35,846 nt of DNA from NCBI GenBank assembly GCA_031269345.1, contig JAISZH010000093.1, positions 1 to 35,846 on the forward strand, written 5' to 3'. This document shows positions 1-35,846 of this stretch, piece by piece (positions within the stretch are counted from its first letter, which is position 1; each line of letters starts with the position of its first letter). The notes beneath the pieces were generated by a model. It was not told where the DNA came from, did no database searches, and saw only the letters and a list, made by a program, of their open reading frames with translations. Position numbers and translations under genes: made by a program. Source of the stretch: Desulfovibrio sp. GTDB taxonomy: Bacteria > Desulfobacterota > Desulfovibrionia > Desulfovibrionales > Desulfovibrionaceae.

Positions 1-231
1 GCGCGGATTTCATCATGGCACAAGGGTAATATCCTACAAGATGCCGGAGACATGCGTAGCATCCAAAACCGGAAACTCAAAAAAACCTTGACTCGGGAGG
101 CGGGTCTAGACATGCGGTAGCCGCAAGAGCGTCCGGAAATATGCTGTTCCCGCTCCGCGCCGACTTGAAATATTCGCGCTTATGCGTTACTTTATTTATA
201 AGGTATGCGAAAAAAACAAGAGAGTTGAGGA
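1..231. other. Left-edge non-coding stretch, no gene supported
   Basis: The first frame on the plus strand is open from the window edge to a TAG at 118-120 (39 codons). It could be the tail of a gene cut off by the edge, but its composition and residues match nothing I recognise. Bases 121-231 carry an AT-rich stretch (about 165-215) that probably holds the promoter of the downstream Rpn gene; no confident -35/-10 pair could be fixed. Confidence 0.3.
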
Positions 232-1110
232 TTGAAAAAAGAACCGCTGTCGCCGAAGAACGACTTTGTTTTTAAGAAGGTGTTTGGCGGGAATACGCCG
301 GTGTTGACGGACTTTCTAAAAGCCGTGCTGGATTTGCCGGATGACGAGTACCAGTGGATTGAGGTTCTTGATCCCAACTTACGGCCTGAAAATATTGACG
401 ACAAATATTGCATTCTGGACATCAGACTACATACAAAAAGCAAAAATGTCATTGATATTGAAATACAGGTCAAGTACCAGGATTTTATCTGGAAGCGGAT
501 ACAGTTCTATGCCGCCAAGATGCTTGTAGAGCAGGCGAAAAGCGGCGATAGCTATAAAATGCTTCCGCGTGTGATAAGCATTTTGATAGCTGACTTTGTT
601 TTGATAAAAGAAAATGAAGAATTGCACAACCGTTTCCGGCTCTATGACGAAAAAACAAAAGCTCGGTTTCCGGATTCTATGGAAATTGACATATTGGAGA
701 TCCCAAAGGTGCGCGTTGGTGATGAATCTCAATTGAGTAACTGGATGCGTTTCTTTGCGGCAAAAACAGAGGAGGACTTTATGGCGCTGGCGCAAACAAG
801 TCCGGCTATAGCTGAAGCATGGGGAGTTATTAAACATTTGAGCGCGGATGAATCCGCCCGCATAATTGCCGAATCCAGAGAAAAAGCCCGCCTGGATATG
901 GAAGCCTATCAAGAAACAGGGCGCAAAGAAGGCTTGCAGGAAGGCTTGCAGGAAGGCTTGCGGAAAGGCTTGCAGGACGGACGGCAGGAAGAAAAATTTG
1001 AAGTTGCCCGGAATGCCCTGCGGGAAAAATTGCCTGTTGAAACTATCATGAAGCTTACCGGCCTTTCCCTGGATGAAGTGAAGCGTCTTGCCGCTGATTT
1101 TCCCCGGTAA
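232..1110 (+). CDS. Rpn family recombination-promoting nuclease/putative transposase
   Basis: This 292-residue protein has the layout of the Rpn/PD-(D/E)XK nuclease family (often annotated 'putative transposase'). It starts with the typical N-terminal NDFVFKKVFG segment, meant for a full-length family member. A PD-(D/E)XK-like core follows, with acidic residues in ILDIRL and IEIQVK at residues ~62-82. The C-terminal tail is repetitive and charged (GRKEGLQEG-type units, residues ~230-253) and ends in a short helical domain. Known relatives are DNA endonucleases that stimulate RecA-independent recombination; that activity is inferred here. The start chosen is TTG, preceded by GTTGAGG at 222-230; the nearest upstream ATG (204) runs into a stop after seven codons. 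The gene stands alone, with a repeat element downstream. Confidence 0.85.
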   Translation: MKKEPLSPKNDFVFKKVFGGNTPVLTDFLKAVLDLPDDEYQWIEVLDPNLRPENIDDKYCILDIRLHTKSKNVIDIEIQVKYQDFIWKRIQFYAAKMLVEQAKSGDSYKMLPRVISILIADFVLIKENEELHNRFRLYDEKTKARFPDSMEIDILEIPKVRVGDESQLSNWMRFFAAKTEEDFMALAQTSPAIAEAWGVIKHLSADESARIIAESREKARLDMEAYQETGRKEGLQEGLQEGLRKGLQDGRQEEKFEVARNALREKLPVETIMKLTGLSLDEVKRLAADFPR

Positions 1111-1129
1111 AAGCAAGTTATCCGCAACC

Positions 1130-1234
1130 AAGGAGGTAGCATGGGCCTTCAAGCCCATGCGTCTTGCGCTTGGGCGGGGTAGGGCTATCCGGCCTGAAGG
1201 CCGGGGTCACAAACCGTAAAGGAAGCTCAGATGA
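1130..1234 (+). repeat. Dispersed repeat R1, copy a (short form)
   Basis: This copy shares the arms GGCCTTCA-GCCCATGCGTCTTGCGCTT and CCGGCCTGAAGGCCGG, and the 3' end AAACCGTAAAGGAAGCTC followed by AGATGAA, with copies at 17524-17608, 29632-29775 and 33593-33757. The middle hairpin present in the other copies is missing here. The hairpin loops are TTCA or TGAA. The 3' end reads as a Shine-Dalgarno sequence followed by ATG at 1231; the 29-codon frame it opens ends at 1320 and is not convincing as a gene. Confidence 0.8.
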
Positions 1235-1290
1235 AGACGCCCTGTCCGTTCCATCCTTGTGAGAAGAACCGGGCCTTGTTCTACCACGCT

Positions 1291-1329
1291 AAAAAGGAAA
1301 AAACCCCGTTATGTTTGTAAAACAAACGG
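1291..1329 (-). terminator. Putative rho-independent terminator of the ABC operon
   Basis: Read on the minus strand, GTTTGT and ACAAAC arms, with outer CC/GG pairs and a small bulge, are followed by GGGGTTTTTTCC. It lies 37 bases beyond the stop codon of the FtsX-type permease, the last gene of the minus-strand operon. The stem is imperfect, so the call is moderate. Confidence 0.5.
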
Positions 1330-1365
1330 ATTATAAAAGGCTGCGGAGCGCATTCCTGTGAAACC

Positions 1366-2499
1366 CTATTCTCCGCCGCGGATGGCCGCGTAGGGCTCCA
1401 GGGAACGCGCCCTCAAAGCTGGATACAGGGCCGCCAGCACGGCCACGGCCACCGTCAGGAGCAGGACCAGGGCCGTCCTGATCAGCACAAAGCCCATGAA
1501 GGACAAGGCGGAACCCTCGTCAGGGACGACCCCGGCCACTGCCAGCCATGCCCCCGAACACACGATGCCGAGCAGGCTCCCCGCCCCCGCGAGTAGCGCG
1601 GCTTCGCTCATAATCAGCTTGAAAACAAAGGAGTTCCTGGCGCCCATGGCCTTCAGCAGGCCGAATTCCCGCCTGCGCTCATAACCCGTCAGGGCAAACA
1701 TGGCGCCTGCGATCAGAAAGACCCCAAAGGCCACAAAGGCCGTGGCGATACGGAAACCCCCTCCCCGCAGCAGGCCGTGAAGCTGATCGTTGATGGTTTT
1801 GAGCATCTCCGGACGGGCGATGACTTCAACACGGGCAATGTTCGTTTCCAGCCTGTTGACCATAAAATCCAGAAAAGCGTCTTTTTGCAGACGGACCAGA
1901 AGCCAGGAGGGGTCAGGGATCGTTTCGCCCGGCACAGGGAAAAAGATCGCCGTGTCAAGAAAGGTGCCCGTTTCCCGAAGGCGGCCCGCAAAGGAAAAAT
2001 TCTCGCCGTTCACCTCCAGGACGCCGCCGGGCTCCATTCCCGCCCCGACTCGCGCCCCCAGCACGATCTCTGCGTAACCACCCGGCCATCCCCCAGTGAC
2101 CTTCCCCTCCAGCCAGGGCAGGACTACAAAGTCCGTTGCCGGCGCGAAACTGACGAGAGTGGCCGCAACATCCCCTACGCGCGCTTCGCCCCTGTATTTC
2201 TGGGGGGTCACCGCCTCAACCTCGGAGAAGGTCTTCAACTGCTCCGCCGCCTCCGCGGGCACCACGCCCCGGACCGGAGGACCTGCGGCCAGATCGATAC
2301 GGCCTGTTTCCTTTGTGCCCGGCGGAACAAGGGCCAGATCCGACCCCGCCAGCCGGCGGTTGCGCTCAATCTCCACCCGAATGCCGCCGGTCGTAAAAAC
2401 GGCCGTCAGGGCCATTGTGACCGCCAGGGCAACGGCGAAAACGATAAAGACGTTGCAGGCCCTATGCCCTTTCAGATTTTTCAGTGCCAGGTTCCACAT
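1366..2499 (-). CDS. FtsX/MacB-type ABC transporter permease
   Basis: This 377-residue inner-membrane protein has the FtsX/MacB permease layout. There is one N-terminal membrane segment (about residues 18-40), a large extracytoplasmic domain (about 45-255) and three C-terminal membrane segments (about 260-365). The cytoplasmic coupling motif GYERRREFGLLKAMGA sits after the second membrane segment, as in MacB/LolC-type permeases; these use the ATPase for mechanotransmission across the periplasm rather than classical transport. It follows the beta-propeller gene by 26 bases. It is the last gene of a four-gene minus-strand set whose ATPase lies at 4407-5093. The substrate cannot be read from sequence. 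Confidence 0.87.
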   Translation of the reverse strand: MWNLALKNLKGHRACNVFIVFAVALAVTMALTAVFTTGGIRVEIERNRRLAGSDLALVPPGTKETGRIDLAAGPPVRGVVPAEAAEQLKTFSEVEAVTPQKYRGEARVGDVAATLVSFAPATDFVVLPWLEGKVTGGWPGGYAEIVLGARVGAGMEPGGVLEVNGENFSFAGRLRETGTFLDTAIFFPVPGETIPDPSWLLVRLQKDAFLDFMVNRLETNIARVEVIARPEMLKTINDQLHGLLRGGGFRIATAFVAFGVFLIAGAMFALTGYERRREFGLLKAMGARNSFVFKLIMSEAALLAGAGSLLGIVCSGAWLAVAGVVPDEGSALSFMGFVLIRTALVLLLTVAVAVLAALYPALRARSLEPYAAIRGGE

Positions 2500-2525
2500 G
2501 GCGTCATTCTTTTGGGTAAAGGTGC

Positions 2526-3692
2526 TTACCAGACCGGCTTCCGGGAATCGGGCGTGGCTCGCCTTCTGTGCCGCCTGACCAGCAGGAATACCGCGGCCAC
2601 CAGGGCCACACCCGCCGCAAGGCCGTACAGGACAAAGGGCAAGGAGTCGTCGCCCGCGCCAATCAACGTTTCGATGTTCGTATCCGTGTAAGACAACAGG
2701 CCGTAGGTCGTGCCGGCGAGAACGACCTGAGGCTTGCCCGGCAGGGCATATACCTTGTGCAGGAAGGGATTGTCCAGGTTGGTATTGATGTCCGTCCAGG
2801 TCGCGCCCCTGTCGGCGCTCCGGTACGCCCCGCCCCAGGCCCCGGCGTAGACCACGCCCGGATACTGCGCGTGCGCGGTGAAAGAAAAAATGGTGATGGT
2901 CAGCAGGTCGGTTTCCTGCCAGGTTCTTCCTCCGTCCACCGTCCGGAAGGCGCCCCCGTTCGACTGGCCGACGTAAAAATCCGTCGGGGTGGCCGGATGA
3001 TACGCCCCCGCCAGCACAATGTCGGGGTCTTCAGGATCAATGTGCAGGGTAAGAATGCTCAAACTGCTCAAGCCCTCATTGACGTCGACCCAGGAAACTC
3101 CGCCGTTGCCGCTCTTGAAAACGCCGGCGCCGCCCGTGCCCGCGTACAGGAACTGAGGATTTCTGGGATCGATGGCAATGCAGTTGACATTGACCGCGCG
3201 CCGGAACCCGGAAGACATATGCCACTGTTTTCCCCCGTTGGTGCTGATGGCCACCCCCCCCTGTATGCCCGCATACAGGAGATTGGGGTCCTTCGGGCTT
3301 ATGACGATGCAGCGGACATACGGGTTGGGAAGCCCTTCATTGAGGGAATGCCAGGTATTCCCGCCGTCAGTGGTTTTGAATATCCCCAGACCCTCATAGC
3401 CGACATATATTTCCTTGCTGTTGAGATAATTGACCACCACGGAGTTGGGCGGGATATCCCCCGGCAGACCGGCGCCGATATCCGTCCAGATATTCCCGCT
3501 GTCAAGGCTCTTTTTCAGACCCTGGGAAGTGACCGCGTAAAGCGTTGCAGGCCGCGCGGGGTCGCTGGTCAGAGAAAGGATATGCACCGTGTCCAGAGCG
3601 ATTTTACTCCAGGAGTTGTCCCCGGCCAGGGCCGGAGTACCGGCGGCGCACAGAAAAAAGGAAAGCAGAAGCACGCTGGATATTCTGGTCAT
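2526..3692 (-). CDS. Secreted BNR/Ycf48-like beta-propeller with C-terminal membrane anchor
   Basis: This 388-residue protein begins with a clear Sec signal peptide (MTRISSVLLLSFFLCAAGTP, cleavage probably after ALA near residue 23). The body is built of sialidase-type BNR repeats: FKTTDGGNTWHSL, ISTNGGKQWHM, FKSGNGGVSWVDV, FRTVDGGRTWQET and YRSADRGATWTDI. Between them are LYAG-type strands, as in Ycf48/VPS10-like propellers. Residues ~350-370 form one membrane helix followed by RRHRRR, which should leave the propeller in the periplasm. No sialidase catalytic residues are evident, so a binding or assembly role is more likely. It sits between the NTF2-like protein and the permease, so it may be a periplasmic subunit or sensor of that transporter (inference). 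Confidence 0.8.
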   Translation of the reverse strand: MTRISSVLLLSFFLCAAGTPALAGDNSWSKIALDTVHILSLTSDPARPATLYAVTSQGLKKSLDSGNIWTDIGAGLPGDIPPNSVVVNYLNSKEIYVGYEGLGIFKTTDGGNTWHSLNEGLPNPYVRCIVISPKDPNLLYAGIQGGVAISTNGGKQWHMSSGFRRAVNVNCIAIDPRNPQFLYAGTGGAGVFKSGNGGVSWVDVNEGLSSLSILTLHIDPEDPDIVLAGAYHPATPTDFYVGQSNGGAFRTVDGGRTWQETDLLTITIFSFTAHAQYPGVVYAGAWGGAYRSADRGATWTDINTNLDNPFLHKVYALPGKPQVVLAGTTYGLLSYTDTNIETLIGAGDDSLPFVLYGLAAGVALVAAVFLLVRRHRRRATPDSRKPVW

Positions 3693-3716
3693 TGCCTCAT
3701 CGTCCCTGTTATTCGG

Positions 3717-3822
3717 GTCTCAAATAAAATGTGCCAGTTACAGAATTCAGCATGGAAATCTGAACAGCGACCCGGCGGCCGCCGCTGCCGCGAAGCGGCG
3801 CAAGTCAGCGGAAAACCGCGTT
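3717..3822 (-). repeat. Dispersed repeat R2, copy a (partial, inverted)
   Basis: The reverse complement matches the right two thirds of R2 copies b and c. Shared parts are the TTGCGCCGCTTCGCGGC hairpin, a GGCCG-rich second hairpin, CAGATTTCCATG and an ACATTTTATTTG-like end. It fills the gap between the beta-propeller and NTF2-like genes. It overlaps the stop codon of the latter. Confidence 0.7.
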
Positions 3823-4228
3823 ACGGATGGATAATCTTCCATTCTCGTTTGACGCGAACCAGATCCATATTGGAATAGGAACTGTACGGACCAAACTGCA
3901 AGGGAACGACAACCCTGGCATCAACAACAGCGGTATCGCCCTTGATGGTTTCCCCCGCTACTTCCAACTGCATCTCCGGGGAGTACATGGACACCCTGTC
4001 AATAAACTGGTTGTAAGAATTATTGTAATGCCGAAGGCTGATAAAACTATATGCCTTTTTGTAGTCTTTGCCTTTCAGGGCCTCAAAATATTCCGCAACC
4101 ACCTGCCGGGGAGCAATCTCCGGAAGTCTGACATGATCGAGATAATACCGAATTCCGAAAATTCCGATGAGAACTATCGCAACGGCGCAAAAGACCATCA
4201 GAACCGTTTTTCGGGTTTTCCTGAACAT
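3821..4228 (-). CDS. Small membrane-anchored protein with NTF2/DUF4878-like domain
   Basis: This 135-residue protein has one N-terminal hydrophobic helix (residues ~8-30) after a short basic stretch (MFRKTRK), so it is probably anchored with its bulk outside the cytoplasm. Residues ~40-135 resemble the NTF2-like/DUF4878 fold: a helix VVAEYFEALKGKDYKKAYSF, then alternating beta strands ending REWKIIHP. Such domains often bind small ligands or act as accessory lipoprotein-like modules. It lies downstream of the ABC ATPase and upstream of the beta-propeller on the same strand, so it is probably part of the same transport system. No catalytic residues are evident. Confidence 0.65.
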   Translation of the reverse strand: MFRKTRKTVLMVFCAVAIVLIGIFGIRYYLDHVRLPEIAPRQVVAEYFEALKGKDYKKAYSFISLRHYNNSYNQFIDRVSMYSPEMQLEVAGETIKGDTAVVDARVVVPLQFGPYSSYSNMDLVRVKREWKIIHP

Positions 4229-4284
4229 GGCTGCCGTCCCTCCGCGCCTTTGGGAGAAGATTCCTCTTCATCCAAAATTCTTTT

Positions 4285-4403
4285 GTGGTCCTCTCTCCCT
4301 TCAGGGAGATTTCCGCTTGACGCCCGGCTATTCCGGGCATTCTGTTCCGGACCCGTCCTTCCGGGAAGAGGCGATCCCTCCCGGCTCCCGTCCGCCGGGA
4401 GGG
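4285..4403 (-). repeat. Intercistronic hairpins: R4 copy a plus a 10-bp perfect stem
   Basis: Bases 4290-4329 carry CTCCCTTCAGGGAG followed by CCGCTTGACGCCCGGCT, closely matching 14265-14300. Bases 4376-4385 and 4394-4403 form a perfect 10-bp inverted repeat (CCCTCCCGGC) starting four bases after the ATPase stop codon. There is no T-run, so this looks more like mRNA stabilisation or attenuation between the ATPase and the next gene than a full terminator. Confidence 0.6.
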
Positions 4404-4406
4404 AGG

Positions 4407-5093
4407 TCAGTCGGCGGATGGCGCCGGCTGTGGGTTGAAACGCAAAGCGTCCAGTTGACGATTCTTCAAAAGGTACGGTGTCCCGAAGGAGGCGTAATCC
4501 AGGGCGTGAGTCACCATCACGATGAGGACGCCCTGCCGGTTGAAGCGTTGGAAAAGGCTCATGATTTCCGCTTCGGTAGTCTCGTCCAGATCCCCCGTGG
4601 GCTCGTCGGCCAGAATGACGGACGGACGGTTGATCATCGTTCTGGCGATGGCCACCCGGCGTTGCTGTCCTCCGGAAAGCTGGGAAGGATAGGCGGATTC
4701 CTTGTCGGTTACTCCGACCATTTCCAGAAGCGACAAGGCGTATTCCCTGTCTTCGCGGGTAGGAGTTCTGCCGCTGAAGGCAATGGGCAAAAGGACGTTG
4801 TCCAGTACGCGCAGGGTCGGAATCAGGCTGGGGAACTGAAAGACAAAGCCGAGTTTCCGGTTTCTCAGGGCCGCCAGATCAGGCTCGGACAACCGCCAGA
4901 TGTCCACGTCGTCAATGAACACCCTCCCCTCATCCGGTCTGGTCAGGCCGCCCACAATACTGAGCAGCGTTGTTTTTCCACCTCCGGAACGCCCTGTGAC
5001 AAGGACAAAGGCGCCGTCCTCAATCCGCCAGTTTATCCTGTCCAGCACAGTAAGGTCCTGATATCGCTTGCCGATATTTTCCAGCCGGATCAT
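4407..5093 (-). CDS. ABC transporter ATPase, MacB/LolD type
   Basis: This 228-residue cytoplasmic ATPase has all the expected motifs: Walker A GRSGGGKT (residues ~34-41), Q-loop in FVFQFPSLIPTL, signature LSGGQQRR (~140), Walker B VILADEPTGDLDE and the H-loop MVTHALDYA. The TLRVLDNVLLP segment and ADEPTGDLD are typical of the LolD/MacB/FtsE class, which pairs with FtsX-type permeases. This fits the permease encoded at 1366-2499. It is the first gene of the minus-strand set and starts divergently from argS. The spacing of about 180 bases to the next gene, filled with hairpins, may lower expression of the distal genes. Confidence 0.92.
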   Translation of the reverse strand: MIRLENIGKRYQDLTVLDRINWRIEDGAFVLVTGRSGGGKTTLLSIVGGLTRPDEGRVFIDDVDIWRLSEPDLAALRNRKLGFVFQFPSLIPTLRVLDNVLLPIAFSGRTPTREDREYALSLLEMVGVTDKESAYPSQLSGGQQRRVAIARTMINRPSVILADEPTGDLDETTEAEIMSLFQRFNRQGVLIVMVTHALDYASFGTPYLLKNRQLDALRFNPQPAPSAD

Positions 5094-5120
5094 AGCCGCT
5101 CATTCTCCTCTTCTTATTAC

Positions 5121-5259
5121 TGATATCCGCATTGAAAAGTAACTTTTCCGTGCGGAGGATCGCCCGCCGAAAACGCTATTTTCGGCGGACTTGCGCCGCT
5201 TCGCGGCGACAGCGGCCGTTGGGCCGCTGTTCGGATTTCCATGCGGAAATCCGTAAACT
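5121..5259 (+). repeat. Dispersed repeat R2, copy b (upstream of argS)
   Basis: This ~139 bp element begins GATATCCGCATTGAAAAGTA and ends ATGCGGAAATCCGTAAACTT. Inside are the inverted repeats CCGAAAACG..TTTTCGG, GCCGCTTCGCGGC and CAGCGGCC..GGCCGCTG. It is about 85 percent identical by eye to 6987-7133 and lies in the same orientation. It occupies the divergent promoter region between the ABC ATPase gene and argS. Confidence 0.85.
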
Positions 5260-5317
5260 TGCGGCTGACGCGCGGACTCGCATGCATCCGCAATTGAGCC
5301 GCTGACCGGAAATTTAT

Positions 5318-6970
5318 ATGCGCTCACACGAAGTTTTATCTCTGCATCTGGAAAAGTGTCTGGCCGGCCTGGGCCTTAAAAAACCGGACAAGGCGGTCAT
5401 AGAGCCGCCAAAGGACAAAAAGTTCGGGGATCTGGCCGCGAACTGGGCGCTGCTGCTCGGCAAGGCGGCAGGCGAAAACCCGCGTCGTCTGGCGGATACG
5501 CTGGCCAGAGCGTTGCGCGAAGCCTCGGAAGATATCGCCTGGGCGGAGGCGGCGGGGCCTGGCTTCATCAACGTCGCCCTCAGCCCTTCTTTTTGGCGGG
5601 GGGTTATTCTGGAAGCGGAGCAAGAGGGGGAGCGCTTCGGAGCCTCGCGGACAGGGGAAGGGCAAAAGGCTCAGGTGGAATTTGTATCCGCCAACCCCAC
5701 CGGCCCCCTGCACGTAGGGCACGGGCGGGGCGCAGCCCTTGGCGACAGCTTGGCGCGCATCCTGCGCTTTGCCGGTTTTGATGTGGAAACGGAGTATTAC
5801 ATCAACGACGCCGGCCGGCAGATGCGCATCCTCGGCCGTTCCATCTTTCTGCGTCTTCTGGCCCTGGCCGGAAAGGGCGGAGAGTACCCGCCGGACTGCT
5901 ACCAGGGCGGATATATTACCGATATAGCCGGAGAAATGCTTGCGGCCGATCCGGGACTTGCCGCGTTGCCGGAGGAGGAGGGGATCGAGCGCTGCCGCGT
6001 CTACGGCGCGGAGGCCATCTTCGACGGCATCAGAAAGGATTTGCGGGACTTCAACGTGCGCCACGACGTTTGGTTTTCCGAACGCGGTCTTCTGGAAAGA
6101 GGGGAGGTTGAGAAGACGATCGGGGAACTGCGCGCCCGGGGGGTTATCTATGAGGACGGCGGAGCGCTCTGGTTCCGGAGCGGCACACTGGGAGACGACA
6201 AGGACCGGGTGCTGAAAAAGTCCGACGGCAGCCTGACCTATTTCGCCTCCGACGTTGCCTATCACGCGGACAAGTACCGGCGGGGCTTCACCTCGATCAC
6301 GGACGTCTGGGGCGCGGATCACCACGGCTATATCGGGCGTATGCGCGCGGCCGTCGCCGCTTTGGGATATCCGGCCGAGAGTTTTCAGGTGCTTCTGGTG
6401 CAACTGGTCAACCTGCTGCGCGACGGGGAGCAGGTGGCCATGTCCACGCGGGCCGGCACCTTTGAGACCCTGGCGGACGTGCTGAAGGAAACCGGAGCGG
6501 ACGCGGCCAGGTTCATGTTTCTTTCGCGCAGGAGCGACAGCAAGCTGGATTTCGATCTTTCCCTGGTCCGGCAGCGGAGCATGGATAACCCGGTTTATTA
6601 TGTGCAGTACGCCCATGCCAGGATCAAGGCCGTTTTGCGCAGGGCGTCGGAGCGCGGGATCGGGTCTTTGCCGGGTGAAAAGAGTATCCTCGCCCTGCTT
6701 GAGCTTGAGGAAGAACTGGATCTGATGCGCATGCTGGACCGTTTCCCGCAAGTCGCCGCAGACGCGGCCGGGGCCAGGGCTCCGCATTTCATTACCGCGT
6801 ATCTCATGGAGCTTTCCGGGTTGCTGCACCGTTATTACGCCGGGCATCAAGTGCTGGGAGCGGGTTCCGAAGACCTGGTCCTCGCCCGCCTGCGCCTGCT
6901 CAAAGCGGTAGGGCAGTGCCTGGCGAACGGGCTGGGTCTGCTTGGCGTCTCCGCCCCGGAATCCATGTAA
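5318..6970 (+). CDS. argS: Arginyl-tRNA synthetase
   Basis: This 550-residue class Ia aminoacyl-tRNA synthetase charges tRNA-Arg with arginine. The N-terminal Add-1 domain (residues ~1-110) contains the KKFGDLAAN motif. The HIGH signature is HVGHGRG at 132-138, in the conserved SANPTGPLHVGHGRG context. The KMSKS loop is degenerate (MSTRAG, about 375-380), which is normal for many ArgRS enzymes. The DALR anticodon-binding domain occupies ~430-550 with VQYAHARI at its start. Length is normal for the family. It is followed by a SPOR-domain gene. The gene lies between two direct copies of repeat R2. Confidence 0.97.
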   Translation: MRSHEVLSLHLEKCLAGLGLKKPDKAVIEPPKDKKFGDLAANWALLLGKAAGENPRRLADTLARALREASEDIAWAEAAGPGFINVALSPSFWRGVILEAEQEGERFGASRTGEGQKAQVEFVSANPTGPLHVGHGRGAALGDSLARILRFAGFDVETEYYINDAGRQMRILGRSIFLRLLALAGKGGEYPPDCYQGGYITDIAGEMLAADPGLAALPEEEGIERCRVYGAEAIFDGIRKDLRDFNVRHDVWFSERGLLERGEVEKTIGELRARGVIYEDGGALWFRSGTLGDDKDRVLKKSDGSLTYFASDVAYHADKYRRGFTSITDVWGADHHGYIGRMRAAVAALGYPAESFQVLLVQLVNLLRDGEQVAMSTRAGTFETLADVLKETGADAARFMFLSRRSDSKLDFDLSLVRQRSMDNPVYYVQYAHARIKAVLRRASERGIGSLPGEKSILALLELEEELDLMRMLDRFPQVAADAAGARAPHFITAYLMELSGLLHRYYAGHQVLGAGSEDLVLARLRLLKAVGQCLANGLGLLGVSAPESM

Positions 6971-6986
6971 TTCGGATTCCAAATAT

Positions 6987-7133
6987 TGATACCCGCATTG
7001 AAAAGTAAACTTTTCCCTGCGGAGGATCGTCAGCCGAAAACGCCGATTTCAGCTGATTTGCGCCGCTTCGCGGCGACAGCGGCCGCTTGGCCGCTGTTCA
7101 GATTTCCATGCGGAAATCTGTAAAATGTGCCGT
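6987..7133 (+). repeat. Dispersed repeat R2, copy c (downstream of argS)
   Basis: Same orientation and full length as copy b: begins GATACCCGCATTGAAAAGTA and ends near GCGGAAATCTGTAAAATGTG. The two copies flank argS as direct repeats about 1.87 kb apart. The hairpins could double as a terminator for argS, though no T-run follows. Confidence 0.85.
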
Positions 7134-7281
7134 TTTATTTGGAGAGCCGCAGGCAGGCAAAGCCAGCCCGCTCCTTGCAAACCTGTTGTTTTGGCGCCTG
7201 CGCGCGCAGGCGCGATTCCAATTCCGGATAAAATTGGAGCAATTTATCTGGAATTCGAATAATCCCATTGCCGGATCAAAA

Positions 7282-8016
7282 ATGGAGAACCTGCCTAAAA
7301 TCAGCGCCGGACCGCGCTATCTCACCGTCAGGCTGCACCCCGGCTCGCTGATCGTGATCTTTGTCCTGTTCGTCATGAGCGTTGCCGCGGTATTTTTTCT
7401 TGGGGTGATCATCGGTCGCGGCTATTCTCTGGAAGAACGCATACCGGAGCTGGCCAGGCTTATGCCGGAGGCCGCGCCTCCGGCCGCGCCCAAGGTGATC
7501 GTCCCCTCCGAGGAGGATGGGAGCGAGGTCGCGCCTTTGCCCCCCGCCGCCGGGGACGCGCCGGAGGTGGCTATTCCCCGCGCGGACCTGGATTACCGGG
7601 AACACCTGAAACATCAAAGCGCCGGCGCATCCGGCCAGCAGGCCGGGAACGGACAGCCTCCCGGCGGCGCAAAGCCGCAAAGCCCGGCCGAGGCCGGACG
7701 CAAAAATGAGGGCGCGGCCGGAGGGGTGAAAAAAGAGGCGGACGGGTCCGCGAAAAACGCCGACGCCCCGATCTACAACTATGTCTATCAGGTGGCTTCC
7801 TACAAGGAGGAGGCGTCCAGCGAGAAGTTCGCGCGAAAACTGCGCGCCGCCGGGATCAGGGCAAGGACGGAGAAAGTGGCTTCCGGCGGCAAGATCTGGT
7901 TCAGAACCCTTGTTGACTTCACGGGGCGCCCGGAGGATACGGACCTTTTGCGTGAGCAACTGAAATCCCACGGAGTGCCTCGCGCCCTTTTGCTGACAAA
8001 GGCGCCGGCGCGCTGA
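7282..8016 (+). CDS. SPOR-domain membrane protein (sporulation-related repeat, peptidoglycan binding)
   Basis: This ~244-residue bitopic protein has a cytoplasmic N-terminus and one membrane helix (about residues 22-48, GSLIVIFVLFVMSVAAVFFL). A Pro/Ala/Gly-rich periplasmic linker follows (~60-165). The C-terminal SPOR domain begins YVYQVASYKEEASSEKFAR and ends near residue 238. SPOR domains bind denuded glycan strands at the division site, so a role in cell division or envelope maintenance is inferred. The ATG at 7282 is chosen because the longer open frame (from 7087) begins inside repeat R2 and lacks conserved features; the ribosome-binding site is weak. The position just after argS is common in Desulfovibrio-type genomes. 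Confidence 0.85.
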   Translation: MENLPKISAGPRYLTVRLHPGSLIVIFVLFVMSVAAVFFLGVIIGRGYSLEERIPELARLMPEAAPPAAPKVIVPSEEDGSEVAPLPPAAGDAPEVAIPRADLDYREHLKHQSAGASGQQAGNGQPPGGAKPQSPAEAGRKNEGAAGGVKKEADGSAKNADAPIYNYVYQVASYKEEASSEKFARKLRAAGIRARTEKVASGGKIWFRTLVDFTGRPEDTDLLREQLKSHGVPRALLLTKAPAR

Positions 8017-8042
8017 TTCGCCGTTTCGCGCGGGAGCCCCAG

Positions 8043-8112
8043 CTCAATCCGCAAAGGGGCGTCCAATCCGCGGATCCCCCGCTCAACCCGCAAACGGGCG
8101 TCCAATCCCCGG
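8043..8112 (-). repeat. Tandem duplication of the 3' end of the CBS gene
   Basis: The segment CTCAACCCGCAAACGGGCGT at 8082-8101, holding the last codons and stop of the CBS gene, recurs as CTCAATCCGCAAAGGGGCGT at 8042-8061, 40 bases away. On the minus strand both copies read IGRPFA-G/D-stop. The duplicate lies just after the real stop codon. Confidence 0.75.
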
Positions 8113-8766
8113 CACGTGGTGGCGCAGGGACGAAGGAAAATGTTCCTTGATTTTCAGGATGATGCGGTTTGCGTCTTCTTCCGGCAGCGGGAGGAGGCGA
8201 ATATAGACGCGGTAGGTTTCCGCTTCGGCCGAGGCCAGGGAACTGAGGATGGAGATTACCTGCGCTCCGTTGCCGCGCAGAAGATCAAGCACTGCGTGCA
8301 GTTTTCCTTCAGAGACAGGCAGATCAAAGGCCAGTTGCATTCCGCCCATGGACACGCCGGTAATGGAGACCAGCACGCGGAAAATGTCGCTTTGCGTGAT
8401 AATGCCGAGCAGCCTGTTGTCCTGGTCCACCACCGGCATGCCTCCGATTTTTTTTTCGATCATGGTGACCGCCAGGCTGTCCACGGTCTCGTCATTTTTG
8501 GCGCACACCGGATTCTTGCTCATTATGTCCCGCACCGTCAACTCGCCGAGCAGATAATAAAGCTCGTGCATGTCCAGGGTGGTGGCCTTGGAGGGCGAGG
8601 CATCCTTGATGTCGCGATCGGTGACGATGCCGATGACGACGCCGTTTTCATCCAGAACCGGCAGGCGTCTGATCCTGTTTTCTTTCATAATTCGTGAAGC
8701 CTTCATTACCGAAGTCGCCGGGATCACGCTGATTGCCTTTTCCGTCATCCAGTCCCTTACTAGCAT
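8083..8766 (-). CDS. CBS-domain pair protein with C-terminal ACT-like domain (AcuB type)
   Basis: This 227-residue cytoplasmic protein has two CBS domains. The first (about residues 1-62) contains RDWMTEKAISV and RIRRLPVLDENGVVIGIVTD; the second (about 77-135) contains VRDIMSKNPVC and GGMPVVDQDNRLLGIITQSD. Tandem CBS modules bind adenosine nucleotides. Residues ~143-215 look like an ACT-type regulatory fold (FDLPVSEGKLHAVLDLLRGN), the same order as in AcuB-like proteins. The function is probably ligand sensing, but the target is unknown. It is divergent from the hybrid kinase gene, sharing a ~100 bp promoter gap. Confidence 0.85.
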   Translation of the reverse strand: MLVRDWMTEKAISVIPATSVMKASRIMKENRIRRLPVLDENGVVIGIVTDRDIKDASPSKATTLDMHELYYLLGELTVRDIMSKNPVCAKNDETVDSLAVTMIEKKIGGMPVVDQDNRLLGIITQSDIFRVLVSITGVSMGGMQLAFDLPVSEGKLHAVLDLLRGNGAQVISILSSLASAEAETYRVYIRLLPLPEEDANRIILKIKEHFPSSLRHHVPGIGRPFAG

Positions 8767-8870
8767 GATTTCCTCCGAAACGCTCGCCGCGGGTAAAATT
8801 TCCGTTGTTTATCTTTAAATTTCAATATACTGATCAAGAGTATTTTGCAAAGCGGAAACAGGTGGGGAAC

Positions 8871-11534
8871 ATGCGCACGCGGAACATGGGAAAATACATG
8901 GAACTGCTGCTGGCCAACAGTCCGGACGTCATCATCATGCTGGATCCGGAAGGGCGGCTGCAGTACTGTTCCAGCACCTTCCTGCGCTATATAAACGTCG
9001 GCGACGTGAAGGGAGTTCAGGGGCTGAACTTTCGCAAAATTTACAGCTCCTTCGCGGATGAGGCATTTCTCATGGCGGCGAAGGCGCGTTTCTCCGCAGT
9101 AAAAGAAACCCGCACCGCCATTGTTTGCAACGTGGAAATAAATTTCCCCGGACGGGGGGAATCGCGCTTCTACAGCATCCAAAGCGCCCCCATGCTGGAC
9201 GGCGTCGGCAACGTGGAGGGCGTGCTGGTGCTTATGCACGACAGCACGGAACTGGAACGGGCCGAGGCCGAGGAGCGCATGCGGGTTATGCTGGATTCCA
9301 CGCCGCTGGCCTGCAATTTTCAGGACCAGGACGCGCGCATTCTGGATTGCAACCAGGAGACACTGGTCCTTTTCGGCGTCTCAAGCAAAGAGCAGTTTCT
9401 GAACGAATTTTTTCATTCCCTTTCCCCGGAATTTCAGCCTTCGGGCAGGCGCAGCCGGGAACTGGCGGTGGAAAACAACCGGCGCGCGCTCGCAAGCGGT
9501 CGCGAAGAATTTGAATGGCTGCACCGCACCTTGTCCGGAGAGATTTTTCCCGCCGAGGTCACCCTGGTGCGCGTCAAATGGCGCGACGGCTACCGGGTGG
9601 TGAGCTATACCCGCGATTTGCGCCCGCTCAAGGCGAGCGAACAGAAGGCGCGCGAGGCGGAAAGCCATTCGCTGGAGCTTGAGATCCAGACCAGGGCGGC
9701 CGAGGTCGCCTCAACGGCCAAAAGCAGGTTCCTGGCCTCCATGAGCCACGAGATACGCACGCCCATGAACGCGATCATCGGCATGAGCGAACTGTTCCGC
9801 ACAGACAACCTGGATATGGTGCAGAAAGGCTTTCTGGAAGACATCAGGCGCGTATCCAGAGCCCTGGTGCAGATACTGAACGATATCCTGGATTTTACCA
9901 AGATCGAAGCCGGCAAGATGGAGCTTATTCCGGTCCATTTCGATCTTCTGGAGCTTTACGGCAATATCTGCTCCATGTGCCGCTATATGGCCGAAGCCGG
10001 AGACCTGCGTTTTTCCCACAGCTACGGCCGGGATGTGCCCCGAATTGTTTACGGCGACGATGTGCGCATCCGCCAGGTGATCACAAATCTTCTGACCAAC
10101 GCCATAAAGTACACGCGCAAAGGGGAGGTTGATTTCCGGATATCCGCCGCCTTTCGCGACAACAGCCTCTGGCTGGTTTTTGTGGTGCGCGACACGGGCA
10201 TCGGCATCCGCGAGGAGGATTTGCCGAAGCTCTTTGACGACTTCGAACGCTTTGACCGCGACAGCAACCGCAGCCTTGCCGGTACCGGCCTCGGGCTTCC
10301 CATCACCAGAAACCTGGTGGAAATAATGGATGGGAGGCTTGAGGTGGAGAGCGAATACGGCAAGGGGTCCGTGTTTACAGTCTATCTGCCCCTTGTGCCG
10401 GGAGACCCCGCCAAGGTGACCGTCCACGCCAGTCAGAGCAGAGTGCGCGCGGCGGCCGGCACCAGAGTTCTGGTCGTGGACGACAACGCGATCAACCTCA
10501 AAGTGGCCCTGGCCTACCTTGAAAAACACGGTATTAAAGCGGAAACCGCCATGAACGGCGAAGACGCCCTGCACATGGTGAGGCAAAAGGATTACGATCT
10601 GGTTTTTATGGATCATATGATGCCCGGTATGGACGGCCTTGAGACAGCCCGGCGCATACGCGCCCTGCCGGATGAAAAATACGCCCGCATGCCTATTGTG
10701 GCTTTAAGCGCCAACGCCCTCGCGGGCATGGACAAGATTTTCGGCGACGCCGGCATGAACGCCTTTCTGCCCAAACCCATCAACTCGCGACAGTTGAACG
10801 ATGTTCTGGCCCGCTGGCTTCCGGCCGCAAAAATCGTCGGAGACGCCGAAAGCGACGAAATCGCGGCAGACGGACACGCGACCCCTGATGCCGGCGCGGG
10901 CTTCGCCCCCCTGGCGAATCTTCCGGACGGCCCTGTGCGCAAGGAGGCGCAGCTTACAGAGAGCCCGAACCTGAACCCCAGAGTGGGACTGCGCAATATC
11001 GAGGGGGACTTCGATCTCTATCAGCGGCTTCTGGCCGACTTTGCCACCGATCACACCGAGGACGCGCAGAAAATCCGCGCAAGCCTGGAGCGGGGAGATG
11101 TCGCTTCCGCGCACCGGACGGCCCATACCCTGAAAAGCGTGGCCGGGCAGTTGGGCGCCATGCGGCTTCAGGAAAGCTCCCTCGGCGCGGAGATGGAACT
11201 AAAAGAGGGAAGCTGCTCCGAAGAACGCTTATCCGTCCTGGAAAGCGATTTGCTGGCCCTGCTGGCTGAAATAGGCTCCACGCCCGGCAGAACGGGCGCA
11301 CCCGGTGACGGAGAGATGACCCTGGACAGGAAAAAGGCGCGGGATCTGGCCGGACGTCTGACCCCGCTTCTGCGCAGGGGGGACACGAAAGCTCTCTCGT
11401 TGATGGAGGAGGCGCGGACTGTTTTCGCTCCCATGGGTGGCCTCTGCTCCTGGCTGGTAAGGGAGGTGGAGGATTTCGAATTTAAACGGGCGGAGGAAAC
11501 TCTGGGCAAGATCCTGGCCGCTATGGAGGAATGA
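8871..11534 (+). CDS. Hybrid sensor histidine kinase (PAS-PAS-HisKA-HATPase-REC-Hpt)
   Basis: This ~887-residue kinase has no membrane segment, so it is probably cytoplasmic. Two PAS domains (about residues 5-130 and 138-255) precede a short coiled coil and HisKA with SHEIRTPMNAIIGM (phospho-His ~293). The HATPase domain shows NAIKYT, DTGIGI and GTGLGL. REC begins VLVVDDNAINLKV with phospho-Asp ~581 in DLVFMDHMMPGMD, and a C-terminal Hpt has AHTLKSVAGQLGA (His ~752). A phosphorelay His-Asp-His can therefore run within one chain. Start: the ATG at 8871 has GGTGGGG just upstream; a longer frame opens at 8805 without such a site. It is three bases upstream of a REC-GGDEF gene, a probable partner. 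Confidence 0.93.
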   Translation: MRTRNMGKYMELLLANSPDVIIMLDPEGRLQYCSSTFLRYINVGDVKGVQGLNFRKIYSSFADEAFLMAAKARFSAVKETRTAIVCNVEINFPGRGESRFYSIQSAPMLDGVGNVEGVLVLMHDSTELERAEAEERMRVMLDSTPLACNFQDQDARILDCNQETLVLFGVSSKEQFLNEFFHSLSPEFQPSGRRSRELAVENNRRALASGREEFEWLHRTLSGEIFPAEVTLVRVKWRDGYRVVSYTRDLRPLKASEQKAREAESHSLELEIQTRAAEVASTAKSRFLASMSHEIRTPMNAIIGMSELFRTDNLDMVQKGFLEDIRRVSRALVQILNDILDFTKIEAGKMELIPVHFDLLELYGNICSMCRYMAEAGDLRFSHSYGRDVPRIVYGDDVRIRQVITNLLTNAIKYTRKGEVDFRISAAFRDNSLWLVFVVRDTGIGIREEDLPKLFDDFERFDRDSNRSLAGTGLGLPITRNLVEIMDGRLEVESEYGKGSVFTVYLPLVPGDPAKVTVHASQSRVRAAAGTRVLVVDDNAINLKVALAYLEKHGIKAETAMNGEDALHMVRQKDYDLVFMDHMMPGMDGLETARRIRALPDEKYARMPIVALSANALAGMDKIFGDAGMNAFLPKPINSRQLNDVLARWLPAAKIVGDAESDEIAADGHATPDAGAGFAPLANLPDGPVRKEAQLTESPNLNPRVGLRNIEGDFDLYQRLLADFATDHTEDAQKIRASLERGDVASAHRTAHTLKSVAGQLGAMRLQESSLGAEMELKEGSCSEERLSVLESDLLALLAEIGSTPGRTGAPGDGEMTLDRKKARDLAGRLTPLLRRGDTKALSLMEEARTVFAPMGGLCSWLVREVEDFEFKRAEETLGKILAAMEE

Positions 11535-11537
11535 AAG

Positions 11538-12446
11538 ATGGACGCGAACCTCAGGGACAAGATCCTGGTGATTGATGACGAAAAAACAAATCTGACGGTC
11601 ATCAATCATATTCTTTCCCCGGACTATACGGTTTTTACGGCCAAATCCGGCAGCATCGGCCTGCAGCGGATCGCGGAAGACAAGCCGGATCTCATCCTTC
11701 TGGATATAATCATGCCGGACATCAACGGCTTTGATGTACTGCTGCGTGTCAAGCAGGACGAGGAAATGCGCAATATCCCCGTGATCATAATAACCGGGCT
11801 GACCGCCGAGGGGGACGAGGAAAAGGGCCTGCTGCTCGGGGCGGTGGACTATATCACCAAACCTTTCAAGAACGCCATCGTGAAGGCCAGAATTCGCACG
11901 CATCTGCAAATTATGCACCAGATGCGCCTGATCGAGCGCCTGGGAATGATTGACCCCTTGACCAACATACCCAACCGGCGCAGCTTTGACGACCGCATGG
12001 ACATGGAATGGCGCAGGGCCATACGCAATCATACGGAAATTTCCCTGCTCATGCTGGATGTGGACAAATTCAAGGTATACAACGACACCTACGGGCATAC
12101 GCAGGGAGATGCCCTGCTCAGGGCCTTGGCCGGCATTTTCGCCTCGGCCGTCCGCAGACCCGCGGACATGGCCGCCCGCCTCGGTGGAGAGGAATTCTGC
12201 GTGTTGCTTCCGGACACGAATATCGACGCCGCCCTTAGCATAGCGGAAACCATACGCGCCGCGGTGGAGGTGGAAACCGTGCCGGCCGCGGACAGAACGG
12301 TCAAGACCTCGGCGACCGTCAGCATCGGCGTCGCCTGTCATCGTCCTTCCCCGGGAGACAAGGCAGAGGAGTTTGTCAACGAGGCGGACAAGCGCCTGTA
12401 TGCGGCGAAAAATTCCGGGCGCAACAGGGTGGTCGGCCCGGAGTGA
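11538..12446 (+). CDS. Response regulator diguanylate cyclase (REC-GGDEF)
   Basis: This 302-residue protein joins a receiver domain to a diguanylate cyclase that makes cyclic di-GMP from two GTP. REC: acidic pocket VIDDEKTN, phospho-Asp 56 in LILLDIIMPD, and Lys ~108 in YITKPF. GGDEF domain: DPLTNIPNRRSF, DVDKFKVYND and the active-site motif GGEEF (216-220). The product-inhibition I-site RPAD (207-210) lies five residues ahead of it. All key residues are present, so it is expected to be active and feedback-controlled. It starts three bases after the hybrid kinase stop codon; that spacing implies translation coupling and a kinase-to-cyclase signalling pair. Confidence 0.94.
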   Translation: MDANLRDKILVIDDEKTNLTVINHILSPDYTVFTAKSGSIGLQRIAEDKPDLILLDIIMPDINGFDVLLRVKQDEEMRNIPVIIITGLTAEGDEEKGLLLGAVDYITKPFKNAIVKARIRTHLQIMHQMRLIERLGMIDPLTNIPNRRSFDDRMDMEWRRAIRNHTEISLLMLDVDKFKVYNDTYGHTQGDALLRALAGIFASAVRRPADMAARLGGEEFCVLLPDTNIDAALSIAETIRAAVEVETVPAADRTVKTSATVSIGVACHRPSPGDKAEEFVNEADKRLYAAKNSGRNRVVGPE

Positions 12447-12778
12447 AGACGTAAAGAAACCGCGGGTAAATCCCGGCTTTGCAGCGAATCCCGGACAATC
12501 CGTCCGCAAACCGCGCAATCCGTACGCAAACCGCGCAAAACGTACGCGCGGCCATTATCCACCACGCACAGACGCAACATAGTGTAAAATTTGTTATTTT
12601 TGTAAAAATTTTGATGAGGGAATATTCCCTCAAGTCCAGCTATTCTGTAGGGTTGCTGTTTTGCGTGATGGATTATGGGCGGGCATTGCCTTTATTGTGT
12701 CAATTGTGTAACAAGCGGTAACGGACTGTACGGATCAACAATGTAGTCCGGATGAAATCAGTAACTGTGGAGGTATGT
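12447..12778. other. Intergenic region with 20-bp tandem repeat and AT-rich promoter zone
   Basis: Two 20-bp units (12496-12515 and 12516-12535, CAATCCGTMCGCAAACCGCG) and a partial third (12536-12550) lie after the cyclase gene. An AT-rich zone follows (12580-12615), then an 18-bp palindrome. No gene is supported. The promoter of the downstream phosphatase gene is probably here. Confidence 0.5.
12615..12632. promoter_or_regulatory. 18-bp perfect palindrome, candidate operator
   Basis: TGAGGGAATATTCCCTCA reads the same on both strands. It sits ~147 bases upstream of the secreted phosphatase gene, right after an AT-rich run. The length and symmetry suit a dimeric repressor; no regulator can be named from this window. 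Confidence 0.45.
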
Positions 12779-14065
12779 ATGCCGAAATTTTTCTCTCGCA
12801 GCAGATGCCTGGCTGTTTTTCTGGCCCTGGTGTTCACCTTGGCCAGCGCGATGTCCCTGTTCGCCGCCGAACTGGATTTGGGGAAATGGGACAGCCAGAC
12901 CAGGGCGCGCCTGCAAAAGCTGATCGATGACGTCGGAAACAAAAGCGCGGGGTATAACGCGGCCAAGAAACCCTACGCGGTGTTCGACTGGGATCAGACC
13001 TGCATTTTTAATGACACAGAAGAAGCGCTGTTCCGCTACATGATCGAGAACGTGCTGTTCAAGGCCACCCCCGAGGAATTCGCCGCCGCCATCCGGCGCG
13101 AGGTTCCCAAGGACAATTTTTCCAAGGACTATAACAACAAGGCGGGCAAGCCGATAAATATCGACAGCATCGCCGCCGACCTGGACGCTGATTACGCGTT
13201 TCTGTACGCCAACTACATCAAAGAGCAGAAAATGCCTCTGGACAAGATACGCGCGACTGAGGAATTCATTGATTTCCGCGGAAAGCTGGCCTACCTCTAC
13301 GAGGCCATCGGCAGCACCTTCAGCGCCGACGTGAGCTATCCCTGGGTGCTGTACCTTTTTGTGGGCATGACGGAAGCCGAGGTGCGCGCCGTGGCGGAGA
13401 AATCCAACGACGCGGCCCTGGGCGACAAACTGGGAACTTACACACTCTCCAGTTCCGAGAAACGCCCGGGCAAGGCGGGCGCTGTTTCGCTCGGCGGCTA
13501 CAAGGCCGGCCTGCGCCTCGCTCCGGAGATGTCCAACCTGATGAACGTGCTGCGGGCCAGCGGCATTGAGGTCTATGTTTGCTCCGCCTCGCACGAGACC
13601 GTGGTGCGGGTTTTCGCGGGTCTGCCGAAATACGGCTATCTGGTGCCGGACGCCAATGTCATCGGCATGAAGACCAAGATGAAAGACGGCAAATATCTGG
13701 GTGAGTACGACTACGGCAACGATTACCCCCAGACACAGCAAAAGGGCAAAGTCAAGGCCATTGAGCAGGTTCTGGTGAAGAAGTTCGGCTATGGGCCTGT
13801 TTTTGTGGCCGGCGACAGCCAGGGCGACTTCCACATGTCCACCGAATTCAAGGATACCCAGCTCACCCTGTTGGTCAACCGGGTGCGCAAGGATGATTTC
13901 GGCAAGCTGGGTCTTCAGGCCGTCAAGGAAAAGGGCCAGCCCAACGCCAGGTATGCTCTGCAGGGCCGCGACGAGAACATCGGACAGTTCCGCCCCGATA
14001 CCGCCACCATCAAAATGGGCAAGAGCAAGCCGGAACTGCTGCACTCCTCCCTGACCCCGCAATAG
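12779..14065 (+). CDS. Periplasmic HAD-family phosphatase
   Basis: This ~428-residue exported protein has a signal peptide (residues ~1-29, hydrophobic core LAVFLALVFTLASAM, cleavage near AA-E). HAD motifs follow: motif I FDWDQTC (nucleophile and acid Asp), motif II in VYVCSASHE, a Lys-rich region, and motif III AGDSQGDFHM. The first Asp pair with Thr identifies a phosphatase-type HAD rather than a dehalogenase. Overall layout recalls secreted phosphorylcholine or related phosphomonoesterases, but the substrate is not shown. The start at 12779 has GGAGG five bases upstream; the frame could extend to 12752 without such support. It appears monocistronic, ending at a strong terminator. Confidence 0.85.
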   Translation: MPKFFSRSRCLAVFLALVFTLASAMSLFAAELDLGKWDSQTRARLQKLIDDVGNKSAGYNAAKKPYAVFDWDQTCIFNDTEEALFRYMIENVLFKATPEEFAAAIRREVPKDNFSKDYNNKAGKPINIDSIAADLDADYAFLYANYIKEQKMPLDKIRATEEFIDFRGKLAYLYEAIGSTFSADVSYPWVLYLFVGMTEAEVRAVAEKSNDAALGDKLGTYTLSSSEKRPGKAGAVSLGGYKAGLRLAPEMSNLMNVLRASGIEVYVCSASHETVVRVFAGLPKYGYLVPDANVIGMKTKMKDGKYLGEYDYGNDYPQTQQKGKVKAIEQVLVKKFGYGPVFVAGDSQGDFHMSTEFKDTQLTLLVNRVRKDDFGKLGLQAVKEKGQPNARYALQGRDENIGQFRPDTATIKMGKSKPELLHSSLTPQ

Positions 14066-14102
14066 GGCGCGACTGCCGGAACGTGTCAGGGAAACGCCGA
14101 TG

Positions 14103-14120
14103 AGGGGCTTTGCCCCTTTT
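14103..14120 (+). terminator. Rho-independent terminator of the HAD phosphatase gene
   Basis: AGGGGC-TTT-GCCCCT stem-loop followed by TTTTG, 37 bases after the stop codon. Confidence 0.8.
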
Positions 14121-14246
14121 GTCAGATTTTAATCCAGCCGGGTTCGGCGCGGTCTGAAAAGTCTTTTCCCCGGCAAGGGAACTGGCCGGACAGGCTGCCC
14201 GAACCCGTCTTGCGTCCGTGCCATGACATTTTCATAAAAATTTCCT

Positions 14247-14300
14247 TATATGGTCTGAAGCCTCTCCCTTCAGGGAGATTCCCGCTTGACGCCCGGCTTG
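14247..14300 (+). repeat. Short hairpin repeat R4, copy b
   Basis: CTCTCCCTTCAGGGAGATTC followed by CCGCTTGACGCCCGGCT, almost identical to 4290-4329. The whole segment (from TTTCCTTATATGGTCTGAAG) also parallels the R1 layout, with different stem bases but the same TTCA loop. It abuts the broken 5' end of the autotransporter remnant. Confidence 0.65.
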
Positions 14301-15273
14301 GCCTCAACGAACAGCTCAAATCCCTTTCCGAAAGCCGCATTGCGGGGTTGGGCATGCTGACGCAAGGCCAGGACATGCTGGACATGCGGGCCATTCCGCA
14401 ACTGCGGACCGCCGCCTCGAATTTTTCCGGCGCGGTTCCCTTCGGCGTGATGGGCGGCCATTCCTGCGCTATGACTCCGGTTCGCACGTCGATGTGGACG
14501 GCTTCAACCTGATTACCGGTCTTGGCTGGAGTTTCGCCCTGGACGAAGGGCGCGACGGCAATCTGCTCCTCGGCGCGTTCTTTGAGGCCGGCTGAGGCAG
14601 TTATGATTCCCGCAACTCTTTCGGCAACGCCGCTTCCGTTAAGGGCGACGGCGATACGAACTATTATGGCGGCGGCATCCTGGGCCGCTATGACTCGCCT
14701 CTCGTCGGCCCCGGCAACCTGTACCTTGAAACTTCTTTTCGCGCCGGTAAGATGGATACCGACTACTCCAGTTCCGGCTTCCAGACCGGCAGCGGCAACG
14801 AGGTTGATTTTGATTCCTCCTCCGCCTATTACGGCGCTCACGCGGGCCTCGGCTACATCTGGCACATCAGCGAAGCCTCCAGCCTGGATCTCTACACCAA
14901 GTACCTCTGGACGCACCAAGACAGCGATCCCGTAACCATTGAGGGCGACAGCATCCGCTTCAAAGCTGTGGATTCCCATCGCTGGCGCACCGGGGCGCGG
15001 TTCGCGCACAGCGTGGACACGGAAAAGGGCCTGCGCTTCACTCCTTATGTCGGCGCGGCCTACGAGCAAGAGTTCGGCAGTAAGGCCAGGGCGGCCGCCA
15101 ACGGTAATTCCATCGACTCTCCGGACGTGAAAGGCGGCACCGGCATCGGCGAACTCGGTTTCAGCTTCAAGTCTTCGGCCATAAGCGGGTTTTCTATGGA
15201 TTTGGGCGTGCAGGGCTACATCGGCAAGCGTGAGGGGGTGAGCGGGAGCTTCCAGGTGAAATTTGAGTTTTAG
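14293..15273 (+). pseudogene. Autotransporter beta-barrel domain, 5'-truncated and disrupted
   Basis: The region encodes most of a type V secretion outer-membrane barrel, but not as one frame. Frame 2 reads LGLNEQLKSLSESR...AVPFGVMGG up to about 14455. A frameshift near 14455-14460 then moves to frame 1 (FLRYDSGSHVDVDGFNL, GLGWSF). A TGA at 14593-14595 interrupts EAG-stop-GSYD, where the family usually has Trp. The rest (GRYDSP, HAGLGYIWH, RWRTGARF) is open to the end, and the last strand ends FQVKFEF with a terminal Phe, the classic barrel signature. The passenger domain and signal peptide are missing; R4 sits at the break. It is probably non-functional. Confidence 0.85.
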
Positions 15274-15414
15274 TCGATAAAGGCCATCTTTCCCTGGTTG
15301 GTGGTTGCGGAAACGATATTGCAGGAAATCCTTTTCCCGCTTTGCTTGACCACAGGCGTCTTCCCTTTTTCTCCCCAAGTGGTTCCCGGTTGGTGGTCAG
15401 AACGCAATCCCGTT

Positions 15415-16803
15415 TCATTCCTGCACAATTTCCCAATGCCCCGTTTTTTTGCCGCCTTTCCGGCGCAACAAGCCTTTAGTTTTTAACTTTTTCGTATGAT
15501 AGCGCACACCATCTTCACTTAAGCCCAAAGCTTCGGCCATTTCTTTTTGCGTGGCGGAAGGATTCGCGGCGATCAGGGCAAGAATGGCCTGTTCATTGGC
15601 GGAAAGCGCGTTTTCGGTAGTTTTATCCGTAGTTTTATCCGTAGTCTTATCCGTAGTCTCAACTACCGATAAGGAGTTTTTCTTTGTATCCACAAGATTG
15701 TCCGCAGCCGCCCGGATCGCATAGTCCGGCGCAAAGGACGGACGCGGAAAAGACGCAATGAACATGTGCGCTACTTCCTCAAACCGTGTCTTCGGCTCAT
15801 TGTCCAGAATAAGCGGCATGCCGCGTCCCCAGCCTTCAATCATCTGAATGCGCCTGAGCAGGTCGGCGATCAGCGGGTTTCGCCGCGCGGAAACATTTCC
15901 CACGCGCAACTGTTCAACGGTCAACCCGCCGAAGAGCTTCCCCGGATTGCGGATTTCCACTCTGTCCTGGAATACGGCGATTCTGACTTCATCAGGGTCA
16001 TGGTAGTCCCGGTGGCAGAAAGCATTGATCAAGGCTTCGCGCAGGGCCGGAACCGCGAGCTCCGGCACGTCCACACGGTACAATCCTTCCAGTCTCATGC
16101 CCTTGTGGATATTCCTTAGAATGTAGCTTTGCCCCTGTTCAATGAGTTCCGGAATATCGCCGCCATAGTCCTGTTGATCCAAAATTGTGGCGGTTATGGT
16201 GGAGGCGAACACCGCGCAGCGCAGTTTGACCACCGGTTTTTGGGAGAAGAAAACCATGGCCGTGTTCAGAACCTTGTCGTTGTGCAGAACATCAAGCTTT
16301 CGCAGGGCATTGGGCAGGGTATCCCACGGCAGACCAGCTCGCGCCACAAAAGCCTTGACTTTATCTTCGTTCAAGTCTTCCAGTGTCGCGGCACAAGGTT
16401 TGTTGTCCCAGCGGATGGATTCCTTGTTGGCGTTGAGGATGAAATTTTTCAGTTCCCCGGCGCTGAGTTGCCGGTCTTCATCACCCACGCGCATGTATGC
16501 TCGGCCATAGGCGAAATAGGGCGCGTCAATGCCGGAAAAGTGTACGCGGATGCAGTCAATGCCGTTACGCGGCACGGTTTTGATTTCAGGATAAATCTTC
16601 GGCTCAATGTGCGCGGCAATGGCTTGAGATATGTCGCGGACGGTCTTTTCCCCGATATTGATTCCCACGGGCACGCCGTCATCGCGGACGCCGAACCAAA
16701 GTGCGCCCTCCCTGTGCTTGTTGAGAATGGCGACAATGGAGATCAGCCCGTCTTTCAGTTGACCGAGGGTTTTCTTGTATTCTGTGGTTTCGCTTTCGCT
16801 CAT
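15415..16803 (-). CDS. AlbA_2/Schlafen-type ATP-binding transcriptional regulator
   Basis: This ~462-residue protein has an N-terminal AlbA_2 (Schlafen-like) domain (residues ~6-130), beginning ETTEYKKTL and containing GALWFGVRDDGVPVGI. The middle part is an ATPase-like HATPase_c_4 domain with EALINAFCHRDY (N-box) and IRNPGKL. A helix-turn-helix at the C-terminus (ATQKEMAEALGLSEDGVRYH) suggests DNA binding. Between them lies a TTDK-TTDK-TTDK-TTEN linker from a 12-bp repeat at 15617-15658. Start 16803 is chosen because the domain begins there; the frame is open to 16935. Related proteins are often annotated ATP-dependent DNA helicase RecG-like or transcriptional regulators; their biology is poorly known. 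Confidence 0.85.
   Translation of the reverse strand: MSESETTEYKKTLGQLKDGLISIVAILNKHREGALWFGVRDDGVPVGINIGEKTVRDISQAIAAHIEPKIYPEIKTVPRNGIDCIRVHFSGIDAPYFAYGRAYMRVGDEDRQLSAGELKNFILNANKESIRWDNKPCAATLEDLNEDKVKAFVARAGLPWDTLPNALRKLDVLHNDKVLNTAMVFFSQKPVVKLRCAVFASTITATILDQQDYGGDIPELIEQGQSYILRNIHKGMRLEGLYRVDVPELAVPALREALINAFCHRDYHDPDEVRIAVFQDRVEIRNPGKLFGGLTVEQLRVGNVSARRNPLIADLLRRIQMIEGWGRGMPLILDNEPKTRFEEVAHMFIASFPRPSFAPDYAIRAAADNLVDTKKNSLSVVETTDKTTDKTTDKTTENALSANEQAILALIAANPSATQKEMAEALGLSEDGVRYHTKKLKTKGLLRRKGGKKTGHWEIVQE
15617..15658 (-). repeat. 12-bp coding microrepeat (TTDK linker)
   Basis: Three and a half near-perfect units of GTAGTTTTATCC on the plus strand encode the TTDK linker of the AlbA_2 protein. 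Because the unit is a multiple of three, copy-number changes keep the frame. Confidence 0.8.
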
Positions 16804-16989
16804 GAAGTGGTCCCGCCTATGTTCTGCTTTTGTGACGAATCTTGGTGTCCTCCGTCTTTTTCTCGCCTGTTGCGGCCACCGGCGCAAACAGCTTGTCCGC
16901 CACGGACGCGGCTCGTTGCAGGGCTGAATCCGCAAGATGGGCGTAACGCTGGGTCATTTGCGGCGAATTATACCGTTTCCTATTTATAA

Positions 16990-17271
16990 TGCAATGTACT
17001 GACCGGCTTTTACGTTGAAATCCAATGGGTTCAGCAAGCGCATGACAACAGGGGCAATAAGAAGCGGTATACTACGCTCTTTCGAGTTCAGCCTTTTATT
17101 GAACGCCTTTGGCGCTCGCTCAAGTATGAAGACGTCTGCCTGCACGCTTACGAAACCGGTTCTGAAGCTCGCGCGGGCATCGGCAGGCGGATTGATTTTT
17201 ACAACCGGCTCAGGCCTCACGGCAGCCTGGGAGGCGTAACCCCGGATTGTGTTATGACAAGGACTGGATAA
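16990..17271 (+). pseudogene. IS3-family transposase (OrfB) C-terminal remnant
   Basis: The plus-strand frame ending at TAA 17269-17271 reads FIERLWRSLKYEDVCLHAY, then GIGRRIDFYN and RLRPHGSLGGVTPD. This is the C-terminal part of an IS3/IS150-type integrase-core transposase, including the catalytic Glu region (IERLWRS) and the RPH-SLGG end. The upstream catalytic Asp residues and start are missing; preceding codons (HDNRGNKKRYTTL) do not match the family. No terminal inverted repeats were found. It is a decayed insertion sequence. Confidence 0.8.
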
Positions 17272-17776
17272 AGGCAGCCAGATAAGGGGAAAGGCAAGTT
17301 AAGAAACCGCTGCCTCCTGTCCAAACTATGGGGACCACCTCTGTCTCGTTCTGTCTCGCCATAAGCGAATGTGTGGCGCTGGCGCACGGTGAGTTTTTGA
17401 TCGGCATATCCTGATAGACGGGCGGGGCATGTCCATGCTGAACCATGCTTTGCCTGCGGGAGACGCTCAGTGCGTGCCCATGTCGAGCAGGGGGGACAAA
17501 CAGGGAGCGGCGGACCAAGACGCCCGTACGGATACCCCGCCCTTCAGGGCGGGGTCGGGCTATCCGGCCTGAAGGCCGGGGTCTCAAACCGTAAAGGAAG
17601 CTCAGATCAAAACGGGGCAAAACCTTTTAGCTTTTGATTTGCAATTTCAGGAGGACAGTGGGAAAATACGTTCGCGGAAATACGGGCGTGAGATAGCCTA
17701 GCCCGGCAGCGCGTCCCGTGTTTGGCCGGGTTCGGGATGCTGTTCAGGCCGGGAACCGGGCCGCAAAGGACAGGCG
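17272..17776. other. Gene-poor stretch of decayed mobile DNA upstream of copA
   Basis: No complete gene is supported. The sequence beside the transposase remnant resembles further insertion-sequence debris, followed by repeat R1 copy b. Bases 17700-17776 are GC-rich and directly precede the copper ATPase; no clear metal-regulator box was recognised. Confidence 0.4.
17524..17608 (+). repeat. Dispersed repeat R1, copy b
   Basis: CGTACGGATACCCCGCCCTT, a CCCCGCCCTTCAGGGCGGGG hairpin, a CCGGCCTGAAGGCCGG hairpin, then AAACCGTAAAGGAAGCTCAG with ATC in place of the ATG found in copies a and d. This shows the full twin-hairpin form. Confidence 0.85.
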
Positions 17777-20470
17777 ATGAACAAAGAGATGTTCAATATA
17801 AGCGGCATGACCTGCTCCGCCTGTTCCAGCCGCGTGCACAGGGCCGTGGCCGCACTTGAAGGCGTCGGTGAAGTCGGCGTGAACCTCCTCAAAAACAGCA
17901 TGGCGGTTTCCTATGATCCGGCCGTCCTGTCCGCGCGCGATATAGAACTCGCCGTGGAAAAGGCGGGTTATAAAGCCGAAGCGCGCAGCGCAAAGGCGAC
18001 TGGCAAAGCGAAAGCTTCCGTGGAAATCACCGGGGCCTCGGGGGACGCGCCGGAACTTTCGGAAATGAAGCGCCGCCTGATCGTCTCGCTGTTCTTTTCC
18101 CTGTTCCTTTTCTACATCTCCATGGGGCCAATGCTCGGCCTGCCTCTGCCGCGCTTTTGGTCCGCGCCGGAAAACTCCCTTGCCCTGGCTTTTACCCAGT
18201 TCCTTCTGACCATCCCGGTGTTGTTCGCGAATTTCACCTACTACCGGCGGGGCTTTCGCAGCCTGTTCGCCGGCGCCCCGAACATGGATTCGCTCATCGC
18301 CGTCGGTTCCGGGGCCGCCATCGTGTCCGGCGTCCACGCCATTTACGCTATCGCTTTCGCCGTGAGCCGCGCCGATTTTTCCGCCGCAAGCGCCTATGCC
18401 GCTAACCTGTATTTTGAGTCGGCGGCCATTATTCTGACTCTGATTACCCTGGGCAAATTCTTCGAAGCCGGGGCCAAGCGAAAAACCTCGGAGGCCATAA
18501 CCAAACTCATGGACCTCGCGCCCAAAACGGCGACCGTGCTGCGCGGGGGCATTGAGGCGGCAATCCCCCTTGAACAGGTGCAGACCGGGGACATTCTCGT
18601 CGTCAAAGCGGGCGGGAGCGTGCCGGTAGACGGAATAATAAGCGAAGGCAACGGGTCCCTTGACGAATCCGCCTTGACCGGGGAAAGCCTGCCTTTGGAA
18701 AAACAGGCCGGGGATACTGTAACCGGGGGCACGATCAACAGATCCGGTCATTTCCTCATGCGGGCAGTGAAGGTGGGAGAGGACACGACACTGGCGCAGA
18801 TCGTCAGGCTGGTGGACGAAGCCACCTCCTCTAAAGCGCCCATAGCCAGACTGGCGGACAAAATCAGCGGCATCTTCGTGCCGGTGGTCATCACAATAGC
18901 GGCGGCCGCCGCGGGGGTCTGGCTCCTGCTCGGCGAAAGCCCGGAATTTGCCCTGTCCATCGGCATTTCCGTGCTGGTCATTTCCTGCCCCTGCGCCTTG
19001 GGGCTGGCTACTCCCACCGCCATCATGGTGGGTACGGGCAGAGGGGCGGCCAGCGGCATCCTGCTCAAATCAGCCGAGGCCATAGAGATAGCCCAGGCCG
19101 TGGATACGGTGGTCCTGGACAAAACCGGCACACTGACCGAAGGCAGACCCTCGGTCACGGACATAGTCGCAACGCGGGAAGGGGGAGAAGACGAGTTACT
19201 GGCCCTTGCCGCCTCACTGGAGAAGCTCTCCGAGCATCCGCTTGCGGAGGCCGTCGTGCGGGAGGCGCAAACGCGCGGCGCGTCTGTGCTGAAAGTCACT
19301 GATTTCACGCAGATGCCGGGTCTCGGCATCGCCGGAACTGTGGCGGGGGTCACATGCAGCGGGGGCAACGCGCGCATGCTTGAAGCGCAAGGCACGGTCC
19401 CGGAGGGGGATCTGCTCGCGGCAGGAGACGCTTTTGCCGCCTCCGGCAAAACCGCTCTCTATTTTACGCGCGGAAAATATTTGCTCGGCATGATCGCCGT
19501 GGCCGACACGCTCAAGAAAACCAGCGCCCAAGCTGTGGCGGAACTGGAAGCCATGGGCCTTGAGGTTGTGATGCTAACCGGCGACAACGCCCGCACGGCC
19601 GCCGCCATACAGCGCCAGGCCGGCATCCGGCAGGTGCGGGCCGAAGTGCTGCCCAAGGACAAGGAACGGGAAATTCGCGCCTTGCAGGAACAGGGCAGGA
19701 AGGTCGCCATGGTGGGCGACGGGGTGAACGACGCCCCGGCCCTGGCGCGGGCTGACGTGGGCATAGCCATAGGGGCCGGCACGGATATAGCCATAGAGTC
19801 CGCTGATATCGTGCTCATGAAAAGCGACCCGCAAGACGTCGCGACCGCCATTAAGCTCAGCCGGGCCGTCATGCGCGTCATCCGGCAAAATCTCTTCTGG
19901 GCCTTCTTCTACAACAGCGTCGGCATTCCGGTGGCGGCGGGCGTATTTTACCACGCCTTCGGACTGACCTTGAACCCCATGATCGCCGCCGCCGCCATGA
20001 GCCTGAGTTCGGTGAGCGTGGTCACGAACGCGTTGCGCCTGCGCCTGTTCAAGCCGGGACGACCGGGGAAAGCCTCCCCGGTTTCCGGGCCTGCTTCGTC
20101 TTCTGCTCCGCTTCCGGGTGAAAACGCCCCGGAGGAGGGGCCGACGCCGAACCGCCCGACGCAAACAAAGGCTTCGTATCCGGTTTCCGCCTCAAGCGCG
20201 GAGGCAGGCGCCAATCCGTCCTCCGAACGAACCTCGCCCACAAACAAAAGGAGTAACGGCATGAAAAGGATCATCGGCATTGAAGGCATGAGTTGCGGAC
20301 ACTGCACGGCTTCCGTGGAAAAGGCCCTGCGCGCCGTTCCGGGCGTCGCCGACGTCAAGGTGGACTTGAGCGCCAAAAAGGCCTTTGTGGACACGCAGGA
20401 GTCCGTTGACGACGAAACGCTGAAAAAGGCCGTGAGCGGCGCCGGCTTTGAGGTGGTCGGCATCAATTGA
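17777..20470 (+). CDS. copA: Copper-exporting P1B-type ATPase with C-terminal CopZ-like domain
   Basis: This 897-residue ATPase pumps Cu(I) out of the cytoplasm. An N-terminal metal-binding HMA domain has GMTCSAC (residues 10-16). Membrane helices follow; the actuator domain has TGES (301-304), the ion site is CPC (404-406) in helix 6, the phosphorylation loop is DKTGT (448-452), and the hinge is GDGVND. After the last membrane helix (~765) a Pro/Ser/Ala-rich linker of ~65 residues leads to a second HMA domain (829-897) with GMSCGHC. A C-terminal HMA is unusual in CopA. The internal ATG at 20261 has its own ribosome-binding site, so the tail may also be made separately. It stands alone, with a hairpin terminator after it. 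Confidence 0.95.
20261..20470 (+). CDS. Possible free CopZ-like copper chaperone from an internal start in copA
   Basis: Within the copA frame, AAAAGGAG (20246-20253) lies seven bases ahead of ATG at 20261. Translation from here would give a 69-residue HMA protein ([20 protein letters not shown]), the normal size of a stand-alone CopZ chaperone that delivers Cu(I) to CopA. The well-placed Shine-Dalgarno sequence in the middle of a coding region suggests the gene pair copA-copZ was once separate and fused by loss of the copA stop, or that both forms are made. It shares stop and frame with copA. Confidence 0.55.
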
Positions 20471-20472
20471 AA

Positions 20473-20505
20473 GGAGCGTGAGGAAGCTTTGCCTCCTCAC
20501 GCTCC
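20473..20505 (+). terminator. Strong hairpin after copA
   Basis: GGAGCGTGAGGA and TCCTCACGCTCC form a perfect 12-bp stem with a 9-base loop, beginning three bases after the copA stop. There is no T-run, so it may act as a rho-assisted terminator or a mRNA-stabilising hairpin. Confidence 0.6.
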
Positions 20506-20681
20506 CTCAGCAAGTGAATGATCCCCCTGTACCACCAGTTGATCTTTCAGATGGTTACAAATGCGGGGTCCGGGGGAAATCATTTCTCCCGGCGGGGTTT
20601 GGGGCGGAGCCCCGATTTATTGGTCTCACGGCAAAGCCGGGAGATTTCCCAGTGAATTAATCAGCGTTTCCTTAACACGCT

Positions 20682-21974
20682 CTAAAGTCCCCAAGCGTTG
20701 GGCTTGCTGCCCGGCCTCGGGCCGCCGTTCAGTTCCACTTCCTGCGGAAACACGGGCAGGTAGCGGTAGGACAGGCTCAAAAGTATGCCGCCGTAGGCCA
20801 GCACCAGGCCGCATGGCGCCCATTCGACCCAGTTCGGAACATAAGTGACCCACTGATCAAAGGGCATGGACGGCATGGCCAGGGTCTGCACGGTCAGCAC
20901 ATAGCGGTTGATGACCACCCCGGCGCAATCCAGGACGGCCGCCGTATAGAGCAGTTTGGGATTGGCGCGCATCGCGGACGAGCAGAGCATGAAACAGGGG
21001 ATAACGCCGCAGAGGACAATTTCCGCGAAAAGCAGCCATTTGCCATAGATCCAGCCGTAGAAAAACTGGTCAAAGGAAATACCGGCGCTGGGGGCCAAAC
21101 CGTAGATCCAGGCGCCGGTGTCCAGGATTTTAAAGACCGTGTAGACCACGAGCATGGTGCCGGCTATCTTGCCCATCAGCATCTTTACGTCCTGGGAAAC
21201 CAGTTTGCGCCCGGTCATTTTTTCCATGAGCGCGGCGATCAGCATGGTCAGGGCCGGGCCGGAGGCCACGGCGGAGAGGATGAACAGGAAGAAGGTCCAA
21301 GGCCAGATGAAAAATCCGTCGCGAAAGGCGTAAGGTCTGCCGAAGAGCACCCCGTACATTCCTCCGAGCGACCCCTGGTGGAAGGTGGAAAGGAAAGCGC
21401 CCATGCCGGCGAAAAGAGGCATGACCACATGCAGGTTGTGGGCCAGGGCGTGGAACAGGGGCACGCGGTTGATCTGCTTCTGCTCCAGGATGAGCGGAAT
21501 GTATTCTATAATCAGGACGATGCAGTAGCAGGTGATGCAGAAGATGACCTCGGTGAGCATGGAGTGCACGTTGGCGTGCCAGTACCCGAACCAGGCCCGC
21601 AGGGGCTGGCCTATGTCCAGAACCAGGACGATCATGGCCCCCGTATAGCAGATGAACCCGATGATCACCGCGAGGTTGATGACGTTTTTCAGAGGGTCGA
21701 TATTCAGGATATAACGCAAAAGACCCGTGAAAAAAGCCCCGGCGCCGAGGGCTATCACCCCGAGATCAAAGGTGATCCAGAGGCCGAATCCGAAATAATC
21801 GTCAAGGGCGGTCATGCCGAGACCCCGGCTTAAAACCAGGTAGGCGGCATAGACGCCGATCAGCAGGATGACGCTCAGCACTCCCAGCCAGAGCATGAAA
21901 CAGGACAGGGGACCGCGTTCGCAGTCTTGCGGAATCAGGGCCGCGTCAACGGGACGAATGTAGTTCGGTGTCAT
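20682..21974 (-). CDS. qrcD: Qrc complex subunit D, NrfD-like membrane protein
   Basis: This 430-residue NrfD/PsrC-family integral membrane protein has about ten hydrophobic helices (first at ~25-48, last at ~395-412). In the Qrc complex it holds the menaquinone site, where electrons arriving through QrcC reduce menaquinone. Charged residues inside helices (for example the DLGVIALGAGAFFTGLLRY region, about 75-95) fit a proton path, as reported for NrfD-type subunits. It is the last of four genes in the standard qrcABCD order; QrcC ends 12 bases upstream. Downstream hairpins between 20560 and 20625 may end the transcript. Confidence 0.9.
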   Translation of the reverse strand: MTPNYIRPVDAALIPQDCERGPLSCFMLWLGVLSVILLIGVYAAYLVLSRGLGMTALDDYFGFGLWITFDLGVIALGAGAFFTGLLRYILNIDPLKNVINLAVIIGFICYTGAMIVLVLDIGQPLRAWFGYWHANVHSMLTEVIFCITCYCIVLIIEYIPLILEQKQINRVPLFHALAHNLHVVMPLFAGMGAFLSTFHQGSLGGMYGVLFGRPYAFRDGFFIWPWTFFLFILSAVASGPALTMLIAALMEKMTGRKLVSQDVKMLMGKIAGTMLVVYTVFKILDTGAWIYGLAPSAGISFDQFFYGWIYGKWLLFAEIVLCGVIPCFMLCSSAMRANPKLLYTAAVLDCAGVVINRYVLTVQTLAMPSMPFDQWVTYVPNWVEWAPCGLVLAYGGILLSLSYRYLPVFPQEVELNGGPRPGSKPNAWGL

Positions 21975-21986
21975 GCTCGCCGCTCC

Positions 21987-22814
21987 TTAATGCCTCTTGG
22001 GCAGGATTTGCTTTGGTTTCTGGGTGTCCTCGTCCGGCAGATAGTTATCGCCGAGACGCCGGACCCACTCCCGCCTGCTGATGTAATAAACGGCCGTGTC
22101 CGTCCCCAGTCTCTCAAGAAGACGGAAGGCGTTGGCGTTACCCGTGACCAGCCTGTGCACCAGATGGTCCGGGTTGTTGAGGTCCCCGAAAACTATGGCA
22201 CCGTTCGGACAGGCCTCGGCGCAGGAAGTGACGTAGCCGTCCTCGGGCACGGCGCAATGCAGTTTGTTGTCCGTGCCGCGCACATAGACCTCGCCGCCGC
22301 CGGCGCGAACCTTGTCTTTGGCCTGCATGAAGCGGTGATGGCAGAAGGTGCATTTTTCCACGACGCCGCGCGGGCGCGTGGACACGTCCGGGGTCAGGGC
22401 CTTTTCCATGCCTCTGGGCCAGACCGGGTCAAACCAGTTGAAACAACGGGCGTGATAGGGGCAGGCGGCCATACAGTAACGGCAGCCTATGCAGCGGGGA
22501 TAAATCTGGCTGACTATGCCCCCTTCCTCGTTCCTCTCCGTGGCCACCACCGGGCAGACGGTGGCGCAGGGCTGCTCGGCGCACTGCTGACAGGGACGGG
22601 GCAGGTAGGCAATCTCATGATTGGGAAAGCTTTTTTTGTTGGAAAGTTCATAGACCACAAGCCAGTTAGTCACGCGCTGCTTGTTGGAGGCGTCGGCAAG
22701 CGGGGCCAGGTTGTTCTCCGCCTGGCAGGCCACCATACATGCGCCGCAGCCGGTGCATTTGTCCAGGTCTATGGCCATTCCCCATTTGACGTTGAAGTGC
22801 TTGTTCGCTGACAT
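21987..22814 (-). CDS. qrcC: Qrc complex subunit C, iron-sulfur protein
   Basis: This 275-residue periplasmic ferredoxin-like subunit has four cysteine clusters: CTGCGACMVAC (about residues 20-30), CQQCAEQPCATVCP (~75-88), CIGCRYCMAACP (~108-119) and CTFCHHR..CAEACP. This is the DmsB/NrfC pattern, giving a wire of three to four Fe-S centres between QrcA/B and QrcD. It has no signal peptide, so export probably depends on co-transport with QrcB through the Tat system, as in related complexes. It lies 12 bases after qrcB and 12 before qrcD. Confidence 0.92.
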   Translation of the reverse strand: MSANKHFNVKWGMAIDLDKCTGCGACMVACQAENNLAPLADASNKQRVTNWLVVYELSNKKSFPNHEIAYLPRPCQQCAEQPCATVCPVVATERNEEGGIVSQIYPRCIGCRYCMAACPYHARCFNWFDPVWPRGMEKALTPDVSTRPRGVVEKCTFCHHRFMQAKDKVRAGGGEVYVRGTDNKLHCAVPEDGYVTSCAEACPNGAIVFGDLNNPDHLVHRLVTGNANAFRLLERLGTDTAVYYISRREWVRRLGDNYLPDEDTQKPKQILPKRH

Positions 22815-22826
22815 GGCTGGCAGTCC

Positions 22827-24908
22827 TTATGCTTTGTTGATGTCCACGCCGGCTTTGGCCCAGAAACTCAAGCCGGTTTCAGGTTCAGAAACCGGGCGCA
22901 CCACTTCCATGACGTTGGCGCCCTTGTCGCGGCTGAACTCGTCAAGGGCGGTATGGCCGAAGCCCCGGCACACACCGGCCGTGTCGTCGATAATCCCCTC
23001 GAACACGCGCACCCGCGCGGAAATTTTCCTGCCGCCGGCTTCCAGAGAAACTTTGTCTCCGTCGGCAAGATTGTTGCGGGCGGCCGTGGCCCGGTTCAAC
23101 AATACGGACATCAGTCTCCCCGCCAGTTCGTCGGCGCGCAGGGTCTTGTTGTTGTACGGAGGTATGCCTGTCTTGGCCGTGCCGAGGCTCGCCCGGTCGT
23201 AGACCGCGAGCCGCAGCTTGCCTTGGGGCTTGTCCGGGGCGAGGGCCTTGTCCAAAACTTCCGGCCTGAAAGAAAACGCCCCCGTTTTCGCCCTTTCCGC
23301 GCTCTCCGCGGCAAATCCCCCGGCCATGGGGTCAAAATCGCTCTTGCCGTGAAGTCCGGCCTTGGCCCTCAGGATGTCCGCGTAGAGCTCAAAGCCCAGG
23401 TCATTACCCAGACGGCGGGCGATATTGAGAACGACGTTCGCCGTATTCAGCACCCCCGCATTGGGCCGCCCGACGGCCGTGGAAATACAGTAGCCGATCT
23501 TTCCGCTCCCATACGGGGTTTCCACGTCGTCCAGCCGTTCAAGCCCCATGCCCAGAGGAAGGACCAGATCGCAAAGAGCCGCCGTCTCATCCATAAAGGT
23601 GCTGAAACAGACCTTGAAAGGCACCGCCTTTAACGCCTCCGCGCAAGCCCGCGCATCCGGCAGGGCGAAGACTGGGTTGGCCTCGTGGATCAGAAGCAGC
23701 GCCGGCTTTTCCCCGCGCTCGAAAAATTTCGTCAGGTCGTTGCGGTGGATTTCCGCAAGGCTTGAAGCCCCTTTGAGCACTTTCGCGGCCTTGGGCAAAA
23801 GCACGAGACCGCCGGGTTCGTTGATGTTCCCGAGCAAGGCGTTCACCGCAACCCCGGCCATGATCGGCGCCGCCCCGCCTCCGGCGGCGGAGCCGACAAT
23901 CAGCAGGGGCTTTTGCGCGCCCAGGAGCCTCGCGACCTCGGCTTCCAGTTTTTTGCCGTCCACGCCCGTCAGTTCCGCGATTTTCTCCGGGGTATAAGCG
24001 GACGCCAAAGTCTTGAATTCCTCAAAATCGCGCGCGGGCGCCGTTTTCCCGGCCAGGATCAGCATATTGGCGATACCCAGCGCAAGAATGCCCTCCGTGC
24101 CCGGATAGATGGGCAGCCAGTCCACGGCCACGGCGGCGGTATTGTTCTGCACAGGCCCGGCATAGACCAGGGAGACGCGATCGCTCGTCTCTTCCCTGTC
24201 GGACCCGGACTTGCGGAAAGAATGGGGCCGGGACTTCGCGAAAACGCGCCGGTTGCGCAGCACGGTTCCCCAGTTTTCCAGGATATTGGCCCCGATGGCC
24301 AGCAGATGATCGCTCTGTTCGATATCATAGCCCAACCTGGCGTCTATGCCCATAAGTTCCGCGGCTTTTGCCGCGCTCTGCGCCTCCGAGGGCATGAGAT
24401 ACATGTCCGCCGAGCCGAGGGCGTTCGCAAAGGCGCTCAAAACCTCGGTGACGGAGCTTGTCTCGTCCCCGGAGATAAAAGCGGTCTTCCCCCCGGCCTT
24501 TTTAAGTTCGTCCTGAAGTTTTTTCGAAGCCTGGGGCCAGGAAATCTCCGCCAGCTTTCCGTCCGCGCCGCGCAGAAGCGGGCGGCGCAGGCGGCCGGGG
24601 CTATACAGCATCTGCACTTCCGCGATGCTGAGCGGGGAAAGGCCGCCGCCCAAGGGATGCGCGGGCAGGGGCAGGACGCGGACAGGCAGGTCTCCAACCT
24701 TGCGAATTTTCATGGGCACCCCGAAGGGGTCCATCTTGCTGAAGACCTCGGCGTATGTGGACGCGCCTCGCGCCGGGACGGGAATCCAGGACCAGTTCTG
24801 GGACCAGATGGACACGTCGTCCAAAAGCTTCCAGGGAACGGGCGTAACCATTATTCCGGCGCCCGCGCCGGCAGTGATTTTCAAGAATGTTCGTCTGTCA
24901 AAACCCAT
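22827..24908 (-). CDS. qrcB: Qrc complex subunit B, molybdopterin-oxidoreductase-like protein
   Basis: This 693-residue protein has the fold of the DMSO-reductase family and a Tat signal peptide (DRRTFLKITAGAGAGIMV, residues 4-21). Unlike catalytic relatives it lacks the N-terminal Cys motif for a [4Fe-4S] cluster, and no Cys/Ser Mo ligand is obvious. This agrees with the known QrcB, which carries no molybdenum cofactor and serves a structural role. Sequence blocks such as LLLIHEANPVFALPDA and CDLVLPLGMGLERLDDVE keep the family layout. The C-terminal ~130 residues form the usual beta-barrel cap (NRATAARNNLADGDKVSLEA). Its gene follows qrcA by ~40 bases. Confidence 0.92.
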   Translation of the reverse strand: MGFDRRTFLKITAGAGAGIMVTPVPWKLLDDVSIWSQNWSWIPVPARGASTYAEVFSKMDPFGVPMKIRKVGDLPVRVLPLPAHPLGGGLSPLSIAEVQMLYSPGRLRRPLLRGADGKLAEISWPQASKKLQDELKKAGGKTAFISGDETSSVTEVLSAFANALGSADMYLMPSEAQSAAKAAELMGIDARLGYDIEQSDHLLAIGANILENWGTVLRNRRVFAKSRPHSFRKSGSDREETSDRVSLVYAGPVQNNTAAVAVDWLPIYPGTEGILALGIANMLILAGKTAPARDFEEFKTLASAYTPEKIAELTGVDGKKLEAEVARLLGAQKPLLIVGSAAGGGAAPIMAGVAVNALLGNINEPGGLVLLPKAAKVLKGASSLAEIHRNDLTKFFERGEKPALLLIHEANPVFALPDARACAEALKAVPFKVCFSTFMDETAALCDLVLPLGMGLERLDDVETPYGSGKIGYCISTAVGRPNAGVLNTANVVLNIARRLGNDLGFELYADILRAKAGLHGKSDFDPMAGGFAAESAERAKTGAFSFRPEVLDKALAPDKPQGKLRLAVYDRASLGTAKTGIPPYNNKTLRADELAGRLMSVLLNRATAARNNLADGDKVSLEAGGRKISARVRVFEGIIDDTAGVCRGFGHTALDEFSRDKGANVMEVVRPVSEPETGLSFWAKAGVDINKA

Positions 24909-24949
24909 TTCGCACCCCTCTGCTTAGTCGATGCTGAAAATCACGCCGG

Positions 24950-25663
24950 CTACTTGTGGCAGGTGAAGCAGGCGTTGTTGGCGAAAGTCCGTCCCCTGCC
25001 GTCGGCGTTAAAATGTCCGGGATTGGAGTGACAGCGTTCGCATTCCGACATTTTGAGCGTTTCGCTGCTGTACCCGGTGAGTATGTTGGTCTCCACCGGG
25101 GCGTCTTTATTCAGCTTTTCCATGGAGATATGGCAGGTGGCGCAAAGTTTTTGCGGATTTTCCGGGGTGCCGAGGTTAAGCCGTCCCTGCATGGTCAGAT
25201 GACAGGTATAGCATTTGGCGAAATGCGCGGGATGGCTGAAAAACACGTTTTGGGGCTGATACTGGTGCTTGCGCCATGGTACGGGCTTGCCGGGATTCAG
25301 GTAGCTTTCGACAAAACTTTTTTCCGCCTGATAGGCGGCCTTCTCCACGGGAGAGGAGTTTTGCTCCGGCTCGGGCGAAAGTATGCCGTTGTGACAGGAC
25401 ATACAGACGTCATTGCGGGGGATGCCGGTAAAGAAGCCGTCGGAACGCACGGAATGGCAATCGGAGCAGACGGCCCCGGCTTTGTTTATATGCGCCTCGT
25501 GGCTGAAAAAGAAAGGCTGCGTCTCCGAGTCGTACAGGAGGGAGGGAAACACAAGCCACCCCAAGGCCAGGGCCGCGATAAACCCGCCGAGAAACGGCAG
25601 AAGCGCGGCCGCGCACTTCTGGCGACACGCCGGGATCCCGGTACAGTTTGTCTTTTCCTCCAT
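24950..25663 (-). CDS. qrcA: Qrc complex subunit A, multihaem cytochrome c
   Basis: This ~237-residue protein has six CXXCH haem-binding motifs: CSDCH, CMSCH, CYTCH, CATCH, CERCH and CFTCH. It matches the hexahaem QrcA that accepts electrons from periplasmic type I cytochrome c3. A single hydrophobic helix near residues 20-40 (LLPFLGGFIAALALGWLVF) serves as signal anchor, so the haems face the periplasm. Start: the ATG at 25663 is preceded by GAGGCGGGG; the frame also offers ATG 25672 and TTG 25696. It is the first gene of qrcABCD. Its presence strongly suggests sulfate respiration with hydrogen or formate as electron donors. Confidence 0.92.
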   Translation of the reverse strand: MEEKTNCTGIPACRQKCAAALLPFLGGFIAALALGWLVFPSLLYDSETQPFFFSHEAHINKAGAVCSDCHSVRSDGFFTGIPRNDVCMSCHNGILSPEPEQNSSPVEKAAYQAEKSFVESYLNPGKPVPWRKHQYQPQNVFFSHPAHFAKCYTCHLTMQGRLNLGTPENPQKLCATCHISMEKLNKDAPVETNILTGYSSETLKMSECERCHSNPGHFNADGRGRTFANNACFTCHK

Positions 25664-25717
25664 ACCCCGCCTCATCTTTTGGTTGAACGGCAACACCCGC
25701 CGGCTTCGCCGTCTTTT

Positions 25718-25731
25718 GTTGTAAATACAAC
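25718..25731 (-). promoter_or_regulatory. Palindrome upstream of qrcA, candidate operator
   Basis: GTTGTAAATACAAC is a 6-2-6 inverted repeat, 55-68 bases upstream of the chosen qrcA start in an AT-rich pocket. It could be a dimeric regulator site or part of the promoter. Nothing in the window identifies the regulator. Confidence 0.4.
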
Positions 25732-25838
25732 GGAATTTTTTGTCATTGATATCCTATGCGGCGCCGGGGAGTCAAGAAGCCGGCGGCGATTTCAAAGTGA
25801 AAGTGCGCGGCGGCCGACAAAAAAGTCCCGGCGAAGCG

Positions 25839-25880
25839 TCAGGGCGCTTCTTGCATTCAAATTCGTTTAAATGCCCTGAC
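25839..25880 (-). terminator. Inverted repeat after rfbC, holding an R3-type palindrome
   Basis: GTCAGGGC (25839-25846) and GCCCTGAC (25873-25880) enclose the imperfect palindrome GCATTCAAATTCGTTTAAATGC (25853-25874), which is close to the second palindrome of repeat R3. It begins two bases after the rfbC stop codon, so it may terminate rfbC transcription. Confidence 0.5.
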
Positions 25881-25881
25881 A

Positions 25882-26430
25882 TCAGGCAAAAGGAGAGAGA
25901 AAATCTTTCAGCCGGGGGAGACGCCTGTCACGCTCGGCCATGACCGGCGCGGCGCTTGGCCAGGCGATGCCAATATCCGCGTCGTCAAACAAGATGCCGC
26001 CTTGGTGTCCGGGGCTGTAATATGAGTTCACCTTGTAACTGAACTCGCTTTCCGGCTCCAGGGTCATGTAGCCGTGGGCAAAGCCTTCGGGGACAAAAAA
26101 GCGCAACATGTTTTCCTCGCTGAGCACCAGGGCGTGCCAGCGCCCGTAGGTGGGCGAGCCGCGACGCAGATCCACGGCCACGTCGTAGACGGCCCCCCTG
26201 CTCACCCAGACCAGTTTGGCCTGCGCGGCCGGCGGCGTCTGAAAATGCAGCCCGCGCAGCACGCCTTTTTCCGAGGATCGGCTCAGGTTGTCCTGCACAA
26301 AGGGGCGTTCAAGCTTCAGTTGCTCTCCCCATTCCTCCCGCCAGGTTTCCGTGAACAATCCTCTCTGATCCCTGTGCGTTTCCAGTTGGACGACCAAAAG
26401 GCCGGCTATTTCCGTCGGAATAATGTTCAT
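25882..26430 (-). CDS. rfbC: dTDP-4-dehydrorhamnose 3,5-epimerase
   Basis: This ~182-residue cupin enzyme epimerises C3 and C5 of dTDP-4-keto-6-deoxyglucose in dTDP-L-rhamnose synthesis. Family signatures are HRDQRGLFTETW, VLRGLHFQTPP (catalytic His), VAVDLRRGSPTYGRW, FVPEGFAHGY, NSYYSPGHQGGI and DIGIAWP. Length is typical. The ATG at 26430 is chosen because the protein family begins MNIIPTEI; the frame is open to 26475. rfbA, rfbB and rfbD are not in this window, so it is a stand-alone gene here. It lies between two half elements of repeat R3. Confidence 0.94.
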   Translation of the reverse strand: MNIIPTEIAGLLVVQLETHRDQRGLFTETWREEWGEQLKLERPFVQDNLSRSSEKGVLRGLHFQTPPAAQAKLVWVSRGAVYDVAVDLRRGSPTYGRWHALVLSEENMLRFFVPEGFAHGYMTLEPESEFSYKVNSYYSPGHQGGILFDDADIGIAWPSAAPVMAERDRRLPRLKDFLSPFA

Positions 26431-26489
26431 GGCGCACCACCGGCGGTATGGGCGCGGAGATGCCCCGCGCCTCATTCGAATTTCAGATC

Positions 26490-26511
26490 AAAACCGCACC
26501 CATGCGGTTTT
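26490..26511 (-). terminator. Putative terminator at the end of the radical SAM cassette
   Basis: AAAACCGCA and TGCGGTTTT form a perfect 9-bp stem with a 4-base loop; on the minus strand a T-run (TTTT-GAT) closes it. It is the first terminator-like hairpin downstream of the 945-residue radical SAM gene and precedes rfbC. Confidence 0.6.
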
Positions 26512-26515
26512 GTTA

Positions 26516-26545
26516 CCAATTTGCTTTCTATCGAAAGCAAATTGG
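26516..26545. repeat. R3-type palindrome, isolated half
   Basis: CCAATTTGCTTTC and GAAAGCAAATTGG form a perfect 13-bp stem around TATC. It matches the first palindrome of the full R3 elements at 28226-28372 and 33412-33561, but the rest of the element is absent. Confidence 0.75.
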
Positions 26546-26590
26546 CATGAAATATGTAAACATTTTAACTCAGGATCGGCTGCGGCGCAA

Positions 26591-26690
26591 ACATGGTTGC
26601 GCCTTGTGCCGGCAACAACATGGTTGCTCCTTGTGTCAACAACAACATGGTTGCGCCTTGTGTCAACAACAACATGGTTGCGCCTTGCCT
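26591..26690. repeat. 27-bp tandem repeat array
   Basis: Four units start at 26591, 26618, 26645 and 26672, each beginning ACATGGTTGCGCCTTG (GCTCC in unit 2). Units 2 and 3 differ at one base; unit 4 diverges after GCCTTG. As the unit is a multiple of three, all frames stay open. On the plus strand one frame repeats HGCALCQQQ, a CxxC motif; on the minus strand frames read MLLLTQGAT or NHVVVDTRR. No ribosome-binding site precedes the plus-strand frame, so coding is unproven. Confidence 0.85.
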
Positions 26691-26764
26691 CACGCCGCCT
26701 ACGGCGGCGCATCCGTCTTGCGGCCGATGTTTACAGCTTTTTGCGGAAAGGGGGATATAAATTC

Positions 26765-29602
26765 TTATTCTTCCAATTCTTCAAGCATGGCGCAGAGATG
26801 CCAGGAACCGTTACCCGTCAACTCGAACATATCAGAGTCGTCTTTCTTCTCGCGGATAAGCAGGCAATCCAGCCATCGTCCAATTATCCCGTCCAATTCT
26901 TCAGCACAGAGTAAATCTTTATGAATTGAGCCTGTCATAAGATGTTTCGCAATCGTTGATCTTGCGAAATTCTCTTCACTTTCAACTATGCTCCCCTGAA
27001 ACAATGGATAACTCCGCGCAACTTCAAGAAATTTTTTTGAAAGTTGCGGACACCGGTAGTGGAGATCCGCGAAGACGCCATCGGCGGATGCGCCGACGGC
27101 AAGCAGATCTTCTCCCCTTCTGGCATGGTTGTAGTAGAGGTTCCGGTCTTGGGGTCTGGCGTAATGGCAAAAATGGTTTTTGTCATATCCCGCCCGCGTA
27201 AGTTTGCTGTCCGCAGCGGCAAACATCGCAAAATCTTTTATGATATCGGGTGAATGGCTATAACGGCGCAGGAATCCCCGGTTGCGGCCGGACTGATTGA
27301 AACCGTACAGCGATATGCCGTGGATCCCCAGGCGGTCCAACCGGTCAATGCCGGAGAAAAACGCCGTGACGCTTTGTCCCGGCAATCCGTACAGGAGATC
27401 CGCGGTGGTCACAAAGCCCCGTTCGAGACAGTCCGCAATCCGTTTGAGCACGGTTTCGGGCGGCTCTCGGCGGCCTATTTCCCGGCGGAGCGGTTCTTCC
27501 AGCGTCTGTACGCCGATGTGCAAGCGTCGAAACCCCAGGCTCCAGAGGAAGTCAAGATGCGGTCCTGTCAACAGGTGCGCTGTGGATTCCAGAGCCCATT
27601 CCGTGGAACGGCTTGTATGGAATCCGGCGCGGACGGCCTCGACGACGGACGCAAAGACTGAAGGCTGGAGATAGTTGGGCGTTCCGCCGCCGAAATGGAC
27701 CGTGGTTACCGGCCATGCCGCCAGCGCGGTCCGCTCCGACCATTGTTGCAGGTCAAGGCGCAAGCGGCGGGCATAAACGGTCTGCAGGGGATGGCCGGGT
27801 CTGGCGCTGCAGGTGTAGCAGTCGCAAAATCCGCACCGTTTTTCGCAAAAGGGAACATGCGCGTAGATGGAAAACGGACGCGCCGGGCCGGCGTTCACAA
27901 TCTGACGCAGTCTGTCCCAGGTGGCGTCGCCGTCATACTGAAAGCCCTTTTTCTCCCAGAGCGGCGCGGGCAGCCTTCTGTTTTCCAGATGATAGTACGG
28001 CTGCGACGCTTTCCAGGCTCGCAGGACTTCCTCACGGACAGGCCGGGGCAGATCGCCCAGGGTTTTCGTGATGACGTCGGCAGCCGCCTGCCCGCGCGAG
28101 GCGGCAGCGGATGCCCGCGCTTCTTCCCGGAGCAGTTCCAGGGCGGTTTCGTTGATCAACGCGCGGCCCACGGCCCGGTTCAGGCGGCAACGGAAAGAAG
28201 CTTCCGCCGCTTTTTCCGAAGGATGATACAAGTTCGCTTTCGACAGAAAGCGAACTTGTGTGGCGGAGGCGAAGCCGCCGCTCTCAAGTTTTTGAAAAAT
28301 CAGGCTTTTCCTGTTTTTCAAAATCTTTGGCGTACTGCATTCAAACTCGTTTGAATGCAGCTTGGTATGAAGATCGTCCTGTAGCGCGCAATCGTCCGGA
28401 CAGGAGCGGGCGCAGTGATACGCGGCAAAACATGCCCGGCACCCGGCCCCGATGCCGGATGCGCGTTCCCGCAGGGACGCCGTCTTGTCCCGGTCAAGCG
28501 CGAACCGGCCGGAACGCCTGTCAAATCCGCCGATAATCTGGGAACTGTTGCCGGGATGGTCGCCGTCCACAACCAGAAAACAGTTCGTGGCTCTGCCATC
28601 GGGAGTGAGATGCAGAGACTGCCGGAGCACGTTGCAATAGGGGCCGTGGTGTTCGTCAGGCCGGAAGCCGGAGAAAGTAAGCGCGACGTTGTGCCGCAGA
28701 GCCGCCCGCTTCGCCCGCATGAAATGCCCTGCCCATTCTTCGGGATCAGTGCCCCCGCCGCCGCCCGCGCCAGCGCTGTACACGGGCTCAAAGGCAACAT
28801 TGTCCGCGCCGAGTTCCACGGCAAGATACTCCAGAATCTCCGCCTGGCGGGAAACCGTCTCCGGCGTGATTGTCGCGCGCAAGTCCAGGCGGGCTCCGGC
28901 CTCCTTCAGCGCGACGGCGGTCCGTCTCACCCGGCCGGAGGTGGGCGCGCCGTCGGATGACGGCCGCTGCCTGTCCTGGATATCGGGCGGTCCGTCGCAG
29001 GACAGTCCGACTCTGCCGAAGATTGCCGCCATCTCCCTGGCAAGCTTGAGCGGTACAACTCCGTTGGTGGCGATATAACCGCTCCACGGCACGGCATGGC
29101 GTTCGGCAACGGCTTTGCTGATCCCGACCAGACGCCGCACGAGATCCCAATGGAGGGTCGGTTCGCCGCCGCCATGGCAGGCGAGCTGAAACACCCGGCC
29201 CATGTCGGCGCAGTTGCGGCCGACCAGTTCGGCCGCCGCCGCGAACGCGTCCGGGCGCAGACAGCCGCCGGAACGGGCCACTGTCCTCGCCGGGGCGGCG
29301 AAGCAGTAAGAACACCGCAGGGAGCACCGGTTGCTCAGGTACACGGTCAGACACTCGGGGCGGTATTCTTCCGCCAGCCAACGGGTTCTGGCCGCCACGG
29401 CGCTGCGGGCGTGGTCCAGAAGCCAGCCGCTCTGTTTCCATAGCGATACATCCTCCCGCGTTTCCGTGCCTCCGTTCCACACCTGCCGCAACAAAAGCGC
29501 CTGCTCGCCCGTGACCACGGCCAAGGTTCCGGGGGTATACAGCAGGACTGTTCCGCCGGGACCCGCAAGTTCATAGATGGGCAGTTCAGGATGAATCAGC
29601 AT
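26765..29602 (-). CDS. Double radical SAM protein: SPASM-type maturase fused to HemN-type domain
   Basis: This 945-residue protein carries two radical SAM centres. The first has CSLRCSYC (Cys 93, 97, 100), the HGGGEP motif (~143-148) and SPASM cysteines (C323, C341, then C388, C391, C397, C401, C405 and C472). The second begins YAHVPFCEKRCGFCDC (Cys 586, 590, 593, 595), exactly the CX3CX2CXC pattern of HemN, followed by HFGGGTP (636-642) and a HemN-like C-terminal region. SPASM enzymes usually modify peptides; HemN-like (class C) enzymes include oxidases and methylases. One chain could therefore perform two chemistries on one peptide (inference). A repeat-derived segment (residues ~411-459) lies inside the SPASM region. 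Last gene of the cassette. Confidence 0.88.
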   Translation of the reverse strand: MLIHPELPIYELAGPGGTVLLYTPGTLAVVTGEQALLLRQVWNGGTETREDVSLWKQSGWLLDHARSAVAARTRWLAEEYRPECLTVYLSNRCSLRCSYCFAAPARTVARSGGCLRPDAFAAAAELVGRNCADMGRVFQLACHGGGEPTLHWDLVRRLVGISKAVAERHAVPWSGYIATNGVVPLKLAREMAAIFGRVGLSCDGPPDIQDRQRPSSDGAPTSGRVRRTAVALKEAGARLDLRATITPETVSRQAEILEYLAVELGADNVAFEPVYSAGAGGGGGTDPEEWAGHFMRAKRAALRHNVALTFSGFRPDEHHGPYCNVLRQSLHLTPDGRATNCFLVVDGDHPGNSSQIIGGFDRRSGRFALDRDKTASLRERASGIGAGCRACFAAYHCARSCPDDCALQDDLHTKLHSNEFECSTPKILKNRKSLIFQKLESGGFASATQVRFLSKANLYHPSEKAAEASFRCRLNRAVGRALINETALELLREEARASAAASRGQAAADVITKTLGDLPRPVREEVLRAWKASQPYYHLENRRLPAPLWEKKGFQYDGDATWDRLRQIVNAGPARPFSIYAHVPFCEKRCGFCDCYTCSARPGHPLQTVYARRLRLDLQQWSERTALAAWPVTTVHFGGGTPNYLQPSVFASVVEAVRAGFHTSRSTEWALESTAHLLTGPHLDFLWSLGFRRLHIGVQTLEEPLRREIGRREPPETVLKRIADCLERGFVTTADLLYGLPGQSVTAFFSGIDRLDRLGIHGISLYGFNQSGRNRGFLRRYSHSPDIIKDFAMFAAADSKLTRAGYDKNHFCHYARPQDRNLYYNHARRGEDLLAVGASADGVFADLHYRCPQLSKKFLEVARSYPLFQGSIVESEENFARSTIAKHLMTGSIHKDLLCAEELDGIIGRWLDCLLIREKKDDSDMFELTGNGSWHLCAMLEELEE
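28226..28372 (+). repeat. Palindromic repeat R3, copy a, inserted in frame in a radical SAM gene
   Basis: The element begins with palindrome AAGTTCGCTTTC-GACA-GAAAGCGAACTT and ends with GCATTCAAACTCGTTTGAAT. Between lie a GGCGGAGGCGAAGCCGCC hairpin and a GAAAAATCAGGCTTTTCCTG arm region. The reverse complement of 33412-33561 matches it at roughly 85-90 percent by eye. It adds about 49 codons without a stop to the 945-residue protein. Confidence 0.88.
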
Positions 29603-29631
29603 GGCATCCGGTGACGGTCTATAGCATTTTA

Positions 29632-29775
29632 CCTTTACGGTTTGAAACCCCGGCCTTCAGGCCGGATAGCCCGCCCCCGCCCTTCAGTGCGGGGTATCCG
29701 TACGGGCGCAAGTCTGGGCGGGGTCCAACCCCGAGGCGCAAGACGAATGGGCATGAAGGCCAATGCCGCCTTCCC
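29632..29775 (-). repeat. Dispersed repeat R1, copy c, at the end of a radical SAM gene
   Basis: Inverted relative to copies a and b, with both hairpins (GGCCTTCAGGCC; CCGCCCTTCAGTGCGGGG, one mismatch). The Shine-Dalgarno end has diverged (GTAAAGGTAAAATG). Bases 29684-29775 are read as the last ~30 codons and stop of the upstream radical SAM gene, and the rest fills the gap to the next gene. Confidence 0.85.
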
Positions 29776-31765
29776 GGCCCGGGCCGGACCCCGTGAGCGC
29801 CAGCTCATAATACTCTCTGCAAACCAGGCAGGAATGGCAACATTTATCGCAGTGCAAAGTCCTGTGGTAGAAGGCGTCGCTGATGTGGATCGGCGTGAGG
29901 GGCGAAGCGGGTCCCCCGCCCACGGAGTCGGGCGTGACGGCGCGGCGGGTGATGTAGGCGTCGAGAACGTCCAGATACCGCTCGGGGTCTTGCAGTGTCG
30001 CCCTGCCGGCTAGCTTGAAGTCCCGGGTAAGGCCGTCGAAAAAGTGCAGGTGCTGGGGCAGCGCCCACGCGCCGGTCAGCCGCATCCAGGGGTGCCTGTC
30101 CAGAAGCGGGTCGCACAAGGATAACGGCACTTCTTCCGCATAGCCCATCTCATAGAAATGCTGCACCCGCATCAGGCAGTCCGGCAGACAGCCTTCATTG
30201 ACGATCAGCCGCAGGGCGCCGGGAAACGCCCGGCCCACGGCCTGGAGCGCCGGATAGTTGCGCATGATCCGGCTGGCGGGAACAAGGGTCTCGCAGATGC
30301 CTGCCAGTTGATGCGCCTGATGGGGCCGGGCGACGTCCATCAGAACCGAGGCGGTCAGCGGCAGGTCCGGCAGACGCTCTTTGACGATCCGGGCCAGGCT
30401 GATGTCGGCGACGGTCACGCCGCTCAGGCGCGTCATGGCCAGCAGGTCTTTGAGTGCCGCGACGACGGGGGCCGCAATGTCTGCCGCCGGACGAGGCAGC
30501 ACCACGGGATTGAGCAGCACGGACACGGGAAGCGGACCATGGCGCAGGAAACTCTCAAGATGCCCGTCCCGTAGCGCCGGCCGCCCCGAGGCCAGCAGGC
30601 TGCGGGGAAGCGGCAGGTAAACTTCCCGGATCGCCGGGCCGTACCGGGCGTGTATTTCCCGCCAGAACGCCGGCGGCTGGTCGATATAGGGGATGGACCA
30701 TCGCTCCTTGTCCGTCCCCGGCTTTGCGCAGGCGCCTGACGCCGCGGACCCCGCGCACGGTCGAGGCCCGGAACGGCCGGGTCCGGGGCGCTGCCGGGCG
30801 CCGGCGAAAATTCGCCCTGTCACGGGAAAAGGGCGCATCCGCCGCAAGGCGGCGGCCCGGCAGCCGCCGTTGCAGCGGGACTGCTCGCGAAGGGGGCAGC
30901 GGCCGCATTCGCCATAGATTCCCGTTTGCGCAAACACGGCCAGTTGATCGCTTAACCGCGCCTGGACGGACCGGGAGGTGTCGCCGGGAAGGCATGACGT
31001 TTGGCAGACGCGCGCCAGCGGGTAACATGGAATCGCCCGCCCGTCGGGGAGAAAATCCGGCAGCGGGTTACAGCGCGCGCCCGGCGGATCCCCGAGGGTT
31101 GCGAACAACTCAAGGTCTTCTTTGTCGAACATGCAGGGCACAAAGCCGCAGTCGAATTCCAGCCGCACCCCTTGGTCAAGGGCCTGGCTGACGAAAAGGC
31201 CGAGGCCGCGCCCGACCGTCCGGTAGTGCCGTGGATGGAGAAAATGGTTTTCAGCGCCTGCGCGGGGGTGCGCCAGACCGGCCCTGACGAAGGGGACAAG
31301 GCCGAACGTCTTGATCAACGGCAGAAAAGGCGCGGGAGAAACGCCGGGATGGTGTATGGTGCAGCCCGGAACGATCACTCCGCCCAAAGCCGCCAAAACC
31401 TGCCGCAGCCGTTTGTCTCCCGGTTCCGGCGGGCAGGCGGCGGGATCAATGTTCAGCAGGATGCGCAAACGCTCCGCAGGAAAGCGTGTGAGGCGGCTCA
31501 GGGCTTTTGTGGGCATCCGGCCGTTGGAAAAAAGCAGCAGATCAAGCCCCCGTTCTTTGATCATGTCTATAAAGCGGCCGAAGAGGGGATGGATCGTCGG
31601 CTCGCCGCCAAGCACGGGGACCTGCCGGATGCCGGAATGCTCAAGAAAATCCAGGGCTTGAGCAAAGACCTCCGGCCGCATATGCCCGGTGTCTTCGTCC
31701 GGACCGGGGACGAAGCAGTACCCGCATCGCCGGTTGCACGAAAAGGTGATGGAAATGTTGCTCAT
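29684..31765 (-). CDS. Radical SAM/SPASM protein with U32-peptidase-like C-terminal half
   Basis: This ~693-residue protein opens with the radical SAM motif CNRRCGYC (Cys 10, 14, 17), then PVLGGEPTIHP. A SPASM-like cysteine set follows (residues ~230-302, including CGRCPLREQSRCNGGC). After a Pro/Gly/Arg-rich linker (~320-350) a second half (~355-650) recalls the U32-peptidase/UbiU-type TIM barrel, with NEGCLPDCLMRVQHF (~524-538). It ends in a cysteine cluster CDKCCHSCLVC (639-649) that could bind Fe-S. The ATG at 31765 overlaps the stop of the PqqD-like gene (TAATG); a frame open to 31918 lacks support. The last ~30 residues come from repeat R1, so the native C-terminus may have been replaced. 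Confidence 0.82.
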   Translation of the reverse strand: MSNISITFSCNRRCGYCFVPGPDEDTGHMRPEVFAQALDFLEHSGIRQVPVLGGEPTIHPLFGRFIDMIKERGLDLLLFSNGRMPTKALSRLTRFPAERLRILLNIDPAACPPEPGDKRLRQVLAALGGVIVPGCTIHHPGVSPAPFLPLIKTFGLVPFVRAGLAHPRAGAENHFLHPRHYRTVGRGLGLFVSQALDQGVRLEFDCGFVPCMFDKEDLELFATLGDPPGARCNPLPDFLPDGRAIPCYPLARVCQTSCLPGDTSRSVQARLSDQLAVFAQTGIYGECGRCPLREQSRCNGGCRAAALRRMRPFPVTGRIFAGARQRPGPGRSGPRPCAGSAASGACAKPGTDKERWSIPYIDQPPAFWREIHARYGPAIREVYLPLPRSLLASGRPALRDGHLESFLRHGPLPVSVLLNPVVLPRPAADIAAPVVAALKDLLAMTRLSGVTVADISLARIVKERLPDLPLTASVLMDVARPHQAHQLAGICETLVPASRIMRNYPALQAVGRAFPGALRLIVNEGCLPDCLMRVQHFYEMGYAEEVPLSLCDPLLDRHPWMRLTGAWALPQHLHFFDGLTRDFKLAGRATLQDPERYLDVLDAYITRRAVTPDSVGGGPASPLTPIHISDAFYHRTLHCDKCCHSCLVCREYYELALTGSGPGREGGIGLHAHSSCASGLDPAQTCARTDTPH

Positions 31766-32049
31766 TACGGCGCGCCTGTTTCCAGCCAGCCTTCTTCCGC
31801 CCATAGGTCCAGGCGGGAACCGACAAGTTCCCGGGCCTCCCGCGGGCCGATCCCGGCGATCAGTTCCAGCATGGAGCGGATCGTTTCCTCGGACCGGCCG
31901 CGGGTTATCAGATCCCATACCGCGGCTTCGGGATAGGCAAGCTCGTGGCGCAAGTTCCGGGTACTATCGAAGAGCACCACGCAGTGCGGTTCCACAACCC
32001 AGGTCACATGCCCGGCGCATCGCGGCTTTGGCCTGTTTTCCATAGTCAT
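31765..32049 (-). CDS. PqqD-like RiPP recognition protein (RRE), 94 residues
   Basis: This small winged-helix protein matches the PqqD pattern: HVTWVVEPHCVVLFDS, then LAYPEAAVWDLITRGRSEET, and a C-terminal L.LWAEEGWLE. PqqD-type RREs bind the leader of a precursor peptide and bring it to a radical SAM enzyme. Its ATG overlaps the stop of the preceding radical SAM gene (ATGA), and its stop overlaps the next start (TAATG). Translational coupling on both sides suggests fixed stoichiometry with both enzymes. Confidence 0.85.
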   Translation of the reverse strand: MTMENRPKPRCAGHVTWVVEPHCVVLFDSTRNLRHELAYPEAAVWDLITRGRSEETIRSMLELIAGIGPREARELVGSRLDLWAEEGWLETGAP

Positions 32050-33596
32050 CCTGCCGGTTCGAAACGGTCTGACGGTTGCAGGGCCAGGGCTTCCATCGCC
32101 TTTCCGTCGGCCAGCAGGGTCTGGGCGATAGAGGACAGGTTCATGTCCTCAAGAAGCCGGCAGGCCGACAGCAGTCGGGTCTGGATACAAAACGGTCCGT
32201 AGGCGGAAGAACTCCCTGGATAACTGTGCTGCACATGACAGCCCCCGGAACAGACCCATTGGCAGAAACATTTTTCACAGCGCGGTTTGTCCCTGGCCAG
32301 ACCGCGCAAGCGCAACACGGCGTCCGGGTCGATATGCATGCCTCCCTGAACGGACAGACGGCCCACGTCCATGTCCAGGCCGCGTTCCACCCAGGTTTTC
32401 CGGGGCAGATAGCAACTGCTGATCCGGCCGTCAGGGGAAACGATCAACGCATCCTTGCCGACCGGACAGAAGCTGGTCTGTGAAGGCTCCCCCTCCGCGG
32501 CCGCATAGACCGCTTTTATGCCGTAACGCAAAGTCCGGGCGCGGGCTTTGGCGTATTGCCTGACAAATACGTAGGGATCCGGAGGAGACAGCCCGGCCGC
32601 ACGGGATTTTGGGTTGTCGGTCAACGGCTCGAAATTGATGACTGATGGCTGAAATTCCTCGCAGAACCAGATGGCGATTTCTTCAAGGCTTTGGATATTC
32701 AGGTTTGATACGCAACAGCGCAGGCAGAGTTCCGTTGGCGTCCGTGAAAGCAACGCCGCGCTTTGACGGGCCGGAGAAAAACTGCCGCGCCTGGAACTGA
32801 TGGGGCGGTGCCGGTCGTGTATATCCTGAAAGCCGTCCAGAGACAAGACCACCGCATGGAAATAATCGCCCACAAATTGAGCGTATTCCTGTTCAAAGAT
32901 GCCATTTGTGGATACTTCGAGATGCAGGGACAAGTCATGGCGGTCCGCCAGCAGGCGGCTCCGGTGGACCGCTGTTTCGACAACATCGCGGCAGACAAGA
33001 GGTTCGCCGCCAAAAAAGTGCACCTCCATATGATCCTGCCCGGCATCCTTCAAAAAATTGGCGTACCAGGTAAGCGCGGCCTCGGCCATGGCCGGGGACA
33101 TATCGGACGCTTTACCTTCACCGGCGTCGAAGTCGCAATACACGCAGTTGCAGTTGCAGCGTCGCGTCGGCAGAATGCCGAGAAAAAGAGGATTGAGCCG
33201 TCCTGTCGCGGATGGCGGTTCACAGGGTTTCCGGGTCAGCAGGTCGGCGAGTTCGTCTATTTCGGGTGGAAAGGACGGGTCCGGCACAGGCTTTCCTATC
33301 CGGCGGCGCAACGCTTTCAGGGCCGACGCATTGAGCAGTGACGCAATCCCGCTTAGTGGGCTGTATATCAGAAAGGCCTCGTTGACCGGCAGTACGAACA
33401 CGCCGGTCTTATGCCAAGCCGCGTTCAAACGAGTTTGAATGCAGGACGCCAAAGTTTTTGAAAAACAGGAGAAGCCTGATTTTTCAAAAACTTGCGGGCG
33501 GCGGCTTCGCCTCCGCCGTCCAAATTCGCTTTCCATCGAAAGCGAATTGGTATGAGACATGCCGCCAGCGCCCTTGCCCACCGCGTTTCCCTTCAT
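32046..33596 (-). CDS. Radical SAM/SPASM peptide maturase with repeat-derived N-terminus
   Basis: This 516-residue protein has CNCNCVYC (Cys 147, 151, 154), then MEVHFFGGEPLV, LSLDG and a SPASM domain (FCPVGKDALIV, SSCYL, CEKCFCQWVCSGGC, and later Cys in GPFCIQTRLLSACRL). This is the PqqE/anSME-type layout, which carries two auxiliary Fe-S clusters. The start ATG at 33596 and its Shine-Dalgarno sequence AAAGGAAG belong to repeat R1, and residues ~13-63 are encoded by repeat R3 in inverted orientation. Native sequence seems to begin around residue 64 (TGVFVLPVNEAFLIYSP). An alternative start is ATG 33560, without a clear ribosome-binding site. It is upstream of the 94-residue PqqD-like gene. 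Confidence 0.85.
   Translation of the reverse strand: MKGNAVGKGAGGMSHTNSLSMESEFGRRRRSRRPQVFEKSGFSCFSKTLASCIQTRLNAAWHKTGVFVLPVNEAFLIYSPLSGIASLLNASALKALRRRIGKPVPDPSFPPEIDELADLLTRKPCEPPSATGRLNPLFLGILPTRRCNCNCVYCDFDAGEGKASDMSPAMAEAALTWYANFLKDAGQDHMEVHFFGGEPLVCRDVVETAVHRSRLLADRHDLSLHLEVSTNGIFEQEYAQFVGDYFHAVVLSLDGFQDIHDRHRPISSRRGSFSPARQSAALLSRTPTELCLRCCVSNLNIQSLEEIAIWFCEEFQPSVINFEPLTDNPKSRAAGLSPPDPYVFVRQYAKARARTLRYGIKAVYAAAEGEPSQTSFCPVGKDALIVSPDGRISSCYLPRKTWVERGLDMDVGRLSVQGGMHIDPDAVLRLRGLARDKPRCEKCFCQWVCSGGCHVQHSYPGSSSAYGPFCIQTRLLSACRLLEDMNLSSIAQTLLADGKAMEALALQPSDRFEPAG
33412..33561 (-). repeat. Palindromic repeat R3, copy b, at the start of a radical SAM gene
   Basis: Both palindromes are present (GCATTCAAACTCGTTTGAAC-type and AATTCGCTTTCGATGGAAAG-type on the minus strand), with the GGCGGAGGCGAAGCCGCC hairpin between. 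It is inverted relative to copy a. It contributes about 50 codons to the 5' end of the gene, in a different reading frame of the element from that used in copy a. Confidence 0.87.
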
Positions 33597-33812
33597 CTGA
33601 GCTTCCTTTACGGTTTGCGGCCCCGGCCTTCAGGCCGGATAGCCCGACCCCGCCCTGAAGGGCGGGGTGTCCGTACGGACGGAAGCCTGGCGAGGTCCAA
33701 ACCCCGCCAAAGCGCAAGACGCATGGGCCTGAAGGCCGATGCTGCCTTCCTGGTCCAGGCTTCCTTTACGGTTTGCCATCCCGGCCTTCAGGTCCATGCC
33801 ACCTTCTTGGTT
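33593..33812 (-). repeat. Dispersed repeat R1, copy d, with an adjoining partial copy
   Basis: Full-length R1 at 33593-33757 (two hairpins, GCGTCTTGCGCTTTGGCGGG, and the end AAACCGTAAAGGAAGCTCAG plus ATGAAG). A shorter second copy follows at 33758-33812 (CCGTAAAGGAAGCCTGG end). The two fill the gap between the 138-residue PqqD-like gene and the following radical SAM gene. Confidence 0.87.
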
Positions 33813-34228
33813 CACTCCGGACTGTCCAGGGGATGACAGATTCCGTTTTGCGCCAGGGCCACAAAAAGAGATTTGACCAGGCCCGCGGCAGCGTCGGACG
33901 AAAGATCGAACTCCGATTCCGTCACAGCGCAGATGTCAGCGATAGAATGCCGTCCATCAAAGCGGCTGATGATATATTTTTGCCGCGCGGTTAACGGCAT
34001 ATGGCGTTCGTAGGGCGCGTCAGGGCTCTTTTGCAGCAGCAGCCAGCCATCTTCCATGCCAAGGGTTATTCCCTGATAAACAACCGGTACCATCTTGCGC
34101 AGCACAGCGTCCGGCAGCGAACCTATCTCGTCCAGACGAAAATGCGGTTTTCCGCGCAACTCGTCGACAACGGCCAGGGCTTCGGAGAACAGTGAATGCA
34201 GGTACTGTCTGCGGTTTACATTTTTCAT
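33812..34228 (-). CDS. PqqD-like RiPP recognition protein (RRE), 138 residues
   Basis: This ~138-residue protein has a longer N-terminal part (residues ~1-60, rich in helix) and a PqqD-like C-terminal part (~75-135: PLTARQKYIISRFDGRHSIA, LSSDAAAGLVKSLFVALAQN). Compared with the 94-residue paralogue it is more divergent, so the RRE call rests on layout and neighbourhood. Start: ATG 34228 overlaps the stop of the radical SAM gene upstream (ATGA); a frame open to 34270 would overlap that gene further. Together with its neighbour it forms an enzyme/recognition pair. Confidence 0.7.
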   Translation of the reverse strand: MKNVNRRQYLHSLFSEALAVVDELRGKPHFRLDEIGSLPDAVLRKMVPVVYQGITLGMEDGWLLLQKSPDAPYERHMPLTARQKYIISRFDGRHSIADICAVTESEFDLSSDAAAGLVKSLFVALAQNGICHPLDSPE

Positions 34229-35571
34229 GCCGTTTCTTCTGAAAAGGGCGGACTCCGCGTTCCCCGCCACACGCCGCCGCCTTCCTCAATATAACGAACA
34301 AGCAGCTCCGTGGTTATGGCCCGATTCAACTCGCAGCGGCTGCCGTGCGTCAAATGGCCGTCCCCCCTGTCGGAAAAGGTCTTGGACGGGCAATCGCCCG
34401 CGCAGTGGTAGAAACAGAAACAGCGTTTACAGCTTTGGCGGCGTTCCTCGATTTTCGCCAGAAAACCCTGTCTGGCTCCGGGGGTGAGCCGGATAGCTCC
34501 GCTCGCGTCCATGTCGCCGAAAATAAAGCCGCCGGCAAGTTCGTGCCGACGGTTGCAGACTTCGTAACAGGCCGTAAGGAACCCGTCAGGACCGACGATC
34601 AACGCGGAAACAACGGCGTCGCAAAACCTGCCGGTCAGCAGCCAGGGCCGGGCGCCGGAATAATACATGTGCCGCTGATGCCGGGCGGCGATATCGTACC
34701 CTTCCATAAAATATTCCGCGAAGGCGGCTTGTTGCCGGAGCGCCACCCGGTCAAGCCTGGCGCGTCCGTGGGAGAAGGCCGGTTCGACCTGAAAAGCCGG
34801 GGAGCCGGTCTCTCGGCACAGATAGTCGATGACCTCAGGTATGCGCGTGATGGTCCGATCCGTGACCGTGACCCGGATGCCATACGCGATTCCCTTACGG
34901 TCCAGGGCCTGCAGGGTGCGCGCCACGGAAGCGTGGCTGCCCCTGCCGCTCTTTCGCGGCCGCTGTGCGTTCTGGATGGAAGGCAGGCCATCGCAGGAAA
35001 GGCTGACTTCGTCGATATTGTTCAGGATCCAGGCGCGTTGAGTTTCGGTCCAGACGCCGTTGCTGGTCAGGTTGATTTTGGCCGGTAACGGGGATTTCCG
35101 CGCGTACGCCACACAGTCCTTGAGAACGGACCAGGCCATGGTCGGCTCGCCGCCGCCATGAAAACAGATGGAGTAGTGGTCATGCCCCTGATCAAGGGCG
35201 TTGCGGCAGACCGTATCGATTGCCGCGCGGGCAAGGGGAAGCGGCAAATCCCGCGTCTCGCCCGCGCCGTCGCCATGTGCGTAACAGTAGATGCAGCGCA
35301 GGTTGCACGCATCCGTCAAAAACAGCACGCAGACAGTCGGGAGGAAAACGTCCGAAACCGGCGCGTTGTCGGCAAGGCACGCGTCTTCCTCGAAAAACCC
35401 GATACCGCGGAGAAAAAGGTCCGCTTCCGTATCCGCGCGCCTGACCGCCGGGTCCGCGGCGGAAAGCGTTTCACACAGCCGCGCCATAGCCCGGTTGCCG
35501 ATAAAGGCAAGATGTCGCAGAGGCCGGTAGATTATCACCTTGTCTTTATATGGGATTGCGTATAGTTCCAT
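34225..35571 (-). CDS. Radical SAM/SPASM peptide maturase next to the precursor
   Basis: This 448-residue enzyme has an N-terminal ~80-residue region that may bind the peptide. The radical SAM motif is CNLRCIYC (Cys 89, 93, 96), with HGGGEPT (138-144) and LSCDGLPSIQ (191-200). The SPASM domain has Cys 317, 335 and 339, then CKRCFCFYHCAGDC (381-394), and Cys 413 in RCELNR. It resembles the first half of the 945-residue protein in order and motif context, so the two are probably paralogues. The ATG at 35571 is chosen because the 35718 frame runs antiphase through the precursor. It starts 53 bases after the Cys-rich peptide gene, so that peptide is its likely substrate. Confidence 0.9.
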   Translation of the reverse strand: MELYAIPYKDKVIIYRPLRHLAFIGNRAMARLCETLSAADPAVRRADTEADLFLRGIGFFEEDACLADNAPVSDVFLPTVCVLFLTDACNLRCIYCYAHGDGAGETRDLPLPLARAAIDTVCRNALDQGHDHYSICFHGGGEPTMAWSVLKDCVAYARKSPLPAKINLTSNGVWTETQRAWILNNIDEVSLSCDGLPSIQNAQRPRKSGRGSHASVARTLQALDRKGIAYGIRVTVTDRTITRIPEVIDYLCRETGSPAFQVEPAFSHGRARLDRVALRQQAAFAEYFMEGYDIAARHQRHMYYSGARPWLLTGRFCDAVVSALIVGPDGFLTACYEVCNRRHELAGGFIFGDMDASGAIRLTPGARQGFLAKIEERRQSCKRCFCFYHCAGDCPSKTFSDRGDGHLTHGSRCELNRAITTELLVRYIEEGGGVWRGTRSPPFSEETA

Positions 35572-35596
35572 GGCCGCGTCCCGCCGCCCGAGTCCG

Positions 35597-35623
35597 CGCT
35601 CCGCCGCGTTCCCGCGTGGAGCG
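35597..35623 (-). terminator. Hairpin between precursor and first maturase, candidate attenuator
   Basis: CGCTCC/GGAGCG outer arms and CGCG/CGCG inner arms with a small bulge start one base after the precursor stop codon. There is no T-run. Hairpins at this site in RiPP operons commonly let precursor mRNA outnumber the enzyme mRNA; that role is inferred. Confidence 0.55.
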
Positions 35624-35624
35624 G

Positions 35625-35846
35625 TCAATTGGGCCGCCAGTAATGGCTTCCTCCGCGCGTGACATGGCCCACGCAGGAGCAACCGGAAGGGCGCGTAACA
35701 TGGCCCACGCAGGAGCAACCGGAAGGGGTCGTGGTTTTCCCGGCCTTTGTGCCGACCGAGATCGTATTGCAGACGCAGACTTCTTTGCCGCCGCCATATC
35801 CGGCGGGCACGGCTATGGTGTCGCAGGTGCAGATTTGCTGCGTTGT
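35625..35846 (-). CDS. Cys-x-Cys repeat peptide, candidate RiPP precursor (5' end outside the window)
   Basis: The minus-strand frame is open from the window edge to TGA at 35625-35627, giving at least 73 residues with no start inside except a GTG at 35810. It holds four C-x-C motifs: ICTCDTIAVPAG, VCVCNTISVGTKAG, and twice SGCSCVGHVTR. The first two share CxC-(D/N)-TI-x-V; the last two come from a 36-bp duplication. Cysteine pairs at regular spacing, many Thr/Ser/Gly residues and the position just ahead of a radical SAM/SPASM gene fit the core of a RiPP precursor. The leader would lie beyond the window. No known family is recognised. Confidence 0.65.
   Translation of the reverse strand, partial: TTQQICTCDTIAVPAGYGGGKEVCVCNTISVGTKAGKTTTPSGCSCVGHVTRPSGCSCVGHVTRGGSHYWRPN
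35655..35726 (-). repeat. 36-bp tandem duplication within the precursor gene
   Basis: Units 35655-35690 and 35691-35726 differ at one base. Each encodes PSGCSCVGHVTR, so a whole CxC unit has been duplicated in frame very recently. Confidence 0.9.

Follow-up and report, generated by a model that had tools for sequence, protein, structure and literature searches.

A conserved operon of radical SAM enzymes and two recognition proteins, and its probable role in maturing a cysteine-rich tail of Tat-exported proteins

The minus strand of the DNA analysed here (the window, 35,846 nt, an entire contig) carries a rare but conserved set of radical SAM enzymes together with two recognition proteins. We put at roughly two in three the probability that this operon serves specifically to mature a cysteine-rich C-terminal tail, a portable module of Tat-exported proteins. 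This points to a route, so far undescribed, for the chemical finishing of secreted proteins. The original prediction had proposed the pathway as a candidate undescribed one, and this was supported by a search of NCBIfam and Pfam, where no curated family covers the system. Literature searches on radical SAM combined with WD40, Tat, U32, CxC or ranthipeptide, and on GeoRSP and SynChlorMet, returned nothing describing it.

The genes lie in the order CxC ORF, radical SAM enzyme A (rSAM A), RRE1, radical SAM enzyme B (rSAM B), RRE2, rSAM-U32 and a 945-residue fusion. The predicted gene list stands: four proteins carry five CxxxCxxC radical SAM centres, all five of them present, and the two PqqD-like proteins are RiPP recognition elements (RREs), RRE1 by sequence and RRE2 by predicted fold. 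The predicted overlaps are also there, ATGA joining A to RRE1 and B to RRE2, and TAATG joining RRE2 to rSAM-U32. Where repeats disturb junctions in the window, the counterparts in locus L020 are 10 bp apart or overlapping. The full seven-gene operon occurs in three genomes, the window and two others (L020 and L048), these being one ‘Accumulibacter’ MAG and one genome that is distant but belongs to the same phylum. The large enzymes are 60-78% identical among the three (rSAM B is 78% identical to that of L020 and 71% to that of L048) and are under purifying selection, with dN/dS of about 0.2. As the full order is common to three genomes and selection is purifying, a chance origin of the operon is excluded.

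rSAM A (448 aa, 35571-34225, minus strand, as are all the genes that follow) is a radical SAM/SPASM protein; no other enzyme of the set is found at all loci. It has the CxxxCxxC motif (C89, C93 and C96) and, for auxiliary clusters, seven further cysteines invariant among six homologues. Its best PDB match is CteB (5wgg, E=2e-41) and its best NCBIfam match PapB (NF047865, 104 bits against a cut-off of 340); it also scores below the cut-offs of the CteB ranthipeptide/SCIFF family TIGR03974 (90 bits, cut-off 425) and QhpD (TIGR03906, 86 bits, cut-off 453). The homologue at locus L036 matches QhpD best, at 140 bits, which is also below that cut-off. Next to it, RRE1 (138 aa, 34228-33812) starts at ATG 34228, as in L020, instead of at GTG 34270, and its family profile matches PqqD (3g2b, E=3.5e-5). 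A recognition protein of the RRE type thus stands beside a modifying enzyme, as in RiPP pathways. rSAM B, also radical SAM/SPASM, has an open frame of 33596-32046 with an uncertain start and a conserved part of 33401-32046; its SPASM Pfam match reaches 19.1 bits against a cut-off of 21.5. The small RRE2 (94 aa, 32049-31765) has a predicted fold resembling the TbiB1 RRE (TM 0.85). The C-terminal half of rSAM-U32 (693 aa, 31765-29684) is U32-like, scoring 18.9 bits in the window and 18.8 in L020 with the Peptidase U32 Pfam model, both under the gathering score of 22.4. The AlphaFold model of this protein has a pLDDT of 43, and when it was used as a query its matches were mostly to radical SAM proteins and covered the N-terminal half only. 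The last protein (945 aa, 29602-26765) fuses a SPASM-type radical SAM half to a HutW/HemN-like one. The latter scores 171 bits with HutW/ChuW (TIGR04107, cut-off 400) and matches HemN (1olt, E=4e-43) and NocN (9p2u, E=6e-26).

The CxC ORF had been taken for a repeat peptide, a reading that calls for correction. In the window it has no start and runs off the contig end (35846-35625, minus strand), leaving 73 residues with eight cysteines that end in GGSHYWRPN and are 65-75% identical to the tails of two L020 proteins (L020:979-2373 and 2414-3811). In the two full relatives, L020 and L048, the CxC stretch is the C-terminal tail of a Tat-exported WD40 beta-propeller protein of 464-502 residues, so the window ORF, as far as it can be seen, is not a short precursor. 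The Tat signals of these proteins score 18.3 and 17.3 bits (L020) and 18.4 bits (L048), all above the TIGR01409 cut-off of 16.7, and the WD40 protein of Ca. Chlorohelix (Chloroflexota) falls just under it at 16.1. A conserved segment, E-x-P-x-[IV]-[YF]..., lies ahead of the Tat motif. Chlorohelix has two tail proteins that have in common their tail and their N-terminus (71% identity over 42 N-terminal residues) but have unrelated bodies, which makes the tail a portable module; the body of the second is 70% identical to a paralogue with no tail. The carriers of the tail are probably lipid-anchored Tat-exported proteins, mostly WD40 beta-propellers.

All loci that the tail profile picked up have rSAM A next to the tail. 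The prediction of a single pathway is supported by co-occurrence, as the enzymes, both RREs and a CxC-bearing protein are found together in the three full operons and in Chlorohelix. The Chlorohelix plasmid, which is the whole of our Chloroflexota sample and the sole find in a search of plasmids with the tail, carries the two tail proteins and a counterpart of each enzyme; in place of the fusion it has separate SPASM and HutW-like genes, which lie elsewhere on the plasmid. At two minimal loci, L036 and L049, rSAM A alone stands beside the tail protein. The tail gene at L036 carries a frameshift, and no rSAM B or SPASM-HutW protein was found elsewhere in genome G1400. The tails of the minimal loci lack the terminal HYWxPN, and tails with it occur only where the extended enzyme set is present, a correlation drawn from few loci. 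More distant relatives of rSAM A in Methylocystis and Caballeronia also adjoin CxC-bearing ORFs. Two candidates were discarded: a tail match at L030 was spurious, and a homologue in G355 belongs to an ordinary NHLP-leader RiPP.

We suggest that maturation would begin in the cytoplasm, where the two RREs would bring the substrate to the radical SAM enzymes. The best candidate for their target is the segment ahead of the Tat motif, a guess from its conservation. rSAM A would act on the CxC sites, most likely forming thioether cross-links by analogy with its relatives CteB, PapB and QhpD. rSAM B, rSAM-U32 and the SPASM-HutW-like enzyme may carry out further steps; their site could be the terminal HYWxPN, a segment present only where those enzymes are. 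That the five centres all work together on a single tail is our inference, and the two minimal loci manage with rSAM A alone. The folded, modified protein would then leave through Tat. The classical RiPP scheme of the original prediction, with a small precursor, a protease and an exporter, was not supported: the candidate substrate is a large Tat-exported propeller protein, so export would be by Tat, and neither a leader protease nor a dedicated exporter would be needed. On our preferred reading the operon works like a RiPP pathway in which the leader is not removed.

The RREs and SPASM enzymes are nevertheless the usual RiPP kit, and in the more distant relative from Methylocystis the CxC ORF is short and stands alone. 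The tail might therefore be the core of a true RiPP whose outsize ‘leader’ is the Tat/WD40 protein; after modification the tail would be cut free outside the cell. However, no protease was seen near any locus read, and in four lineages a complete propeller carries the tail, as does a different body in Chlorohelix. Conservation of the propeller would also be needless in a leader that is thrown away, and we consider release of the tail improbable. Metal binding and disulfide formation are open to CxC-rich sequences with no modification at all, and a copper-type ATPase is encoded elsewhere in the window, though not adjacent to the operon. It is very doubtful, however, that this is an ordinary tail of a surface protein, binding metal or held by disulfides, and that the enzymes have another target in the operon: tail and rSAM A occur together wherever a tail was found, the minimal pairs included, the related radical SAM enzymes of other genomes likewise have CxC-bearing neighbours, and the loci have no other candidate substrate in common. 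The presence of rSAM A alone at the minimal loci could also mean that two pathways are housed in one operon, with rSAM A and RRE1 serving the tail and the remaining proteins (rSAM B, RRE2, rSAM-U32 and the fusion) serving a small molecule or another protein. The grouping of the HutW/HemN-like half with tetrapyrrole enzymes and the separate location of the Chlorohelix SPASM and HutW-like genes would fit such a division. It is made quite unlikely by the restriction of HYWxPN tails to the extended set, by the peptide-recognition fold of RRE2 and by the gene order kept in three genomes.

The window copy raises a further question, as repeats have invaded it at four sites. A 143-bp palindromic repeat found genome-wide makes up the present 5' end of rSAM B's open frame (33411..33553) and lies, as an in-frame insertion, in the SPASM region of the 945-residue fusion (28226..28368). 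Repeats of a second family lie in the gap between RRE1 and rSAM B (33592..33792) and at the 3' end of the gene for rSAM-U32 (29632..29733), where the last 38 or so residues read through the repeat. The fusion itself is genuine and not a repeat artefact, as L020 and L048 carry it with no repeat. With the tail gene incomplete at the contig break and several genes disturbed, the window operon is possibly decaying despite its low dN/dS. That it is a remnant from which no functional product is made in the present host seems unlikely to us, as every frame is open, dN/dS against L020 is 0.19-0.37 and the motif cysteines are intact.

If a maturation system for the tail is indeed what the operon encodes, radical SAM and RRE chemistry would no longer be confined to small peptides but would extend to large secreted proteins that bear a portable tail. 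As an operon can hold up to five radical centres, few protein termini might be as heavily modified as these. The minimal version, with one enzyme, and the full version form a natural pair in which the step of each enzyme is directly testable, and the tail profile is a handle for finding more substrates.

Several known systems share parts of this one. The SynChlorMet/GeoRSP cassettes (TIGR04248, TIGR04250, TIGR04251, TIGR04303) also combine several radical SAM/SPASM proteins with a PqqD relative, but RRE1 and rSAM-U32 match them weakly, at about 15-28 bits against cut-offs of 100-400. In polytheonamide-type pathways radical SAM enzymes make many changes on one ribosomal precursor (PMC8326336), but with a nitrile-hydratase-like leader and a released cytotoxin in place of RREs, Tat export and a propeller body. 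The C-terminal half of the fusion resembles HutW/ChuW, HemN-like proteins and the NocN methyltransferase; unlike these it is joined to a SPASM-type half in a peptide-modifying operon, and it scores below the 400-bit HutW cut-off. The ranthipeptide/SCIFF maturases CteB and PapB are the closest matches of rSAM A, with cysteine-rich targets and thioether chemistry in the known enzymes, but they act on short precursors, not the C-terminal tail of a Tat/WD40 protein, and rSAM A is under both cut-offs (425 and 340 bits). The QhpD system of quinohemoprotein amine dehydrogenase maturation is similar in that a SPASM radical SAM enzyme modifies the cysteine-rich part of an exported enzyme and no peptide is released. 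That dehydrogenase has a beta-propeller partner, its beta subunit (PMC8172795). There the cysteine-rich part is a separate gamma subunit, whereas here it is fused to the propeller; the present operon adds two RREs and four more radical SAM centres, and its proteins are all far under the 453-bit cut-off of TIGR03906. It is a long shot, but the five centres might anaerobically turn the tail into a protein-derived redox cofactor or a cross-linked knot. The terminal His-Tyr-Trp would be part of it, and the U32-like half would serve as an oxygen-independent hydroxylase. With the product docked on the propeller to which it is fused, the protein would be a single-chain, anaerobic counterpart of the quinoprotein amine dehydrogenases, in which a propeller is paired with a small cross-linked cysteine-rich subunit.

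The window is all of contig C67, part of a 2.63-Mb draft genome, and breaks off within the first gene of the operon. On the minus strand, the operon runs from the end of a CxC-rich ORF (35846-35625) through radical SAM/SPASM enzyme A (rSAM A, 35571-34225), PqqD-like RRE1 (34228-33812), the conserved part of radical SAM/SPASM enzyme B (rSAM B, 33401-32046), RRE2 (32049-31765) and a radical SAM protein with a U32-like half (31765-29684) to a 945-residue fusion of SPASM-type and HutW/HemN-type radical-SAM halves (29602-26765). All five radical-SAM centres of the original prediction carry CxxxCxxC, and the ATGA and TAATG overlaps it described are present. The observation was real, and a single undescribed pathway was right in spirit; the one important correction concerns the type of substrate.

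Almost certainly, the prediction's CxC-repeat peptide is not free-standing but forms the tail end of a large protein that is exported. The same operon in an 'Accumulibacter' MAG (L020; rSAM A 77% identical) lacks the repeats found here and extends further upstream. There the CxC sequence forms the C-terminus of two tandem proteins of 464 and 465 residues, each with a twin-arginine signal and lipobox-like cysteine (..LNRRSFIGA..LAAC..), a WD40 beta-propeller and a tail of CxC units terminating in GGHYWRPN. A genome from a different family of the window's phylum (G1304, locus L048) has these six enzyme and recognition genes too, preceded by a gene for a 502-residue protein with this architecture. 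The window's ORF shares 65-75% identity with the tails of L020, and the remainder of its gene is absent from the assembly. An exported parent protein also means that the missing exporter is no longer a puzzle.

Conservation of these genes supports a single pathway. The seven-gene order is common to the window, L020 and L048, with the large enzymes 60-78% identical. On a Ca. Chlorohelix plasmid (NZ_CP128402.1), one cluster comprises B, RRE2, a radical SAM protein lacking the U32 half, two tail proteins, A and RRE1, and two overlapping genes elsewhere on the plasmid match the two halves of the fusion. rSAM A adjoins every locus found with the tail profile: two in the L020 genome and one each in G1304 and G1400, as well as those in Chlorohelix and the window. 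dN/dS between window and L020 is 0.19-0.22 for A, RRE1, B, rSAM-U32 and the fusion, and 0.37 for RRE2, so the genes are clearly under purifying selection. The system is rare in the genomes sampled. The tail profile found two genomes besides the window's among 395 of its phylum and none besides that of L020 among 398 Pseudomonadota, and rSAM A was found in no other genome among 247 of the window's class. This patchy distribution suggests horizontal movement.

The tail and the segment preceding the Tat signal look like portable maturation signals, as the two Chlorohelix tail proteins have unrelated bodies but agree in the tail and at 71% of 42 N-terminal residues. A gene upstream encodes a tail-less protein with 70% identity to the second body. 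Every tail of sufficient length has C...P.[GN]A.CxCxCV. The HYWxPN ending is found in one tail each of the window and L048 and in both tails of L020 and of Chlorohelix, always together with the extended enzyme set. It is missing from the G1400 locus (L049) and from the second locus of the L020 genome (L036), where rSAM A alone adjoins the tail gene. The L036 gene, with one frameshift and one stop, weighs less as evidence; rSAM B and SPASM-HutW were not found elsewhere in G1400, which is 88% complete and has L049 close to a contig end. More distant rSAM A relatives likewise adjoin CxC-bearing ORFs. On a Methylocystis plasmid, an unannotated ORF with nine CxC motifs (L023:11413-11799), which immediately follows a radical SAM/SPASM gene, is likely an unreported RiPP precursor. 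On a Caballeronia plasmid, a Tat-like protein whose signal is closely followed by three CxC motifs (L022:11305-11769) overlaps the end of an rSAM A-like gene and has no match to TIGR01409. Genome G355 encodes an ordinary RiPP pair, an NHLP-type leader peptide then a radical SAM/SPASM enzyme (L037:8114-10031).

The PqqD-like reading of both small proteins holds at the level of fold. The RRE1 family profile matches PqqD (3g2b, E=3.5e-5). Sequence searches with RRE2 gave no good match; its confident predicted model (pLDDT 86.5), made up of three strands and three helices, has leader-bound TbiB1 as its best match (TM 0.85). The nearest relatives of rSAM A and B are thioether-forming maturases (PapB, SCIFF/CteB, QhpD), with scores far under every curated cut-off. 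The C-terminal half of the fusion resembles HutW, HemN and NocN, whose group includes methyltransferases. The U32-like half also scores under cut-off, and a role as an oxygen-independent hydroxylase, by analogy with the U32 proteins UbiU/UbiV and RlhA, is only a lead.

The genes of this copy may still work, since their frames remain open despite two families of repeats, but the operon may also be decaying in this host. Some 40 full-length copies of a 143-bp palindromic element occur across the genome. Those in the window (28226-28368, 33411-33553) lie in frame within the fusion's SPASM region, translated as ~48 residues, and at the 5' end of rSAM B. The in-frame insertion resembles the protein-inserted palindromic elements of Rickettsia. 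The second family, about 65-120 bp (CCCCGCCCTTCAGGGCGGGG...GGCCTGAAGGCCGG...AAACCGTAAAGG; 1127-1239, 17521-17614, 29632-29733, 33592-33792), occupies intergenic gaps, including that between RRE1 and B, and is read into the 3' end of the U32 gene. A 27-nt tandem array (26590-26692) separates the operon from rmlC. Downstream of the L020 operon, a fragment of a second SPASM-HutW-like gene (L035:6948-7316, minus strand) is apparently a decayed duplicate. Elsewhere in the window, complete qrcABCD menaquinone reductase genes (20682-25696) point to a sulfate-reducing host, and a copper-type P-type ATPase (17777-20470) carries a copper-chaperone-like domain at either end (residues 3-68 and 831-893).

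Most likely, modification would take place in the cytoplasm, with the RREs presenting the Tat pre-protein, their presumed target, to the radical-SAM enzymes. rSAM A would cross-link the CxC tail, probably through thioethers, and the remaining centres would elaborate it before Tat exports the finished protein. The closest known parallel is the maturation of quinohemoprotein amine dehydrogenase, an exported enzyme with a propeller subunit and a Cys-rich subunit, the latter cross-linked by a SPASM enzyme (PMC8172795, PMC8326336).

Follow-up and report, generated by a model that had tools for sequence, protein, structure and literature searches.

Two mobile-type repeats, R1 and R3, at the 5' end of a radical SAM gene in a Desulfovibrio-like genome

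We propose that two unrelated non-autonomous mobile repeats, R1 and R3, successively remodelled the 5' end of a gene for a 516-aa radical SAM protein, a reading to which we assign a probability of roughly 0.77. R1 would insert directly 5' of ATGA (or ATCA) without target duplication, and its insertions within genes would be purged. A copy at a start-codon ATGA could survive because the R1 Shine-Dalgarno, lying at the right distance, would take over from the native one, which now lies about 160 nt off. At the gene studied here, the TGA/ATGA junction with the PqqD-like gene upstream would have been struck twice by R1 (a 57-nt and a 158-nt copy in tandem), and R3 may have entered before or after R1, following codons 13-14 and contributing residues 15-62 with the frame kept. 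Translation would most likely start at the ATG at 33596, driven by the R1 Shine-Dalgarno, with the R3 residues forming a tolerated N-terminal extension. Coordinates refer to the window, the whole stretch of 35,846 nucleotides that was analysed; a slash marks a junction between sequence segments.

Results

Features of the window that bear on the 516-aa gene and its repeats
Feature	Position	Strand	Basis or remark
R1 copy, internally deleted, 104 nt, ending GCTCAG/ATGAAG	1127..1230	plus	
R1 copy (matched part), ending GCTCAG/ATCAAAAC, no gene docked	17521..17605	plus	
945-aa ORF: radical SAM region and HutW/HemN-like region	26765..29602	minus	R3 copy a at residues 411-461
R3 copy a, TCA/TCA duplications	28224..28370		in frame in 945-aa ORF, opposite reading direction to copy b
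Decayed R1 copy (matched part) 5' of 945-aa ORF	29632..29708	minus	
Radical SAM/SPASM maturase ORF, 516 aa	32046..33596	minus	ORF list, Pfam, TIGR04463
Rival internal GTG start, residue 66	33399..33401	minus	no Shine-Dalgarno upstream (gcttggcataagaccggc)
Left TNA target duplication of R3 copy b, TTA	33409..33411		
R3 copy b core, TIRs TRCCAAG...TTGGTA	33412..33552		gene reads -1 frame
Right TNA target duplication of R3 copy b, TGA	33553..33555		
In-frame ATG, residue 13, possible ancestral family start	33558..33560	minus	R3 excision gives MS(K/Q)TGVFVLPVNEAFLIYSPL
Probable start codon ATG, ATGA target of R1	33594..33596	minus	conceptual R1 removal, junction statistics
R1 copy d, full-length 158 nt, 3' end adjoining ATG	33597..33754	minus	alignment of copies
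Shine-Dalgarno AAAGGAAG from R1, 5 nt 5' of ATG	33602..33609	minus	sequence, folding prediction
Second R1, internally deleted 57-nt form, between upstream stop codon and R1 copy d	33755..33811	minus	
Upstream small gene, PqqD-like by eye, no family match	33812..34270	minus	stop TGA 33812-33814 directly before R1

The 516-aa ORF matches Radical_SAM (Pfam PF04055) over residues 141-284 (E=3e-12), and C-N-C-N-C-V-Y-C is visible in its translation, giving the CxxxCxxC of a radical SAM/SPASM peptide maturase. Its scores lie below the equivalog cut-offs: 102.5 against 340 for PapB, the best, and 76 against 525 for TIGR04463. The family-like portion begins at about residue 64-66, residue 66 being aligned with position 3 of TIGR04463. 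Read from the ATG at 33596, the predicted N-terminus is MKGNAVGK, and the N-terminal 62 residues consist of native MKGNAVGKGAGGMS followed by R3-derived residues 15-62, which include SHTNSLSMESEFGR. When R3 and one duplication are removed, the ORF reads MS(K/Q)TGVFVLPVNEAFLIYSPL (MS(K/Q)TGVFVLPV...). The start of the TIGR04463 alignment matches this R3-excised sequence, indicating that R3 contributes residues 15-62. A preliminary description had attributed residues ~13-63 to R3; the in-frame gain of about 48 residues holds, with the edges now refined. Relative to the R3 consensus, the insert carries 7 nonsynonymous and 3 synonymous differences, and thus no sign of selection on its amino acids. 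No orthologue of the gene was found in 199 family genomes (E<=1e-30), in 348 class genomes (E<=1e-15) or in genome_contigs; its empty site is a reconstruction by conceptual removal rather than an observation in an orthologue. At the head of the same radical SAM cluster (35619-35844, minus) lies a small open frame ending in ...ICTCDTIAVPAGYGGGKEVCVCNTISVGTKAGKTTTPSGCSCVGHVTRPSGCSCVGHVTRGGSHYWRPN and a stop codon, with a 36-nt tandem repeat, which looks like a Cys-rich RiPP precursor peptide.

The 215 nt that separate the PqqD-like gene's stop codon from the ATG at 33596 are exactly two head-to-tail R1 copies (57 + 158 nt). Conceptual removal of both leaves ...GGAG TGA/ATG AAG, that is CCGGAGTGA/ATGAAGGGAAAC, with the joined junction GGAGTGAATG. 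Since this conceptual empty site is a tight operon junction, the ATG at 33596 is likely the native start, its own Shine-Dalgarno having been replaced. In a folding prediction, the R1 Shine-Dalgarno and the ATG are unpaired with values of 0.60 and 0.92, against a mean of 0.35, and are thus of above-average accessibility. The preliminary description had R1 copy d supplying both the ribosome-binding site and the start codon. The former is borne out, as AAAGGAAG lies within that copy. R1 does adjoin the ATG, but the codon itself was probably not supplied by R1 and pre-existed as its target, given that R1 docks beside ATGA and that three sibling orthologues keep the ATG without R1.

R1 is an element of about 159 nt, ACCAAGAAGG...CAAACCGTAAAGGAAGCTCAG, with four strong hairpins and the 3' end AAAGGAAGCTCAG. 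A search of the genome returned 42 matches, with 40 of the 106 first-look candidates scored, so that the copy number is a lower bound; the family comprises roughly 100 copies. The copies are 91-96% alike, though they precede unrelated genes. The right junction is ATGA or ATCA in 42 of 43 copies; no consensus is seen on the left side. At least 13 of the 43, the gene under study counted, end at an ATG (once CTG) that begins a sizeable ORF matching a known family; many others sit away from genes. For the RND, ketoacyl synthase, YciA-like, epimerase and ammonia-lyase genes, the family profile begins within three residues of the docked start (residue 1 aligned to position 1 for RND, 3 to 1 for ketoacyl synthase, 2 to 2 for YciA). 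In the R1 consensus, the frame that ends in ATGA carries a TAA 12 nt earlier. Because of this in-frame stop, ribosomes have to initiate anew at the docked ATG to translate the gene that follows R1. R1-type sequence also occurs at the other end of a gene: the final residues and stop codon of a 744-aa radical SAM ORF (29684-31918, minus; GGIGLHAHSSCASGLDPAQTCARTDTPH and stop) come from such sequence, in the copy near 29632-29708.

Docking at 13 of 43 copies (~30%) is incompatible with random intergenic placement (P ~5e-24). It fits a null model in which R1 takes any ATGA that is non-coding or at a start (P=0.26): 8 of 32 such sites in the window are start codons (~25%), a null of 0.25 based on one 36-kb window and a hand-made gene list. 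A preference for ATSA together with the purging of in-gene insertions therefore suffices, and recognition of starts as such is not needed.

Empty sites were found in a sibling genome, G056, which has no R1 at its epimerase, RND pump and threo-3-hydroxyaspartate ammonia-lyase genes. In all three orthologues the same ATG is present, and the upstream sequence aligns to base -1. The three pairs of this set read ...GGACAGGGAAT/R1/ATGAAGATAACGG against ...GGACAGGCCTC/ATGAAGATAACGG in G056, ...GGGACGGCAA/R1/ATGAATCC against ...AGGACGCAA/ATGAATCC, and ...GGAGAGGCCG/R1/ATGAACG against ...GGAGAGGCCG/ATGAACCC. These alignments indicate a clean entry of R1 just after base -1 and directly before the start codon, with neither duplication nor loss. 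A second sibling, G158, has its own diverged R1 set, with the 3' end CACAAAGGAAGTTCTG/ATGA, docked on dnaE, ispG and others at the correct residue.

Several further sites in the siblings carry related features. In G158 the ribosome-binding site of essential genes such as dnaE and ispG comes from an R1-family element (L153 and L157). G078 and G119 (L094, L095) have another repeat end, ...GATCATAAAGGAATTT(C/T)TG, directly adjoining the same RND start codon, which suggests that several docking families struck that start. The G141 epimerase gene (L104), also docked in the genome of the window, has a short R1-like element on its start, which is either a shared old insertion or an independent event. 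The ketoacyl synthase start is GTG in G056 (L117), where R1 is missing, and ATG in the genome with R1 (L069); in some cases the ATG may come from R1 or be fixed by it. R1 was searched for by similarity only within the genus. Exact matches to its 3' motif in genome_contigs (GTDB-based) occurred only in MAGs titled Desulfovibrio sp. or Deltaproteobacteria, whose isolate codes may denote termite-gut samples.

R3 has a core of 141 nt, TACCAAGTTGCATTC...AAAGCAAATTGGTA, with TIRs of the TACCAAG...TTGGTA type in aligned copies. A genome search with copy b returned 67 matches (40 strong) from 113 first-look candidates, again a lower bound on copy number. TNA occurs at 67 of 76 ends, and the duplications are identical in 25 of the 38 copies with both ends; the two of copy b are unlike each other. 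The TNA ends and identical pairs give R3 the behaviour of a MITE that duplicates a 3-bp TNA target. Our search of 199 genomes of the family found it only in this genus. The preliminary description took both R1 and R3 for mobile-type repeats, and their numbers agree with this (at least 40 strong matches for R3, about as many for R1, more than 100 candidates each); such copy numbers also mean that the repeats at the 516-aa gene are not there by chance. Both would have spread by transposition.

The modal net insertion of R3 is 144 nt, or 48 codons, and the R3 consensus is open in one phase per strand. Across 37 copies, phase +1 (that of copy a) is open in 26 and phase -1 (that of copy b) in 16, with 1-2 for each of the other four. 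Thus both strands can indeed serve as open frames, as had been suggested, and copy a does run in frame, in the opposite direction, within the 945-aa ORF. Long ORFs spanning R3 were searched with Pfam and NCBIfam, and the joined flanks were then searched in six congeneric genomes. In this way we found R3 in frame in ArnT, ComEC, HflX, CbiG and an MMPL/HAE3 transporter, each with sibling orthologues that have no R3. With window copies a and b, at least seven genes carry R3 in frame. The net length is divisible by three in 7 of 7 in-frame genes and in 12 of 31 others (Fisher P=0.008), a partly circular comparison since a spanning frame was a requirement for the in-gene cases. A further candidate, R3 5' of rsmH (L003), was dropped as an in-gene case because the methyltransferase match begins well past R3.

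Two other observations concern R3 in the window. In the 945-aa ORF, a region like radical SAM peptide maturases seems to be fused to a ChuW/HutW-like one, and copy a lies within the C-terminal Cys region of the former. An open frame at 26448-26924 (plus) has HGC(A/S)LC(R/Q)QQ nonapeptide repeats right behind an R3 tail fragment (26516-26550) and is possibly a second repeat-type peptide gene.

Discussion

Our reading places the start of the enzyme at the ATG at 33596. Translation could instead begin at the in-frame ATG at 33560, the usual family start, which would make R1 and its ATG an upstream insertion of little effect; removal of R3 does bring this codon near the beginning of TIGR04463. Nevertheless, no convincing Shine-Dalgarno lies ahead of it (ggcaagggcgctggcggc), whereas 33596 has a consensus Shine-Dalgarno at good spacing and a TGA/ATG operon junction. 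We consider the downstream ATG unlikely, and its use would still leave the R3 residues translated. A start at the GTG at 33401, with both repeats as an untranslated leader, is very improbable. The family profile does start at its residue, yet the codon lacks a Shine-Dalgarno, and no stop interrupts its reading frame over the 195 nt upstream, even though R3 has only one open phase per strand. Moreover, R3 is translated mid-protein and in frame in five other genes, provided that those proteins are made. Nor do we favour reading the gene as a pseudogene in decay with a fortuitously open frame, an idea that suits the lack of visible amino-acid constraint on the R3 insert. The 453-codon remainder is intact, with its radical SAM match and with CxxxCxxC and C-terminal Cys motifs in the translation, which makes decay quite improbable.

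The remaining alternatives concern the repeats themselves. The strong hairpins, many copies and fixed position 5' of starts might mark R1 as an immobile, ancestral structured leader, a regulatory RNA kept before many genes. Against this stand the 91-96% likeness of copies before unrelated genes, the cleanly empty orthologous sites in siblings, the many copies that are not at genes and the stacking of two at the 516-aa gene; also, Rfam gave only sub-threshold matches across the whole stretch, with no family at gathering score. We regard a conserved leader as scarcely credible. Less credible still, to the point of being negligible, is an assembly artefact in which short repeats joined unrelated contig pieces of this metagenome-derived genome. 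Several R1 copies do lie at contig ends, but both flanks of R1 and of R3 match single orthologous loci in siblings, the same phenomenon appears in another MAG, and misjoins would not give target duplications or exact frame preservation. We retain the insertion of two mobile repeats as the preferred account. On this account, R1 would provide the Shine-Dalgarno used in vivo and the enzyme would tolerate the R3 extension. The preliminary description had mobile DNA rebuilding the translation start of this enzyme. That view stands as regards the R1 Shine-Dalgarno, but R3, inserted after codons 13-14, did not create the start, and such events extend beyond this enzyme, R1 being docked at a dozen or more other genes.

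The closest analogues in behaviour appear to be mycobacterial MIRU for R1 and Rickettsia palindromic elements (RPE) for R3. The target proposed for MIRU is DTGA, and these repeats are often found in operons. A passage in PMC12548453 describes MIRU (mycobacterial interspersed repetitive units, Supply et al. 1997) as short repeats that insert at start codons. R1 resembles them in inserting exactly at start codons, as judged by the three empty-site comparisons, the profile starts and the tandem docking. MIRU, whose hosts belong to a distant phylum, couple an internal ORF to the gene by a -4 overlap, whereas R1 has no such ORF (its stop lies 12 nt upstream) and brings a consensus Shine-Dalgarno instead. 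Among the literature found, MIRU were the only start-codon-targeting repeats. R1 also resembles IS200/IS605-derived palindromic elements and REP in its hairpins, its fixed short target on one side and the lack of a duplication, but differs from them in that the 92%-complete genome gave no match to a Y1 transposase (PF01797) or RAYT, for which control genomes were positive.

RPE are MITE-like palindromic elements of ~150 bp that lie in frame in unrelated genes and add ~50 residues (PMC10969869). R3 likewise inserts in frame in unrelated protein-coding genes (five with empty siblings and two in the window), but unlike RPE it has clear TIRs, TNA 3-bp duplications and a Desulfovibrio-like host, and it is not known to be related in sequence to RPE families. 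R3 resembles MITEs in its TIRs, its short target duplications and its dispersed copies without transposase. TNA duplication is characteristic of IS5/IS1031-type MITEs, which R3 also resembles in its TIRs, high copy number and lack of coding capacity. No parent IS was identified among the DDE_Tnp_1 genes of the genome, where five places gave no convincing R3 end pair.

At somewhat less than even odds, we tentatively suggest that R1 represents a new class of mobile element, for which an ATGA target and a Shine-Dalgarno cargo would make start codons a safe harbour. Such an element would swap the translation-initiation region of its host genes while moving without duplication, and dozens of genes, dnaE and ispG in a sibling among them, would owe their present ribosome-binding sites to it.

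Together, these results point to two complementary routes, backed by empty orthologous sites, by which tiny mobile repeats can spare genes. R1 swaps the Shine-Dalgarno at a start codon; R3 lengthens a gene by a number of bases divisible by three and can be read through on either strand in one phase. In the literature found, a route like that of R1 has so far been mycobacterial only (MIRU), and one like that of R3 has been confined to Rickettsia (RPE); here both occur in one Desulfovibrio-like genus and meet in one gene. N-termini in genomes that bear R1 or R3 may be repeat-derived and call for caution, and the interchangeable R1 copies constitute a natural experiment on ribosome-binding-site swaps and expression.

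Follow-up and report, generated by a model that had tools for sequence, protein, structure and literature searches.

The cysteine-rich C-terminal tail of a WD40 protein, which is exported through the Tat system and probably lipid anchored, is the likely substrate (probability, about 0.7) of a radical SAM cassette encoded directly downstream in Desulfovibrio sp.; we infer the modification of this tail from sequence. This kind of chemistry is known, but neither the architecture of the proposed substrate nor the set of enzymes is described in the literature that we found.

A Cys-x-Cys tail at the contig end

The tail gene lies at the end of the window (i.e., the whole stretch of 35,846 nucleotides analyzed here). 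Its 3' end occupies positions 35625 to 35846 on the minus strand, of which positions 35628 to 35846 translate into 73 residues, TTQQICTCDTIAVPAGYGGGKEVCVCNTISVGTKAGKTTTPSGCSCVGHVTRPSGCSCVGHVTRGGSHYWRPN* (stop included), terminating in HYWRPN. All eight cysteines of the tail fall into four CxC units, which are located at residues 6, 24, 44, and 56 (steps of 18, 20, and 12). As the sequence-only reading had stated, two of these units read CxC(D/N)TIxV and two read SGCSCVGHVTR. The latter two are encoded by a 36-bp tandem duplication, with the first copy at positions 35691 to 35726 and the second, PSGCSCVGHVTR, at positions 35655 to 35690 (both on the minus strand); the copies differ by one synonymous change and therefore reflect one recent event rather than two independent ones.

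Only 382 of 200,000 composition-preserving shuffles of the tail (0.2%) contained at least four CxC units, so the pattern is unlikely to arise from composition alone. The window has approximately 22,800 stretches of 73 aa without a stop, and just 2 of these contained four CxC units. A further frame of this length, with four irregularly spaced CxC units, is present at positions 10084 to 10302 (minus strand) and is probably a chance shadow frame of an opposite-strand gene. The tail frame is coding: homologs retain it and codon changes are mostly synonymous (31 identical, 11 synonymous, and 5 nonsynonymous codons in the blocks aligned with copy 2 of genome G348). Position 35846 is the end of contig C67 in the assembly of the window (G000), and the 5' part of the substrate gene is therefore missing; a search for it elsewhere in the G000 assembly did not recover it.

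The tail belongs to an exported WD40 protein

Relatives were sought by a scan with the downstream radical SAM protein (P0002), which covered close relatives and returned one, locus L002, on a 23-kb contig titled as an Accumulibacter MAG. At this locus, the frame extends upstream, and two full-length genes lie in tandem; their products have 464 and 465 aa, with tails ending in GGGHYWRPN, and a third full-length copy (502 aa; seven CxC units) was identified in genome G1151. The full-length homologs (P0003, P0004, and P0014) contain WD40 repeats (PF00400; 83 to 88 bits, cutoff of 27), a Tat signal (TIGR01409; 17.3 to 18.4 bits, cutoff of 16.7) followed by a lipobox-like LAAC or LSAC, and the CxC tail. 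In NCBIfam, the window tail (P0001) had no match, and the matches of P0003, P0004, and P0014 were confined to Tat models, generic repeat models, and models hit by chance. The AlphaFold model of the WD40-tail protein shows confident propeller blades at about residues 184 to 346, and Foldseek matches of the predicted structure were WD40 propeller proteins. The pLDDT of the tail was <50, suggesting that it is a flexible appendage. The carrier is probably a Tat-exported, lipid-anchored WD40 beta-propeller protein.

The sequence-only reading had proposed a stand-alone small peptide and had held that its proving to be the end of a large known protein would speak against this. Because the full-length homologs carry a WD40 domain ahead of the tail, the proposed peptide must be given up: in both orthologous loci, the frame forms the C-terminal ~75 to 100 residues of a Tat-type WD40 protein of 464 to 502 aa. 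This protein is large but belongs as a whole to no curated family. Judging from these orthologs, the 73 residues in the window form the end of such an exported protein, the WD40 part of which is deduced from the orthologs since the window gene is 5' truncated. The same reading had anticipated a variable repeat number and a conserved leader among homologs; homologs indeed have between 2 and 7 CxC units and share a conserved segment at the N terminus.

The downstream radical SAM cassette

The tail gene is followed by six genes, all on the minus strand, in the order rSAM1, a small protein with a PqqD-like end, rSAM2, a PqqD-like protein, rSAM3 (U32-like), and rSAM4. The rSAM1 gene (34225 to 35571), which starts 53 bp downstream of the tail gene, encodes a 448-aa radical SAM/SPASM protein with the motifs CNLRCIYC and CX2CX5CX3C. 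Its nearest solved structure is 5wgg (E value of 1.5e-16), which we take to be CteB, the SCIFF maturase. The small protein (33812 to 34228; 138 aa) is weakly PqqD-like in its C-terminal half, and its ATG overlaps the rSAM1 stop codon (ATGA, 34225 to 34228). The rSAM2 gene (32046 to 33596) encodes a radical SAM/SPASM paralog of rSAM1, the true start of which is probably further in, and its stop codon is overlapped by the gene for the 94-aa PqqD-like protein (31765 to 32049), a candidate peptide-binding RRE. The rSAM3 protein (29684 to 31765; start set from homologs) has a MoaA-like radical SAM domain, and its C terminus is extended by a Cys-rich part that weakly resembles Peptidase_U32, and rSAM4 (26765 to 29602; 945 aa) is a radical SAM/SPASM protein fused to a HutW/HemN-like radical SAM domain (CX3CX2CXC).

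All four rSAM proteins scored above the Pfam cutoff for Radical_SAM. The rSAM1 and rSAM2 proteins and the N-terminal half of rSAM4 (rSAM4N) are paralogous SPASM enzymes; rSAM1 and rSAM4N contain both CX3CX2C and the SPASM motif CX2CX5CX3C...C, which places them in the radical SAM/SPASM superfamily. The U32 and PqqD matches were weak (0.0002 to 0.03), the former being found in the rSAM3 extension of all three members (best, 0.0002), and the predicted structure of rSAM3 was poor (pLDDT of 35). The first maturase, rSAM1, matched no NCBIfam model at its cutoff, and rSAM2 scored 76.1 bits against TIGR04463 (rSAM_vs_C_rich), far below the cutoff of 525.

Conservation and horizontal transfer

The order and strand of the seven genes are identical in G000, G348, and G1151, with cassette protein identities to G000 of 67 to 78% (G348) and 51 to 71% (G1151). 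PurF encoded on the G348 contig is 88% and 82% identical to sequences from relatives of that organism and 40 to 41% identical to those of G000 and G1151. Since the cassette is far more similar between G000 and G348 than PurF is, it has moved horizontally; misbinning as the source of the cross-phylum match was set aside, given that this PurF gene resides on the same contig. The genes flanking the cassette are rmlC and those of the Qrc complex in the window, and genes for an 818-aa exported-looking protein, ssb, and a folC-dedD-cvpA-purF group in G348, some of these names being presumptive assignments from our own reading of the translations. The flanks in G1151 differ from both. On the contig of G348, immediately ahead of ssb (L027:6948-7316, minus strand), 31 residues are 58% identical to the SPASM region of rSAM4, apparently representing a decayed second rSAM4 copy.

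Among the remaining sampled genomes that share the genus, family, class, or phylum of G000, the tail or rSAM1 was found only in G1151 and the more distant G1146; the sampled relatives of G348 and G1151 yielded neither. A genome of the same genus encodes an 818-aa protein with two radical SAM-like segments (L036:2688-5141, minus strand). Searches of plasmids (with the first tail) and viral contigs for the tail, and of phages for rSAM1, returned nothing. One apparent tail match, L024 in G238, was a chance translation across stop codons, and weak tail matches (E values of 0.003 to 0.05) were taken as noise.

A second carrier domain and more distant relatives

In "Ca. Chlorohelix allophototropha" (Chloroflexota), a plasmid carries a core cassette, in which rSAM2, the PqqD-like protein, and an rSAM3 that lacks the U32 part are followed by a WD40 protein and a 422-aa protein and then by rSAM1 and the small protein; the enzymes are 37 to 43% identical to those of G000. 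IS21-type transposase genes directly follow this cassette (L068:17108-19425). The WD40 protein and the 422-aa protein, both of the Tat type, have a common N terminus, EEKPQVFAVSKKR-GFKFNRRDFL, and a common tail, PCG-PIPAGAVC-CNCVAG...HYW-PN, but their middle domains differ, and that of the 422-aa protein shares 70% identity with a neighboring protein that lacks both the Tat motif and the tail. These observations suggest that exported domains unrelated to one another have been fitted with the leader and tail. Repetition of CxC is not essential, since the WD40 protein of Chlorohelix contains a single CxCxC cluster. Across the tails, the CxC and HYWxPN positions are invariant, the HYWxPN end being among the most conserved.

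The rSAM1 relative of G1146 (341 bits) is preceded by a Tat protein in which IKIYSIAK stands ahead of the RR and the end carries CSC. CxC proteins adjoin rSAM1-type enzymes at L069, L070, and L073, where the remaining cassette was not seen. These include a 155-aa Tat-like protein of a Caballeronia NK8 plasmid (L069:9302-9769), with CxC near the mature N terminus and a weak C-terminal DUF1344 match, and a 128-aa CxC-rich protein of a Methylocystis plasmid (L070:9413-9799). A 115-aa peptide with eight CxC units and no NCBIfam match (L030:6444-6788) adjoins a FibroRumin-like maturase that falls under the cutoff (238 versus 400 bits).

Comparison with known systems

In sequence, the rSAM1 protein is nearest to the maturases of the PapB/freyrasin (PapB model, 8e-30) and SCIFF/CteB (5wgg, see above) systems. 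However, it scored 104.1 bits against the PapB-type model NF047865 (the best NCBIfam match; cutoff of 340) and 89.6 bits against the SCIFF maturase model TIGR03974 (cutoff of 425). The substrate is not a short six-Cys peptide but the tail of a protein of 464 to 502 aa. By inspection, the tails lack the CX3D/E repeats of PapB-type substrates; their units are CxC(D/N)TI or CSCVG, in agreement with the initial impression that the pattern differs from CXXX, SCIFF, and CX3D. Ranthipeptide systems likewise pair a Cys-rich ribosomal substrate with an adjoining SPASM enzyme, but their substrates are short peptides, with CX3D or six Cys in 45 residues, and are served by one radical SAM protein, whereas here an exported WD40 protein of ~465 aa with CxC units is accompanied by four.

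In the QhpD/QhpC system of quinohemoprotein amine dehydrogenase, a SPASM enzyme similarly acts on a subunit of an exported complex, and rSAM1 aligns with the QhpD model TIGR03906 over residues 58 to 421 (2.7e-24; 85.7 bits, cutoff of 453). Here, however, propeller and modified segment would form one chain exported via Tat, whereas QhpD has a dedicated exporter, and no heme or amine dehydrogenase subunit genes were found among the examined neighbors in the window, L002, and L067. FibroRumin systems (TIGR04135 peptide, TIGR04136 maturase) also combine a SPASM enzyme with adjoining targets that are short, rich in Cys, and contain CxC runs, but these targets are free peptides of 50 to 60 aa, unlike the WD40 tail; neither the tails nor rSAM1 or rSAM2 matched FibroRumin models among the matches listed. 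Two adjacent FibroRumin target peptides with CxC runs (TIGR04135, above the cutoff) adjoin a FibroRumin maturase at L034:6792-7129. The C-terminal half of rSAM4 resembles HutW/HemN (2.6e-50 to TIGR04107), but it is fused to a SPASM domain and scored 171 bits against a cutoff of 400, and no heme uptake genes were seen in the cassette. In the literature searched, no study describing a WD40 or Tat substrate for a radical SAM maturase was found, which is not proof of absence.

Alternative explanations

If the WD40 part were a giant leader, the CxC tail could be cleaved from it after modification to yield a free RiPP, an enlarged form of the sequence-only reading. Variation in the number of CxC units and the recent tandem duplication, which are usual in RiPP cores, and the nature of the cassette as a mobile multienzyme locus are consistent with such a release. 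We nevertheless consider it unlikely, since the cassette at complete loci showed no recognizable gene for a dedicated peptidase or an ABC exporter, the conserved residues of the tail include its very last ones, and the Tat signal and lipobox suggest that the whole protein is exported and anchored. Hardly less unlikely is an unmodified tail that serves as a metal or redox segment (Fe, Cu, Zn, or disulfides), with the radical SAM enzymes making something else, such as a small propeller-bound cofactor. CxC is a common metal ligand pair, the sulfate-reducer-type genes of the window point to an anaerobic, sulfidic setting, and the HutW/HemN enzymes that rSAM4 resembles act on tetrapyrroles. However, substrate and SPASM enzymes co-occur and move together at every locus found, CxC proteins adjoin rSAM1-type enzymes even at the three loci described above, and peptides are the usual targets of SPASM enzymes that have PqqD-like partners.

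The rarity of the tail, with 3 carriers among well over 1,000 genomes sampled, would suit a low-complexity C terminus that has no special role and lies next to unrelated enzymes by chance. This reading is largely excluded by the conserved synteny, which spans different phyla; the invariant tail positions and the mostly synonymous codon changes also argue against it, making it highly improbable.

Proposed mechanism and implications

Modification of the tail by the adjacent radical SAM enzymes, as the sequence-only reading had suggested, is preferred and appears probable: SPASM enzymes, PqqD-like helpers, a Cys-rich tail, and a conserved pre-Tat segment are constantly paired, which fits a modification guided by the leader in the cytoplasm, with the folded product then leaving through Tat. 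The full WD40-tail protein would be made in the cytoplasm, where the segment preceding the twin arginines (consensus, approximately E-x-P-[EQ]-[IV]-[YF]-[GA]-[IV]-x-K-x(4-5)-[IF]-x-x-NRR) would act as the leader and be held by the PqqD-like partners. The rSAM1, rSAM2, and rSAM4N enzymes would then act on the CxC units, most likely forming Cys thioether cross-links to nearby residues. Further changes, or the recycling of partners, may fall to rSAM3, which has the U32-like part, and to the HutW-like domain. The folded, modified protein would finally exit via Tat, lose its signal, and be lipidated at the lipobox Cys, with the tail displayed outside.

The nearest known relatives of rSAM1, those of the CteB/SCIFF, PapB/freyrasin, and QhpD systems, form Cys thioethers (reviewed in PMC8326336). 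Thioether formation on the CxC units is for this reason our leading guess, at even odds or slightly less; the tail may instead be epimerized, methylated by the HutW-like domain, or hydroxylated by the U32-like part. The earlier caution that the chemistry cannot be told from sequence still holds, as the type of cross-link is not fixed by it. There is an even chance that these genes constitute a transferable tail-tag system, in which a multienzyme cassette (three SPASM domains, a U32-extended radical SAM protein, a HutW-like domain, and two PqqD-like helpers) reads a pre-Tat leader and modifies a modular CxC...HYWxPN tail on different exported domains, such that large folded proteins are exported with a radical-modified tail and the system spreads between phyla.

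For most radical SAM peptide maturases known so far, the substrate is a short dedicated peptide or one catalytic subunit. If the proposed system is real, it would extend RiPP-style chemistry to cell surface proteins, and the modified tail would provide a reason for coupling to an exporter of folded proteins. The cassette would offer an enzyme set for study, including the unusual SPASM-HutW fusion, and the HYWxPN end together with the pre-Tat motif represents a simple handle for finding more members.
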